Positions 1 through 43,471 of a stretch of DNA of 43,471 nucleotides are shown here, in pieces. This DNA is from a virus, in the IMG/VR virus record IMGVR_UViG_3300043465_000140, positions 1 through 43,471 of that record. The stretch is one strand, 5' to 3'. The translations under genes and the position numbers were made by a program. Position 1 is the first letter of the stretch, and every line of letters begins with the position of its first letter. The notes below the pieces were generated by a model, which ran no database searches, had not been told where the DNA came from, and saw only the letters and a program-made list of their open reading frames with translations.

Positions 1-77
1 AAAAGACCAAAAATGAAATCCGAGAACGAACCGAAGAAAGTTATCAGGCGTGGAAGGAAGCCCAAAGGCGTGGGTGA
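1..77 (+). CDS. C-terminal end of a sigma-70-like factor (cut by window edge)
   Basis: Reading from base 3, an open frame of 24 codons ends at TGA 75-77. It aligns with the last residues of the complete sigma factor at 31005-31532: both end in a patch reading E-S/E-Y-Q-x-W-x-x-A-x-R. The gene also overlaps the next gene in the same way (65 bases here, 74 bases there). The rest of the gene lies outside the window. The residues differ clearly from the second copy, so this is a separate, diverged gene. It shows that unit A has its own early region to the left. Confidence 0.75.
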   Translation, partial: KTKNEIRERTEESYQAWKEAQRRG

Positions 78-432
78 TGTGGTAGAATCAATCACCACGG
101 CAACGGGAATCAAAGCAGCGGTTGAATGGTTCAGCGAGGCCACGGGTATTGACTGCGGTTGTGATGCACGCAAGGAGAAGCTGAATAGATTGTTCCCATT
201 CAAGTCACCCGAGTGCCTCACGCAGCAGGAATACGAGTTCCTGGGAACTGTGATCGGCAAGCACAAGCTGACCTCTACCCAGCGAGAGGAGATTGCAAAG
301 ATTCATGCACGGACATTCCGCCACAAGATGGTAGTGCCTTGCACATGCTCGCCTAAATTGTGGGCATCGTGGATGAACGAACTGACCGCATTGCACTCTA
401 CGTATGGTGAGCAGTCAGAGGTGGTCGGATAG
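13..432 (+). CDS. Conserved phage protein with a basic RGRKPKG N-terminus
   Basis: A 139-residue protein of unknown function. The N-terminus carries a basic, AT-hook-like RRGRKPKGVGD stretch (about residues 12-22), followed by a conserved segment with ATGI, DCGCDARKEKLN and LFP, and later a CTC motif. It is homologous to the 142-residue product at 31459-31887, which shares the same motifs in the same order. It overlaps the end of the sigma gene before it and the next gene by 28 bases, so it belongs to one transcript. DNA binding through the basic arm is inference only. Confidence 0.85.
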   Translation: MKSENEPKKVIRRGRKPKGVGDVVESITTATGIKAAVEWFSEATGIDCGCDARKEKLNRLFPFKSPECLTQQEYEFLGTVIGKHKLTSTQREEIAKIHARTFRHKMVVPCTCSPKLWASWMNELTALHSTYGEQSEVVG

Positions 433-898
433 TGATCACCTGGGCAGGGTGAGTGCGCAACGATTCGTTGATGCTTGCGCTGCCATCGGCTACCAATGCC
501 GCCAATCAACACGGCACGAGGACATCAACTACCACATTGACTATTGGGTGATGCGCCCAGGAGGGCAGACCTCGGTGGACGTGAAGGGAAACAACTACCC
601 AGGAGAGATCTGGGTGGAGTTCATCAACGTCCGAGGAAAGGACGGATGGCTATTTGGTCAGGCCGAATACATTGCATTTGATATTGAAGCCATCCAAGGT
701 CTTGCGATGGTATCACGGACAGAGCTGCTTGCCTTGTGTGAGCGGTTGGTGGTGAAGCAATTCGTGCCCAAGCACGAGGCGTACCACAAATTGTACAACC
801 GAGAAGGGAGGCAAGATGTCATCTCCCGATTGGAACTCATAGACATCGCACCCCTTAAAACATTTAAGATCCTAAACTATGCCCATCCCCAACCCTAG
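404..898 (+). CDS. Small PD-(D/E)XK nuclease-like protein (putative)
   Basis: A 164-residue protein. A segment near residues 57-80 reads V-D-V-K-G then, after a short gap, WVEF-INVRG and GWLFG. This resembles the D-x-x-K / E core of restriction-endonuclease-fold proteins found in aquatic phages. I do not assign a reaction. ATG 404 is used because the 28-base overlap with the previous gene mirrors the 23-base overlap of the gene in the same slot of unit B (31865). That unit B protein does not look closely related in sequence. Confidence 0.6.
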   Translation: MVSSQRWSDSDHLGRVSAQRFVDACAAIGYQCRQSTRHEDINYHIDYWVMRPGGQTSVDVKGNNYPGEIWVEFINVRGKDGWLFGQAEYIAFDIEAIQGLAMVSRTELLALCERLVVKQFVPKHEAYHKLYNREGRQDVISRLELIDIAPLKTFKILNYAHPQP

Positions 899-1022
899 AC
901 CATCAGAAGATCAGCAAGATTTCGTTCAACGCTGCATGGCTGACGATGTTATGAACAAAGAATTTGCAGACCCAAAGCAGAGATTGTCAGTGTGTTATGC
1001 GCAATGGACAAAAAAAATGTAA
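879..1022 (+). CDS. Small conserved phage protein (47 aa)
   Basis: A 47-residue frame from ATG 879 to TAA 1020-1022, overlapping the end of the previous gene by 20 bases. It begins MPIPNPRPSEDQQDF, then has RCMADD, QRLSVCYAQW and a lysine-rich end. The gene at 32244-32384 encodes a clear homologue (RCVTDD, QRLAVCYTQW) in the same position, so purifying selection on this short frame is evident. The function is unknown. Short proteins with a C-Y-x-Q-W ending are common in related phages. Confidence 0.8.
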   Translation: MPIPNPRPSEDQQDFVQRCMADDVMNKEFADPKQRLSVCYAQWTKKM

Positions 1023-1029
1023 ATAATTT

Positions 1030-1060
1030 TTTGCCATGTGAAATATCTTTTTTATTTTTG
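1030..1060 (+). promoter_or_regulatory. Bacteroidota-type promoter
   Basis: TTTG at 1030-1033, a 19-base spacer, then TATTTTTG at 1053-1060. This is a full match to the Bacteroidota -33/-7 pattern. It sits in the first real gap of unit A and would start transcription about 17 bases before ATG 1084. A promoter at the matching place in unit B (32414-32443) supports it. Confidence 0.75.
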
Positions 1061-1083
1061 GGTATCATTAAAAACCAATCAAA

Positions 1084-1377
1084 ATGAAATTCAACAAGTA
1101 CAAGTGGATCGAGGAGCAAGTTGCATCCCTTTCCGAGTTGGCCAAGGATGGCGCAGATTGCAATGATCTGCAAGCGCATCTGTATGAAAACGTAGATAGC
1201 GCATGTATCTACTACTCGGCCTGCTTTGCAATTATTGCAGAGCTTGGCATGACTGACTGGTCAGATAGCGACTTTGGACCAATCACAAACATTAATAAAC
1301 TTGCATACGTTGCTCTGTATGAGTTTGCAAGCGAGGAGATCAACATTGACGAAATCCTTGAATCCGTAGAGCAATGA
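1084..1377 (+). CDS. Small acidic protein of unknown function
   Basis: A 97-residue protein starting at ATG 1084, just after the promoter at 1030-1060. It is rich in Asp and Glu and looks helical, with a hydrophobic centre (about residues 40-52, CIYYSACFAIIAEL). I recognise no family. Unit B has no copy: there the promoter is followed directly by the small membrane protein gene. This is therefore an insertion in A or a loss in B. The stop overlaps the next start (ATGA at 1374). Confidence 0.65.
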   Translation: MKFNKYKWIEEQVASLSELAKDGADCNDLQAHLYENVDSACIYYSACFAIIAELGMTDWSDSDFGPITNINKLAYVALYEFASEEINIDEILESVEQ

Positions 1378-1502
1378 AAGACAAATTCATCAACTGGTTC
1401 ATAGACGTCACCGTATGGTTGGCGTGGTTCCTAATCGTCAGCACTGCCTTGATGGCAATCTGCCTTGTTCCACAATTTTTAGTTGGACTGCTATGCAAGT
1501 AA
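1374..1502 (+). CDS. Small single-span membrane protein (42 aa)
   Basis: A 42-residue frame from ATG 1374 to TAA 1500-1502. After MKDKFINWFIDVTVW there is one long hydrophobic stretch rich in Leu, Ala, Ile and Val that could cross the membrane once, ending in LLCK. It overlaps the genes on both sides. Its homologue at 32467-32592 (41 aa) keeps DVTV near the N-terminus and ALCK at the end, which supports it as a real gene. The role is unknown; early membrane effects on the host are possible. Confidence 0.7.
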   Translation: MKDKFINWFIDVTVWLAWFLIVSTALMAICLVPQFLVGLLCK

Positions 1503-1765
1503 CTTACACCGACCTAATGTACGAGGCCGAGAGTCAAGGCCTAGCACCCGAAGACATCGCAGGAGATTACCACGAAGTATTCGCTGCGTGGGCAGGATTT
1601 AAGTCCGTGAACGACATGATGCGCTGGCGGTTGGACGTTGTTGATGCTTACGGCATGGGTGACGTTGACCAATACCCGTACCAACCCGACATGGTTCCAG
1701 GATTCAACTGGGAGCCTCTGTATCAACGGGCGATGGAGCAGGATTTTAACTACCTGCACTTCTGA
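1493..1765 (+). CDS. Conserved small acidic phage protein (90 aa)
   Basis: The start is ATG 1493 (MQVTYTDLMYEAE), inside the last codons of the membrane-protein gene. The frame is open further upstream, but the homologue at 32583-32855 begins at exactly this methionine and has the same length. The two proteins are nearly identical over EDIAGDYHEVFAAWAGFKSV and again at YQPDMVP/YAPDMVP and NWEPLY. The function is unknown. The high conservation compared with the neighbours suggests a core role. Confidence 0.85.
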   Translation: MQVTYTDLMYEAESQGLAPEDIAGDYHEVFAAWAGFKSVNDMMRWRLDVVDAYGMGDVDQYPYQPDMVPGFNWEPLYQRAMEQDFNYLHF

Positions 1766-1959
1766 TGCAGCGCATATTCAAGGAGCTTGTGGATCGTGAA
1801 TGCACGAAGTGCCACAAGTTTGTGCAGGCGAAGTATTTCACGCACTGCAAGCGAGTAAACAAGAACGAGATGGTGTACTATCAACGGGCGGATTGCAAGT
1901 TCTGCCGAGCAAAGAAAGAAAAACAACGCAGAGATGCATCTAAAACCAATCAAAAATGA
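1765..1959 (+). CDS. Small zinc-ribbon-like protein
   Basis: A 64-residue basic protein with two Cys pairs, CTKC near residue 13 and CKFC near residue 46, and His/Cys residues between them. This spacing suits a small zinc ribbon, perhaps binding nucleic acid or acting as a recombination-directing nuclease fragment. ATG 1765 overlaps the TGA of the previous gene. In unit B this slot holds a different 53-residue gene and then the cytosine methyltransferase. Confidence 0.65.
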   Translation: MQRIFKELVDRECTKCHKFVQAKYFTHCKRVNKNEMVYYQRADCKFCRAKKEKQRRDASKTNQK

Positions 1960-2735
1960 AAGTAATCAAACTACTGAACGGAACAACGTGGGATCGTGAA
2001 ACGCTCCTGGAGCAAATGTTGGATGATGATTTCTACTACGGGAATCTAGGCCGTTCCGCCCTTTCTTCCACCGCATGCAAGTTGCTGCTGCAATCCCCCA
2101 AGACCTACCACTACGTTACCAAATATGGGCAGGAGGATTCGGATGCGTTTACTGTGGGTAAACTTGCGCACGTCATGGTGCTGCAACCCGAACTGATGGG
2201 TGACTATGAGGTCATTGACGTGCAGAGCAAGAACACCAAGACCTGGCAGGAAGCGAAAGCAAGAGGCGGGAACATCATCACGGCAAAGGAATTGAAGGAA
2301 GCGCAGCGCATTGCAGATGCCTTGCTACGCAACGAGCAGGTGATGGGTTACATCCAGGGGTGCAGCTTTGAGGTGCCAGAGATTGGGTACATTGATGGCC
2401 TACCCTTCCGAGCAAAAGCCGACATATACTCACCTGGGTTCATTGCGGACTTGAAGACCACCAGCGACCTGCGTGCCTTCCCGTACAGTGCCAAGAAATA
2501 CGGCTACGATATGCAGGCCTACATCTACACCCGATTGTTCGGAGTACCTCTTGATAAGTTCGTGTTCATTGCCATTGACAAGGGATCGTTGGACATCGGC
2601 ATCTACACCATCTCCCCTGACTTCTTGCAGTCGGGCAAGGAGAAGTTGGAGCAGGCCATCGCTTTGTACAAGGAGTTCTTCCTGGGCGTTGAGGAACCCG
2701 AGCTGGACAATTACACGATTGTAGGTCAACTATAA
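1956..2735 (+). CDS. PD-(D/E)XK exonuclease, RecB/Cas4-like family
   Basis: A 259-residue protein resembling phage exodeoxyribonuclease VIII-type (PD-(D/E)XK) nucleases. Seen motifs are SSTACKLLLQSPKTYHY near the N-terminus, GKLAHVMVLQP (His motif), FRAKADIYSPG with the catalytic Asp, and ADLKTTSDL with the D-x-K core, followed by Q-x-x-x-Y in YDMQAYIYTRL. These are the classic motifs of the family. The homologue at 34413-35192 has exactly the same length. It probably resects DNA ends in phage recombination or repair. Confidence 0.85.
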   Translation: MKVIKLLNGTTWDRETLLEQMLDDDFYYGNLGRSALSSTACKLLLQSPKTYHYVTKYGQEDSDAFTVGKLAHVMVLQPELMGDYEVIDVQSKNTKTWQEAKARGGNIITAKELKEAQRIADALLRNEQVMGYIQGCSFEVPEIGYIDGLPFRAKADIYSPGFIADLKTTSDLRAFPYSAKKYGYDMQAYIYTRLFGVPLDKFVFIAIDKGSLDIGIYTISPDFLQSGKEKLEQAIALYKEFFLGVEEPELDNYTIVGQL

Positions 2736-2778
2736 ATTGCCAGTAATTTCTAAATATGGCGAAATCGCCACAATTAAA

Positions 2779-2973
2779 ATGAAACAGAAATCAGCAGTAG
2801 AGTGGTTGGTTGATAAGTTGTTTGACCCGCCCACGTTGCTTCAAGAGCAACTGCAATGGATTGAAAAGGCAAAGGAGATGGAGCGTATGAGAATCACAGA
2901 GGAGCGAGCTGAATCAGCGATTAATGCGATTCAAGGACTCATTGATGAATACAACGACAACCACAATGACTGA
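2779..2973 (+). CDS. Small helical phage protein (64 aa)
   Basis: A 64-residue product from ATG 2779 (MKQKSAVEWLVDKL). An upstream TTG at 2737 is open but less likely as a start. It has a short conserved N-terminus typical of small Bacteroidota-phage proteins and a charged helical region (KAKEMERMRITEERAESA). It overlaps the next gene by 8 bases. No homologue is seen in unit B. The function is unknown. Confidence 0.65.
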   Translation: MKQKSAVEWLVDKLFDPPTLLQEQLQWIEKAKEMERMRITEERAESAINAIQGLIDEYNDNHND

Positions 2974-3166
2974 CATCACCAAATGCAAAGGCGATGGTTG
3001 CCACGTCAAGGGAACCTGCTACCGATTCACGGCTATGGCTGGAATGCGTCAATCATTTTTTGTGACTTCGCCAATTAAAGATGGCGAGTGTGAAATGTAT
3101 TGGGGCGAGGCAGCAAAAGCAAAATACGACCAATTCAAAGAGACTCTAAAAACCAACGAGAAATGA
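2966..3166 (+). CDS. Conserved Cys-rich small phage protein (66 aa)
   Basis: The start is ATG 2966 (MTDITKC). The protein contains CKGDGC, GTCYRF and GECEMYW, so four cysteines could bind a metal. The homologue at 35189-35344 (51 aa) has the same pattern: CTGRGC, ETCYRF, GECEMYW. The two units share TSPIK just before the last motif. The A copy has a longer C-terminus (AKAKYDQFKETL). Small proteins like this are widespread in Bacteroidota phages. The function is not known. Confidence 0.8.
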   Translation: MTDITKCKGDGCHVKGTCYRFTAMAGMRQSFFVTSPIKDGECEMYWGEAAKAKYDQFKETLKTNEK

Positions 3167-3324
3167 AGATAGAACTCGTACCATACGAACACACTTGCGC
3201 TGATGGGTGTTGCTATACGACTGGATACGATGTGTTCATAGATGGAGAGAAGATTGGCGAGACCATAGATGAAGATTCCCAGTATTTGGCGGAGCTGTTG
3301 AACGAATACTTTGAGAAGAAATGA
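3163..3324 (+). CDS. Small phage protein (53 aa)
   Basis: ATG 3163 overlaps the previous stop (ATGA). The 53-residue product begins MKIELVPYEHTCADGCCYTTGYDVFI and ends with a helical, acidic tail (DSQYLAELLNEYF). The Cys cluster C-x-x-x-C-C is notable. In unit B the same slot (35341-35490) holds an unrelated 49-residue frame. The function is unknown. Confidence 0.65.
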   Translation: MKIELVPYEHTCADGCCYTTGYDVFIDGEKIGETIDEDSQYLAELLNEYFEKK

Positions 3325-3545
3325 AAGCAACAATCGAATATAACTTGCCAGACGATCAGATTGAGTTTGACTTGGCAAACTCCGCAGCAAAGATGCACTC
3401 GGTATTGTGGGACATGGATCAATGGCTACGAAGCAAAACCAAATACGCACCAGACGGAACCTCGGAAGGTGAATTGAAGGCATACTATGCGTGCCGTGAA
3501 CAACTGCGGGAACTGATGAGTGACAACAATTTGAATTTTGATTGA
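3321..3545 (+). CDS. Highly conserved small phage protein (74 aa)
   Basis: A 74-residue product that differs from the one at 35503-35727 at only six positions, although many synonymous sites differ in the DNA. It therefore has strong protein-level constraint. It is predicted helical, with HSVLWDMDQWLR and a region around ACREQLRELM. Phage proteins of this type are common next to small accessory genes. No biochemical role can be assigned. It overlaps the genes on both sides by a few bases. Confidence 0.85.
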   Translation: MKATIEYNLPDDQIEFDLANSAAKMHSVLWDMDQWLRSKTKYAPDGTSEGELKAYYACREQLRELMSDNNLNFD

Positions 3546-3793
3546 TGAGCTGCTCACCTAGCAAGGCAATCTGGATGGTGGATGCGGTGATCTCCTACAA
3601 GAAAGCCAAGAAAGCTCAAACAAAGAAGGTGTGGTTCAGCAGTCGATGGGAACAGTTGCCATGTGTGCGGGTAGACCAAGAGGCGATTCACCAAATGATA
3701 GACCGCTACGGATTGAAAGATGCCACAGAACTCAAGATTGAAAAGATAACGGGAGCGATTTACCTTGGCGAGCGATATGAAGAAGCACACTAA
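3545..3793 (+). CDS. Small phage protein, unknown (82 aa)
   Basis: Starts at ATG 3545 inside a TGATG overlap; a TTG three bases earlier is in frame. Residues begin MSCSPSKAIWMV and end with GERYEEAH. The 46-residue gene at 35804-35944 in unit B begins MSCANY and has a similar GEHYEESH segment before a different end. They may be highly diverged relatives with only the two ends matching. The 3' end overlaps the HNH gene by 17 bases. Confidence 0.65.
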   Translation: MSCSPSKAIWMVDAVISYKKAKKAQTKKVWFSSRWEQLPCVRVDQEAIHQMIDRYGLKDATELKIEKITGAIYLGERYEEAH

Positions 3794-4040
3794 AATCTAT
3801 TTCCAGGCCATGGGCATCAGCCCCGTTGAGTTCGTGCCGTGCGAGGTGTGTGGATCGAGAGCCGTGGACATCCATCATATCAATCCGAGGGGCATGGGTG
3901 GAAGCAAGAGCCGAGATGTAATTGAAAACCTCATGGCATTGTGCAGACCTTGCCATCATGAAGCCGACTTCGGAACGAAACTAACCAAAGAATATCTAAA
4001 TGAAATCCACCAACACCAGCTATCACGGGTTCACCCTTGA
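3777..4040 (+). CDS. HNH endonuclease
   Basis: An 87-residue HNH nuclease. Visible: CEVC near residue 23, DIHHINPRGMGG (the His pair of the HNH core), Asn in VIENLMALC, then CRPCHHE. The two C-x-x-C pairs should bind structural zinc. ATG 3777 gives the same N-terminus (MKKHTKIYF) as the unit B homologue at 35892 (MKNHTKVYL). Small HNH proteins near the terminase genes often work with terminase in DNA packaging in HK97-like phages, and that is the likely role here. Confidence 0.9.
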   Translation: MKKHTKIYFQAMGISPVEFVPCEVCGSRAVDIHHINPRGMGGSKSRDVIENLMALCRPCHHEADFGTKLTKEYLNEIHQHQLSRVHP

Positions 4041-4215
4041 TGCAGTAATCAACCGCCACTACATCTTGCGCATCAATGTGGAACTGGCAGGGGTCATGAT
4101 TCACCACTACGAGGTGTACCGCAGGAAGGGGCGCAACTTCTTCCTGGAGTTCCAGAGCGAGGAGATCAACGATGACGCATTCAACGAGTGCGTAAAATTT
4201 GTACGTACAAAGTGA
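4000..4215 (+). CDS. Small phage protein, unknown (71 aa)
   Basis: A 71-residue frame overlapping the HNH gene by 41 bases and the next gene by 4 bases. It contains alternating hydrophobic strands (HYILRINVELAGVMIHHYEVY) and an acidic helix near the end. No family is recognised. Unit B has no copy, and there the HNH gene abuts the glycosyltransferase directly. The large overlap and absence in B lower my confidence slightly, but the downstream GTG start that uses its end argues for it. Confidence 0.55.
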   Translation: MKSTNTSYHGFTLDAVINRHYILRINVELAGVMIHHYEVYRRKGRNFFLEFQSEEINDDAFNECVKFVRTK

Positions 4216-4748
4216 TTCATATTGTAACCCCGTGTTCACGCCCAGAGATGCTGGGCTTTTTGCGTGAGAGCATCCCAGCCGAATGCAAGTGGACGGTGAT
4301 GCTGGATTTCTCAACCAGTAAGAGCAAGATCCCAAAAGGAATAAATGTAATCCGCTCCAACGTGGGTGGATGGTTCGGTCACCCACTGCGCAACATGGCG
4401 ATTGATTACCTACAAACCAGCGCAAGCCACAACGACTACGTGTACTTCCTGGACGATGACAACATAATCCACCCCGATTGGTACAATGCCGTCAAGGATT
4501 GCAATGAGGACTTCGTAAACTGGGCGCAGGTGTATCGCAATGGCCAACCCAGGCTGAACGCCACCGAATCGCCACGGGTAGGGAACATTGACACGGCATC
4601 GTTCATGATGAAGATAGGAACCATTGGCAAGAGCCGATTCCAAATGGCATACGAGGCGGATGGTCTATTTGCCCAGGCTATATACAAAAACGGCACGAAA
4701 CAAACTATAAATCAGTACCTTTGCTATTATAATTATTTGAGATCATGA
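4212..4748 (+). CDS. GT-A fold glycosyltransferase (family 2-like)
   Basis: A 178-residue nucleotide-sugar glycosyltransferase domain. The start is GTG 4212, giving MIHIVTPCSRPE, which matches the unit B homologue at 36143 (ATG, MIHIVTPCSRPE) and gives the same length. The core shows IRSN, NPLRN/HPLRN-type motifs, then YFLDDDNIIHP, whose DDD is the metal-binding DxD-like site near residue 85, and a conserved GNIDTAS. It is a minimal catalytic domain with no membrane segment. In unit A it opens the modification cluster, so the acceptor may be modified DNA bases (inference). Confidence 0.8.
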   Translation: MIHIVTPCSRPEMLGFLRESIPAECKWTVMLDFSTSKSKIPKGINVIRSNVGGWFGHPLRNMAIDYLQTSASHNDYVYFLDDDNIIHPDWYNAVKDCNEDFVNWAQVYRNGQPRLNATESPRVGNIDTASFMMKIGTIGKSRFQMAYEADGLFAQAIYKNGTKQTINQYLCYYNYLRS

Positions 4749-5323
4749 AAACTAGAAACGTACCCATTGGTGAAGTAATACCAAACCAGAGCAACCCCCG
4801 CATCATAAAAGATGACAAGTTCAAGAAGCTAGTTCAAAGCATCAAGGACTTCCCCCAAATGCTAGAGCTGCGTCCTATCGTGGTAGACATACACATGGTA
4901 GTGCTTGGTGGAAATATGCGCCTTAAAGCGTGCCAGGCGGCTGGATTGGTGGAAGTTCCCATCATCGTGGCAGAAAACCTCACCCTTAACCAGAGGCAGG
5001 AGTTCATCATTAAGGACAACGTAGGCTTCGGTGAATGGGACTGGGACATCTTGGCAAATGAATGGGAGGCAGCAGACCTTGACAAATGGGGGCTGGACGT
5101 TTGGCAGCCAGCGCAGGAGCCAGATTATTCAATTCTTGATGACGAGGATTTGAGTGACGAGCTTGCCGACATGGAGAGCGGTGTCAAGAAGGCCATCCAA
5201 ATTGAATTTGAAGCTGAACATTACGAGGAGGCTCAAGCACTGGTGAAGTTTTGGCGTGAGCGGGGTGCGTACCTGGGTGCCATGATTATTGAGTACTTAA
5301 AGGCCGAGAAGGATAAACTATGA
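4745..5323 (+). CDS. ParB-like nuclease/CTPase-domain protein
   Basis: A 192-residue protein with a ParB/Srx N-terminal domain: IPNQSNPR, a region of hydrophobic helix VQSIKDF, then RPIVVD and LGGNMRLKACQAAG (the GGxxR box, about residues 57-66). The C-terminus is acidic and has no DNA-partition features. Phage ParB-like proteins are often found beside DNA-modification enzymes and terminase genes, and this one is directly upstream of the TAGT-like and TET genes. It overlaps both neighbours by 4 bases. It is absent from the visible part of unit B. Confidence 0.85.
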   Translation: MKTRNVPIGEVIPNQSNPRIIKDDKFKKLVQSIKDFPQMLELRPIVVDIHMVVLGGNMRLKACQAAGLVEVPIIVAENLTLNQRQEFIIKDNVGFGEWDWDILANEWEAADLDKWGLDVWQPAQEPDYSILDDEDLSDELADMESGVKKAIQIEFEAEHYEEAQALVKFWRERGAYLGAMIIEYLKAEKDKL

Positions 5324-6054
5324 TTGCTTGCATACCAACCAAGAGCCGACCGACAACAAAGACATATCATTTGTTTGAGGAGGTTGGTATTAAAGCATTC
5401 CACTTTGTTGAGCCGCAAGAGTTTGACAAAAGCCCCCTGCCAAATAAAGTAAACATTCAAGAGAACAATCAAGGCATAGCTTATGTTCGCAACTTCATCG
5501 TTGAATGGGCAAAGCAAAACGGTGAGCAGTGGGTTATCATGTGCGATGATGATGTGAATCAGTTTGGCTTTTACAAAAATGGATTGAAGAACAAAGCGGG
5601 TGCAGGTATTTGGTTTGACATCAAGCAAAAGGCAGAGCAGCTCCCGTTTGAGATCTTTGGAATCAATTACCTTCAACATGCATGGCACGAAAAGAAGGCA
5701 TACTCAATCAACAAATCATTCATTGAGGTGTGTGTTCTGATGAATATTCAAAAGATAAATTGGCCATACCGCAAGGAGTTCAATCTGAAAGAGGATAGGG
5801 ATTTCGTATTGCAGGCAATAAAAAAAGGCAACGGTGTTGTGAAGTTTCACAAGCACTTCTACAACTGCCCAGCAGTCGGGACGAATAAGGGCGGTCTCCA
5901 AGGCGAATACCACGCCAAGCGTGATGAGGATTCCGCATACAAAATGTACTACGAATACGCACCACACACAAAGATTGTGAACAAGGATGGAAGGTTGGAT
6001 GTCAAAATTGATGTAGCAGCATACGCCACCCAAAACAAAAGGATAGTGAAATGA
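5320..6054 (+). CDS. TAGT-like glycosyltransferase (TET-associated), putative
   Basis: A 244-residue GT-A-type protein. It begins MIACIPTKSRP, has a G-I-A-Y-V-R-N-F segment near residue 52, and then MCDDDVNQF (residues 74-82), the likely metal and nucleotide-sugar site. A second conserved region has EDRDFVLQAI. It lies directly before the TET/JBP gene with a 4-base overlap. Published surveys of TET/JBP phages describe a TET-associated glycosyltransferase (TAGT) in this position, proposed to put sugars on hydroxymethylated cytosines. I place it there from the motifs and the location; a general family 2 enzyme is the alternative. Confidence 0.6.
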   Translation: MIACIPTKSRPTTKTYHLFEEVGIKAFHFVEPQEFDKSPLPNKVNIQENNQGIAYVRNFIVEWAKQNGEQWVIMCDDDVNQFGFYKNGLKNKAGAGIWFDIKQKAEQLPFEIFGINYLQHAWHEKKAYSINKSFIEVCVLMNIQKINWPYRKEFNLKEDRDFVLQAIKKGNGVVKFHKHFYNCPAVGTNKGGLQGEYHAKRDEDSAYKMYYEYAPHTKIVNKDGRLDVKIDVAAYATQNKRIVK

Positions 6055-6836
6055 AAAAAGTAGAACTCGTGCAGATTCAACACGGAGTAAAGATTGGGGA
6101 CATCTGCCCTCAACTGCCACCGAACATAACGGAGGACTGTGTATTTACTTACCAGGGAGTTCCAATAGGGTTCTACATGCGCAGCCTCACGGAAAAGGGA
6201 AAGCAGCTGGCACATATAGCCAATACCGAACTGCGCACCAGCCGAGTGCCAAAGTCTGTAATGGATAGGAAACGCCCCCTGGGCGAGGATGAGAATGGTA
6301 AAAAGCAATATCTTGTTGTTTCGCAGTACTCTACCATTATTGGCAGCGTGCCCCCGAAGCCCCACATGCGCAGGCCATACCCAACCATAAGCAGCGTGCA
6401 TGGCGTGAAGTCAGCAAGCACCTTCATCAAGGCGATGTTGATGCTATGCAAGGAATCAGAAAGCATGATCCGAGATATAATGCCAGAACAATACGAAGCC
6501 CAAAAGAAGCTGCTAGAAAAGACCGACAAGAAATGGAGGTTCGGTGAGTTGTTTACCAGCAGCATTTCCAACTACAACATACCAGCCCCGTATCACCGTG
6601 ATGCAGCCAACATCATAGGAGCGGTAAACGTAATCATCACCAAGCGGGAGAATAGCATTGGAGGCAATCTGAACGTCCCTGACTATGGTGCTACAATAGA
6701 CCAGTGCGACAACTCAATATTGGTGTACCCTGCGTGGCGGAACGTGCATGGCGTTACCCCCATTGAACCAACCAAAGAGGGGGGCTATCGTAATTCATTG
6801 GTATTCTATCCACTTAAATCTTTTGAAAATGTCTAA
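6051..6836 (+). CDS. TET/JBP-family 2-oxoglutarate/Fe(II) dioxygenase
   Basis: A 261-residue protein carrying the double-stranded beta-helix signature of the TET/JBP dioxygenases. The iron ligands are H182 and D184 in PAPYHRDAAN and H233 in VHGVTPI, and the 2-oxoglutarate arginine is R247 in GGYRNSLVFY. A GGNLNVPDYG turn lies between them, as expected. TET enzymes oxidise 5-methylcytosine to 5-hydroxymethylcytosine. It sits between the TAGT-like gene and terminase, so it likely acts on phage DNA before packaging. No cytosine methyltransferase is visible in unit A, so the methylated substrate must come from elsewhere. Confidence 0.85.
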   Translation: MKKVELVQIQHGVKIGDICPQLPPNITEDCVFTYQGVPIGFYMRSLTEKGKQLAHIANTELRTSRVPKSVMDRKRPLGEDENGKKQYLVVSQYSTIIGSVPPKPHMRRPYPTISSVHGVKSASTFIKAMLMLCKESESMIRDIMPEQYEAQKKLLEKTDKKWRFGELFTSSISNYNIPAPYHRDAANIIGAVNVIITKRENSIGGNLNVPDYGATIDQCDNSILVYPAWRNVHGVTPIEPTKEGGYRNSLVFYPLKSFENV

Positions 6837-7179
6837 CAAAATTGAACACAGTAAAAGGGCATTGATTGAAGCCATGGAGGCTTCCTTGGGTGTGGTGACC
6901 ACCGCCTGCAAAAAGGTTGGCATCAGTCGAACTACTTTTTACGATTACTACAAAACGGACGAATCGTTCAAAAAGCACATTGATGAAATTGATTCAGTTG
7001 CCCTGGACTTTGCGGAAAGCCAACTGCATGCGCAAATAATGAAAGGCAACACGGCAGCGACTATCTTTTACTTGAAGACAAAGGGCAAGAAGCGTGGATA
7101 TATAGAGAGGACTGAACTGGACGTGTCTGGCTACAAACAATTTGAGGTAGAGGTAGTTGACACGGATCCGAACGAATAA
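6829..7179 (+). CDS. Terminase small subunit (HTH type)
   Basis: A 116-residue protein starting at ATG 6829 (MSNKIEHSKRALIEAME), 8 bases before the stop of the TET gene. It has a helix-turn-helix (GVVTTACKKVGISRTTFYDY) followed by a helical region QLHAQIMKGNTAATIFYLK, the layout seen in many Bacteroidota phage small terminases. It would bind the packaging site on phage DNA. The large subunit overlaps it by 23 bases. The unit B small terminase at 38197 is a different family. Confidence 0.85.
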   Translation: MSNKIEHSKRALIEAMEASLGVVTTACKKVGISRTTFYDYYKTDESFKKHIDEIDSVALDFAESQLHAQIMKGNTAATIFYLKTKGKKRGYIERTELDVSGYKQFEVEVVDTDPNE

Positions 7180-8314
7180 GGTCTTCAAGCACCTGCTCAA
7201 GAGCGACAAGCGCATCACAGTTGAGCAAGGGGGAACTCGGAGCGGGAAGACGTACAACATCCTGCTCTGGGTTATTTTCCATTACTGCGCTACCAACACG
7301 GGCAAGGTGGTGACCATCTGCCGTAAGACCTTCCCTTCCCTGCGTGCGTCCGTGATGCGGGACTTCTTGGAGATCCTGCGGGCGCATGACTTATACCGAG
7401 AGGAGAACCACAACATGAGCAGCCACGAGTACCACCTCAATGGCAACATGATTGAGTTCATCTCCCTTGACCAACCGCAAAAGATACGGGGACGCAAGCG
7501 CAACATGCTATACATCAATGAGGCCAACGAGTTGTTTTACGAGGATTGGCAGCAGCTCATCTTCCGAACGGATGGCAAGATCGTATTGGACTACAATCCC
7601 TCCGACACGTTTCACTGGATCTACGACCGAGTAATCCCACGAGAGGACTGCGACTTCTACCAAACCACGTACCTAGACAATCCCTTCCTGGATCAAATCA
7701 TAGTAGAGGAGATTGAACGCCTGCGTGATACCGATGAGGACTACTGGCGGGTATATGGATTGGGAGAACGGGGAAGCAACCGTGCTGCCATCTTCTCATT
7801 CACCACGGGGGAGATCCCCACAGACGCAAAACTATTAGCATATGGAATGGACTTCGGGTACACAAACGACCCCAGCACATTGGTGGGTGTGTACGAGCAC
7901 GGCAACAATCTGTACATGGACGAGTACATATACCAGACGGGAATGACGAACAGGGACATACACAACACCCTTGCCTCGCTTGGATTGGATAGACGTGCCG
8001 AAATCTTTGCGGACAGTGCCGAGCCCAAATCAATTGACGAGCTGCACAAGTTCGGGTGGAACGTGAAGCCCACCTTGAAGGGAGCGGATAGCGTGATGGC
8101 AGGCATCGACCAACTCAAGCGGTTCAAGTTGGTGGTGACACCACGAAGCAAGAACCTAGTCAAAGAATTGCAGAACTACAAATGGGTAGAGGACAAGAAT
8201 GGGAACCTACTCAACAAACCGATTGACGCATTCAACCACGCCATTGACGCTGCCCGCTATGCGGTGTTCAACAAGAAGGCAAACCCTAACTTTGGCAGAT
8301 ATTCACTACGATGA
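7157..8314 (+). CDS. terL: Terminase large subunit
   Basis: A 385-residue motor/nuclease protein. The N-terminal ATPase has Walker A GGTRSGKT (residues 25-32) and Walker B MLYINEAN (117-124). The C-terminal nuclease region has GMDFGYTND, a DSAEPKSIDELHKFGW segment and HAIDAARYAV. Together these drive DNA into the procapsid and cut it. The first codon appears to be TTG 7157, within the small-subunit gene; the unit B homologue also starts with TTG in the same relation. The two proteins are clearly homologous along their length. Confidence 0.95.
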   Translation: MTRIRTNKVFKHLLKSDKRITVEQGGTRSGKTYNILLWVIFHYCATNTGKVVTICRKTFPSLRASVMRDFLEILRAHDLYREENHNMSSHEYHLNGNMIEFISLDQPQKIRGRKRNMLYINEANELFYEDWQQLIFRTDGKIVLDYNPSDTFHWIYDRVIPREDCDFYQTTYLDNPFLDQIIVEEIERLRDTDEDYWRVYGLGERGSNRAAIFSFTTGEIPTDAKLLAYGMDFGYTNDPSTLVGVYEHGNNLYMDEYIYQTGMTNRDIHNTLASLGLDRRAEIFADSAEPKSIDELHKFGWNVKPTLKGADSVMAGIDQLKRFKLVVTPRSKNLVKELQNYKWVEDKNGNLLNKPIDAFNHAIDAARYAVFNKKANPNFGRYSLR

Positions 8315-9234
8315 TATTAGTAATTGGAAACCCAAACGGGGTATTTTACCACCGCCTCCAGGTGCCGTACGAGGACATGCTGATGCGGGGCTACATGGTC
8401 AAGTTCGGAACCATTGAGGATCTGGACAAATTGAAGGAACACGTTTCGTACCTCGTGGTCAACCGAGGCATTGCCTCAAAAGACCATCGGCAGTTCCGTG
8501 CGATGCTGAACGCATACAACATCAAGTTGATTTTGGACATTGACGATTGGTGGAACCTACCCCACAACCACTCCAGCAAGAGCCAGGTGAAGGGAACGCA
8601 CATCATCAACACCATCAAGATCGCAGATCAGTTGCACACGACCAACGGCTACCTGGCAGAGAAGCTGCAAAAGATCAACCCGTACGTGCCTATCTGGATT
8701 CTGCCCAACGCCATTGATCCCAGACGGGAGCAGTGGATGGGAGAGAAGACCCAGAGCGACACGTTACGTGTTGGCTACCTGGGTGCCTTGCATCATGACT
8801 ACGACCTGCAATGGAACGGCATCGACTTATCAGGCCACGAGTCGTGGTCGATTGAATACTACCAACAAGCGATTCACACAAAGCACGCATTTGAGCGAAA
8901 GGACTACACCACGTACGGTGAATTGTATCGGGGTATTGACGTGGCCATCGCACCATTGGCACCTACCGAGTTCAACCGATGCAAGTCCAACCTCAAAGCG
9001 TTGGAGGCAGGGTTCACGAAGACGTGCCTGATAGCGCAGGATATGCACCCATATACGCCATTCCTGAACTCCACCAATTCAATCCTTTGCAAGACGGCAT
9101 ACGATTGGAAAGAAGCCCTGGAAACAATCACCCCAGAGGTGGCACGGGGATTGGCGGAGCAGTTGTACGAGGACGTGCAATTCTTCCATATTGATAATAT
9201 CAACAACACCCGAGAAAAATGCTTCGAAGAATAA
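8311..9234 (+). CDS. Glycosyltransferase, GT-B type (family 4-like)
   Basis: A 307-residue protein resembling GT-B glycosyltransferases (family 4). Features: GVFYHR near the start, LDIDDWWNLP (about residues 72-81), ILPNAIDP, GYLGALHH, and FNRCKSNLKALEAG near the C-terminus, the region that carries the sugar-nucleotide site. The homologue at 36676-37641 lies before the terminase in unit B, whereas this copy lies after it, so the gene has moved. It could glycosylate DNA bases or particle proteins; the sequence does not decide this. It overlaps terL by 4 bases. Confidence 0.8.
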   Translation: MILVIGNPNGVFYHRLQVPYEDMLMRGYMVKFGTIEDLDKLKEHVSYLVVNRGIASKDHRQFRAMLNAYNIKLILDIDDWWNLPHNHSSKSQVKGTHIINTIKIADQLHTTNGYLAEKLQKINPYVPIWILPNAIDPRREQWMGEKTQSDTLRVGYLGALHHDYDLQWNGIDLSGHESWSIEYYQQAIHTKHAFERKDYTTYGELYRGIDVAIAPLAPTEFNRCKSNLKALEAGFTKTCLIAQDMHPYTPFLNSTNSILCKTAYDWKEALETITPEVARGLAEQLYEDVQFFHIDNINNTREKCFEE

Positions 9235-9872
9235 TCGTACCCAACTGCCTGGCCGATATCAAGCTGAAGGACTACCAACGCTTCATTGGTGCCAACCCCA
9301 CCGAGGAGACGGGTGACCAACTAGCACTGTCCATCTTTTGCGGGATTGATGCGGATGAATACCACATGTTCCCCAAGGCGGACTTGGATGACATCAAGAG
9401 CCTACTGACATTCGCCCTATCGGAGAAGCCCCCTTTGCAGCAGACGATTGAGATAGATGGCGTGGAGTACGGATTCCATCCCGATCTGGACAATATCTCC
9501 CTGGGTGAGTTCATTGACTGCCAGGAGTACATGCGAGAGCCAATCAAGAACGCAACCAAGTGGCTGGGGGTATTGTACCGCCCGATCGTCAAGAAGGGCG
9601 CAGGCAGGTACGAGGTAGCCAAGTACGATCCCACCATTCATGACGGAAAGATATTTGAGGACGTGGACATGAGCATCGTGGAGGGGTGCTTAACTTTTTT
9701 TACACGTTTGCAACTCGCATTGCAGATGAGTTCAGTGATGTCTTTGAAGGCGAAGGAGACCCACGGGGGATCAAATCGCAATTCGGAAAGCGATGGGGAT
9801 GGTTTGCAGTTGTCCATCAACTCGCTCAAGGCAATGTACTACATGTTGAAGCCGTCACGGAGTCGCCATTGA
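9219..9872 (+). CDS. Tail-assembly chaperone-like protein, frame 0 product
   Basis: A 217-residue frame-0 product, starting at ATG 9219 inside the end of the previous gene. The homologue at 39656-40321 shares YQRF, YGF-P-L-DISLGEF and VLYRP motifs. At T7 (9695-9701) the ribosome may slip back one base and continue into the frame ending at 9946. The frame-0 tail after the slip site is also conserved between the units (FF-R-L... DGDG... S... L...). Frameshifted chaperone genes are a hallmark of tail assembly (as lambda G/GT). The position right after terminase is unusual, so the function is tentative. Confidence 0.75.
   Translation: MLRRIIVPNCLADIKLKDYQRFIGANPTEETGDQLALSIFCGIDADEYHMFPKADLDDIKSLLTFALSEKPPLQQTIEIDGVEYGFHPDLDNISLGEFIDCQEYMREPIKNATKWLGVLYRPIVKKGAGRYEVAKYDPTIHDGKIFEDVDMSIVEGCLTFFTRLQLALQMSSVMSLKAKETHGGSNRNSESDGDGLQLSINSLKAMYYMLKPSRSRH
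9695..9701 (+). promoter_or_regulatory. -1 programmed frameshift site (T TTT TTT)
   Basis: In frame 0 the codons are ACT TTT TTT ACA. The seven T at 9695-9701 fit the slippery pattern X XXY YYZ, here T TTT TTT. A -1 slip places the ribosome in the frame 9701-9946, which ends in a peptide homologous to the -1 product of unit B. The same run with nine T is at 40128-40136. The position is the same in both proteins (about residue 160). Confidence 0.8.
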
Positions 9873-9946
9873 AGCAATGCCTGATGTGGTTGGCATACGA
9901 GATTGACAAGATCAAGGTGGATGCCGCCCTGCAAAAAGTCAAGTAA
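9701..9946 (+). CDS. -1 frame C-terminal extension of the chaperone-like protein
   Basis: Read only after the -1 slip at 9695-9701, it adds 81 residues to the first 161, giving a product of about 242 residues. The unit B extension (40135-40380) is also 81 residues and homologous: both have QFG-x-RWGW, then FEAVT/VEAVT, and PL/IHQCL/KQCL. About 170 bases (9701-9872) are read in two conserved frames. An independent start (GTG 9686) is possible but the shared slip site and equal length argue for fusion. Confidence 0.8.
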   Translation, partial: YTFATRIADEFSDVFEGEGDPRGIKSQFGKRWGWFAVVHQLAQGNVLHVEAVTESPLKQCLMWLAYEIDKIKVDAALQKVK

Positions 9947-9960
9947 AAGGTTTACTATTC

Positions 9961-10428
9961 ATGAAATACGGATACTATCAGTTGTGCGAGGCCATCCAGA
10001 CGGCAGCGACAAACGCATCATATATCAACACGACCACGTGGGGCAACATCTTTGATGTCGACATGCGCAAGATGACGCTCTTCCCTTTGTGCCATGTGCT
10101 AGTTGGCCAGGCCGAAGTGCAGGAGCGGACGGTGATCTATGACGTGGACATCTTGGTCATGGACGTGGTGGACTACTCCAAGCAAGATCCGAACGTAGAC
10201 CCCTATTCATACGAAGGGGTGGCAATGAAGCAGGACATCTACCACCGTGCCTTGTTCAGTGCGCAGGAGATGATTGCGTCCATGCGCAGGGGTGTTCTAT
10301 ACACGGACGGCTTTCGCCTCGTGAATGACCCTATATGCGAGCCGATTGATGAGGATTTTGAGAACACGTTGTGCGGGTGGAAGATGACCTTGCAGATTGA
10401 GACCCCGAACCCAACCATCATCTGCTGA
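9961..10428 (+). CDS. Structural protein, tail-module (unknown)
   Basis: A 155-residue protein in the tail operon. The homologue at 40377-40844 has the same length; both share G-(N/D)IFDVD, a central region with VDILVMDVVD/ISVMAMDIVD, and end with a tryptophan-rich stretch (GWKMTLQIETPN / GWNLTFDLIVPN) and a final I-x-C. I see no known domain. The spacing suggests a role with the two genes that follow, possibly as a tail completion or terminator protein. It overlaps the next gene by one base. Confidence 0.75.
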   Translation: MKYGYYQLCEAIQTAATNASYINTTTWGNIFDVDMRKMTLFPLCHVLVGQAEVQERTVIYDVDILVMDVVDYSKQDPNVDPYSYEGVAMKQDIYHRALFSAQEMIASMRRGVLYTDGFRLVNDPICEPIDEDFENTLCGWKMTLQIETPNPTIIC

Positions 10429-10958
10429 TGGCAGCGGGAAAGCCCGATCTAAAGAAAGCCGAGAACACCAAGCTAGCACTTGACAAATTCGGCAAGTACC
10501 TCGTGGCGCAGTCACGAGCTAACCTCACTCGCAAAAGACCCCCACACGGAAGGCCAATCAACAACACAAAGACCCTTTACAACTCACTCGCTTACGAAAC
10601 GAAGGTCAACCCCAAGAGCATCGAGTTTGATTTCTTGATGGAGGCCTATGGTGAATGGGTGGACAAGGGTCGCAAGCCAGGCAAGATGCCACCATTCGGG
10701 GCAATCTATGCGTGGGCTGCAAGAAAGAAGGTGCAATTCAAAGACGGCAAAACCAAGAAATTCTTGTCGTATGCTGAAACCGCCCGCTTGGTCATGATTA
10801 AGATCAAAGCAAAAGGCATCCAGCCCACTGACTTCTACACCCGCCCGTTCAACTTGGGCTTCAAGCAACTGCCCGAGGAGCTGCGCCAGGCATACGAGTT
10901 GGACGTGATGCAATTCCTGGACTTTACAATCAACGAACTGAATAAAAAATACAAGTAA
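10428..10958 (+). CDS. HK97 gp10-like tail protein (putative)
   Basis: A 176-residue basic protein. It shows LDKFGKYLVAQSRANLTRK near the N-terminus, a G-E-W-V-D-K-G-R-K-P-G loop and KMPPF, then an aromatic helix. The pattern resembles HK97 gp10-type proteins, which act in joining head and tail or in tail assembly. The homologue at 40844-41362 shares K-MPPPK/FG, FSNPF/YTRPF and the LPKEL/LPEEL segment. It overlaps both neighbours by a base. Confidence 0.65.
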   Translation: MAAGKPDLKKAENTKLALDKFGKYLVAQSRANLTRKRPPHGRPINNTKTLYNSLAYETKVNPKSIEFDFLMEAYGEWVDKGRKPGKMPPFGAIYAWAARKKVQFKDGKTKKFLSYAETARLVMIKIKAKGIQPTDFYTRPFNLGFKQLPEELRQAYELDVMQFLDFTINELNKKYK

Positions 10959-12160
10959 TGGCAATCACAATAGTGCAGCAACCGCCTGCCTACGCATACG
11001 GCAACTCACCGATGGTCTACGGACTGGACTCAACGGCCTATGCATCGGGGGGATTCAAGTACGTAGCAGACGTATTCATTTGGACTGGCAGCATTGCATC
11101 GGTTCCTGGTTCGTATGCCTACCGCCTCATGCGCAGACCTGACCCAGCGTCAGGCAGGTACGGATACTTTGATATTCGCAACCTAGTAGAATCGTTCCTA
11201 TCGGCCACCAACATCCAGCACGATGACCCTGACGGGCAGAACAACACCGCCTCTGTGGTGAACGTGCAGGTGAAGTTTCGGGAATACACTACATCGGGTG
11301 GCATTGGTAGCGTGAGCGCAACATCCTCTTCAATCAGAGCATACGATGGATGGACAGAGATGGCGCAGGGCTTGAATCAAAACGTAGCCACCGACACGGG
11401 TGGTATCCTCACATCCCTGCCATTGTCCCCAGTTGGCATCCCCATCCAAAGCAACCAAGAGATGACGATTGGCGTGATGCTAGGAGCAGGCACTCCGCCT
11501 GATCGCATTCGGGTGACGTACTCCAACGGAACCAGTGCCACTTTGTTATTCAGCACGCTATCAATCACGGGAGGAAACAATTCCAGCAATTGGATGTGGT
11601 TCGTACCCGTGGGCATCGCCAACCTCAATGCATCCGCCATCACCACCAAGCCGTCCTCGGTGAGCGACCTGCAATTCTACACGGTTGACTTCATGGCCAG
11701 CACCACCGTACAAAAGACCTATCGCTTTGAGGTGCAATGTGAACCAAGATACACACCCCTCACCTTGGCCTACCAAAACAAATACGGGGCGTGGGATTAC
11801 CTGCTGGTTCAAAAGAAAAGCGTGGAGAGCATAACATCAGAGCGGGAGACCTACTCCGCCAACGTGATCACACGGCAGTCAGGCACGGCCTCAATCCCTG
11901 CATATGCAGCGCAGAAGCAATACTTCAACACGCAAGCGCAGGAGAAGTTGGTGGTGAACACGGGATTCATTCCAGAGCAAATGAATGAGATGGTCAAGCA
12001 GATGATGGTATCACCCGTCTTGCAACTCGTGGAGGACGAGGTGTCCATGGTATTGACCGACACCCAACTGACGTACAAGACAAGCGTGAACGACTACCTG
12101 ACGCAGTACACCTTCACATTGGAATACGCCAACCCCTTGAAGAATAAAGCATGGCTCTGA
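10958..12160 (+). CDS. Structural protein, tail/baseplate module
   Basis: A 400-residue protein, beta-rich in appearance, with Ser/Thr-rich and Pro-rich segments. The homologue at 41362-42501 (379 aa) shares FEI/YFDIRNLVES-type N-terminal motifs, CEPRYTPL/CEPKYDPV in the middle and a C-terminal pattern LNTG-x-x-x-x, Y-x-K-S-x-N-D. The C-terminus overlaps the next gene by 10 bases. No enzymatic motif is visible, so I suggest a distal tail or baseplate component. Confidence 0.7.
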   Translation: MAITIVQQPPAYAYGNSPMVYGLDSTAYASGGFKYVADVFIWTGSIASVPGSYAYRLMRRPDPASGRYGYFDIRNLVESFLSATNIQHDDPDGQNNTASVVNVQVKFREYTTSGGIGSVSATSSSIRAYDGWTEMAQGLNQNVATDTGGILTSLPLSPVGIPIQSNQEMTIGVMLGAGTPPDRIRVTYSNGTSATLLFSTLSITGGNNSSNWMWFVPVGIANLNASAITTKPSSVSDLQFYTVDFMASTTVQKTYRFEVQCEPRYTPLTLAYQNKYGAWDYLLVQKKSVESITSERETYSANVITRQSGTASIPAYAAQKQYFNTQAQEKLVVNTGFIPEQMNEMVKQMMVSPVLQLVEDEVSMVLTDTQLTYKTSVNDYLTQYTFTLEYANPLKNKAWL

Positions 12161-14721
12161 CAATTCAAACCACAAGCGGGTACCTTGACCTATATGGGGA
12201 TGAGAGCATCTCGTTGGATTACAACGTGGCAGACCTACGGGATCCTGGAGTCGTGTTCAGTCCCATCTCCCAGAACTTCACAATCCCAGCAACAGACGCA
12301 AACAACACCTTTTTCAAGCACTACTATGACGTGGCCATCACGGGCGGGTTCAACGTATATGCCAAGCAGTCGGTGTCCCTATTTGCTGATGGGGTCAATC
12401 TACTAGATGGTTACCTGCAACTGCTGAACGTGTCCATCGTGGATGGGGTGGTAAGTCAGTATGAGGTGCTTATTGCAGGTGAGGTTGGTGCCATTGCTCG
12501 GAGCCTGGGCGAGAAGGAGTTGAGTGAGTTGGGATTGGATGCCTTGAACCACGAGTACAACTGGACAGAGATCTACGATTCGTGGACTACCCCGATTGAC
12601 GGGGCATTGGTGTACGGCATGGTAGACAAGGAAGGCTTCGCTACGGATTCGGTCTTGAAACCACAAAGCCCAACCAAGCCATTGTCCGAGGGTGACTTCT
12701 ACCCGCATATTCTGGTGAAGTACCTAGTCGAGAAGATATTCGCTTCCGTTGGATACACCATCAATCCAAGTGGATTTTGGACATCGGACTACCTGATTGA
12801 TTTGTACATGCTGCTTTGGTCGAAGGATACCTTGGTTCCGAGTGACGTGGCGGTCAATTCCCGCTTGTTCCAGGTAGCAGGATCCGACAAGACAATCGCA
12901 AATGGTAACGCAAGCGCACCAACGCAGTTGACATTTGGGTCAGAGATATATGACAACGGAGGGAACTTTGCTTCAAACGCCTACACGGCCAACGCACCAG
13001 GAACCTATTCATTCAATTTTGAAGGTGATCTGACAACAGCATACGGCTTGCGGGTAGTGACTTACATCAATGGCGTCTATGGGAGCAGCTATTGGGTAAC
13101 GCCAAACACCATCTTCAGCGTGAACTTTAACGTGAACCTGCAATCGGGTGATGTGTTGACTTTGTACGCTGCGCACAATGGTTTGCTTGGAGTGGTTGGA
13201 ACAAAGACCATCCGAGAATATACCTGGACGTGTACAAACGCTCCATCCACGCCAGTCGGTCTTTCGATCAATACCGCAGACTTGATGCCAAAAATCAAGC
13301 AGCGTGACTTCTTGGCGGGGTTTGCAAAGTTGTTCAACTTGGTGATTGTACCCGACACCCCCAACACGTTGAACATATACGACTACCAGAGCTGGATTGC
13401 TGCTGGTACGGTGCAGGATTGGACTACAAAGATTGACATCTCAAAGCCCGTGGTGGTGCAACCAACCACCGAGTTGCAAGGGCGTGCAATCAATTTCAAC
13501 TTTGCAGCAGGCGAGACCATAATTGAAACGGCATTCCGCAATTCATTCGGATACCCACACGGCACCTTGCAGGTGGCAGATACTGGCAACGAGTTTGCGC
13601 AGGGTGATTTCACGGTTGATGTTCCATTCGTATCGTCCATGTTTAACCGCCTCAACAACGCTGCGAATATGGAGATATTGCAGTTGTTCGACCTGGAAGG
13701 AAAGGCGATTGACACGGCACCCCGATTGATGTGGTACCATGGCGTGAAGGGATCAGCGAAATACTACGTGTTTGATCAAGACACCCCTGCGTTGGTGACC
13801 TTGAACACGTACCCAAAATTTGCTATCTACACCCCAGGCTACACCAAGGACATCACACTGACCTTTGGCCAGGCCGTCCTGGATAACTTGGTGCCACCGC
13901 CCTACAATTTGTACACGGAGTTTTGGTCAACGTACGTCACCGAGATCTACGCATCCGATGCCGTGATGGTAACCGCCCAGGCGGTGCTTGAACCAGTTGA
14001 GGTGTATTCCTTACAACTGAACACCCAGGTGTATTTTGATGGGGAATACTGGCGCATCAACAAGATAGCAGGATACGATCCCGACAAGCGCACATGCTCG
14101 ATTGAGTTGTTCCGTGCCTCATTTGCCAATGGCGTGATATGCAACCAGACCCCAACGGCAATGAACTACAACGGCACAGTTGCAGGACTGACCACCCAAA
14201 GCTGCTGCGAGGCCTACGGCTACAAATGGAACGGGGCAACAAGTGCGTGCTATTGGCGCACCACCAAGACCCTGGCTCTATCGGATGAGTTGGATGGCAT
14301 ACGCACAACGGCACTGCTTTCTTTGGAACCCGAACAACCCACGGCCACCCAACCGAACGAGGTGTTCCTTTTGGAATGCGAGTTGACTGAAGAGGGGGTG
14401 AGCAGTGAGGCGGCTACCTTCAAGGTGGACTATGCACGCAGTCCGTTTGCATTCACCGAAGGACAGAACCGTATTTTTGAATTGATTGCAGTGATAGACG
14501 AAACGGGCGCAGCACCACACACGGATAGCCACTACTTCATGGTGCAAAGAGGCGCAACGGAAGACGTAGTCACCGAGATTAGACCAGTTGCGCATGACCA
14601 CAATTTCGGTATAGATCTGGTGATAGTAGATGACCGAGTGGTCGGGGTACTTTGTGAATCACTTAAAAATGCAAACTCATCAAGCACATGGAACGTCAGA
14701 CTGGAAGTGCAACAGATATGA
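12151..14721 (+). CDS. Large tail/baseplate protein (856 aa)
   Basis: The largest product of unit A. The N-terminal 200 residues are homologous to the partial protein at 42498-43471: DESISLDYNV/EEISINLSV, F-x-x-FTIPA/FSVPAS, NNTFFKHYY/NNTIFEHYY, DIVG/AITGG. This pattern resembles distal-tail or baseplate hub proteins. The C-terminal part has Cys-rich NQTPTAMNY and CCEAYGYKW segments. Immunoglobulin-like or carbohydrate-binding segments are possible but not evident. It overlaps the next gene by 34 bases. The exact baseplate role is inference. Confidence 0.7.
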   Translation: MALTIQTTSGYLDLYGDESISLDYNVADLRDPGVVFSPISQNFTIPATDANNTFFKHYYDVAITGGFNVYAKQSVSLFADGVNLLDGYLQLLNVSIVDGVVSQYEVLIAGEVGAIARSLGEKELSELGLDALNHEYNWTEIYDSWTTPIDGALVYGMVDKEGFATDSVLKPQSPTKPLSEGDFYPHILVKYLVEKIFASVGYTINPSGFWTSDYLIDLYMLLWSKDTLVPSDVAVNSRLFQVAGSDKTIANGNASAPTQLTFGSEIYDNGGNFASNAYTANAPGTYSFNFEGDLTTAYGLRVVTYINGVYGSSYWVTPNTIFSVNFNVNLQSGDVLTLYAAHNGLLGVVGTKTIREYTWTCTNAPSTPVGLSINTADLMPKIKQRDFLAGFAKLFNLVIVPDTPNTLNIYDYQSWIAAGTVQDWTTKIDISKPVVVQPTTELQGRAINFNFAAGETIIETAFRNSFGYPHGTLQVADTGNEFAQGDFTVDVPFVSSMFNRLNNAANMEILQLFDLEGKAIDTAPRLMWYHGVKGSAKYYVFDQDTPALVTLNTYPKFAIYTPGYTKDITLTFGQAVLDNLVPPPYNLYTEFWSTYVTEIYASDAVMVTAQAVLEPVEVYSLQLNTQVYFDGEYWRINKIAGYDPDKRTCSIELFRASFANGVICNQTPTAMNYNGTVAGLTTQSCCEAYGYKWNGATSACYWRTTKTLALSDELDGIRTTALLSLEPEQPTATQPNEVFLLECELTEEGVSSEAATFKVDYARSPFAFTEGQNRIFELIAVIDETGAAPHTDSHYFMVQRGATEDVVTEIRPVAHDHNFGIDLVIVDDRVVGVLCESLKNANSSSTWNVRLEVQQI

Positions 14722-14873
14722 TAGACCTCGGTTTTATAGTAGACGCCTTGCGTGCCAACCATTACGGCATGGGCGAGGAGGTTGAAATCGCAAAGGGAAA
14801 ATATCATCTAATCACCGACCTGCGTCAAGCATGGACGCAAATCATACGAGCATGGCAACGGAGAAAACTATAA
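14688..14873 (+). CDS. Small protein before the tape measure gene
   Basis: A 61-residue product from ATG 14688, overlapping the end of the baseplate gene by 34 bases and the tape measure start by 22. It has a mixed charged and hydrophobic sequence (IDLGFIVDALRA, then EVEIAKGKYHLIT) and a basic end. I recognise no family. Its position suggests a tail-assembly helper, which is inference. Confidence 0.55.
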   Translation: MERQTGSATDMIDLGFIVDALRANHYGMGEEVEIAKGKYHLITDLRQAWTQIIRAWQRRKL

Positions 14874-16768
14874 AATTAAAAGTTGAAAACGGGGAGGCGA
14901 TCATCCGAGTTGATGAGCTGAACAAGGCCTTGAAGCAGACCAACAAGGAAGCGGATGACCTCAACGATACGGTAGAAGCAGGAACCGAAGCCCTAGACAA
15001 GTTCACCAAGGGCGGGGTATCTGCCATGAAGGGATTGATTTCGGGAGCCAAGACCGCTATTGGTGCGATGAACACCATGAAGGGAGCAATCATTGCCACT
15101 GGCATCGGGGCTTTGGTTGTAGTGGTTGCATCGCTTGCTGCTTACTTTACCCGCACGAGCCGAGGTGCAGATGCCTTGGCCGTGATCATGGGAGGCCTTG
15201 GTGCGGTGTTGGATAAGATCACCCAGGTAGCCATCACCTTGGGTGAGGCGTTGTTCAAGGCGTTCCAGAACCCAAAGAAAGCCCTTGCAGATTTTGGCAA
15301 TGCACTGAAGACCAACATCACCAACCGACTAGAGGGATTGCTTGAGTTTATTCCAGCCGTAGCCAAGGCAATCGGATTGGCATTGAAGGGCAACTTCAAA
15401 GAAGCTGGAGCCGTAGCCACAGACGCAGTTGCGAAGGTCGGATTGGGCGTGGAGAACATGACCGACAAACTCGGAGCAGCGGTAGACAGTGCGGTGAATT
15501 TTGGCAACTCATTGACAGAGGCTGCAAAGAAGGGAATGGAACTTGCAGAGGCATTGGATGCGGTAGAGGATCGGGAGCGTGACCTGATTGTGCTTCGTGC
15601 CAAATCCAACAAGGAGATTGCCAAGGCACGGATGATTGCCGATGATACCACCAAGTCAACGGAGGAACGTATCGCAGCAGTTCAAAAGGCATTCAAGTTG
15701 GAAACGCAGGTAGCGAATGCGGAGCAGGCAAATGCCCGTGCCTACTTAAAGTACCTGGATGAGAAGATCAAGACCGAAACATCCAACGATGAAGACCTGA
15801 AAGCACGAGCCGAAGCAGCAGCCAAGGTGCTGGAGTTGGAGACGGAATCCCTGCGCAGGCAGAAGCGATTGCAGACGGAGGTCACCTCGTTAAAGAATGA
15901 GGACAAGGTTGCCCTGGAGGCGGGCATCAAATTGCGTGAGGAGGCAGCAAAGAAGGAACTGGAGTACCAGGCCTTCATCAAGAGCGGAGAGCGGGAGACG
16001 ATTGAACTCATCAACAAGACCAACGCAGCTCGTACCAATGCGCTTCTTGAGTTCTCCAACCAGGTCAACAAAATCCGAGGCGTTGGGCAATCGGAGAGAG
16101 AGAGGGAGTTGTCGCAGATTGAATCGGACGGAATGGCAGCCATGCGTGCGCTGATTGAATCTGGGCAGGCCACGGCAGACAAAGCAGCGGTATTGGAGGC
16201 AGCGAAGCGTGAAGCGCAGCGCAAGGTGAACGAGAAGTACGACAAGATTGATCGTCAGCGTGAGATGGCCAACAACGCCAAGAAGTTGGAGATGACTGGT
16301 CAGGCGTTTGGTGCATTGGCACAACTATCGGAGGCCTTTTCAAAGGGAGGGGAGAAGAACGCAAAGAAGACCTTTGCCATCACCAAAGCCCTACGCTTGG
16401 GAGAGGCGGTAGCCAACACGGCAGCAGCCATCATGAACCAACTTGCCAGCACACCTGGCCCTGCTGGATTTGTGCAGGCGGGTATTGCTGCCGTTACGGG
16501 TGCAGCCCAAATTGCAACAATCGCAAAGAGCAAATTTGAAGCAGGAAAGACATCGGCAGAAACACCATCCATAGGAGGAGCAGCCTCATCGGCAAGCAGT
16601 GCAGGGGGTGGAGGATTTACACCAAACATCTCATTCACGGGAATCGGTCAGAACCCCTTTGGTGGGATGTTCGGGCAGCCAATGCAGGCATACGTGGTAG
16701 GTCAACAGATGAACAACGCTAACATGCTGGAGCGGAGAATCCGCAATAGCGCAACATTCGGAGGATAA
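14852..16768 (+). CDS. Tail tape measure protein
   Basis: A 638-residue helical protein from ATG 14852 (MATEKTIKLKVENG); an ATG at 14831 is also in frame. Near residues 65-90 a hydrophobic stretch (AIIATGIGALVVVVASLAAYF) could cross a membrane, followed by long Ala/Glu/Lys-rich coiled-coil segments. The C-terminus has Gly/Ser/Phe-rich repeats and ends RIRNSATFGG. These traits fit a tape measure, which sets tail length and spans the host membrane at DNA entry. The size suggests a siphovirus tail of medium length. Confidence 0.85.
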   Translation: MATEKTIKLKVENGEAIIRVDELNKALKQTNKEADDLNDTVEAGTEALDKFTKGGVSAMKGLISGAKTAIGAMNTMKGAIIATGIGALVVVVASLAAYFTRTSRGADALAVIMGGLGAVLDKITQVAITLGEALFKAFQNPKKALADFGNALKTNITNRLEGLLEFIPAVAKAIGLALKGNFKEAGAVATDAVAKVGLGVENMTDKLGAAVDSAVNFGNSLTEAAKKGMELAEALDAVEDRERDLIVLRAKSNKEIAKARMIADDTTKSTEERIAAVQKAFKLETQVANAEQANARAYLKYLDEKIKTETSNDEDLKARAEAAAKVLELETESLRRQKRLQTEVTSLKNEDKVALEAGIKLREEAAKKELEYQAFIKSGERETIELINKTNAARTNALLEFSNQVNKIRGVGQSERERELSQIESDGMAAMRALIESGQATADKAAVLEAAKREAQRKVNEKYDKIDRQREMANNAKKLEMTGQAFGALAQLSEAFSKGGEKNAKKTFAITKALRLGEAVANTAAAIMNQLASTPGPAGFVQAGIAAVTGAAQIATIAKSKFEAGKTSAETPSIGGAASSASSAGGGGFTPNISFTGIGQNPFGGMFGQPMQAYVVGQQMNNANMLERRIRNSATFGG

Positions 16769-16769
16769 A

Positions 16770-17714
16770 ATGAAATACTTTGAACTAGTCCTGGAGGACG
16801 AGAAGATCATGGGAGTGAACGCCATCAGCGTGGTGGAGTCACCCGCCATTGAGGAGGACTTCATCGCCCTTTCCAAGGAGGTGCAGTTTGCCGTACAAAA
16901 CGAGGAGAAGAGGATCATCATGGGTGCGGTCTTGATTCCGAATAAGCCCATCTATCGGGTTGATAAAAAGACGGGGGAGGAATACTACGTGTTCTTCACG
17001 GAGTCAACCATCCGCCAGGCAGCGGAGTTGTTCCTCAAAAAGGGATTCCAAGGCGAAACAACAACCGAGCATTCCTCGGCAGTCAATGGGGTGACCACGG
17101 TGGAGCAATGGATCATTGAAGATGAGGTACACGACAAGACCCGCAAGTACGGAATGAACTACCCAGTCGGCACCTGGATGCAAGCCCGCAAGGTGGACAA
17201 CGACCAGATCTGGCAGGACGTCAAGGCAGGCAAGTACAACGGCTTCAGCATTGAGGGCTACTTCGCCCACAAGCCAGTCATGAACGTGGAGATGAGCATG
17301 GCCGAGATTGAGGAGCAGGAAGCCAACCACATGGTTGAACTGTACATCCTGGGTGCGATGAAGGGCGTATTGAAAACCGACAAACGTGTCAAGGGCGGAT
17401 TGCGCATTGAGATGGAATCGTTCAGCGATTACCCAGAGGCGGTACGGAACAACGCAAAGCGGGGCATTGAGTTGAACGAGAAAGGCGGAAACAAGTGCGC
17501 CACCCAGGTGGGCAAGATCCGTGCGCAGCAGTTGGCGAGCGGTCAGGCGTTGAGTATGGAGACCATCAAGCGGATGGCTTCGTACCTAGCACGAGCCGAG
17601 GAATACTATGACGAAAGCGATAGCAGCGCATGCGGTACCATCTCCTACCTATTGTGGGGAGGATTGGCAGGCAAGCGTTGGGCAGAATCTAAAATCAGCG
17701 AAAATGAAAAATAA
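16770..17714 (+). CDS. Prohead maturation protease, XkdF-like, with C-terminal fusion
   Basis: A 314-residue protein. The N-terminal part resembles the XkdF/S78-type phage serine proteases: a beta strand region FELVLEDE, MGAVLIPNKPIYR, then TTTEHSS with the probable catalytic His (H101) and KYNGFSIEGYF with the Ser (S160). The C-terminal 100 residues (MESFSDYPEAVRNNAKRG, NKCATQVG, GTISYLLWGGLAG) form a separate conserved helical domain seen fused to such proteases in Bacteroidota phages. It would cut scaffold and capsid during maturation and lies just upstream of them. Confidence 0.8.
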   Translation: MKYFELVLEDEKIMGVNAISVVESPAIEEDFIALSKEVQFAVQNEEKRIIMGAVLIPNKPIYRVDKKTGEEYYVFFTESTIRQAAELFLKKGFQGETTTEHSSAVNGVTTVEQWIIEDEVHDKTRKYGMNYPVGTWMQARKVDNDQIWQDVKAGKYNGFSIEGYFAHKPVMNVEMSMAEIEEQEANHMVELYILGAMKGVLKTDKRVKGGLRIEMESFSDYPEAVRNNAKRGIELNEKGGNKCATQVGKIRAQQLASGQALSMETIKRMASYLARAEEYYDESDSSACGTISYLLWGGLAGKRWAESKISENEK

Positions 17715-17856
17715 CCCCAAACCACCCGTACCCCAGAACTCCAGACGGGGGTGTCTATGCAAGGACAACAAAACCTACTCACGTAAATGCTGCGACCCGA
17801 TGGACATGCAAGCCCAAGGCATCGGCTTCATTGGTGGTAAAAATACCCAGAACTAA
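17704..17856 (+). CDS. Small Cys-rich conserved protein (50 aa)
   Basis: The start is ATG 17704, overlapping the protease end by 11 bases. The 50-residue product has RRGCLCKDNKTYSRKCCD and then QAQGIGFI. The Cys pattern C-x-C and CC suggests metal binding. Small proteins with this sequence pattern occur near capsid genes of Bacteroidota phages. The function is unknown. Confidence 0.7.
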   Translation: MKNNPKPPVPQNSRRGCLCKDNKTYSRKCCDPMDMQAQGIGFIGGKNTQN

Positions 17857-17876
17857 CCCAAAACAATTATATACGC

Positions 17877-18434
17877 ATGAATTTGACAGACATTTTCAAG
17901 AAAATCGAACTCGCCATCCAGCCAGAAGTGGTGGAACTGGCAAGTGCGAAGTTGGCTGATGGCACCACGGTTGAGGCCGAGTTGCTTGAAGCAGGGCAAA
18001 ACATCTTCCTAATCGGAAGCGAAGGCGAGAAGGTAGCCGTACCCGTTGGCGAATACCCAATGGAGGATGGTCGCATCTTGGTCGTGACGGAAGAAGGCGT
18101 GATTGCCGAAATCAAGGAGATGGTTGAGGAGGAAGAGCAAGAGGTCACCATTGAGGTGGAGGCTGCTGCTGCCGAGCCAACCATGCCCGAGGTGATGGCA
18201 ATGATTCAATCTCTCAAAGATGAGGTTGAAATGATGAAGGCGGAAATGGGCAAGAAAGAAGAAATGGCCGCCCAAGAAGCCGAGAAAGAGGAGGAAGTGA
18301 AAGAGGTGGTGATGGCCGCAGAGAAGCCCATCGTGGCAGCTCCTGTCGAGGTCAAGCCCGAACTCAAGTTCCAAATCAGTGCGAAGCGTTCAGCCACTAC
18401 GGCAGACCGTGTGTTCAACAAGTTATTCAATTAA
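17877..18434 (+). CDS. Scaffold-like acidic protein before the capsid gene
   Basis: A 185-residue protein, very rich in Glu, Ala and Lys. The N-terminal third is a compact beta-like region (AKLADGTTVEAELLEAGQ, GSEGEKVAVPVGEY). It is followed by a long helical stretch (MVEEEEQEVTIEVEAAAA; KDEVEMMKAEMGKKEEM) and a conserved C-terminus (SAKRSATTADRVFNKLF). This is a typical pattern for a capsid scaffold located between the protease and the capsid gene. The start ATG 17877 follows the motif TTATATACGC at 17867-17876. Confidence 0.7.
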   Translation: MNLTDIFKKIELAIQPEVVELASAKLADGTTVEAELLEAGQNIFLIGSEGEKVAVPVGEYPMEDGRILVVTEEGVIAEIKEMVEEEEQEVTIEVEAAAAEPTMPEVMAMIQSLKDEVEMMKAEMGKKEEMAAQEAEKEEEVKEVVMAAEKPIVAAPVEVKPELKFQISAKRSATTADRVFNKLFN

Positions 18435-18449
18435 AAAACCCAATAAGAA

Positions 18450-19382
18450 ATGCCTACTAGCACTTCAATTACCACCACGTATGCTGGTGAATTTGCAGGG
18501 AAATACATCTCTGCTGCCCTTTTGTCGGGCGAAACCTTGGCCAAAGGTGGTGTTACCATCAAGCCAAATGTAAAATTCAAGGAAGTCATCAAGCGAGTTG
18601 AGCTTGACGGAATCGTAAAGGATCAAACTTGCGACTTCACTGACACCTCTACCTTGACCTTGACCGAGCGGGTTCTTCAACCCGAGTTCTTGCAAGTTAA
18701 CTTGGAGTTGTGCAAGAGCGACTTTGAGAGCGATTGGGAAGCCATCCAAATGGGCTACTCCGCTTTTGACGTGTTGCCCAAGAACTTCGTTGACTACTTC
18801 GTTGGCTACAACGCTGGCAAGGTAGCCGAGTGGATCGAGCAGAAGATGTGGACTGGTGCAACTGCCAACGCAGGTGAGTTCAACGGATTCCAGGCTTTGC
18901 TTGCTGCCGACACCACCGTCATTGACGTAACTGCCGTAACCGCTGGCATCACTGCCTCCAACGTCATCACCGAGATGGCTCGTGTAATTGATGCAGTTCC
19001 TTCCCAGTTGTTCGGCAAGGAAGACCTGCACTTGTACGTTCCTACCAACGTGTTGAAGGCCTACGTTCGTGCATTGGGCGGATTCGGTGCTTCTGGTTTG
19101 GGTGCTGCGGGTGTTGACTCTAAAGGTTCTACCTGGTTCAACAACCAAGATCTGATGTTTGAAGGCGTGAAGATTTTCCACGCACCTGGTTTGGGAACCA
19201 ACAAGATGGTTGCTGGTCAGAAGTCAAACTTGTACTTCGGCACATCGCTTCTTGCGGATACCAACGAATGTAAGGTTTTGGACATGAGCGACCTGGACGG
19301 CAGCAAAAATGTACGTTTCATCATGCGCTTCCAAGCTGGTGTTCAGTTCGGAGTTGGTGCTGATTTGGTTTACTACGCCTAA
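18450..19382 (+). CDS. Major capsid protein (HK97 fold)
   Basis: A 310-residue protein, Thr- and Gly-rich. The sequence TTTYAGEFAGKYISAALLSG at the N-terminus, the central CKSDFESDWEAIQMGYSA and the C-terminal FIMRFQAGVQFGVGADLVYY match major capsid proteins of Bacteroidota siphophages. It follows the scaffold-like gene and lies in a gene context of protease, scaffold and tail protein. The fold is inferred, not visible. No homologue is in the visible part of unit B. Confidence 0.85.
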   Translation: MPTSTSITTTYAGEFAGKYISAALLSGETLAKGGVTIKPNVKFKEVIKRVELDGIVKDQTCDFTDTSTLTLTERVLQPEFLQVNLELCKSDFESDWEAIQMGYSAFDVLPKNFVDYFVGYNAGKVAEWIEQKMWTGATANAGEFNGFQALLAADTTVIDVTAVTAGITASNVITEMARVIDAVPSQLFGKEDLHLYVPTNVLKAYVRALGGFGASGLGAAGVDSKGSTWFNNQDLMFEGVKIFHAPGLGTNKMVAGQKSNLYFGTSLLADTNECKVLDMSDLDGSKNVRFIMRFQAGVQFGVGADLVYYA

Positions 19383-19395
19383 TTAGCGATACAGA

Positions 19396-19737
19396 GTGAC
19401 GCAAGGGGGGGACTTGGGTAGCGCACCCTCGTCTCCCCTTTTGTGTTCAGGGTGCGGAAAGGAATTAGTAAAAAGGCAGAGAAGATGGTGTAGCAGGTTT
19501 TGCAAAGACAAGACCAGATTGGTCAAGTTCAGAGCGATGCAGCTACCTGCGGTATATCGGCCACTTAAGAAAGACAAATGCGAGTTGTGCGGATTCGTTC
19601 CAGTTCACAGTTGTCAGTTGGATGTGGATCACATAGATGCTAATCGAAAGAACAACGCCCTCTCTAATCTCCAAACCCTTTGCGCAAATTGTCACCGATT
19701 GAAAACTCAACTAAATAAGGACTATAAAAAAAAATAA
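19396..19737 (+). CDS. HNH endonuclease inserted between capsid and tail genes
   Basis: A 113-residue protein with two zinc-binding pairs. It has CSGCGKE near residue 17, CSRFC in the next segment, CELCGFVP, then DVDHIDANRKNN, NLQTLCANCHRLKT (His, Asn and His of the HNH core). It lies between the capsid and tail-tube-like genes, where homing endonucleases often sit. The first codon is not certain: GTG 19396 is used because no ATG is nearby and a TAA ends the capsid gene just before. A free-standing homing nuclease is the likely function. Confidence 0.75.
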   Translation: MTQGGDLGSAPSSPLLCSGCGKELVKRQRRWCSRFCKDKTRLVKFRAMQLPAVYRPLKKDKCELCGFVPVHSCQLDVDHIDANRKNNALSNLQTLCANCHRLKTQLNKDYKKK

Positions 19738-19740
19738 ATC

Positions 19741-20295
19741 ATGGCATGTTCATTGACTCTCGGCCGCATAGAGCCGTGCAAAGACCAGGTAGGTGGATTG
19801 AATGCAATCTACTTCATCAACGACCTTAACCTGGCACAATTATCCTATGACACCGCAGACACGGATGTCATTGACCAGTTGGCTACCACTGCGGTATCCG
19901 CCTACAAGTACGACTTGAAGGGTACGTCAAACTTCGAGCAGAACATCACTTCAAGCCGTGAGAATGGCACGACCTTCTTCGAGCAGGTTTTGAACGTGGT
20001 TCTGAAGAAGCAAGACCCTGACACCCACAAGGAAGTGAAATTGCTTGCCTGGGCAAAGCCCGTGATCGTTGTGGAAGACAACAACGGCAACGCATGGGTG
20101 ATGGGATTGGAGCATGGCTCCGAGGTTACGGGCGGAAGCATCGTGACGGGTTCTGCATTCGGTGACTTGACTGGCTACAACATCACGTTGACTGCCAACG
20201 AGCGGGTACCTTCCAACTTCTTGTTGGGTGCGATTCCAAACAACCCGTTTGCAGGATTGCTCGGCACCAAGCCGACTATCGTGACGGGTTCTTGA
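19741..20295 (+). CDS. Major tail protein-like (tail tube), putative
   Basis: A 184-residue protein with a balanced beta-like composition (ATTAVSAYKYDLKGTSNFEQN; KPVIVVEDNNGNAWVMGLEHG; TGYNITLTANE). The pattern, including a G-E/S-TG region and a terminal GTKPTIVTGS, matches major tail proteins of Bacteroidota siphophages. A strong terminator follows at 20319-20340, so the capsid-to-tail transcript may end here. The order capsid then tail protein is standard. Confidence 0.65.
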   Translation: MACSLTLGRIEPCKDQVGGLNAIYFINDLNLAQLSYDTADTDVIDQLATTAVSAYKYDLKGTSNFEQNITSSRENGTTFFEQVLNVVLKKQDPDTHKEVKLLAWAKPVIVVEDNNGNAWVMGLEHGSEVTGGSIVTGSAFGDLTGYNITLTANERVPSNFLLGAIPNNPFAGLLGTKPTIVTGS

Positions 20296-20318
20296 TCAAT
20301 TCCTACACGAGCAAAGAG

Positions 20319-20340
20319 GCCACCTTCGGGTGGCTTTTTT
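20319..20340 (+). terminator. Rho-independent terminator with TTCG loop
   Basis: Stem GCCACC (20319-20324), loop TTCG, stem GGTGGC (20329-20334), then six T. It ends the gene block that contains the capsid and tail-protein genes. The next genes start 50 bases downstream after a TTATATACGC motif. Confidence 0.9.
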
Positions 20341-20383
20341 GTTGGTAATAACCACACATGTGTCAGTTGGTGGTTATATACGC

Positions 20384-20794
20384 ATGACTTTCCTTTCATT
20401 TGAGACCAACAACGTGGTGACTTTGCCCATTCGGGACTGGCAAAACGGCAATGATGCGCTGACGGGATACGGCACAACGTTCCGTGTTCAGATGGTTTTG
20501 TACTCCAAAGACGGACGTACCATCACCACCTACAACGTGACCTCGCCCACGTTCGACAAATACACCCGTGAGTTTAGCTTCACTTACTCATCGGTGGGAC
20601 TTGAGGCCGAGGTACCGTACATGATTCGCTTCGCAGAGCAGACCTTGGTCACGGGTCAGTTCGTGAACACCAAGATCCTATGCGGAGACCGCTTCATCAT
20701 GCTCCCGCAGGGCAAGACAATCAGCACCTACCAACCCGTTCTAGATACGGTGCAGGAAGCAATGAACAACACATTCAAAATATATGGGCACTAA
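20384..20794 (+). CDS. Structural protein after the terminator (136 aa)
   Basis: The start is ATG 20384 (MTFLSFETNN), directly after the motif TTATATACGC at 20374-20383. An earlier in-frame start at 20330 would run through the terminator and is not used. The sequence is beta-like (TYNVTSPTFDKYTREFSFTYSS; VPYMIRFAEQTL). I do not recognise a family. It overlaps the portal gene by 11 bases, so it may be a head or tail component. Confidence 0.65.
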   Translation: MTFLSFETNNVVTLPIRDWQNGNDALTGYGTTFRVQMVLYSKDGRTITTYNVTSPTFDKYTREFSFTYSSVGLEAEVPYMIRFAEQTLVTGQFVNTKILCGDRFIMLPQGKTISTYQPVLDTVQEAMNNTFKIYGH

Positions 20795-22793
20795 CAACAT
20801 CAAAATGGTTGAGTTCGCCTCCTACGTTGCACCTGCAATCGTGGAGAACCCTCGCCTGGATTGGGTGGAATACGGGGAAGACAACAATTACTACCAATAC
20901 CTGATTGATCGCAGGATCGGTTCTGCTACAAACAACGCAGTCATCACGGGGATTGCGGACATGATCTACGGCAAGGGACTGGATGCTTCCAATTCAGCAG
21001 CCAATCCATCCTCATACCTGGAGATGAAGCGATTGTTGAGCGAGGAGGACGTGTACCGATTTGCCAACGATGTGTATTGGTTGGGCAATGGTGCGTTGCA
21101 GGTGTTGTGGAATGCGGACAAAACCGCCATTGCAGAGATCACCCACATGCCCGTGCAGACGTTACGAGCCGAGAAGTGTGACGAGGAAGGGAAGATCAAC
21201 GCCTACTACTACGCTTGGGACTGGACGAAAATCCGAAACCGCAACCAAGTGACCCGCATCGGTGCGTTTGGGATGTCAACGGAAAAGCGTGAGATTTATT
21301 TCTACCGCCCGTATGCAGCAGGATCCTACTACTATTCACCACCCCGATACATGGCAGCGTTGCCGTATGCGGAGTTGGAGGAGGAAGTGGCAAACTATCA
21401 CATCAACAACATCAAAAATGGACTGGCTCCGTCCATGATCATCAACTTCAACAACGGCATTCCACCGCAAGAGGAGCAGGATAACATCAATTCTACCATT
21501 GGCCAGAAGTGGCAGGGAACGAATAACGCAGGGCGTTGGATCTTGGCATTCAATGACGATAGCAACAAGGCCGCCACGATTGAACCCGTGGAATTGTCGG
21601 AGGCGCATTTGCAGTACGAGTTCCTCTCCCGTGAATCCAGTCAGAAAATCATGGTAGGTCACCGAGTGACTTCGCCTATGCTCTTTGGCATCAAGGAGAA
21701 CACGGGACTGGGCAGCAATGCGGACGAAATCAAGAACGCCTACCTGCTTATGGACAACACGGTGATACGTCCTATTCAGATTGGTATCATCTCGGCTTTG
21801 GATGAGCTGCTTGCAGCCAACAACACCGCCTTGGATTTGTACTTCAAGCCGTTGTCACCGATGGAGTTCAACGACATCAAGGTCACTGACCAAAAGACGA
21901 TTGAAGAGGAGACGGGTGTGAAGGTAGAGGAGCAAGTTACCACGGCAGTACCTGCCGATGTGAACGAGGAGCTGATCCAAAAGGAGGCATCGTACAACGG
22001 AGCGCAGATTGCATCGTCTCTGGACATCATGCGAGCCGTTCAGGAGGGCGTTCTTACCCAAGACCAAGCAATCACCTTCCTCGTGCAAATGTTGCAGTTT
22101 GAGCCGTCCGTTGCGAAGGCGTTGTTCACGGGCAACTCTTCTGCGGTAATCACCCAAATGAAGAGTGAAAAAAAGTCCAAAGCATCTGATTCCGCCTTCG
22201 GGGATTGGGTGCAGGAATTGATTGACCTCGGAGAAGAGGTTGATGAGAAGGAATGGGAACTCGTTGATGAGAGCGCACTGACTGATGACGATATCGTGAA
22301 GATGCGTGAGGTGCATTTCGCTTCTACGGGAAGGGATTACCCAAATGCGCCAAGCAAGCAGGACGGAGTGACCAAGGAGGGATTTGCATACAGAGTGCGC
22401 TACGCATACGCAGGTAAGCCAAGTGGCGAACGTGAGTTTTGCAGCTTGATGCTAGGTGCTGGAAAGGTTTACCGCTTGGAGGACATTGAGCGGATGAAAG
22501 GACAGTCAGTAAACCCTGGGTTTGGAAAGGGTGGTGCAGCGACATACGACATCCTGCTATACAAAGGTGGTCCTAACTGCAAACACTTCTGGATGCGCAA
22601 GACCTACCTGGCAAGAGCAAAGGGCGTGAAGCCAGACCCGAAGAACCCACGTTCCGAGATATCGGTCAACGAGCTGCGCAAGTTGGGGGTGAAGTTACCC
22701 GTGAATGACGCAAAGGTGGCGAAGATTCCTTTTGATCAAGATTACCGAGGTTACACAAAGGAGTACGCTCAAAAGCGTGGAATCCCAAAATAA
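20784..22793 (+). CDS. Portal protein with a C-terminal extension
   Basis: A 669-residue protein. The first about 450 residues resemble siphophage portals: YYQYLIDRRIGSATNNAVI, GMSTEKREIYFYRPY, and SREASQK-like (SRESSQKIMVGHR-V-T-SP) patterns, then the typical EEETGVKVEEQ tail. From about residue 470 onward a different domain begins: EWELVDESALTDDD, FAYRVRYAYAG-KPSGEREFCSLM, VNPGFGKGGAATYDILLYKGG, NCKHFWMRKT. This second domain is seen attached to other minor head proteins of related phages. The portal is the entry ring for DNA. Confidence 0.85.
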   Translation: MGTNNIKMVEFASYVAPAIVENPRLDWVEYGEDNNYYQYLIDRRIGSATNNAVITGIADMIYGKGLDASNSAANPSSYLEMKRLLSEEDVYRFANDVYWLGNGALQVLWNADKTAIAEITHMPVQTLRAEKCDEEGKINAYYYAWDWTKIRNRNQVTRIGAFGMSTEKREIYFYRPYAAGSYYYSPPRYMAALPYAELEEEVANYHINNIKNGLAPSMIINFNNGIPPQEEQDNINSTIGQKWQGTNNAGRWILAFNDDSNKAATIEPVELSEAHLQYEFLSRESSQKIMVGHRVTSPMLFGIKENTGLGSNADEIKNAYLLMDNTVIRPIQIGIISALDELLAANNTALDLYFKPLSPMEFNDIKVTDQKTIEEETGVKVEEQVTTAVPADVNEELIQKEASYNGAQIASSLDIMRAVQEGVLTQDQAITFLVQMLQFEPSVAKALFTGNSSAVITQMKSEKKSKASDSAFGDWVQELIDLGEEVDEKEWELVDESALTDDDIVKMREVHFASTGRDYPNAPSKQDGVTKEGFAYRVRYAYAGKPSGEREFCSLMLGAGKVYRLEDIERMKGQSVNPGFGKGGAATYDILLYKGGPNCKHFWMRKTYLARAKGVKPDPKNPRSEISVNELRKLGVKLPVNDAKVAKIPFDQDYRGYTKEYAQKRGIPK

Positions 22794-22805
22794 GGTTATA
22801 TAAGC

Positions 22806-23303
22806 ATGTACCCACTATTTATCAGCCCAGAGGATCTCGTAAAGCGCACGGCCATCAATGGCAACGTGGATCGGGATCAAATGATTCAGTTCATCAAGAT
22901 CGCCCAGGACATCCACGTCCAGGCATTGCTTGGCACGGCACTGTACAACCGCCTGAAGACGGACGTGTTGAACAACACCCTGGCAGGCAACTACGAAACG
23001 CTCCTGGAGGACTACGTGCAGGACGTGCTAGTACACTATTCCATGACGGAGATCCTGCCGTTCCTTGCGTACAAGGTGAGCAACGGAGGTGTGTTCAAGA
23101 AGCAGAGCGAGAACTCCGAAGGCATCGAGAAGAGCGAATTGGAATACCTGATCCAACGGGAGCGGGATATTGCCGAGCATTACGGCAGACGCCTTGTATC
23201 GTACCTAACATTCTACGGATCATTGACCCCAGAGTATTATGAAAATCAAAATGGAGAAATGTACCCCACCGATGGCCAGTCGTTCCACGGATGGTACATG
23301 TAG
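22806..23303 (+). CDS. Head-tail connector protein (DUF6712-like), putative
   Basis: A 165-residue helical protein beginning MYPLFISPEDLVKRTAINGNV, with a basic loop and a C-terminal YGSLTPEYYENQN segment. It follows the portal after a TTATATAAGC motif at 22796-22805. The size, the helical character and the location fit the head-tail connector proteins of Bacteroidota phages. A small gene overlaps its 3' end in another frame. Confidence 0.65.
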   Translation: MYPLFISPEDLVKRTAINGNVDRDQMIQFIKIAQDIHVQALLGTALYNRLKTDVLNNTLAGNYETLLEDYVQDVLVHYSMTEILPFLAYKVSNGGVFKKQSENSEGIEKSELEYLIQRERDIAEHYGRRLVSYLTFYGSLTPEYYENQNGEMYPTDGQSFHGWYM

Positions 23304-23373
23304 GTACAAGGTGAAGCCCGAGAATGAGCGCAAACTAATTGAATTTTTGAAGCAACATGGCAAGTCCAAATAA
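23239..23373 (+). CDS. Small conserved phage protein (44 aa)
   Basis: A 44-residue frame from ATG 23239 to TAA 23371-23373, overlapping the connector by 65 bases and the next gene by 17 bases. It reads MKIKMEKCTPP then TCRYKVKPENERKLIEFL. Short proteins with a C-R-Y-K-V-K-P-E-N-E motif occur near tail genes of related phages. The function is unknown. The overlaps and short length leave some doubt, but the motif is distinctive. Confidence 0.6.
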   Translation: MKIKMEKCTPPMASRSTDGTCRYKVKPENERKLIEFLKQHGKSK

Positions 23374-23608
23374 CAAAATATACTGGGGGCAGGGGTCAGC
23401 AATGAACCAAATCGGTTGGGGGCAGGGATACGTCAACAACATCAACTGGGGATTGATTCACCCGAACTCCTGGGGGCATCCAGAAACGAACCTAACGGGT
23501 CAGAGCGGTGATGCTTATGACTATTTCTATTTGCAACGTGTAACGGCAGCAGGGGGGTACTATGAGGGTAGTGCTTGTGCAGTTGCTAAAATCGATTCTT
23601 GGTTATGA
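23357..23608 (+). CDS. Small Gly/Trp/Asn-rich protein before the fibre gene
   Basis: An 83-residue protein from ATG 23357 (MASPNNKIYWGQGSAMNQIGWGQG). It is rich in Gly, Asn, Trp and Tyr, with repeated WGQG and NWG patterns, suggesting a structural tail protein. It overlaps the fibre gene by 4 bases (ATGA). The CATG at its start (23356-23359) is the last one in the window. Confidence 0.65.
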   Translation: MASPNNKIYWGQGSAMNQIGWGQGYVNNINWGLIHPNSWGHPETNLTGQSGDAYDYFYLQRVTAAGGYYEGSACAVAKIDSWL

Positions 23609-25380
23609 GTTTTTTTGACGATGCGTCTTGGGTTCTGATTCCAGAAGGAATCAAGGAGGATGTTGTATACGCCCAAAAGCCAACCAATGGATTAGGGGAT
23701 TTGACCTTCACCCGTGCGAGCGATGCCACCCGTACCAATAGTGCAGGGGTGATTGAACGTACTCCGTGGAATTTGGTGACGTTCTCGGAAATGTTTACGG
23801 ACGCTTCTTGGACGAAGACACAATCAACGATTACGGCCAACACAATTACCGCCCCGAATGGCACATTGACTGCTGATACCTTAACGGCATCAAGCACGTT
23901 CCCCCGTATTGTACAGACCCCAACCATTCAAGCCAATCAATCCTACCAAATTAGCGCATATGCAAAGGCGGGTAGTGCTTCCGTGTTTACGATTTTTGTA
24001 AGTGTGAACTCGGTTACATTGGTCAACAACGTGCAATACAATTTGTCGACTGGTGTTGTAACTGGTTCGGGTACTATGCAGGCCGTTGGTGACGGATGGT
24101 ATCTGTGTTCCGCTACGTTCACGGTTGGTGCAAGTACATCTTTGCCCGACATCCGATTCTTCAACCACGCACAGGGCGTGAGTGGTGGGTGGTCTGGCAC
24201 AAACTTTATTTACGGTTGGGGGGCGCAACTTACAGAAGGCACAGACGCAAAGCCCTACTTCGCAACTACCAATCGCCAAGATGTGCCACGACTGGACTAC
24301 CGAAATGCTGACGGGAGTTTGAATAGTTGTCCTCGTTTGTTGCTCGAACCCCAGCGCACCAACTCAATCCGCAACTCAACGATGGTGGGGGCGGTGGCGG
24401 GAAGCCCAGGGACTGCTTCTACGAATTGGGGCCAGCTGCTTATTGGTGGACTTACTCGAACCGTTTTGGGTACTGGGACGGAAAATGGACTTTCCTATGT
24501 AGATATAAGATATAACGGCACCGCAACTGGGACGTCTATTGTTCTTAGTTTTGAAACATTTACGGGGATAGCTGCGGCAAATGGACAAACTTGGACTGGT
24601 AGTTTTTATGCTAAAACTATTGCATCTTCTCCAAATTCTTTCCGTTCAATTATTATTGAGTACACATCGGTTGGTGGATACGTTACTGAAAACGCTTTGA
24701 ACATTTCAGTTTCTTCAACTCTCAACCGTGTAACGCACACTTACACTTTAGCTGGTGGCGCTACCGTTGGCCGTGTATTGAATGGCATTGTGTGTATTTT
24801 AACCATCGGCCAAACCTACGACTTCACCATCCGCATCGCTGCACCTCAAATGGAATTGGGGGCAACTGCAAGTACGTTCATCCCTACCACAACCGCAGCG
24901 GTGACGAGGGTGATTGACGATGCGAGAAAAACGGGTGTTGCTTCATTGATAGGTCAAACACAAGGCACCGTATATATGGAGGTCAGTTTGAGAGACCAAA
25001 ACATAGGTTCATTTAGGAGATTGATTACATTGTCCAACGGGACAGTAAATAATCGCATTCAAATAAACACAACTGACACAAATAGTAGGCTTCAACTTAC
25101 TATTACTACAGGAGGTGCAACTCAGGCAGCTATTTTGAGCGCATCACCTTTTAGCGGAGTTGTAAAAGTAGCGGTAGCTTATGACGTGAACGACATAGCA
25201 TTTTACGCCAACGGAGTTCCAATTGGAACTGATACAAGCGCATCTATTCCCGCTTGTGATCAAATTAATTTAGGAGCTGCTTTCGATGGAGGTAATCCTT
25301 TCAATGACAGCATCGCCCAAGCCGCCCTATTCAAGACCCGATTGACAAACGCCCAACTGGCACAACTCACCACCATCTAA
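23605..25380 (+). CDS. Tail fibre / receptor-binding protein
   Basis: A 591-residue beta-rich, Thr- and Gly-rich protein, starting at ATG 23605 inside the previous stop. It has FTRASDATRTNSAGVIERTPW near the N-terminus, followed by two similar modules: the first about residues 50-210, the second about residues 245-420. Each ends with a QLTEGTDAK/QMELGAT segment before a PRLLLEPQRTNSIRN or T-x-FIPTTTAA stretch. A C-terminal lectin-like LamG-type module (FRRLITLSNGT, VAVAYDVND, LGAAFDGG) follows. These are carbohydrate-binding patterns of host-recognition fibres. The middle and 3' part is richer in A and T than its neighbours. Confidence 0.75.
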   Translation: MSFFDDASWVLIPEGIKEDVVYAQKPTNGLGDLTFTRASDATRTNSAGVIERTPWNLVTFSEMFTDASWTKTQSTITANTITAPNGTLTADTLTASSTFPRIVQTPTIQANQSYQISAYAKAGSASVFTIFVSVNSVTLVNNVQYNLSTGVVTGSGTMQAVGDGWYLCSATFTVGASTSLPDIRFFNHAQGVSGGWSGTNFIYGWGAQLTEGTDAKPYFATTNRQDVPRLDYRNADGSLNSCPRLLLEPQRTNSIRNSTMVGAVAGSPGTASTNWGQLLIGGLTRTVLGTGTENGLSYVDIRYNGTATGTSIVLSFETFTGIAAANGQTWTGSFYAKTIASSPNSFRSIIIEYTSVGGYVTENALNISVSSTLNRVTHTYTLAGGATVGRVLNGIVCILTIGQTYDFTIRIAAPQMELGATASTFIPTTTAAVTRVIDDARKTGVASLIGQTQGTVYMEVSLRDQNIGSFRRLITLSNGTVNNRIQINTTDTNSRLQLTITTGGATQAAILSASPFSGVVKVAVAYDVNDIAFYANGVPIGTDTSASIPACDQINLGAAFDGGNPFNDSIAQAALFKTRLTNAQLAQLTTI

Positions 25381-25673
25381 TGGAATACCGCAAATACGCC
25401 TGGCCTACCGAAGGCCAGTTCATCACCGATATGCTCGGAGCAGGATTCGCCACGATGGAAGAAGACCAAATCACGTTTGTTGATTGCTTCGTTCATCAAA
25501 TCGGAACCGTTGAATCTGACCCCCGTTGGGCGGTGGACATCATTTGGGTAGCACCATCCGAATTCCAACAATACGTTGTGTGGCCAACGCCAGGTAGTGC
25601 CGTGCATTGGTTTGCGGGATGGGAGGCGAATTACGCAGCAGCATACGAACAACACAACCCGACAGTAGAGTGA
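25380..25673 (+). CDS. Small conserved phage protein after the fibre gene (97 aa)
   Basis: A 97-residue protein starting in the last base of the fibre gene, with a GFATMEEDQITFVDCFVHQ segment and DPRWAVDIIWVAP. I recognise no family, but such Trp- and Asp-rich small proteins often follow tail fibre genes in Bacteroidota phages and may be fibre assembly factors. The 3' end overlaps the next gene by 4 bases. Confidence 0.6.
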   Translation: MEYRKYAWPTEGQFITDMLGAGFATMEEDQITFVDCFVHQIGTVESDPRWAVDIIWVAPSEFQQYVVWPTPGSAVHWFAGWEANYAAAYEQHNPTVE

Positions 25674-25831
25674 AGCACGATAGTACAAGCGCAGTAGCGA
25701 CAAGTTGGAGTTTGGCCGTAGGTGGGTTGACGTTGGCCGAGGTGCATCAGATAGCGGGTTTGTTTGTGATGCTGACCTCGTTCGTGTACACCCTTTGGAG
25801 GTGGAACCGAGACGTAAAGAACAATCAATGA
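25670..25831 (+). CDS. Holin-like small membrane protein (53 aa)
   Basis: GTG 25670 overlaps the previous stop. The product has a polar N-terminus (KHDSTSAVATSW), a single hydrophobic helix (HQIAGLFVMLTSFVYTLWRW) and a charged C-terminus. It is followed by a second membrane protein with a 4-base overlap. This arrangement is typical of holin-type genes in phage lysis cassettes, but the function is inferred from position. Confidence 0.6.
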   Translation: MKHDSTSAVATSWSLAVGGLTLAEVHQIAGLFVMLTSFVYTLWRWNRDVKNNQ

Positions 25832-25995
25832 TTGAACGCATCTTTCGCAACTGGAAGACCACCGTCTTCGGCATCGTGCTGATATTGTTCGGGGGTGGGT
25901 TGGTATGGTTTGAAAAGGCCAGCCTTGCCGAGTTCAGTGCGTTCTTGATGGGAGGGTTTGCGCTGATGATGACGAAGGACGGAGAGAAGAAGTGA
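25828..25995 (+). CDS. Holin-like small membrane protein (55 aa)
   Basis: ATG 25828 follows the previous gene with a 4-base overlap. The 55-residue product begins MIERIFRNWKTTVFG and has two hydrophobic stretches (GIVLILFGGGLVWF and FSAFLMGGFALMM) with a charged end. It is likely part of a holin or holin/antiholin pair. The endolysin gene follows at 26092. Confidence 0.6.
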   Translation: MIERIFRNWKTTVFGIVLILFGGGLVWFEKASLAEFSAFLMGGFALMMTKDGEKK

Positions 25996-26049
25996 TAAAA
26001 TCCCATATAGCGGATGATTTCCTACCAAAAAGTGCGATATAAGACACGT

Positions 26050-26072
26050 TAACTCGTAAATTGTTAGAGTTA
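26050..26072. repeat. Short inverted repeat in the gap before the endolysin gene
   Basis: TAACTC (26050-26055) and GAGTTA (26067-26072) are separated by 11 bases. The gap 25996-26091 holds no gene. The structure could be an operator or a weak hairpin. No T tract follows, so a terminator is unlikely. Confidence 0.35.
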
Positions 26073-26091
26073 CTGCATAAAATTTATCAAG

Positions 26092-26520
26092 ATGAAACTA
26101 TCAAACAACTTTAGCCTAAGCGAGTTCGTAAGAACCGAAACAGGTTTACCGAACCGCCCGGCTCAAGAGGCGATTGCCAACCTTAAGTATTTGGCGCAAT
26201 ACGTCCTGCAACCCGCCCGAGACAAGTTCGGCCCTATTGAAGTCACAAGCGGCTACCGCTCGTCTGAGGTAAATGCTGCCGTAGGTGGTTCGGCAACAAG
26301 CGACCACCTATTCGGAAGAGCTGCGGACATCCAATGCGAGGATATGGCAGCCGTATTTAACTACATACGCAAATACACGCATTTTAAGCAACTCATTTGG
26401 GAATTTGGTACAGATAGTCAACCTGCGTGGATTCACGTCTCCTACGAGCTTAATAACAACCGAGGACAAGTTTTAAAAGCAATCAAGAAAAATGGCAAAA
26501 CCAAATACATCAAATTTTGA
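26092..26520 (+). CDS. Endolysin, M15-family peptidase
   Basis: A 142-residue M15-type D-Ala-D-Ala carboxypeptidase/endopeptidase. Zinc ligands are H72 and D79 in SDHLFGRAADI and H115 in PAWIHVSY, in the standard order. The N-terminus (NFSLSEFVRTE) is the usual M15 lead segment. It would cut peptidoglycan stem peptides and release progeny. No signal peptide is seen, so it needs the membrane proteins nearby to reach the wall. It overlaps the next gene region by only a few bases. Confidence 0.9.
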   Translation: MKLSNNFSLSEFVRTETGLPNRPAQEAIANLKYLAQYVLQPARDKFGPIEVTSGYRSSEVNAAVGGSATSDHLFGRAADIQCEDMAAVFNYIRKYTHFKQLIWEFGTDSQPAWIHVSYELNNNRGQVLKAIKKNGKTKYIKF

Positions 26521-26531
26521 AAGTTGGCTTA

Positions 26532-26945
26532 ATGAACTCGAAGACGTACCCACACCCCCTGCTTGTTCTATTAATAGCCCTGATTGCGAGTCTTGCTCTG
26601 GGTAGTTGTTCAGCCGATTGGCATCTTCGCCAAGCCGTAAAGAAAGGAGCTAATGTTTATGTACAGAAATGGGACACCACTATTGTCACAAGGGAACGCA
26701 AGATTGTTGATACAGTATTGCTACCGAAGTGGGATAGCGTGGTTATCAACAAGGATAGAATCTCGGTCAAGTTGGTGAGACGTGTTGACACTATCCGTGT
26801 TAGCGCAACTTGCCAGAGCGACACCGTACAGGTGACGAAGTACATCCGCCAGAAGGTCTCCGTCCCAGACAAGAAGTCTGTTTTTTGGCAAGTAGTGATT
26901 ATTATTGGCTTGTTGGTTGGACTTACTGCCCTAATAAAGCGATAG
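26532..26945 (+). CDS. Lipoprotein with C-terminal membrane helix, spanin-like (putative)
   Basis: Starts at ATG 26532 (MNSKTYPHPLLVLLIALIA); an earlier TTG at 26517 is in frame. A signal peptide with a lipobox (LALGSC, Cys at about residue 26) is followed by a polar, Lys- and Asp-rich region and a C-terminal hydrophobic helix (VFWQVVIIIGLLVGLTALI). This two-ended membrane layout resembles unimolecular spanins, which disrupt the outer membrane at lysis. The gene follows the endolysin, consistent with this. Function is inferred. Confidence 0.6.
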   Translation: MNSKTYPHPLLVLLIALIASLALGSCSADWHLRQAVKKGANVYVQKWDTTIVTRERKIVDTVLLPKWDSVVINKDRISVKLVRRVDTIRVSATCQSDTVQVTKYIRQKVSVPDKKSVFWQVVIIIGLLVGLTALIKR

Positions 26946-27060
26946 AGGTGCTTTATATGCATTCTAATGCACTTTATACCAAAAGTGGTACATTGATATG
27001 CCTTGACATATAAAAGTGTCTTAAATCAAAGATTTTCTTTTATTTTTAATTTTAGTCAAG

Positions 27061-27132
27061 TTATAGCTTTACTAACTAAGTAAGTTTAGTTATTAGTTGT
27101 TTAAGTAACTAAGTTAACTAACTAACTAAGTT
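27061..27132. repeat. AACTAAGT repeat cluster (candidate origin or operator)
   Basis: AACTAAGT occurs at 27074-27081, 27107-27114 and 27124-27131, with the inverted form TTAGTT at 27086-27091 and 27093-27098. AACT units repeat in tandem at about 27115-27128. The cluster lies directly before the early genes and on an A/T-rich background. Such iterated short elements are common in replication origins or repressor-binding sites. It is not a CRISPR, because there are no longer repeats with unique spacers. Confidence 0.6.
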
Positions 27133-27221
27133 GTAAAAAATAAGCGTTGGAGGCATACCTCTGACAAGTGTTAATAACTTTTTTTGTTTTCAACATTGGT
27201 TAGACCTATTGAATCTTGCTT

Positions 27222-27229
27222 TAGGTTTG
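27222..27229 (+). promoter_or_regulatory. -7 element of an early promoter
   Basis: TAGGTTTG fits TAnnTTTG. A TTGG at 27196-27199 is the best -33 candidate, but the spacing (22) is long. Transcription would begin near 27236, so the coding start is more likely ATG 27261 than ATG 27234. Confidence 0.5.
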
Positions 27230-27260
27230 CAATATGGGAACAGATAGAAACACCAAGCGA

Positions 27261-27422
27261 ATGAAATACTTCGCTATTGAGGAGGGTCGTATGAAGAACG
27301 ACTACACCAACGCATTCTTGAATCACTTTGGATTTTGTGACTACAACCTATCCATTGACGAAGCAAGAGACATCCGCAAATACAACACCTTCGAGCAGGG
27401 AACCAAGCACTTTGAGTTATGA
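27261..27422 (+). CDS. First early gene, small protein (53 aa)
   Basis: ATG 27261 is preferred (MKYFAIEEGRMKNDY), because the -7 promoter element ends at 27229; an in-frame ATG 27234 is possible. The product has YTNAFLNHFGFCDYNL and a helical acidic end. I recognise no family. It is the first gene of unit B's early region and overlaps the DUF3310 gene by 4 bases. Confidence 0.6.
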   Translation: MKYFAIEEGRMKNDYTNAFLNHFGFCDYNLSIDEARDIRKYNTFEQGTKHFEL

Positions 27423-27661
27423 GCGCACCTAAATACTACATCGGAAAGTACAAGGGCATCGAGGCGATGGACGTGGTTCTGGACTTTCAGGAGGACAACT
27501 ACAACCTCGGCGTTGCAATCGCCTACCTGCTCCGAGCTGGCAAGAAGCCATTTAATCCGATTGAGGACGACATCCAAAAGGCCATCGTACACCTGCAACG
27601 AGAGTTGAGGCATCAGCTCTCTAAACATCCCGAAGGTGGCTACGGCGAGGATGGATTGTGA
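27419..27661 (+). CDS. DUF3310-family protein
   Basis: An 80-residue protein with the DUF3310 pattern: YYIGKYKGIEAMDVVLDF, then a Gly-containing NLGVAIAYLLRAGKK, and DDIQKAIVHLQREL. The family includes T7 gp1.7, a nucleotide kinase-like protein that acts on thymidylate metabolism, and these proteins are common in phage nucleotide or replication modules. The enzymatic role here is inference. It overlaps the next gene by 11 bases. Confidence 0.85.
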   Translation: MSAPKYYIGKYKGIEAMDVVLDFQEDNYNLGVAIAYLLRAGKKPFNPIEDDIQKAIVHLQRELRHQLSKHPEGGYGEDGL

Positions 27662-28019
27662 GACTCGAATAGAGGTCACCTTAGGCAAGGTTCCTTCGCT
27701 TAACCAGTTCTATTCCTCCAAGCATTGGATAGTACGCAAGAAGGCCAAGGATAAGTTTGTTGCTGAGGTTCTGGAACAATTAGCGGGATACGACCCATTC
27801 AAATTCAGTTCACTTGTAGTAAACTTAGAGCATAACTACGGCTACGATAACGACAACTGTATAATGGCCATCAAGTTTGCCTTGGATGCGTTACGCAAGC
27901 ACGGAGGCGTTCAGGACGACACCGCTCGGTTTGTAACAAAAGTTTCCATATATAGAAACTCGGAGGTAGAAAAGAATACAGGCAAGGTAATTTTTTTTGG
28001 TGAATGTTTGTGGTATTGA
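27651..28019 (+). CDS. RusA-like Holliday-junction resolvase
   Basis: A 122-residue protein from ATG 27651 (MDCETRIEVTLG). The catalytic core pattern D-x-D-N (YGYDNDNCIMAIKFALDAL) is followed by GGVQDDTARFV, which fits RusA-like resolvases (D-N, then D-D). The rest of the pattern (SLNQFYSSKHW near the N-terminus) also suits the family. It would resolve recombination intermediates during replication. A promoter (28007-28036) overlaps its 3' end. Confidence 0.75.
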   Translation: MDCETRIEVTLGKVPSLNQFYSSKHWIVRKKAKDKFVAEVLEQLAGYDPFKFSSLVVNLEHNYGYDNDNCIMAIKFALDALRKHGGVQDDTARFVTKVSIYRNSEVEKNTGKVIFFGECLWY

Positions 28020-28036
28020 TTTTTTGTATACATTTG
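28007..28036 (+). promoter_or_regulatory. Bacteroidota-type promoter
   Basis: TTTG at 28007-28010, an 18-base spacer, then TACATTTG at 28029-28036. Transcription would begin near 28043, before ATG 28065. The elements straddle the stop of the RusA-like gene. Confidence 0.65.
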
Positions 28037-28064
28037 AACCATTAACCAACACACTCACTAACAA

Positions 28065-28223
28065 ATGGAGTACACAAGCAGAATGAACCTCTCGCCAGAG
28101 GCAGCAAGCGAACTGGTCGAGTTCCTTCAACACCGAGTTGAGGCGATGGCATCCAAGATTGAGTTTCTTGAGGCCGAGAATGAAGTCATCAAAAACGCAT
28201 TGCTCCAAGAGCTGCGTAATTAA
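28065..28223 (+). CDS. Small coiled-coil protein (52 aa)
   Basis: A 52-residue frame from ATG 28065 (MEYTSRMNLSPEAAS) to TAA 28221-28223. It is largely helical with a coiled-coil-like segment (LQHRVEAMASKIEFLEAENE), ending LLQELRN. It follows the promoter at 28007-28036. No family is recognised. It may act as a small regulatory or replication partner protein. Confidence 0.6.
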   Translation: MEYTSRMNLSPEAASELVEFLQHRVEAMASKIEFLEAENEVIKNALLQELRN

Positions 28224-28234
28224 TCTTCGTTGAA

Positions 28235-28468
28235 ATGAAAACGGCAGTTCAAGAACTAATTGACAGAATGGAGCAAGACCCGATGATGTATGCTCCAATA
28301 CTTGTTATGATTGACGAAATGAAACTTATTGAGAAAGAAAAAGAACTAATGTGTTCACTGGCTTATAAGTTCACACAAAAAGAATGCAGGTCAATTAGCG
28401 GTCGGGTCTTTTGCTATGGAAGCCCAAGCGATATTTATGAAGAAATGTTTAACACAAACGAAAATTAA
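28235..28468 (+). CDS. Small phage protein, unknown (77 aa)
   Basis: A 77-residue product, helical at the start (KTAVQELIDRMEQDPMM) with a second basic, Cys-containing part (FTQKECRSISGRVFCYG). No known domain is recognised. It lies 11 bases after the coiled-coil gene and the same transcript continues. Confidence 0.6.
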   Translation: MKTAVQELIDRMEQDPMMYAPILVMIDEMKLIEKEKELMCSLAYKFTQKECRSISGRVFCYGSPSDIYEEMFNTNEN

Positions 28469-28472
28469 TCCC

Positions 28473-28480
28473 TAACTTTG
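28473..28480 (+). promoter_or_regulatory. -7 element of a promoter
   Basis: TAACTTTG fits TAnnTTTG. A TTTA at 28448-28451 with a 21-base spacer is a weak -33. Transcription would begin near 28487, 8 bases before ATG 28495. Confidence 0.5.
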
Positions 28481-28494
28481 TAAAAAAACAAACA

Positions 28495-28938
28495 ATGGCT
28501 AAAATCACCAGCATCACCCCAACAGGACAATGGAACGAGTTCTTTAAGTTTGAAGTACGTTTTGAGGACGGAGACTTCGGAACTGCGTTCTCAAAGTCCA
28601 CAACCCCTCCGTATGCAGTAGGCGACGATGTTACCTACACCAAGAACGAGAAGGGAACCATCAAGATTCAGAAAGCAGGATTCCAAAACAACTACACTGC
28701 ACCGTTCGCTAAGAGCGCAGCAGGTGGTGACGACCGTGGTAAGTCAATCATCCGTCAGGTTGCCTTGAAGTCGGCAGTTGAAATGTCTGCATCGTATGTT
28801 GCCCAAGGCGCAACGATTCCAGTAGAGAAGATTTTCGAGTTGGCCGACAAGTTCAACGTGTGGATGTTAAACGAGCAGAAGGGAGCAACACACGAAGAAC
28901 ACTTCGCTCCCCGTGTAGAAGAAAGCAGTCCTTTTTAG
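28495..28938 (+). CDS. Conserved early protein, possible ssDNA-binding type
   Basis: A 147-residue protein. The N-terminus has beta-like, charge-alternating strands (TPTGQWNEFFKFEVRFEDGDFGTAF; DDVTYTKNEKGTIKIQK) compatible with an OB fold. The C-terminal half is helical (RQVALKSAVEMSASYVAQG) and ends in acidic residues with a terminal Phe, as in single-stranded DNA-binding proteins. It has its own promoter and terminator, which suits a highly made early protein. The OB assignment is inference. Confidence 0.6.
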   Translation: MAKITSITPTGQWNEFFKFEVRFEDGDFGTAFSKSTTPPYAVGDDVTYTKNEKGTIKIQKAGFQNNYTAPFAKSAAGGDDRGKSIIRQVALKSAVEMSASYVAQGATIPVEKIFELADKFNVWMLNEQKGATHEEHFAPRVEESSPF

Positions 28939-28962
28939 TGTGTGTGTTTTTTAGGACTGCTG

Positions 28963-28988
28963 GCCCCTCTTCGGAGGGGCTTTTTTTT
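28963..28988 (+). terminator. Rho-independent terminator with TTCG loop
   Basis: Stem GCCCCTC (28963-28969), loop TTCG, stem GAGGGGC (28974-28980), then eight T. It ends the gene at 28495. Confidence 0.9.
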
Positions 28989-29018
28989 GCCTTGAGTTTT
29001 TTGTATTTAAATTTTGTT

Positions 29019-29026
29019 TACTTTTG
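29019..29026 (+). promoter_or_regulatory. -7 element of a promoter before the ATPase gene
   Basis: TACTTTTG fits TAnnTTTG. The best upstream TTTG (29000-29003) has a 15-base spacer, so the -33 is not firm. Transcription would begin near 29033 before ATG 29041. Confidence 0.5.
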
Positions 29027-29040
29027 ACGAAACACACAGA

Positions 29041-29982
29041 ATGAGACATCCAGACATTTTATCCAACGAAGCGGTCTTGCCGTTTCTTGAACGAGCCAGA
29101 GCGGGCAAGTATTACGATACAGGCAAACTGGGCAACCCCAAGATAGACGAGTACCTACGTTTCAAGGATGGGGAGTTTATCGTTGTAACTGGCCACGCCA
29201 ACGTAGGTAAGACGCATACGCTTATCTACCTGATGCTGATGCAGTCGATGAACTACGAAAAGAAGTGGTTGGTTTACTCGGCAGAAAACGAGGCACACTC
29301 CTTGAAGCGTAAGATGATTGAGTTTATTGCCTGCCTGCCGATTCAACAGATTCCAGAACACGTTATGTACCGCCATCTGGACTTCGTAAACGAATACTTT
29401 ACTTTCATTGATGGCAACAAGTTGTACGATGCCTTCGGCCTTTTGCGGGTAATGGAGGAAATCAAAGAGGAATGGGACTACACGGGTGCGCTTATCGACC
29501 CGTACAACTCGCTATCGACAGACCAAAAGAAGTTGGGTAAAACAGGTATGCACGAATACCACTACGAGGTGGCATCAGCGATTCGGGTATTTGCCCACAA
29601 GAACAACGTAACAACAATCGTAAACACACACCCCGTAACTGAGGCAATGCGTAAGACCTTCCCGCAAGGACATCAGTACGCAGGACTGCCTATGCCGCCA
29701 ATGACTTCGGACATCGAAGGAGGGGGCAAGTGGGGCAACCGTGCCGATTGCGTACTGGTGGTTCACCGTATGGCCCAGCACCCGACCGACTGGCTATTTA
29801 CAGAGCTGCACGTTAGAAAGACAAAAGAGATGGAGACAGGCGGAAGACCGACTCCTATTGCCGACCCGATTCGTATGGAATCAATGCGGGGCAATGTTGG
29901 ATTTAAGATTGACGGCTATAACTTGCTCGACGCACCAACACCCGTACAAATCACTTTAAACGATACCGATGCACCATTCTGA
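29041..29982 (+). CDS. RecA/DnaB-like replication ATPase
   Basis: A 313-residue protein from ATG 29041 (MRHPDILSNEAVLPF). Walker A is GHANVGKT (about residues 50-57), a helix follows, and ALIDPYNSL forms a Walker B-like strand with the aspartate. NTHPVTEAM is a typical sensor and loop region, and VLVVHRM follows near the C-terminus. This layout resembles DnaB C-terminal or RecA-fold helicases. It probably acts in phage DNA replication. Its own promoter is at 29019. Confidence 0.8.
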   Translation: MRHPDILSNEAVLPFLERARAGKYYDTGKLGNPKIDEYLRFKDGEFIVVTGHANVGKTHTLIYLMLMQSMNYEKKWLVYSAENEAHSLKRKMIEFIACLPIQQIPEHVMYRHLDFVNEYFTFIDGNKLYDAFGLLRVMEEIKEEWDYTGALIDPYNSLSTDQKKLGKTGMHEYHYEVASAIRVFAHKNNVTTIVNTHPVTEAMRKTFPQGHQYAGLPMPPMTSDIEGGGKWGNRADCVLVVHRMAQHPTDWLFTELHVRKTKEMETGGRPTPIADPIRMESMRGNVGFKIDGYNLLDAPTPVQITLNDTDAPF

Positions 29983-30280
29983 AGACGCTTGGGAGATTCA
30001 CGTTCGTGACAAGATTCTCCGAGTAAACGATGCTATCCTTTGGATTAATCAAGTAGCAGTCGACAACCCGAAAGAGACGGTAATTGTAGACCACTTGCTT
30101 TCGCTCTGGAAGGCAACGCAGATGCTGGAGGATATGGTTGACCTGAAGCGGACGTTAGACGTTAAGGTACGGGAAGCCCGTCTGGAGAATGCACAGTTGC
30201 GCTACGACCTGAATCAGTCGCTTGTACAACTTGACCAAGCAAAAGCCGAAATCCTAAAACTACAAGAGCAGCTAATATGA
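29969..30280 (+). CDS. Coiled-coil early protein (103 aa)
   Basis: A 103-residue protein overlapping the ATPase gene by 14 bases. It has a helical N-terminus (VRDKILRVNDAILWINQ) and a long coiled-coil C-terminus (ARLENAQLRYDL, QLDQAKAEILKLQEQL). Its role is unknown; it may be a loader or partner of the ATPase. The next gene overlaps by 4 bases. Confidence 0.65.
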   Translation: MHHSEDAWEIHVRDKILRVNDAILWINQVAVDNPKETVIVDHLLSLWKATQMLEDMVDLKRTLDVKVREARLENAQLRYDLNQSLVQLDQAKAEILKLQEQLI

Positions 30281-30498
30281 GAGGCGACTTTATCCCCCTA
30301 CCTTTCGATATAGACGAAATATTCGAAATAGACGAAAAACGTTTTGTTGTTCTTGACTATCGCCGTGCCAGCAACTGGACGGACTGGGGAGCGTGGATGC
30401 TTATCCAAGACGAGCAAGGAAAACAATATAGCGTTCCACTTCTGCACGTCCTGACGCAACGCCAGATGGGCAAGGCTCAATACCGAGGCAAGAGATGA
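30277..30498 (+). CDS. Small phage protein (73 aa)
   Basis: A 73-residue product beginning MRGDFIPLPFDIDEIFEIDE, with a likely beta strand segment (FVVLDYRRASNWTDWG) and a basic C-terminus (TQRQMGKAQYRGKR). It overlaps both neighbours by 4 bases. No family is recognised. Confidence 0.6.
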   Translation: MRGDFIPLPFDIDEIFEIDEKRFVVLDYRRASNWTDWGAWMLIQDEQGKQYSVPLLHVLTQRQMGKAQYRGKR

Positions 30499-30884
30499 AC
30501 TACAAAACATTTTGTGATTACATCCACTACGAAGACGATGGAAGCCGCAAGGCCCAGAACATCGCAGTTCGCTCTGCCTATTGCAAGGCGTTTCGCCCTT
30601 TCTTTACCTTGGCCGAATTAGGCCAACAATTAAGCAAAGACCATTCGTCAATAATCCACTACGGAAAACTCACGTTCAAGCGCAACAAGTTGCACGAAGC
30701 AGCACTTGAATCAGCAATGAGCATCCGAGGTGAACTCCCCAAGCAAGAAACGACCGAAGAGAAATCGGTAACTAATGTCCTTAACTATGATTATTTGGTA
30801 AGACAAAATGCAGAATTGAAGCAAGAGATAGCGCATCTAAAAGCCAAGCTGCAAAAGATAAACCAAATAGCAAATGAACTTTAA
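30495..30884 (+). CDS. DnaA-like HTH protein (replication or regulation)
   Basis: A 129-residue protein. The N-terminal part contains FRPFFTLAELGQQLSKDHSS followed by IIHY, resembling the helix-turn-helix of DnaA domain IV (the L-G-x-x-x-x-K-D-H-S-x-I-x-H pattern). The C-terminal 50 residues are a coiled coil (NAELKQEIAHLKAKLQKIN). It might bind repeated sites such as those at 27061-27132. Position after the ATPase fits a replication role. There is no ATPase domain, so it is not a full DnaA. Confidence 0.65.
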   Translation: MNYKTFCDYIHYEDDGSRKAQNIAVRSAYCKAFRPFFTLAELGQQLSKDHSSIIHYGKLTFKRNKLHEAALESAMSIRGELPKQETTEEKSVTNVLNYDYLVRQNAELKQEIAHLKAKLQKINQIANEL

Positions 30885-31029
30885 CATCGGATTCTACCCT
30901 ATTTACGGCGTTCTTCTGGGCTTCAACTGGTCTAAAATTGAGTTGGATGACATCGAGTTGCATCAGATACAGATACCCCTGTTTATCTTTATACTCGAAA
31001 TTGAATGGGAGAACTACTTGAACGATTAG
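30874..31029 (+). CDS. Small hydrophobic protein (51 aa)
   Basis: A 51-residue frame from ATG 30874 to TAG 31027-31029, overlapping both neighbours. It has two hydrophobic parts (NIGFYPIYGVLLGFNW; IPLFIFILEIEW) separated by an acidic segment, so it may associate with the membrane. No homologue is seen. It is supported by the overlap pattern only. Confidence 0.55.
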   Translation: MNFNIGFYPIYGVLLGFNWSKIELDDIELHQIQIPLFIFILEIEWENYLND

Positions 31030-31532
31030 CAGAACGTCACGCCGACTGGCTTCGGATGGCAAAGAGTTTTGGTGCGGACTACGATACCGCCCAAGACCTT
31101 GTTCAAGATATGTACATAAGGATGTACACCTACGTCAAGGATTTTGAGAAGATTCGCTACGGCGATGAACCAAACACATTCTTCGTTTACATCACCCTTC
31201 GGAACCTGTACCTACGGCAGCAGCAACAGGCGGCCAGATTCATATCGTTAGAAGACTTTGACGACATCGACGAGGTACACGACCTCGAATCGGACTTGGC
31301 CTTTACGGATTTAGCGGAAGCGGTAAAGATGGAGGTGGCCAGATGGGATTGGTACGACAATAAACTGTTCACCCTGTACCACGATAGTAATGTTTCAATG
31401 CGTAAGTTGTCGAGTGACACGAAAATAAGTTTACGGTCAATTTATCATACGCTTAAAAATGGAAGAGAAAGAATTAAGTCCAGTTGTGAAGAAGAGTACC
31501 AAACGTGGTCGAAAGCCAAAAGGTCTCGGTGA
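31005..31532 (+). CDS. Sigma-70 family (ECF-like) factor
   Basis: A 175-residue protein. Region 2 shows AQDLVQDMYIRMYTYV, the hydrophobic and acidic pattern for core RNA polymerase and -10 contacts. Region 4 has a helix-turn-helix (VSMRKLSSDTKISLRSIYHTL) at the C-terminus. It would direct host RNA polymerase to phage promoters. The end of the unit A homologue is at 1-77. The 3' end overlaps the next gene by 74 bases, matching the A layout. Confidence 0.8.
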   Translation: MGELLERLAERHADWLRMAKSFGADYDTAQDLVQDMYIRMYTYVKDFEKIRYGDEPNTFFVYITLRNLYLRQQQQAARFISLEDFDDIDEVHDLESDLAFTDLAEAVKMEVARWDWYDNKLFTLYHDSNVSMRKLSSDTKISLRSIYHTLKNGRERIKSSCEEEYQTWSKAKRSR

Positions 31533-31887
31533 CCGCATCGAGCAGTTTACAGAGGCCACGGGCATCAAGGCGGTAGTCGATTGGTTCAGTGATGCTACTG
31601 GCGTTGACTGCGGTTGCGAAGCCCGTAAGGAGAAGCTCAACAGATTGTTCCCAAGCAAGAATCCGAAATGCTTAGAGCAAAAGGAATACGAATGGCTATC
31701 CGAGTTCTATTTGCGATACAGGTCTTCAATGAGTGCAGACGACCAAAAGCAAATTGCTAAGATTCATTCACGAGTCTTTAACCACGTCTATCACGTTCCG
31801 TGCGGTTGCAACCCTAAGCTCTGGGTGCAATGGGTAGAGGAGCTGCGTAGCGTATACAACGAATATGACGGAACGGCAGCTCTTTGA
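31459..31887 (+). CDS. Conserved phage protein with a basic KRGRKPKG N-terminus
   Basis: A 142-residue homologue of the unit A product at 13-432. Shared motifs are RGRKPKGLGD, ATGIK, DCGCEARKEKLN, LFPSK and KIHSRVF/KIHARTF. The last third shares CGCNPKLW/CTCSPKLW. It overlaps the sigma gene and the next gene. Its role is unknown; strong conservation suggests a core early or accessory function. Confidence 0.85.
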   Translation: MEEKELSPVVKKSTKRGRKPKGLGDRIEQFTEATGIKAVVDWFSDATGVDCGCEARKEKLNRLFPSKNPKCLEQKEYEWLSEFYLRYRSSMSADDQKQIAKIHSRVFNHVYHVPCGCNPKLWVQWVEELRSVYNEYDGTAAL

Positions 31888-32263
31888 GTTCCTGAAGGAA
31901 CGCTTCCTGCCTGACTTAGAAATGAGCGAGGAGCCGATGTCGCATTGGGATTGCTACTCGGCGCAATGGGCATTTGACATCGAGTTGAAGTGCAGGCGCA
32001 CCCATTACGACGAGCTGCTGATTGAGAAGATGAAGTACGACAACCTCCTTGCCCGCTCCGCAAAATTCGAGACCAACCCCATCTACATCAACTCAACCCC
32101 CGTTGGTATTTATGTCTTCCGCTTGGCGACAATCGAAATCAACTGGGAGACAAAGCGAATGCCAGCAACAACCGACTTCGCAAAGACGTACAAGGTGGAT
32201 AAGGTGGTAGGATTCTTAAACGTAAACCAAGCAAAACAAATCTATGCCTTTACCAACCCCTAA
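31865..32263 (+). CDS. Small PD-(D/E)XK-like protein (unit B version)
   Basis: A 132-residue protein in the same slot as the unit A gene at 404-898, but with little similarity. It has FDIELKCRRTHYDELLIEKM, where D-x-E-x-K resembles a nuclease core. It overlaps the preceding gene by 23 bases. The different protein in the same slot suggests replacement by a functional analogue; this is inference. Confidence 0.55.
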   Translation: MTERQLFEFLKERFLPDLEMSEEPMSHWDCYSAQWAFDIELKCRRTHYDELLIEKMKYDNLLARSAKFETNPIYINSTPVGIYVFRLATIEINWETKRMPATTDFAKTYKVDKVVGFLNVNQAKQIYAFTNP

Positions 32264-32384
32264 ATCCAAAGAAGACCAAAAGGAGTTCATCAATCGTTGC
32301 GTAACTGACGACACGATGACAAAAGAATATCCACGGAAAGACCAACGATTAGCGGTATGCTACACTCAATGGAAAAATAAATAG
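32244..32384 (+). CDS. Small conserved phage protein (46 aa)
   Basis: A 46-residue frame, homologous to the 47-residue product at 879-1022. It reads MPLPTPKSKEDQKEF, RCVTDD and QRLAVCYTQWK. The TAG stop lies in the stem of the terminator at 32380-32405. Conservation between units confirms it as a gene. The function is unknown. Confidence 0.8.
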   Translation: MPLPTPKSKEDQKEFINRCVTDDTMTKEYPRKDQRLAVCYTQWKNK

Positions 32385-32405
32385 TCCTTCGGGGCTATTT
32401 TTTTT
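32380..32405 (+). terminator. Rho-independent terminator with TTCG loop
   Basis: Stem AATAGTCC (32380-32387), loop TTCG, stem GGGCTATT (32392-32399) with one G-T pair, then a T run to 32405. It ends the transcript that includes the small gene at 32244 and precedes a promoter. Confidence 0.85.
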
Positions 32406-32413
32406 GACTCAAT

Positions 32414-32443
32414 GTTGTATGTGTTGAAAATTTTATATCTTTG
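32414..32443 (+). promoter_or_regulatory. Bacteroidota-type promoter
   Basis: GTTG at 32414-32417, an 18-base spacer, then TATCTTTG at 32436-32443. It corresponds to the promoter at 1030-1060 in unit A. Transcription would begin near 32450 before ATG 32467. Confidence 0.6.
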
Positions 32444-32466
32444 GTGAACAATTAAACACACACACA

Positions 32467-32592
32467 ATGAAAAACAAACTCATCGACCTGTTCCAAGATG
32501 TCACCGTGTACATCGCTTGGAGTACAATTTTAGGCACTGCTGCCTTTCTTTTGGTTTATTCACCGTTTATTATCATTGCGCTATGCAAGTGA
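32467..32592 (+). CDS. Small single-span membrane protein (41 aa)
   Basis: A 41-residue homologue of the unit A protein at 1374-1502. It begins MKNKLIDLFQDVTVYIAW and continues with one hydrophobic helix (ILGTAAFLLVYSPFIIIALCK). The final codons overlap the start of the next gene, as in unit A. The function is unknown. Confidence 0.7.
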   Translation: MKNKLIDLFQDVTVYIAWSTILGTAAFLLVYSPFIIIALCK

Positions 32593-32855
32593 ATTACACC
32601 GACCTAATGTACGAGGCCGAGAATCAAGGCCTTGCTCCCGAAGATATTGCAGGCGACTATCACGAGGTATTTGCTGCGTGGGCAGGATTCAAGTCCGTAG
32701 AAGATATGATGCGTTGGAAATTAGAGGCGGTTGACTGCTACGGAATGATTGACGTAGACCATTCGCCTTACGCCCCAGATATGGTTCCCGACTTCAACTG
32801 GGAGCCTTTGTACGAACGAGCAGCCGAGCAAGATTTTAACTACTTACACTTTTAA
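32583..32855 (+). CDS. Conserved small acidic phage protein (90 aa)
   Basis: A 90-residue homologue of the unit A product at 1493-1765, starting from ATG 32583 (MQVNYTDLMYEAE). The same length and motifs (EDIAGDYHEVFAAWAGFKSV, NWEPLY) are shared. Between the two units many codons differ at silent positions. The function is unknown. Confidence 0.85.
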   Translation: MQVNYTDLMYEAENQGLAPEDIAGDYHEVFAAWAGFKSVEDMMRWKLEAVDCYGMIDVDHSPYAPDMVPDFNWEPLYERAAEQDFNYLHF

Positions 32856-32857
32856 AA

Positions 32858-33019
32858 ATGACAACAGTTGAATATATGTACCTCCTTGTAAAGGAGTACG
32901 GTCTGGACATCCCTAAAGAGGAAATGGACAAGGCAATTAACTTCGAGTCAATGCGTATGGATATTGCATTTAACAAAGCTACTGTGGAAGCACACGAGCA
33001 ACTAAGAAAGATGCTATGA
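32858..33019 (+). CDS. Small protein before the methyltransferase (53 aa)
   Basis: A 53-residue frame from ATG 32858 (MTTVEYMYLLVKEYG) to TGA 33017-33019, overlapping the next ATG. It is helical with an acidic centre and ends VEAHEQLRKML. It replaces the zinc-ribbon-like gene of unit A. The function is unknown. Confidence 0.6.
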   Translation: MTTVEYMYLLVKEYGLDIPKEEMDKAINFESMRMDIAFNKATVEAHEQLRKML

Positions 33020-34416
33020 AGATTAACCACCTTGACCTATTTAGTGGTATTGGCGGTTTCCACTTGGGATTCGAGCGAGCAGGATTCAAGATAAAATCCT
33101 ACTTCTCGGAGATTGACAAACACGCTATCGCAGTTTACAAACACAAATTTAAAGACGCAACTTATGTCGGTTCAGTCACAGATGTTCGAGGAGAAGACCT
33201 TCCACGAATTGACCTTATCACCTTTGGAAGTCCTTGCCAAGATTTCAGCCTTGCTGGAAAGCGTGCGGGGATGGGAGGAGACCGAAGCAGCCTTATCCTT
33301 GAAGCAATTCGACTTGTGCGGGAATGCCGACCAAGAGTTTTTATCTGGGAAAATGTTAAAGGGGCATTCAGTTCAAACTCTGGCGAAGACTTTGCGGCAA
33401 TCATCCAAGAGTTTGCCGACATTGGGGGCTATCGACTTGAATGGCAATTGCTTAATACATCGTGGTTTCTACCCCAAAATAGAGAGCGGATATACCTTGT
33501 CGGATATTCTACAACCCCAAAGCGAGGTTGGAGAGGAGTTTTTCCTATCAGAGAAAGCGGTGAGCAAACTAATTTAAGGGGCATAAATTTAATAGCTACG
33601 TCTGAAAATGATGTGCAATCAAGGAGGGTATATGGCTCCGATGGAATAGCCAGAACTCTAACTTCGGGAGATTACAAATCACCAATGAGGGTTGAGGTAA
33701 AGCAAATAGGAACCCGCCTTGATTCTGGAGGCAAGCAACCATACCAACAGGACAGGATTTACGATTCAATAGGCCACGCCCCTGCGCTAAACGCAGGCAA
33801 GAGTGATTTGATTGTTGCTATGCGTGGAAGGTATAATGAAGACGGAAGTACAAGTCAACGACTTGAGTTAAATACTTCGGGTAAATCAAATACGCTTACC
33901 GTAGTCCAAAAAGACAATATGGTTATTCAACCAATGATTGGTATTGGTATTTACGGCAATAATAAAGAAAATCAATATCAAAAAAAGATTACAAGAGCTC
34001 TTGCTCTCAAGGCTTCCAATCAAACTAATCCAAGGAGCGGGGGAACGACTCTAATTGGAATCCAGCCTAACTACGATAGCAAAGCTCTAAATGAGACTAT
34101 TGAAAATAGCAACCTTATAGAAGGAGAACCGCAGGCACTTGACTTGTACAATCGTTTAGCAAGAGACGAATCCCCAACACTAACCGAACCTCACCACAAT
34201 TCTCTACGGATGTTTGACGGCTATCGCATCAGACGTCTCACCCCTATTGAGTGCGAACGCTTGCAGGGATTCCCTGATGACCACACCTCCTTTGGCAATT
34301 ACGATGGAGAGGTGAAGCCAGTAAGCAACACCCAACGCTACAAGCAATGCGGAAATGCGGTGACTGTGAATGTCGTGGAAGCCGTAGCAAAAAAATGTAT
34401 ACCTTTATTCAAATGA
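33016..34416 (+). CDS. DNA (cytosine-5) methyltransferase
   Basis: A 466-residue C5 methyltransferase. Motif I is LDLFSGIGGFHLGF (AdoMet binding), motif IV GSPCQDF with catalytic C74, motif VI ENV at 112-114, motif VIII QNRERIYLVGY at 154-164, and motif X QCGNAVTV at the C-terminus. The region between VIII and IX (about 170-400), the target-recognition domain, is unusually long and shows imperfect repeats. ATG 33016 overlaps the preceding stop. It would mark cytosines in phage DNA. Unit A has no copy in the window. The DNA in the central part is richer in A and T than the flanks. Confidence 0.9.
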   Translation: MKINHLDLFSGIGGFHLGFERAGFKIKSYFSEIDKHAIAVYKHKFKDATYVGSVTDVRGEDLPRIDLITFGSPCQDFSLAGKRAGMGGDRSSLILEAIRLVRECRPRVFIWENVKGAFSSNSGEDFAAIIQEFADIGGYRLEWQLLNTSWFLPQNRERIYLVGYSTTPKRGWRGVFPIRESGEQTNLRGINLIATSENDVQSRRVYGSDGIARTLTSGDYKSPMRVEVKQIGTRLDSGGKQPYQQDRIYDSIGHAPALNAGKSDLIVAMRGRYNEDGSTSQRLELNTSGKSNTLTVVQKDNMVIQPMIGIGIYGNNKENQYQKKITRALALKASNQTNPRSGGTTLIGIQPNYDSKALNETIENSNLIEGEPQALDLYNRLARDESPTLTEPHHNSLRMFDGYRIRRLTPIECERLQGFPDDHTSFGNYDGEVKPVSNTQRYKQCGNAVTVNVVEAVAKKCIPLFK

Positions 34417-35192
34417 AAATAATTGAACTATTAGACGGAAGCACTTGGGATAAGGCAACCGTAATTGAAAAGATGATGGATGACTCGTTTTACTACGGGT
34501 ATCTTTCAAAAGCCGCACTGTCTTCTTCGGCTTGTAAACTATTGCTCCAGTCACCAAAGACGTACCACTACGTCACTAAATACGGACAAGATGAATCCGA
34601 TGCCTTCTCCGTTGGTCGACTGGTTCACCTGATGGCTCTGGAGCCGCATAGGATTGAAGAGTATGACATTATAGATGTTCAGAGCAAGAACACGAATATG
34701 TGGAAGGAGGCCAAAGCAAAAGGCGGACAAATCATTACCAAGAAGGAATACAACGAGGCCAGACGCATCGCAGATGCCCTGATACGCAACGAGCAAGTCC
34801 TCGGATATATTCAGGGATGTAACTTCGAGGTTCCCGCTATTGGAATGATAGACGGTATTCCTTTCAGGGGTAAGGCCGACATCCTCGGGGATGGATTCAT
34901 TGCCGACCTCAAGACCACTACCGACCTGCGGGCATTTCCTTACTCGGCTAAGAAGTACGGCTACGACTTGCAGGCGTATATCTACACACGTCTCTTTGGT
35001 GTGCCGATTGATAAGTTTATATTTATCGCAATCGACAAGGCGAGTCTTGACGTGGGCATTTACACAGTTAGCCCTGCGTTTATTGAAGAAGGCGAAAAGA
35101 AGTTGCAAGAGGCGATTTCAATATACAAGGAGTTCTTTATGGGCGTGGAGGAGCCAGAGCTGGATAACTACACAATCATTGGGCAACTATGA
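34413..35192 (+). CDS. PD-(D/E)XK exonuclease, RecB/Cas4-like family
   Basis: A 259-residue homologue of the unit A product at 1956-2735, from ATG 34413 (MKIIELLDGSTWD). It has the same length and shares FRGKADILGDG and ADLKTTTDL motifs with the catalytic Asp and Lys, plus YDLQAYIYTRL. ATG overlaps the stop of the methyltransferase. It is a likely end-processing nuclease for phage recombination. Confidence 0.85.
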   Translation: MKIIELLDGSTWDKATVIEKMMDDSFYYGYLSKAALSSSACKLLLQSPKTYHYVTKYGQDESDAFSVGRLVHLMALEPHRIEEYDIIDVQSKNTNMWKEAKAKGGQIITKKEYNEARRIADALIRNEQVLGYIQGCNFEVPAIGMIDGIPFRGKADILGDGFIADLKTTTDLRAFPYSAKKYGYDLQAYIYTRLFGVPIDKFIFIAIDKASLDVGIYTVSPAFIEEGEKKLQEAISIYKEFFMGVEEPELDNYTIIGQL

Positions 35193-35344
35193 CCGACATA
35201 ACCAAATGCACAGGCAGGGGATGCGACCTTCGGGAGACTTGCTACCGATTCACGGCTACCGCTGGAATGCTTCAGTCCTACTTTATGACCTCGCCTATTA
35301 AAAACGGTGAATGCGAAATGTATTGGGACACCAACGAGAAATGA
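35189..35344 (+). CDS. Conserved Cys-rich small phage protein (51 aa)
   Basis: A 51-residue homologue of the unit A product at 2966-3166 (CTGRGC, ETCYRF, TSPIKNGECEMYW). It is shorter because it lacks A's charged C-terminal extension. The overlap with neighbouring genes is 4 bases on each side. Possible metal-binding; function unknown. Confidence 0.8.
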   Translation: MTDITKCTGRGCDLRETCYRFTATAGMLQSYFMTSPIKNGECEMYWDTNEK

Positions 35345-35490
35345 AAGCACACATCCAAGAGCTAATCGCTTGCTATAAGACGTTAGACGAAATCACGGCT
35401 ATAATTGAATCGGACAATAGCGGGTTATCGCCAGAGCAGCGATTGAGTGAGATTGAAGTCACAATAAAAAACTTATTTCAAAACCTTTAA
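35341..35490 (+). CDS. Small helical protein (49 aa)
   Basis: A 49-residue frame from ATG 35341 (MKAHIQELIACYKTLDEIT) to TAA 35488-35490. It appears to be a helical hairpin ending RLSEIEVTIKNLFQNL. It has no counterpart in unit A (the slot there holds the product at 3163-3324). The function is unknown. Confidence 0.6.
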   Translation: MKAHIQELIACYKTLDEITAIIESDNSGLSPEQRLSEIEVTIKNLFQNL

Positions 35491-35502
35491 CACCAACGAG
35501 AT

Positions 35503-35727
35503 ATGAAGGCAACAATCGAATACAACCTGCCAGACGACCAAATAGAATTTGACTTGGCAACATCCGCTTCTAAAATGCACTCGGTGCTTTGGGACTTAGA
35601 CCAATGGTTACGAGGTAAAACAAAGTACGCACCAGACGAAACCTCGGAAGGTGAATTGAAAGCGTACTACGCCTGTCGTGAACAACTGCGTGAGTTGATG
35701 TCGGACAATAACCTAAACCTTGATTGA
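35503..35727 (+). CDS. Highly conserved small phage protein (74 aa)
   Basis: A 74-residue protein differing from the unit A homologue (3321-3545) at six positions: N/T, A/S, M/L, S/G, G/E and F/L. The DNA differs much more, mainly at third codon positions. Constraint on the protein is therefore strong. The function is unknown. The gap that follows contains two tandem repeats. Confidence 0.85.
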   Translation: MKATIEYNLPDDQIEFDLATSASKMHSVLWDLDQWLRGKTKYAPDETSEGELKAYYACREQLRELMSDNNLNLD

Positions 35728-35766
35728 TAAACCCACCACTAAGTGCTACTTGACGCCTTAACGATG

Positions 35767-35803
35767 TCACTTTACACTTTGTGACCATTTCACTTTACAC
35801 TTT
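35767..35803 (+). repeat. Two direct repeats of TCACTTTACACTTT
   Basis: TCACTTTACACTTT at 35767-35780 and 35790-35803, a 23-base period, separated by GTGACCATT. They lie directly before the ATG at 35804. The unit A counterpart junction has no gap. They may be an operator or a remnant of an insertion. Confidence 0.7.
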
Positions 35804-35944
35804 ATGAGCTGCGCTAATTACACATACGTTGAAGACGAGGAGGAGAAACGCCTCCGCATTATTATTCGTAACGGAAATTCTGGAGAACATTATGAAGAAT
35901 CACACGAAGGTTTACCTGAAGGCAATGGGGTTAAACCCTGTTGA
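35804..35944 (+). CDS. Small phage protein, unknown (46 aa)
   Basis: A 46-residue product from ATG 35804 (MSCANYTYVEDEEEKRLRIII), ending EGNGVKPC. The N-terminal MSC and a GEHYEESH segment resemble the unit A product at 3545-3793. It overlaps the HNH gene by 53 bases, which is unusually long. Either it is a shortened homologue, or a remnant of one. Confidence 0.45.
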   Translation: MSCANYTYVEDEEEKRLRIIIRNGNSGEHYEESHEGLPEGNGVKPC

Positions 35945-36146
35945 GTTCATTCCTTGCGAGGTTTGCAACAGGCGAGCCGTAGACATTCACCATATCGAAC
36001 CGAGGGGTATGGGTGGGAGCAAGACCCGAGACGTGATAGAGAACCTAATGGCCTTGTGCCGTGAGTGCCACCACGAAGCCGACTTTGGCGTTGAACTGTC
36101 TAAGGACTTCTTGAAGGCCGTACATTTAAAGAAAATACCTCAATGA
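35892..36146 (+). CDS. HNH endonuclease
   Basis: An 84-residue homologue of the unit A HNH protein at 3777-4040. It has CEVCNRRAVDIHHIEPRGMG, Asn in VIENLMALC, and CRECHHEADFG. ATG 35892 gives MKNHTKVYLKAMG. As in unit A, it lies a few genes before terminase and probably works with it in packaging. The next gene starts within 4 bases of its stop. Confidence 0.9.
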   Translation: MKNHTKVYLKAMGLNPVEFIPCEVCNRRAVDIHHIEPRGMGGSKTRDVIENLMALCRECHHEADFGVELSKDFLKAVHLKKIPQ

Positions 36147-36679
36147 TTCATATCGTAACCCCTTGCTCACGTCCTGAGAACCTCGAACACCTGCGGGAGA
36201 CAATTCCTGCTGGTTGTACTTGGACGGTGTTTATGGACTATTCCACAAGCAAGAAAGACGTTCCAAAGGGCGTAAAGGTTATACGGTCTAACCTTGGTGG
36301 TGCTTGGGGCAACCCGCTTCGTAATCTGGCCCTTGACTACCTGCAAGCATCAGCAAGCGATAACGACTATGTCTACTTCTTAGACGACGACAATATCATT
36401 CATCCTAAATGGTTCGAAGCCGTCAAGGATAGTACCGAGGACTTTATCAACTGGGCGCAATGCTTCAGGAACGGAGACCCACGTCTCCACGCTACTGACT
36501 CACCTCGAGTTGGTAACATCGATACCGCATCTTATATGGTTCGCCTTGGGTTTATGGGGAAAGCAAGATTCGAATATAAATACGAAGCCGACGGATTATT
36601 CGCTCAATCCCTAATGGCAGGCAACCCAAAGATTAAGACGCATCAGGAGTATCTTTGTTACTACAATTACCTACGATGA
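36143..36679 (+). CDS. GT-A fold glycosyltransferase (family 2-like)
   Basis: A 178-residue homologue of the unit A protein at 4212-4748, the same length. It shares MIHIVTPCSRPE, NPLRNLALDYL, YFLDDDNIIHP and GNIDTAS. The DDD is the probable metal site. In unit B the next gene is a GT-B type glycosyltransferase rather than the ParB-like protein. The acceptor is unknown; a DNA or tail target is possible. Confidence 0.8.
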   Translation: MIHIVTPCSRPENLEHLRETIPAGCTWTVFMDYSTSKKDVPKGVKVIRSNLGGAWGNPLRNLALDYLQASASDNDYVYFLDDDNIIHPKWFEAVKDSTEDFINWAQCFRNGDPRLHATDSPRVGNIDTASYMVRLGFMGKARFEYKYEADGLFAQSLMAGNPKIKTHQEYLCYYNYLR

Positions 36680-37641
36680 AGCCAAGCATCCTTTGCATCG
36701 GAGACGAGAACTCTGGCGTTGTTTACCACCGAATCTACAAGCCCCTATCCCTACTAAAGGAGAAGGGGCTTATTGATTTCCAGATTATCAACTACAAGCA
36801 GGAAATCCAACCCGACAACTGGGAAGGCATTACGCACGTTATCTTTTCCAGAGCTGTTCCTTTTTCTGGCGAGTCGTTCGCTAACTTCTTTGCCATCTGC
36901 AAGCAATCAGGTAAAAAGGTTATCATCGACAACGACGACTGGTGGCACTTGGCCTTAGACCACCCATCTAAAATCACATACGACAAAGCAGGACTTGAAC
37001 ACCGTATACGCAACTCGATGTACTTCGCAGATGAGGTATGGACAACCCAGAAGTACTTGGCCGACAAGATTCGAAAGATTAACAAGAATGTCGTAATAAT
37101 TCCAAACGGCCTTGACCCATCAGACCCGCAATGGCAAATCACCCGAGAGCCATCGGAAGAGATGCGCTTCGGTTACGTTGCGGGCATTAGCCACCTGCCA
37201 GACTTACTGCAAAACAATATCGACCTATCAACTGTTGAATCCTACGTTGCTGATATTGGCGGCTACGTTGAAGCGAGCCGAGCAAGATACAAACTCCAAA
37301 CAATGCCTCCGAATGAATACGGGGCGATGTACCAAGCCTTTGACGTAGCCCTTGCTCCACTTATCCCAAGTGAGTTTAACCGCTGCAAATCCAATTTAAA
37401 GATGGTAGAGGCAGGATTCGCTGGTTGTGCGTTAATTATTAGTGACGTTGCGCCATACGCCCAACACCTAACAAACAAGAACTGCGTAAAGGTTTCCCAC
37501 AAGGGAGACTGGAACAAAGCCATTCGTGAACTGACAGAAGACAAGGCCTTCGATATTGCTTGGCAACTCCACGCCGATATGATAACGAATTTTAATATAC
37601 ACGACTTTAACGACATTCGTTTAGAACGCTTACTCAAATGA
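36676..37641 (+). CDS. Glycosyltransferase, GT-B type (family 4-like)
   Basis: A 321-residue protein from ATG 36676 (MKPSILCIGDENSG). It is homologous to the unit A product at 8311-9234: shared features include VVYHR, DNDDWWHLALDHP / LDIDDWWNLPHNHS, PNGLDPSDPQW / PNAIDPRREQW and FNRCKSNLKMVEAG. The C-terminal region has the GT-B sugar-donor site pattern. It is in a different position relative to terminase in unit A, showing relocation. Confidence 0.8.
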   Translation: MKPSILCIGDENSGVVYHRIYKPLSLLKEKGLIDFQIINYKQEIQPDNWEGITHVIFSRAVPFSGESFANFFAICKQSGKKVIIDNDDWWHLALDHPSKITYDKAGLEHRIRNSMYFADEVWTTQKYLADKIRKINKNVVIIPNGLDPSDPQWQITREPSEEMRFGYVAGISHLPDLLQNNIDLSTVESYVADIGGYVEASRARYKLQTMPPNEYGAMYQAFDVALAPLIPSEFNRCKSNLKMVEAGFAGCALIISDVAPYAQHLTNKNCVKVSHKGDWNKAIRELTEDKAFDIAWQLHADMITNFNIHDFNDIRLERLLK

Positions 37642-38165
37642 AAAGTTACCAAGAAATAGACGGTTGGTTTAACCACGAAGCAGCATACGACTACCTAATA
37701 GCACAAATGCCAGAGGGAGGTACATTCGTAGAGCTTGGTGCTTGGCTCGGTAAGTCATCGGCCTACCTATGCGACAAAGCAACAGGCAAACAAATCACAA
37801 TCATTGACACTTGGAAAGGTTCGCCAAACGAACTCACCACAACACACGCACTCGCAACACAGGTAGACATATACCAAATGTTCAGGGAGAATATGGGGGA
37901 ACGTAATTACAAATCAATTAAGGCAGCCTCTAAGACCGCCTCAAAGAAGTTTGCAGACGAATCGTTGGACGTTGTCTTTATCGACCTGACGCATACCTAC
38001 GAAGCCGTTAAAGAGGATATTGCCTTATGGCTTCCAAAGGTTAAGAAAGGTGGAATACTTGCAGGAGACGACTACCACGAGAATTGGCCAGGTGTAATTC
38101 AGGCAGTAGATGAGTTGCTATATGGTCGAGCCTTTATTGGCGACTGCTGGATATATCACAAGTGA
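37638..38165 (+). CDS. Class I SAM-dependent methyltransferase (Methyltransf_24-like)
   Basis: A 175-residue protein. Motif I is GTFVELGAWLGKSSAYL (the E-x-G-x-x-x-G-x-S pattern), with VVFIDLTHTYE and ILAGDDYHEN as later strands containing acidic residues. It resembles the Methyltransf_24 type often found next to glycosyltransferases for glycan methylation. ATG overlaps the stop of the GT-B gene by 4 bases. It may methylate a sugar added by the neighbouring enzymes. Unit A has none here. Confidence 0.7.
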   Translation: MKSYQEIDGWFNHEAAYDYLIAQMPEGGTFVELGAWLGKSSAYLCDKATGKQITIIDTWKGSPNELTTTHALATQVDIYQMFRENMGERNYKSIKAASKTASKKFADESLDVVFIDLTHTYEAVKEDIALWLPKVKKGGILAGDDYHENWPGVIQAVDELLYGRAFIGDCWIYHK

Positions 38166-38196
38166 GTTATTTAGAAAAAATCTAAATAGTACAAAA

Positions 38197-38511
38197 ATGG
38201 CAAGAGGAAATCCAAACTTAGTTAAGGGAGTGAGCGGCAACCCATCGGGGCGGCCTGCTGGAATTCCTAACAAGAACACAGGCAAGATTCGAGAAGCATT
38301 CCAAAAGCTAATTGAGGACAACTTGGAGAATATGACCATCTGGTTGAGTGACGTTGCAGCTGAAGACCCAAAGGCAGCACTTGACCTATTGAGCAAGATG
38401 GCTGAGTACACCACGCCTAAGCTCGCAAGAGTCGAAAACAAACACGAGGTCTCCGAAGAGCTAACCCAAATCAAAGTGGAAATTGTCCGTTCTGGAAATC
38501 AAGACAAGTGA
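38197..38511 (+). CDS. Terminase small subunit (GNPSGRP type)
   Basis: A 104-residue protein from ATG 38197 (MARGNPNLVKGVSGNPSGRP). The N-terminal GNP-x-GRP-x-G-x-PNK motif is a known small-terminase or DNA-binding pattern in Bacteroidota phages. The rest is helical. It overlaps the terL gene by 29 bases. It is not homologous to the HTH-type small subunit in unit A, although the large subunits are homologous. Confidence 0.7.
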   Translation: MARGNPNLVKGVSGNPSGRPAGIPNKNTGKIREAFQKLIEDNLENMTIWLSDVAAEDPKAALDLLSKMAEYTTPKLARVENKHEVSEELTQIKVEIVRSGNQDK

Positions 38512-39643
38512 ACTGTTCGAGCGCAACTACGAAGCACCAACACGCATCGTAGTTAACCAAGGCGGTTCAAGGTCAGGTAAGACCTATTCTCTTTTGCAGA
38601 TGCTGATTGTCATCGCAATGCAAGAGAAGGGGAAGGTCTTTTCCATTGTGCGTAAGTCATTGCCATCGCTCAAGATGACGGCCTACCGTGACTTTATGGA
38701 GATTCTCCGCAATATGAACCTCTACGACGAGTCTAAGCACAACAAGAGCGACTTCACCTATTCACTAAACGGAAACCTATTCGAGTTCCTGTCTCTTGAC
38801 CAACCACAAAAGAAACGAGGAGCAAGACGTGATTACCTATTCTGCAACGAGGCGAATGAATTAAGTTGGGAAGACTTCTTCCAGTTGTTGGTAAGAACAA
38901 CGGGCAAGATATGGCTCGACTACAACCCGTCCGATTCCTTCCATTGGATTTACGACAAGCTGCTAACCCGTGACGATGTAACGTACATACAAAGTACCTA
39001 CAAAGACAACCCGTTCCTCGATAAGTCCATCGTGGACGAAATCGAACGCCTCAGAGATACAGACGAAGACTACTGGCGTATCTACGGCCTCGGTGAACGA
39101 GGAATGTCAAGAGCAACCATCTTTCAATTCGGGCAATCCGAAATACCAACAGATGCAAAACTTATCAGTTATGGACTTGACTTCGGTTACACCAACGACC
39201 CAACTGCACTTGTGGCCGTTTACCAACTGGACAACCACTTATACCTTGACGAACTCATTTACCGAACTGGACTCACAAACCGAGACATCCACGCCCACTT
39301 TCAGTCGTTCAGTTTAGACCGAAGGGATGAGGTCTTTGCCGACTCTGCGGAGCCTAAGTCAATCGATGAGCTGCACCGCTTCGGATGGAACGTGAAGCCA
39401 ACCGTGAAAGGAGCCGACTCGGTAAACTCGGGGATTGATATTCTAAAACGCCACAAGCTGTTTGTAACGCCACGGAGCAGCAACCTAATCAAAGAACTCC
39501 AGAACTACAAGTGGGTTGAGGATAAGAACGGAAACCTACTTAATAAGCCGATAGACGCATTTAACCACGGAATCGATGCTGCACGTTATGCGGTAGCCAA
39601 TAAGTTATCTAAACCAAACTACGGTCGCTATAACGTCCGTTGA
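38483..39643 (+). CDS. terL: Terminase large subunit
   Basis: A 386-residue homologue of the unit A product. Walker A is GGSRSGKT (residues 27-34), Walker B YLFCNEAN, and the nuclease region has GLDFGYTND, DSAEPKSIDELHRFGW and HGIDAARYAV. The probable start is TTG 38483, again within the small-subunit gene. It packages DNA. Confidence 0.95.
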   Translation: MSVLEIKTSELFERNYEAPTRIVVNQGGSRSGKTYSLLQMLIVIAMQEKGKVFSIVRKSLPSLKMTAYRDFMEILRNMNLYDESKHNKSDFTYSLNGNLFEFLSLDQPQKKRGARRDYLFCNEANELSWEDFFQLLVRTTGKIWLDYNPSDSFHWIYDKLLTRDDVTYIQSTYKDNPFLDKSIVDEIERLRDTDEDYWRIYGLGERGMSRATIFQFGQSEIPTDAKLISYGLDFGYTNDPTALVAVYQLDNHLYLDELIYRTGLTNRDIHAHFQSFSLDRRDEVFADSAEPKSIDELHRFGWNVKPTVKGADSVNSGIDILKRHKLFVTPRSSNLIKELQNYKWVEDKNGNLLNKPIDAFNHGIDAARYAVANKLSKPNYGRYNVR

Positions 39644-39655
39644 GTTATTTATCAT

Positions 39656-40321
39656 ATGGAACTGAAATTAGTAGTACCTACGTCACTTGACGAAATCACG
39701 TTGGAGCAATACCAACGCTTCGCCCGTATTGAGGGGGATGAAGAGTTCCGTCAAAAGAAGATGCTCGAAATCTTCTGCCAAGTTCCCTTCGCTGAACTGC
39801 CCAAGGTTCGCCTCGTGGACGCTAACAACGTCCTAACCGTATTGAGCAAGACCTTAAACCAAAAGCCAGAGTTAACCAAGTTCTTCGAGTTAAAGGGAAC
39901 CAAGTACGGATTCATCCCTGCGCTGAACGATATTTCATTGGGCGAGTTTGTAGACCTTGACAACTATATGAAGGACTGGGCTACGATGCATCGTGCAATG
40001 GCGGTATTGTATCGGCCCGTCACCAAGGAGAAAGGCGAGCGGTACGACATCGAGGACTACACGCCAGACGAGGACAGGGAGGAATTGTTCAAACAGATGC
40101 CCGTCTCGGTTGCCTTGGGTGCGATGGTTTTTTTTTATCGTTTAGGGAACGTATTAGCGCAACATACACTAAGCTCTTTGGCGAGACAGGCGAAGACGTC
40201 TACACAAGGGAAGCCCAGTTCGGGCAACGATGGGGATGGTATTCCAGCATCTACGCTTTGGCTTCAGGAGATGTCACAAAGTTTGAGGCAGTCACTCGAT
40301 TACCTATTCATCAATGTTTGA
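39656..40321 (+). CDS. Tail-assembly chaperone-like protein, frame 0 product
   Basis: A 221-residue frame-0 product. It shares motifs with the unit A protein at 9219-9872 (YQRF, YGFIPALNDISLGEF, AVLYRPV). A run of nine T at 40128-40136 allows a -1 shift into the frame ending at 40380. The frame-0 tail after the site is Ser-rich with NDGDG, as in unit A. The function is inferred from lambda-type tail chaperones; the position after terminase is unusual. Confidence 0.75.
   Translation: MELKLVVPTSLDEITLEQYQRFARIEGDEEFRQKKMLEIFCQVPFAELPKVRLVDANNVLTVLSKTLNQKPELTKFFELKGTKYGFIPALNDISLGEFVDLDNYMKDWATMHRAMAVLYRPVTKEKGERYDIEDYTPDEDREELFKQMPVSVALGAMVFFYRLGNVLAQHTLSSLARQAKTSTQGKPSSGNDGDGIPASTLWLQEMSQSLRQSLDYLFINV
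40129..40135 (+). promoter_or_regulatory. -1 programmed frameshift site (T TTT TTT)
   Basis: In frame 0 the codons around the run are GTT TTT TTT TAT. The heptamer T TTT TTT at 40129-40135 lies within nine T (40128-40136). After a -1 slip the reading continues as TTA TCG and reaches the stop at 40378-40380. It is at the same protein position as the site in unit A. Confidence 0.8.
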
Positions 40322-40380
40322 CCTACCTAAGTTTTGAAAAGGAGAAGAACGAAATTGAAATACAAAAGATAAAAGGATGA
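40135..40380 (+). CDS. -1 frame C-terminal extension of the chaperone-like protein
   Basis: An extension of 81 residues, the same length as in unit A, giving a total of 241 residues. It has QFGQRWGWY, FEAVTRLPIHQC and an acidic/Lys-rich end (EKEKNEIEIQKIKG). The next gene begins at ATG 40377 inside the -1 frame stop (ATGA), which fits the -1 frame being translated. It has no plausible separate start. Confidence 0.8.
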   Translation, partial: LSFRERISATYTKLFGETGEDVYTREAQFGQRWGWYSSIYALASGDVTKFEAVTRLPIHQCLTYLSFEKEKNEIEIQKIKG

Positions 40381-40844
40381 GAAGTTTTTACCAAGCCACC
40401 GAAAAGATTAACGAGTACCTCAGCAGCCATCCGTTGGTGAAAGTTGTGACCTTTGGGGATATATTTGATGTAGACCTAAACAAGCAGAGCATATTCCCTC
40501 TTGCTCACATTATGGTGAATCAGGCGACCTTTGCCGACCACGTAATCCGTTTCAACATTTCGGTAATGGCTATGGACATCGTGGATGAGACCAAGCAAGA
40601 TTTGAGAGACCAAAACGAGCCTTTCTTCGGTGTGGACAATCAGCAGGATATTCTGAATACCACGCTTGCTATTCTCAACGGGTTGCAGTCGCAGTTGCGT
40701 CGTGGTACGTTGTACACAGAGAAGTACGAAATCGAAGGAGACGTTACCTGCGAGCCATTCACGGAGCGGTTCGAGAACTTGCTTACGGGATGGAACCTCA
40801 CCTTTGACCTGATTGTACCTAACACCGAAATTAGTATCTGCTAA
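40377..40844 (+). CDS. Structural protein, tail-module (unknown)
   Basis: A 155-residue homologue of 9961-10428, with GDIFDVD and a final GWNLTFDLIVPN segment. It overlaps the -1 frame extension and the next gene by a few bases. The function is unknown; it probably joins the tail or connector. Confidence 0.75.
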   Translation: MRSFYQATEKINEYLSSHPLVKVVTFGDIFDVDLNKQSIFPLAHIMVNQATFADHVIRFNISVMAMDIVDETKQDLRDQNEPFFGVDNQQDILNTTLAILNGLQSQLRRGTLYTEKYEIEGDVTCEPFTERFENLLTGWNLTFDLIVPNTEISIC

Positions 40845-41362
40845 TGCCACGTCAGGAGTTAGTCGAAGCCGTTCTTAATAAGTTCGCCAAGCGTGTAATT
40901 CAACAGGCGAGGCAGAATCTTACAAAGAAGAAAAAGAACAGCTCTAAGCAACTTTACGAATCGTTAGACTACGAACTATCAGTCGGGCCTAATTCGTTCT
41001 CCTTGACCTTTGAGATGGAGGATTACGGGGAGTTCCAGGACAAGGGCGTAAGTGGTGTCAAGCGTAAGTTCAACACGCCGTACAAATACACCAACAAGAT
41101 GCCGCCACCCAAGGCATTTGCTCAATGGGTAGTCCGCAAGGGACTTGCTGGAGTACGAGGCAAGGATGGCAAGTTTATCCCACGCAAGTCGCTGCAATAC
41201 CTTATCGCAAAGAGCGTGTTCAACAATGGCATCAAGCCGAGTTACTTTTTTAGCAATCCTTTCAAAGTGAACTTCAATAAACTACCAAAAGAATTAATAA
41301 GCGCATTTGGCCTTGGCCCAGATGACTTCCAAATGTTCGCAACGAATCCAAAGAATAAGTAA
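40844..41362 (+). CDS. HK97 gp10-like tail protein (putative)
   Basis: A 172-residue basic homologue of 10428-10958. Shared: QARQNLTKK/QSRANLTRK at the N-terminus, YGEFQDKG/YGEWVDKG, KMPPPK, and LPKEL. It fits a gp10-type head-tail or tail-assembly protein. One-base overlaps on both sides. Confidence 0.65.
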   Translation: MPRQELVEAVLNKFAKRVIQQARQNLTKKKKNSSKQLYESLDYELSVGPNSFSLTFEMEDYGEFQDKGVSGVKRKFNTPYKYTNKMPPPKAFAQWVVRKGLAGVRGKDGKFIPRKSLQYLIAKSVFNNGIKPSYFFSNPFKVNFNKLPKELISAFGLGPDDFQMFATNPKNK

Positions 41363-42501
41363 TGGCTATACCCACCGCAACCTATCCCACGACTCCGCAG
41401 TTTGCGAGGTCGCCTATCTTTATTACGTTAACCAAGGGCACAGGAGGCACAGACGGCCTTATTGACGCAACCCTTACGTTGCGAATCTTTGCAGGGGATA
41501 GCACTACAAGCCCAGCGATTGACTACACGTTGTACAAGACGAGCATCAACGATGCGCCAATTACTTTTGAGATAAGCGAACTTATCCGTGAGAAGATTAT
41601 TTCCGTCTTAAAGCAGTCGAGTACCAACTCGTATCAGAACGGAACTACGGAGGCCGTGTGGTGTAAGTTCTCCTTGTCCTCTAACTACGTCAACGGTGGA
41701 ACGCCTGGCTCTGGCTTGATTGTAAACAACGCTTCGTGGTTAAATACGGATGGATGGTTGAGCTTCACGCAACATACGGGAACAACCACAGGCCGAATGG
41801 TGACCAACCGAACCTTGTACACGGCAGTAGGTAAGGACTACGTTCTATCAGCATACGCACCATCACGCATCTACTTCTTTTACCGCAATATCGGTGCATC
41901 TTGGACTAACGTGGCCAACTACACGCCAGGCACGACAAGCGCAAGCAGAATTGCTTATATTCCTTACGACCGAGTAAACGCATCTACCTTCTCTGGGCTT
42001 GGTCTAAACGAGACCTTTCAAGTAGGCTTCGGGCAGGACTCGGCAACGCCTTCGGTAGTATATACAGTGAGCGAGATTTGCGAACCGAAATATGACCCAG
42101 TACGACTCACGTTCGTAAACAAGTTCGGGGTAACTGACCACCTTACCTTTTTCAAGGTATCTACCGAAGACGCTACGTTTACCGAGGAGACGTATATGCC
42201 ACAGTTGTCCGTAAGTGCAACCACCGCAGCCAGCGTGACTCAGGCTCTGCAATACCGCAAGTTTAACGTCAATAGCCGTGAGGTTATCACACTGAACACG
42301 GGTTGGGTAGATGAGAACTATGCCGATATTATCAAGGAGGTAATGCTATCGGAAAAGATTTCCTTGAATTACGAGGGGGTGGAGTTCACGGCTAACGTGG
42401 TGCGGGATTCGGTTCGTTATCAAAAGTCCATCAACGACCGCAACATCAACTACACGATGGCCTTTGAGATTGCTTGGGATATTCTAAACGACATCCGATG
42501 A
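41362..42501 (+). CDS. Structural protein, tail/baseplate module
   Basis: A 379-residue homologue of 10958-12160. It shares the CEPKYDPV segment, a central region followed by V-x-V-NTGW and a C-terminal K-S-x-N-D-RNINYTMAFEI. It looks beta-rich. No enzyme motif is visible. The stop overlaps the next start (ATGA). Confidence 0.7.
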   Translation: MAIPTATYPTTPQFARSPIFITLTKGTGGTDGLIDATLTLRIFAGDSTTSPAIDYTLYKTSINDAPITFEISELIREKIISVLKQSSTNSYQNGTTEAVWCKFSLSSNYVNGGTPGSGLIVNNASWLNTDGWLSFTQHTGTTTGRMVTNRTLYTAVGKDYVLSAYAPSRIYFFYRNIGASWTNVANYTPGTTSASRIAYIPYDRVNASTFSGLGLNETFQVGFGQDSATPSVVYTVSEICEPKYDPVRLTFVNKFGVTDHLTFFKVSTEDATFTEETYMPQLSVSATTAASVTQALQYRKFNVNSREVITLNTGWVDENYADIIKEVMLSEKISLNYEGVEFTANVVRDSVRYQKSINDRNINYTMAFEIAWDILNDIR

Positions 42502-43471
42502 ACAAGGTAACCATCTTTCTTGGCGAGCAAGAATTGGACGTATTCCAAGACGAGGAGATTTCAATCAATCTTAGCGTTCAAAACATCCAAGACATAAGCA
42601 AGGTCTTCACCGACTTTACTCAGGGCTTCTCTGTTCCCGCCTCGCCCCGTAACAATACCATCTTCGAACACTACTACCGAACCGACATCGTAGGTGGTGC
42701 AGACTTCCGAGTAAGGCCAGAGGGACGCATTGAAATCAACGGCTTGGTATTTCGGTACGGGGTTATCGAACTGGAAGGAGTGCAGATGCAAAAAAATGCA
42801 CCATACGCCTACGACATCACCTTTTACGGCCAACTTGTAAACCTTACCGACCTATTCGGGGAGGACTACCTGTACGACCTTGACCTATCGGCATACAACC
42901 ACGACTACGACCAAGCAACAATCCATTCAGGATTAACAGGAGCGAGCATTCATTCAGGGGTAATTATCTATCCACTTATTACGGCACAAGACGTGTGGTT
43001 TTACGAGTCAGACTCGACCAACTCAGACCCGAATAACATTTATTGGCACAACCAAAACCAAGCCCACGGAGTTCAGTATTACGACCTGAAGCCTGCCATT
43101 CAGTTGAGTAGAGTCGTAGATGCTATATCGACTAAATACGGGATAAGCTTAAATATCACGGACGTAAACGATTACGACCTATTGTATATGTGGTGCCACC
43201 GAAGGGCTGGGTATATGTACAAGGACTTGACATACGCAATGCCGTTTGAGAAGATTGAAGCGCCAGACCCCGTTAGCGTAATTAGTCCAGATTGGTGGAA
43301 CTACACAACAAGTGTGTTCACGCCACAGGGAGCAACTGGCTCAGGTAACGTATATCGTTTTGAAGTTGACATTACAACAACCTACACGAGCGATTACACT
43401 ATTGGCCTATTCGTCAACAACGTGCTAACTGCTCAGGTTGTAAAGAATGGAAGTTTTGCGGGTTACGCATT
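42498..43471 (+). CDS. Large tail/baseplate protein (cut by window edge)
   Basis: ATG 42498 opens a frame that continues past the right edge for 324 codons. It is homologous to the N-terminal part of the 856-residue unit A protein: EEISINLSV, FSVPAS, NNTIFEHYY, DIVGG. It is probably a large baseplate protein of similar size. The C-terminal part lies outside the window. Confidence 0.8.
   Translation, partial: MNKVTIFLGEQELDVFQDEEISINLSVQNIQDISKVFTDFTQGFSVPASPRNNTIFEHYYRTDIVGGADFRVRPEGRIEINGLVFRYGVIELEGVQMQKNAPYAYDITFYGQLVNLTDLFGEDYLYDLDLSAYNHDYDQATIHSGLTGASIHSGVIIYPLITAQDVWFYESDSTNSDPNNIYWHNQNQAHGVQYYDLKPAIQLSRVVDAISTKYGISLNITDVNDYDLLYMWCHRRAGYMYKDLTYAMPFEKIEAPDPVSVISPDWWNYTTSVFTPQGATGSGNVYRFEVDITTTYTSDYTIGLFVNNVLTAQVVKNGSFAGYA

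Follow-up and report, generated by a model that had tools for sequence, protein, structure and literature searches.

A TET/JBP dioxygenase, a slot enzyme and a ParB-like protein as a probable exchangeable DNA-hypermodification cassette beside phage terminase genes

The block between parB and terS of one of the two phages represented in the window, i.e., the whole 43,471-nucleotide stretch of viral DNA analysed here, is probably an allele of a DNA-hypermodification cassette that can be exchanged and that comprises a TET/JBP dioxygenase, a variable enzyme encoded in the slot upstream of it, and a ParB-like protein. Protein families, catalytic residues, fold, gene order, exchange of the block, and the association of the ParB tail with TET can be read from the sequences, and from these we infer the reactions, the role of ParB, and the protection of phage DNA. 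TET, the TET-associated glycosyltransferase (TAGT), and their pairing in phages are already known; the comparison of relatives indicates that ParB is the constant element of the exchangeable cassette, which the original prediction for this DNA had missed.

The two phages of the window are units A and B, with unit B repeating the gene order of unit A at 68–81% DNA identity. Most of the window is covered at 99.6–100% identity by four contigs of metagenome 3300042867, namely, L002 (positions 1–13756), L336 (15201–25634), L340 (27013–31325), and L255 (31174–40017); L002 continues for another 1563 bases upstream of unit A and has a rep gene of its own. The separation into distinct contigs within a single metagenome shows units A and B to be two different phages, with the joint at ~26 kb; near 25.99 kb, similarity to unit-A-type phages stops and similarity to unit-B-type phages begins. 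Therefore, the C5-cytosine methyltransferase encoded at 33016–34416 (+ strand; PF00145, 231.8 bits) belongs to unit B; it is encoded on L255, a contig distinct from the unit A contig L002 although both come from this metagenome. This enzyme was considered as a source of 5-methylcytosine (5mC) for unit A and rejected, as the two units are different phages. The sequenced part of unit B has no TET. A scan for prophage carriers found no relatives in genome contigs, and thus no host is named.

As originally predicted, four genes lie in a row on the + strand (4212–4748, 4745–5323, 5320–6054, and 6051–6836), each overlapping the next by 4 bases. The cluster is far beyond chance, as relatives are encoded in 400 viral stretches and the gene order is conserved. 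The last gene (6051–6836) encodes a TET/JBP Fe(II)/2OG dioxygenase, which matches Pfam Tet_JBP (PF12851) with 40.2 bits (cut-off 34.9) and contains the HxD...H Fe(II) triad and the 2OG-binding Arg; these residues, H182, D184, H233, and R247, are invariant in 45 and also in 138 aligned relatives. N187, three residues past D184, is also invariant and aligned with a residue of TET2 that we take to be near the base. The structure model (pLDDT 93.5) has the double-stranded beta-helix fold of TET, the best PDB fold being TET2 (E 2.2e-11, TMq 0.71), followed by CcTet, NgTET1, and CMD1. The protein is predicted to oxidise 5mC or thymine in DNA. The label “queuine tRNA-ribosyltransferase” of phrog_6059 was rejected, as its proteins are Tet_JBP proteins with the full iron site.

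The preceding gene (5320–6054, + strand) occupies the exchangeable slot and encodes a TAGT of the GT-A type with DDD at 76–78 and D159 (PF20691, 40.6 bits, cut-off 27.5); D77, D78, and D159 are invariant in 15 aligned members, and 15 out of 15 aligned members match TAGT at E<=0.01. It would transfer a sugar to the hydroxymethyl base. The ParB-like protein (4745–5323, + strand) consists of a ParB_N domain (residues ~1–96; PF02195, 29.7 bits, cut-off 26.3) and a TET-specific C-terminal tail (residues ~127–192). ParB/Noc structures match the N-domain (sequence E 1e-8, Foldseek 3e-6), the model of the protein being of lower confidence (pLDDT 83, pTM 0.53). The HTH DNA-binding and dimer domains that follow ParB_N in chromosome and plasmid ParB partition proteins were not found, with similarity to solved ParBs ending near residue 96–109, and the match to NCBIfam parB_part (21.1 bits vs. 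58.45) is below the cut-off. Thus, the profile search proposed for Tet_JBP and TAGT, in which both of these and ParB_N scored above the Pfam cut-offs, and the proposed structure prediction, with matches to TET2, CcTet, and NgTET1, agree with the dioxygenase residues, the single ParB domain, and the pairing of a viral TET with TAGT suggested earlier; the same holds for the two DDD glycosyltransferase cores, since the Asp motifs are invariant both in TAGT (n = 15) and in the first gene of the row (n = 9).

That first gene (4212–4748, + strand) encodes a small GT-A-like protein with an LDDDN motif. Its start is the GTG at 4212, the listed open reading frame opening at 4188 and the homologous start in unit B lying at MIHIV. 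The match to Pfam GT2 is sub-threshold (16.0 bits, cut-off 23.3), and the DDD/DDDN motif is invariant in nine aligned sequences. The gene is real and lies outside the TET cassette proper; unit B has it too, and so do unit-A-like phages that lack TET. Its product had been proposed as part of the modification pathway; this was rejected as unproven, as the gene is located beyond the limits of the exchanged block and is retained by near-identical phages that have no TET. Similarly, a GT-B glycosyltransferase gene after TerL (8311–9234, + strand; phrog_7162, 132 bits) is present in phages without TET. Since both genes stay put when the cassette is swapped, the GT-A-like gene is probably a neighbour rather than a part of the TET pathway, and the GT-B gene probably does not belong to it either.

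On the other side, the cluster abuts the terminase genes. The gene for the small subunit TerS (6829–7179, + strand; PHROG terminase small subunit), starting with ATG at 6829, overlaps the end of the TET gene and is followed by that for the large subunit TerL (7157–8314, + strand; PF04466, 83.1 bits; PF17288, 78.2 bits). Nearly every complete locus, whether of freshwater relatives or of Prochlorococcus phages, has the order ParB–slot–TET–TerS–TerL, which is conserved in Bacteroidota-type and Prochlorococcus phages and, more loosely, in actinobacterial phages. Among 163 loci (two TET searches plus two annotated records), ParB is encoded in 148 and TerL in 145, and most loci without ParB or TerL end near TET. 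The same order is seen in cultured phages, namely, Prochlorococcus phages MED4-184 and P-HS2, Mycobacterium phage Suigeneris, Microbacterium phage Cinna, and Rhodococcus phage Tonitrus. In the cultured actinophages, whose TETs have 25–33% identity, gene 1 for ParB or a ParB-like protein precedes TET, modification genes, and then terminase: ParB, TET, ADDT (81.6 bits), kinase, terminase in Tonitrus; ParB-like, TET, TAGT (131.2 bits), PIG-L deacetylase, kinase (206.6 bits), terminase in Suigeneris; and ParB, TET, kinase, terminase in Cinna. The gene 1 proteins of Cinna, Tonitrus, and Suigeneris match the ParB profile weakly (29.6, 14.1, and 6.8 bits, respectively), none of them above the Pfam cut-off, and ParB-like NPR/NPK and GN/GGH motifs are seen by eye. 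The original prediction was that the phage modifies its DNA just before packaging; the adjacency to the terminase genes is borne out in most relatives, whereas the timing was read from gene position only, and phage P12024L has a related TET/TAGT cluster at a distance of ~5 kb from TerL.

What is encoded between ParB and TET, i.e., in the slot, varies. Over 166 distinct ParB+TET loci, the slot contains an FkbM methyltransferase in 87, TAGT in 34, another glycosyltransferase-like family with no Pfam match in 11, and kinase/GATase/ADDT combinations in seven loci, and is empty in 22; rare contents include TAGT accompanied by a sulfotransferase or by HAD/nucleotidyltransferase-like genes. A quick tree of 138 TETs, in which many branches are weak, requires a minimum of 42 changes of slot content, compared with a mean of 62.6 after shuffling. 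Judging by their families, all slot enzymes (FkbM, kinase/ADDT, TAGT with sulfotransferase) would fit as decorators of a hydroxymethyl group.

The cassette is also exchanged as a whole. When unit A is compared with phages whose TerL is 95–99% identical, the exchanged block spans ~5.1–7.0 kb of the window, from parB codon ~118 to terS. DNA similarity to unit-A-like loci with other cassettes ends at 5067–5107, inside parB, and is back exactly at 7006, inside terS, in the loci reaching that far. The place of the block is taken by ParB fused to an N4/N6 methyltransferase (L243, L257), Mom (L248, L251; PF25680, 162.7 bits in L248), a second TET type with TAGT (L246), or TAGT without TET (L249, L252, L254); L240, L241, L242, and L247 have ParB alone, the rest of the block being absent, and L217 (TerL 82%) has a deazaguanine set of TGT-like, QueD-, QueE-, and FolE-type genes. 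The neighbours in the slot could simply constitute a moron hotspot beside the packaging genes.

Across cassettes, the N-domain of ParB is constant and the C-terminal ~60 residues vary. A profile trained on 71 TET-linked tails matches 65 out of 65 held-out ParBs of cyanophage-type TET loci (minimum 41.8 bits) and none of 22 ParBs without TET; ten TET-linked ParBs score <15 bits, five of them belonging to the second TET type, with a tail of its own, and five being divergent versions of the same tail. In the recombining group, the Spearman correlation with TET distance is 0.47 for the ParB tail, 0.38 for FkbM, although it is encoded between the two, 0.12 for ParB-N, 0.08 for TerS, and −0.04 for TerL, the pairs not being independent; the cyanophage-type group has values of 0.50–0.72 throughout, which does not discriminate between the genes. 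As the tail is TET-specific and TET distance tracks it best, the N-domain may serve for contacts with DNA and the tail for contacts with the enzyme, and the association suggests that ParB recruits TET.

Alternatively, the region delimited by parB and terS might be no more than a recombination hotspot, with no cooperation between ParB and TET. Homology at both ends suffices for exchange, the cassette is not accompanied by a matching TerS allele in phages that lack TET or carry the second TET type, and ParB persists with nothing after it in L239, L241, and L247, so that it may have a function of its own. We consider this explanation unlikely, given that on both Bacteroidota-type and cyanophage backbones the ParB tail is specific to TET despite the exchanged gene in between, that fusions of the ParB domain to DNA methyltransferases occur, and that ParB precedes even the distant TETs of actinophages. 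TerS offers another candidate for coupling: its N-terminal HTH domain, which would read modified DNA at the packaging start site, differs in TET-less relatives, being 75–85% identical among TET-encoding phages with TerL 73–88% identical and 37–51% identical in TET-less phages with TerL 94–99% identical; of all TET-less phages, only L217 (64%) is outside the latter range. This pattern, however, probably reflects one event by linkage; a specific TerS–TET coupling is further weakened by L246, which has a different TET on the same backbone and an ordinary TerS allele, and by TerS distance not tracking TET (rho 0.08), making it very improbable.

For the cassette as a functional unit, i.e., the preferred reading, we propose that TET oxidises a pyrimidine of phage DNA at its 5-methyl group to hydroxymethyl, and that the slot enzyme, here TAGT, adds a sugar to that hydroxyl. 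The ParB-like protein would bind DNA, and possibly a nucleotide, via its constant N-domain and recruit TET via its TET-specific tail. The product would most likely shield phage DNA from restriction, and swapping of cassettes would change the modification chemistry.

The pyrimidine in question may be cytosine or thymine. The original prediction favoured cytosine and noted that no cytosine methyltransferase is visible in unit A; the latter is correct for the sequence at hand, no PF00145 being present in the sequenced part of unit A, with part of the genome missing. PF00145 is also absent from 18 of the 20 records that reach 30 kb and encode the main TET type, complete MED4-184 included, and from the further complete cultured TET phages P12024L, Tonitrus, Suigeneris, and Cinna, leaving cytosine unproven as the substrate. 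It was found in 11 out of 95 records searched, most records other than these long or complete ones being fragments, and in a marine subset the methyltransferase is directly upstream of ParB. None of the 80 loci fetched with the unit B methyltransferase encodes TET, and only 12 also hold ParB. No column in the alignment of 138 TETs separates methyltransferase-linked from unlinked members, and therefore one substrate for all seems likeliest.

We give an even chance to host-supplied 5mC: TET would oxidise 5mC made by a C5-methyltransferase of the host or another phage, yielding glycosylated 5hmC at the motif of that enzyme. The lack of a residue splitting the two sets of TETs, together with the invariant family site, is in line with this, as are L030, L034, L039, L049, and L066 (64–68% identical over TET), where a C5-methyltransferase is encoded just upstream of ParB. 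According to PMC12730594, phages with a C5-methyltransferase, TET, and glycosyltransferases make glycosylated cytosine, and phage TETs travelling with C5-methyltransferases act on methylated cytosine, the latter as cited there from Burke et al. (2021; doi 10.1073/pnas.2026742118). The scarcity of PF00145 in large contigs and complete phages argues against this route, and so does the fact that, on the unit-A backbone, the methyltransferase is present in phages without TET (L239, L257). The literature searched offered nothing useful on C5 methylation in Prochlorococcus.

Thymine is a serious candidate, somewhat short of an even chance. TET would then act like kinetoplastid JBP, converting T to 5hmU to be glycosylated by TAGT, which would amount to a base J of bacterial viruses with no methyltransferase needed. 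Most members indeed have no C5-methyltransferase, and PF18724 ADDT with a kinase is among the slot alternatives. In characterised phages, ADDT with a kinase builds on 5hmU. Oxidation of thymine has been published for JBP1/2, and TET is also capable of it (PMC11065753). On the other hand, the methyltransferase-linked relatives have the same site residues, and TET–ADDT pairs could also work on 5hmC. Any other substrate is improbable. A broader reading, possible but doubtful, would be that methyltransferase-less phage TETs oxidise thymine to base-J-like glycosyl-hydroxymethyluracil or, with FkbM, to methoxymethyl-uracil, and that the ParB domain with an enzyme-specific tail is a common targeting subunit for enzymes of unrelated chemistry (TET, N4/N6 methyltransferase, Mom, and deazaguanine enzymes) that close phage relatives trade at one slot beside terminase.

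The TAGT family includes an enzyme of T6, a phage not known to encode a TET. This β-glucosyl-HMC-α-glucosyltransferase, with the same Pfam assignment (PF20691) and invariant Asp motif, puts a second glucose on already glucosylated 5hmC (PMC13216743), whereas here TAGT is the slot sugar transferase beside TET. The C5-methyltransferase/TET/glycosyltransferase clusters of Burke et al. (2021), as outlined in PMC12730594, share with our loci a phage TET/JBP and a glycosyltransferase predicted to place a sugar on the hydroxymethyl base; in contrast, most members described here have no C5-methyltransferase, ParB is a constant partner, and the slot often encodes an FkbM methyltransferase instead of a glycosyltransferase. 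Kinetoplastid base J synthesis (JBP1/2 and JGT) likewise combines TET/JBP oxidation with subsequent glycosyl transfer, and a methyltransferase is unnecessary, but the ParB partner and the packaging-gene context have no counterpart there, and thymine is only a candidate substrate here. Phage ParB–DNA methyltransferase fusions (phrog_498) have the same ParB_N-type domain in the same position before terS, while in the TET cassette this domain stands alone as a protein that has a C-terminal tail of its own. The gp1–gp6 region of Mycobacterium phage Suigeneris has the common order of ParB-like, TET, TAGT, kinase, and terminase genes, although the sequences are distant (TET 31% identity over 64% of the query) and Suigeneris has an extra deacetylase; the TET of this region is labelled queuine tRNA-ribosyltransferase in the database. 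In the open literature searched, we came across neither the ParB-anchored slot nor the FkbM alternative nor a TET-specific tail of ParB, although some of this may already be covered by Iyer (2013) and Burke et al. (2021).

The loci thus provide a natural series, where one slot of the same phage backbone is filled by DNA-modification cassettes of different kinds, each of them preceded by one ParB-like domain. As cultured phages have the same gene order, their virion DNA is directly measurable. Where the slot encodes FkbM or a sulfotransferase, DNA bases are predicted that, to our knowledge, have so far not been described. Two questions become testable, namely, what a phage TET acts upon if the phage encodes no C5-methyltransferase, and why DNA-modifying enzymes of phages are accompanied by ParB domains.

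The two phages of the window, unit A (the first part) and unit B (from about 26 kb), are related yet distinct and meet at positions 25600-27000. Both sides of this joint are tiled by separate contigs of metagenome 3300042867 at 99.6-100% identity, and the joint may be a chimera or a recombinant. The HTH domain of the unit A TerS (window 6829-7179) resembles those of TET-containing phages and not those of phages with near-identical TerL. The C5-methyltransferase is an optional gene directly upstream of the exonuclease gene (window 33016-34416; also L257:3199-4617), and the phages carrying it at these positions lack TET.

Other enzymes are also encoded between ParB and TerS; in a unit A relative (TerL 82%), this interval contains genes for TGT-like, QueD, QueE, and GTP cyclohydrolase I proteins (L217:5875-8686). 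Two ParB–methyltransferase fusions (L243:5531-6742 and L234:4992-6197) share their ends but differ in the central part, with the motifs TSPPYN and TDPPYN, respectively; the methyltransferase core has likely been exchanged. Phage TET dioxygenases are labeled as queuine tRNA-ribosyltransferase in PHROGs (phrog_6059) and many RefSeq phage records, e.g., NC_020847; this label looks wrong.

In the slot, the exchangeable gene position between the ParB-like gene and TET, TAGT is present without TET in two loci with the unit A backbone (L249:6115-6873, L252:2913-3752). In another slot (L208:1684-2244), TAGT is followed, ahead of TET, by a sulfotransferase (PF03567, 60.3 bits), and this pair may produce a sulfated sugar on DNA. 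In Mycobacterium phage Suigeneris, a GlcNAc-type PIG-L deacetylase is encoded downstream of TAGT (L345:2438-3022), which suggests that the DNA of this phage carries an amino sugar.
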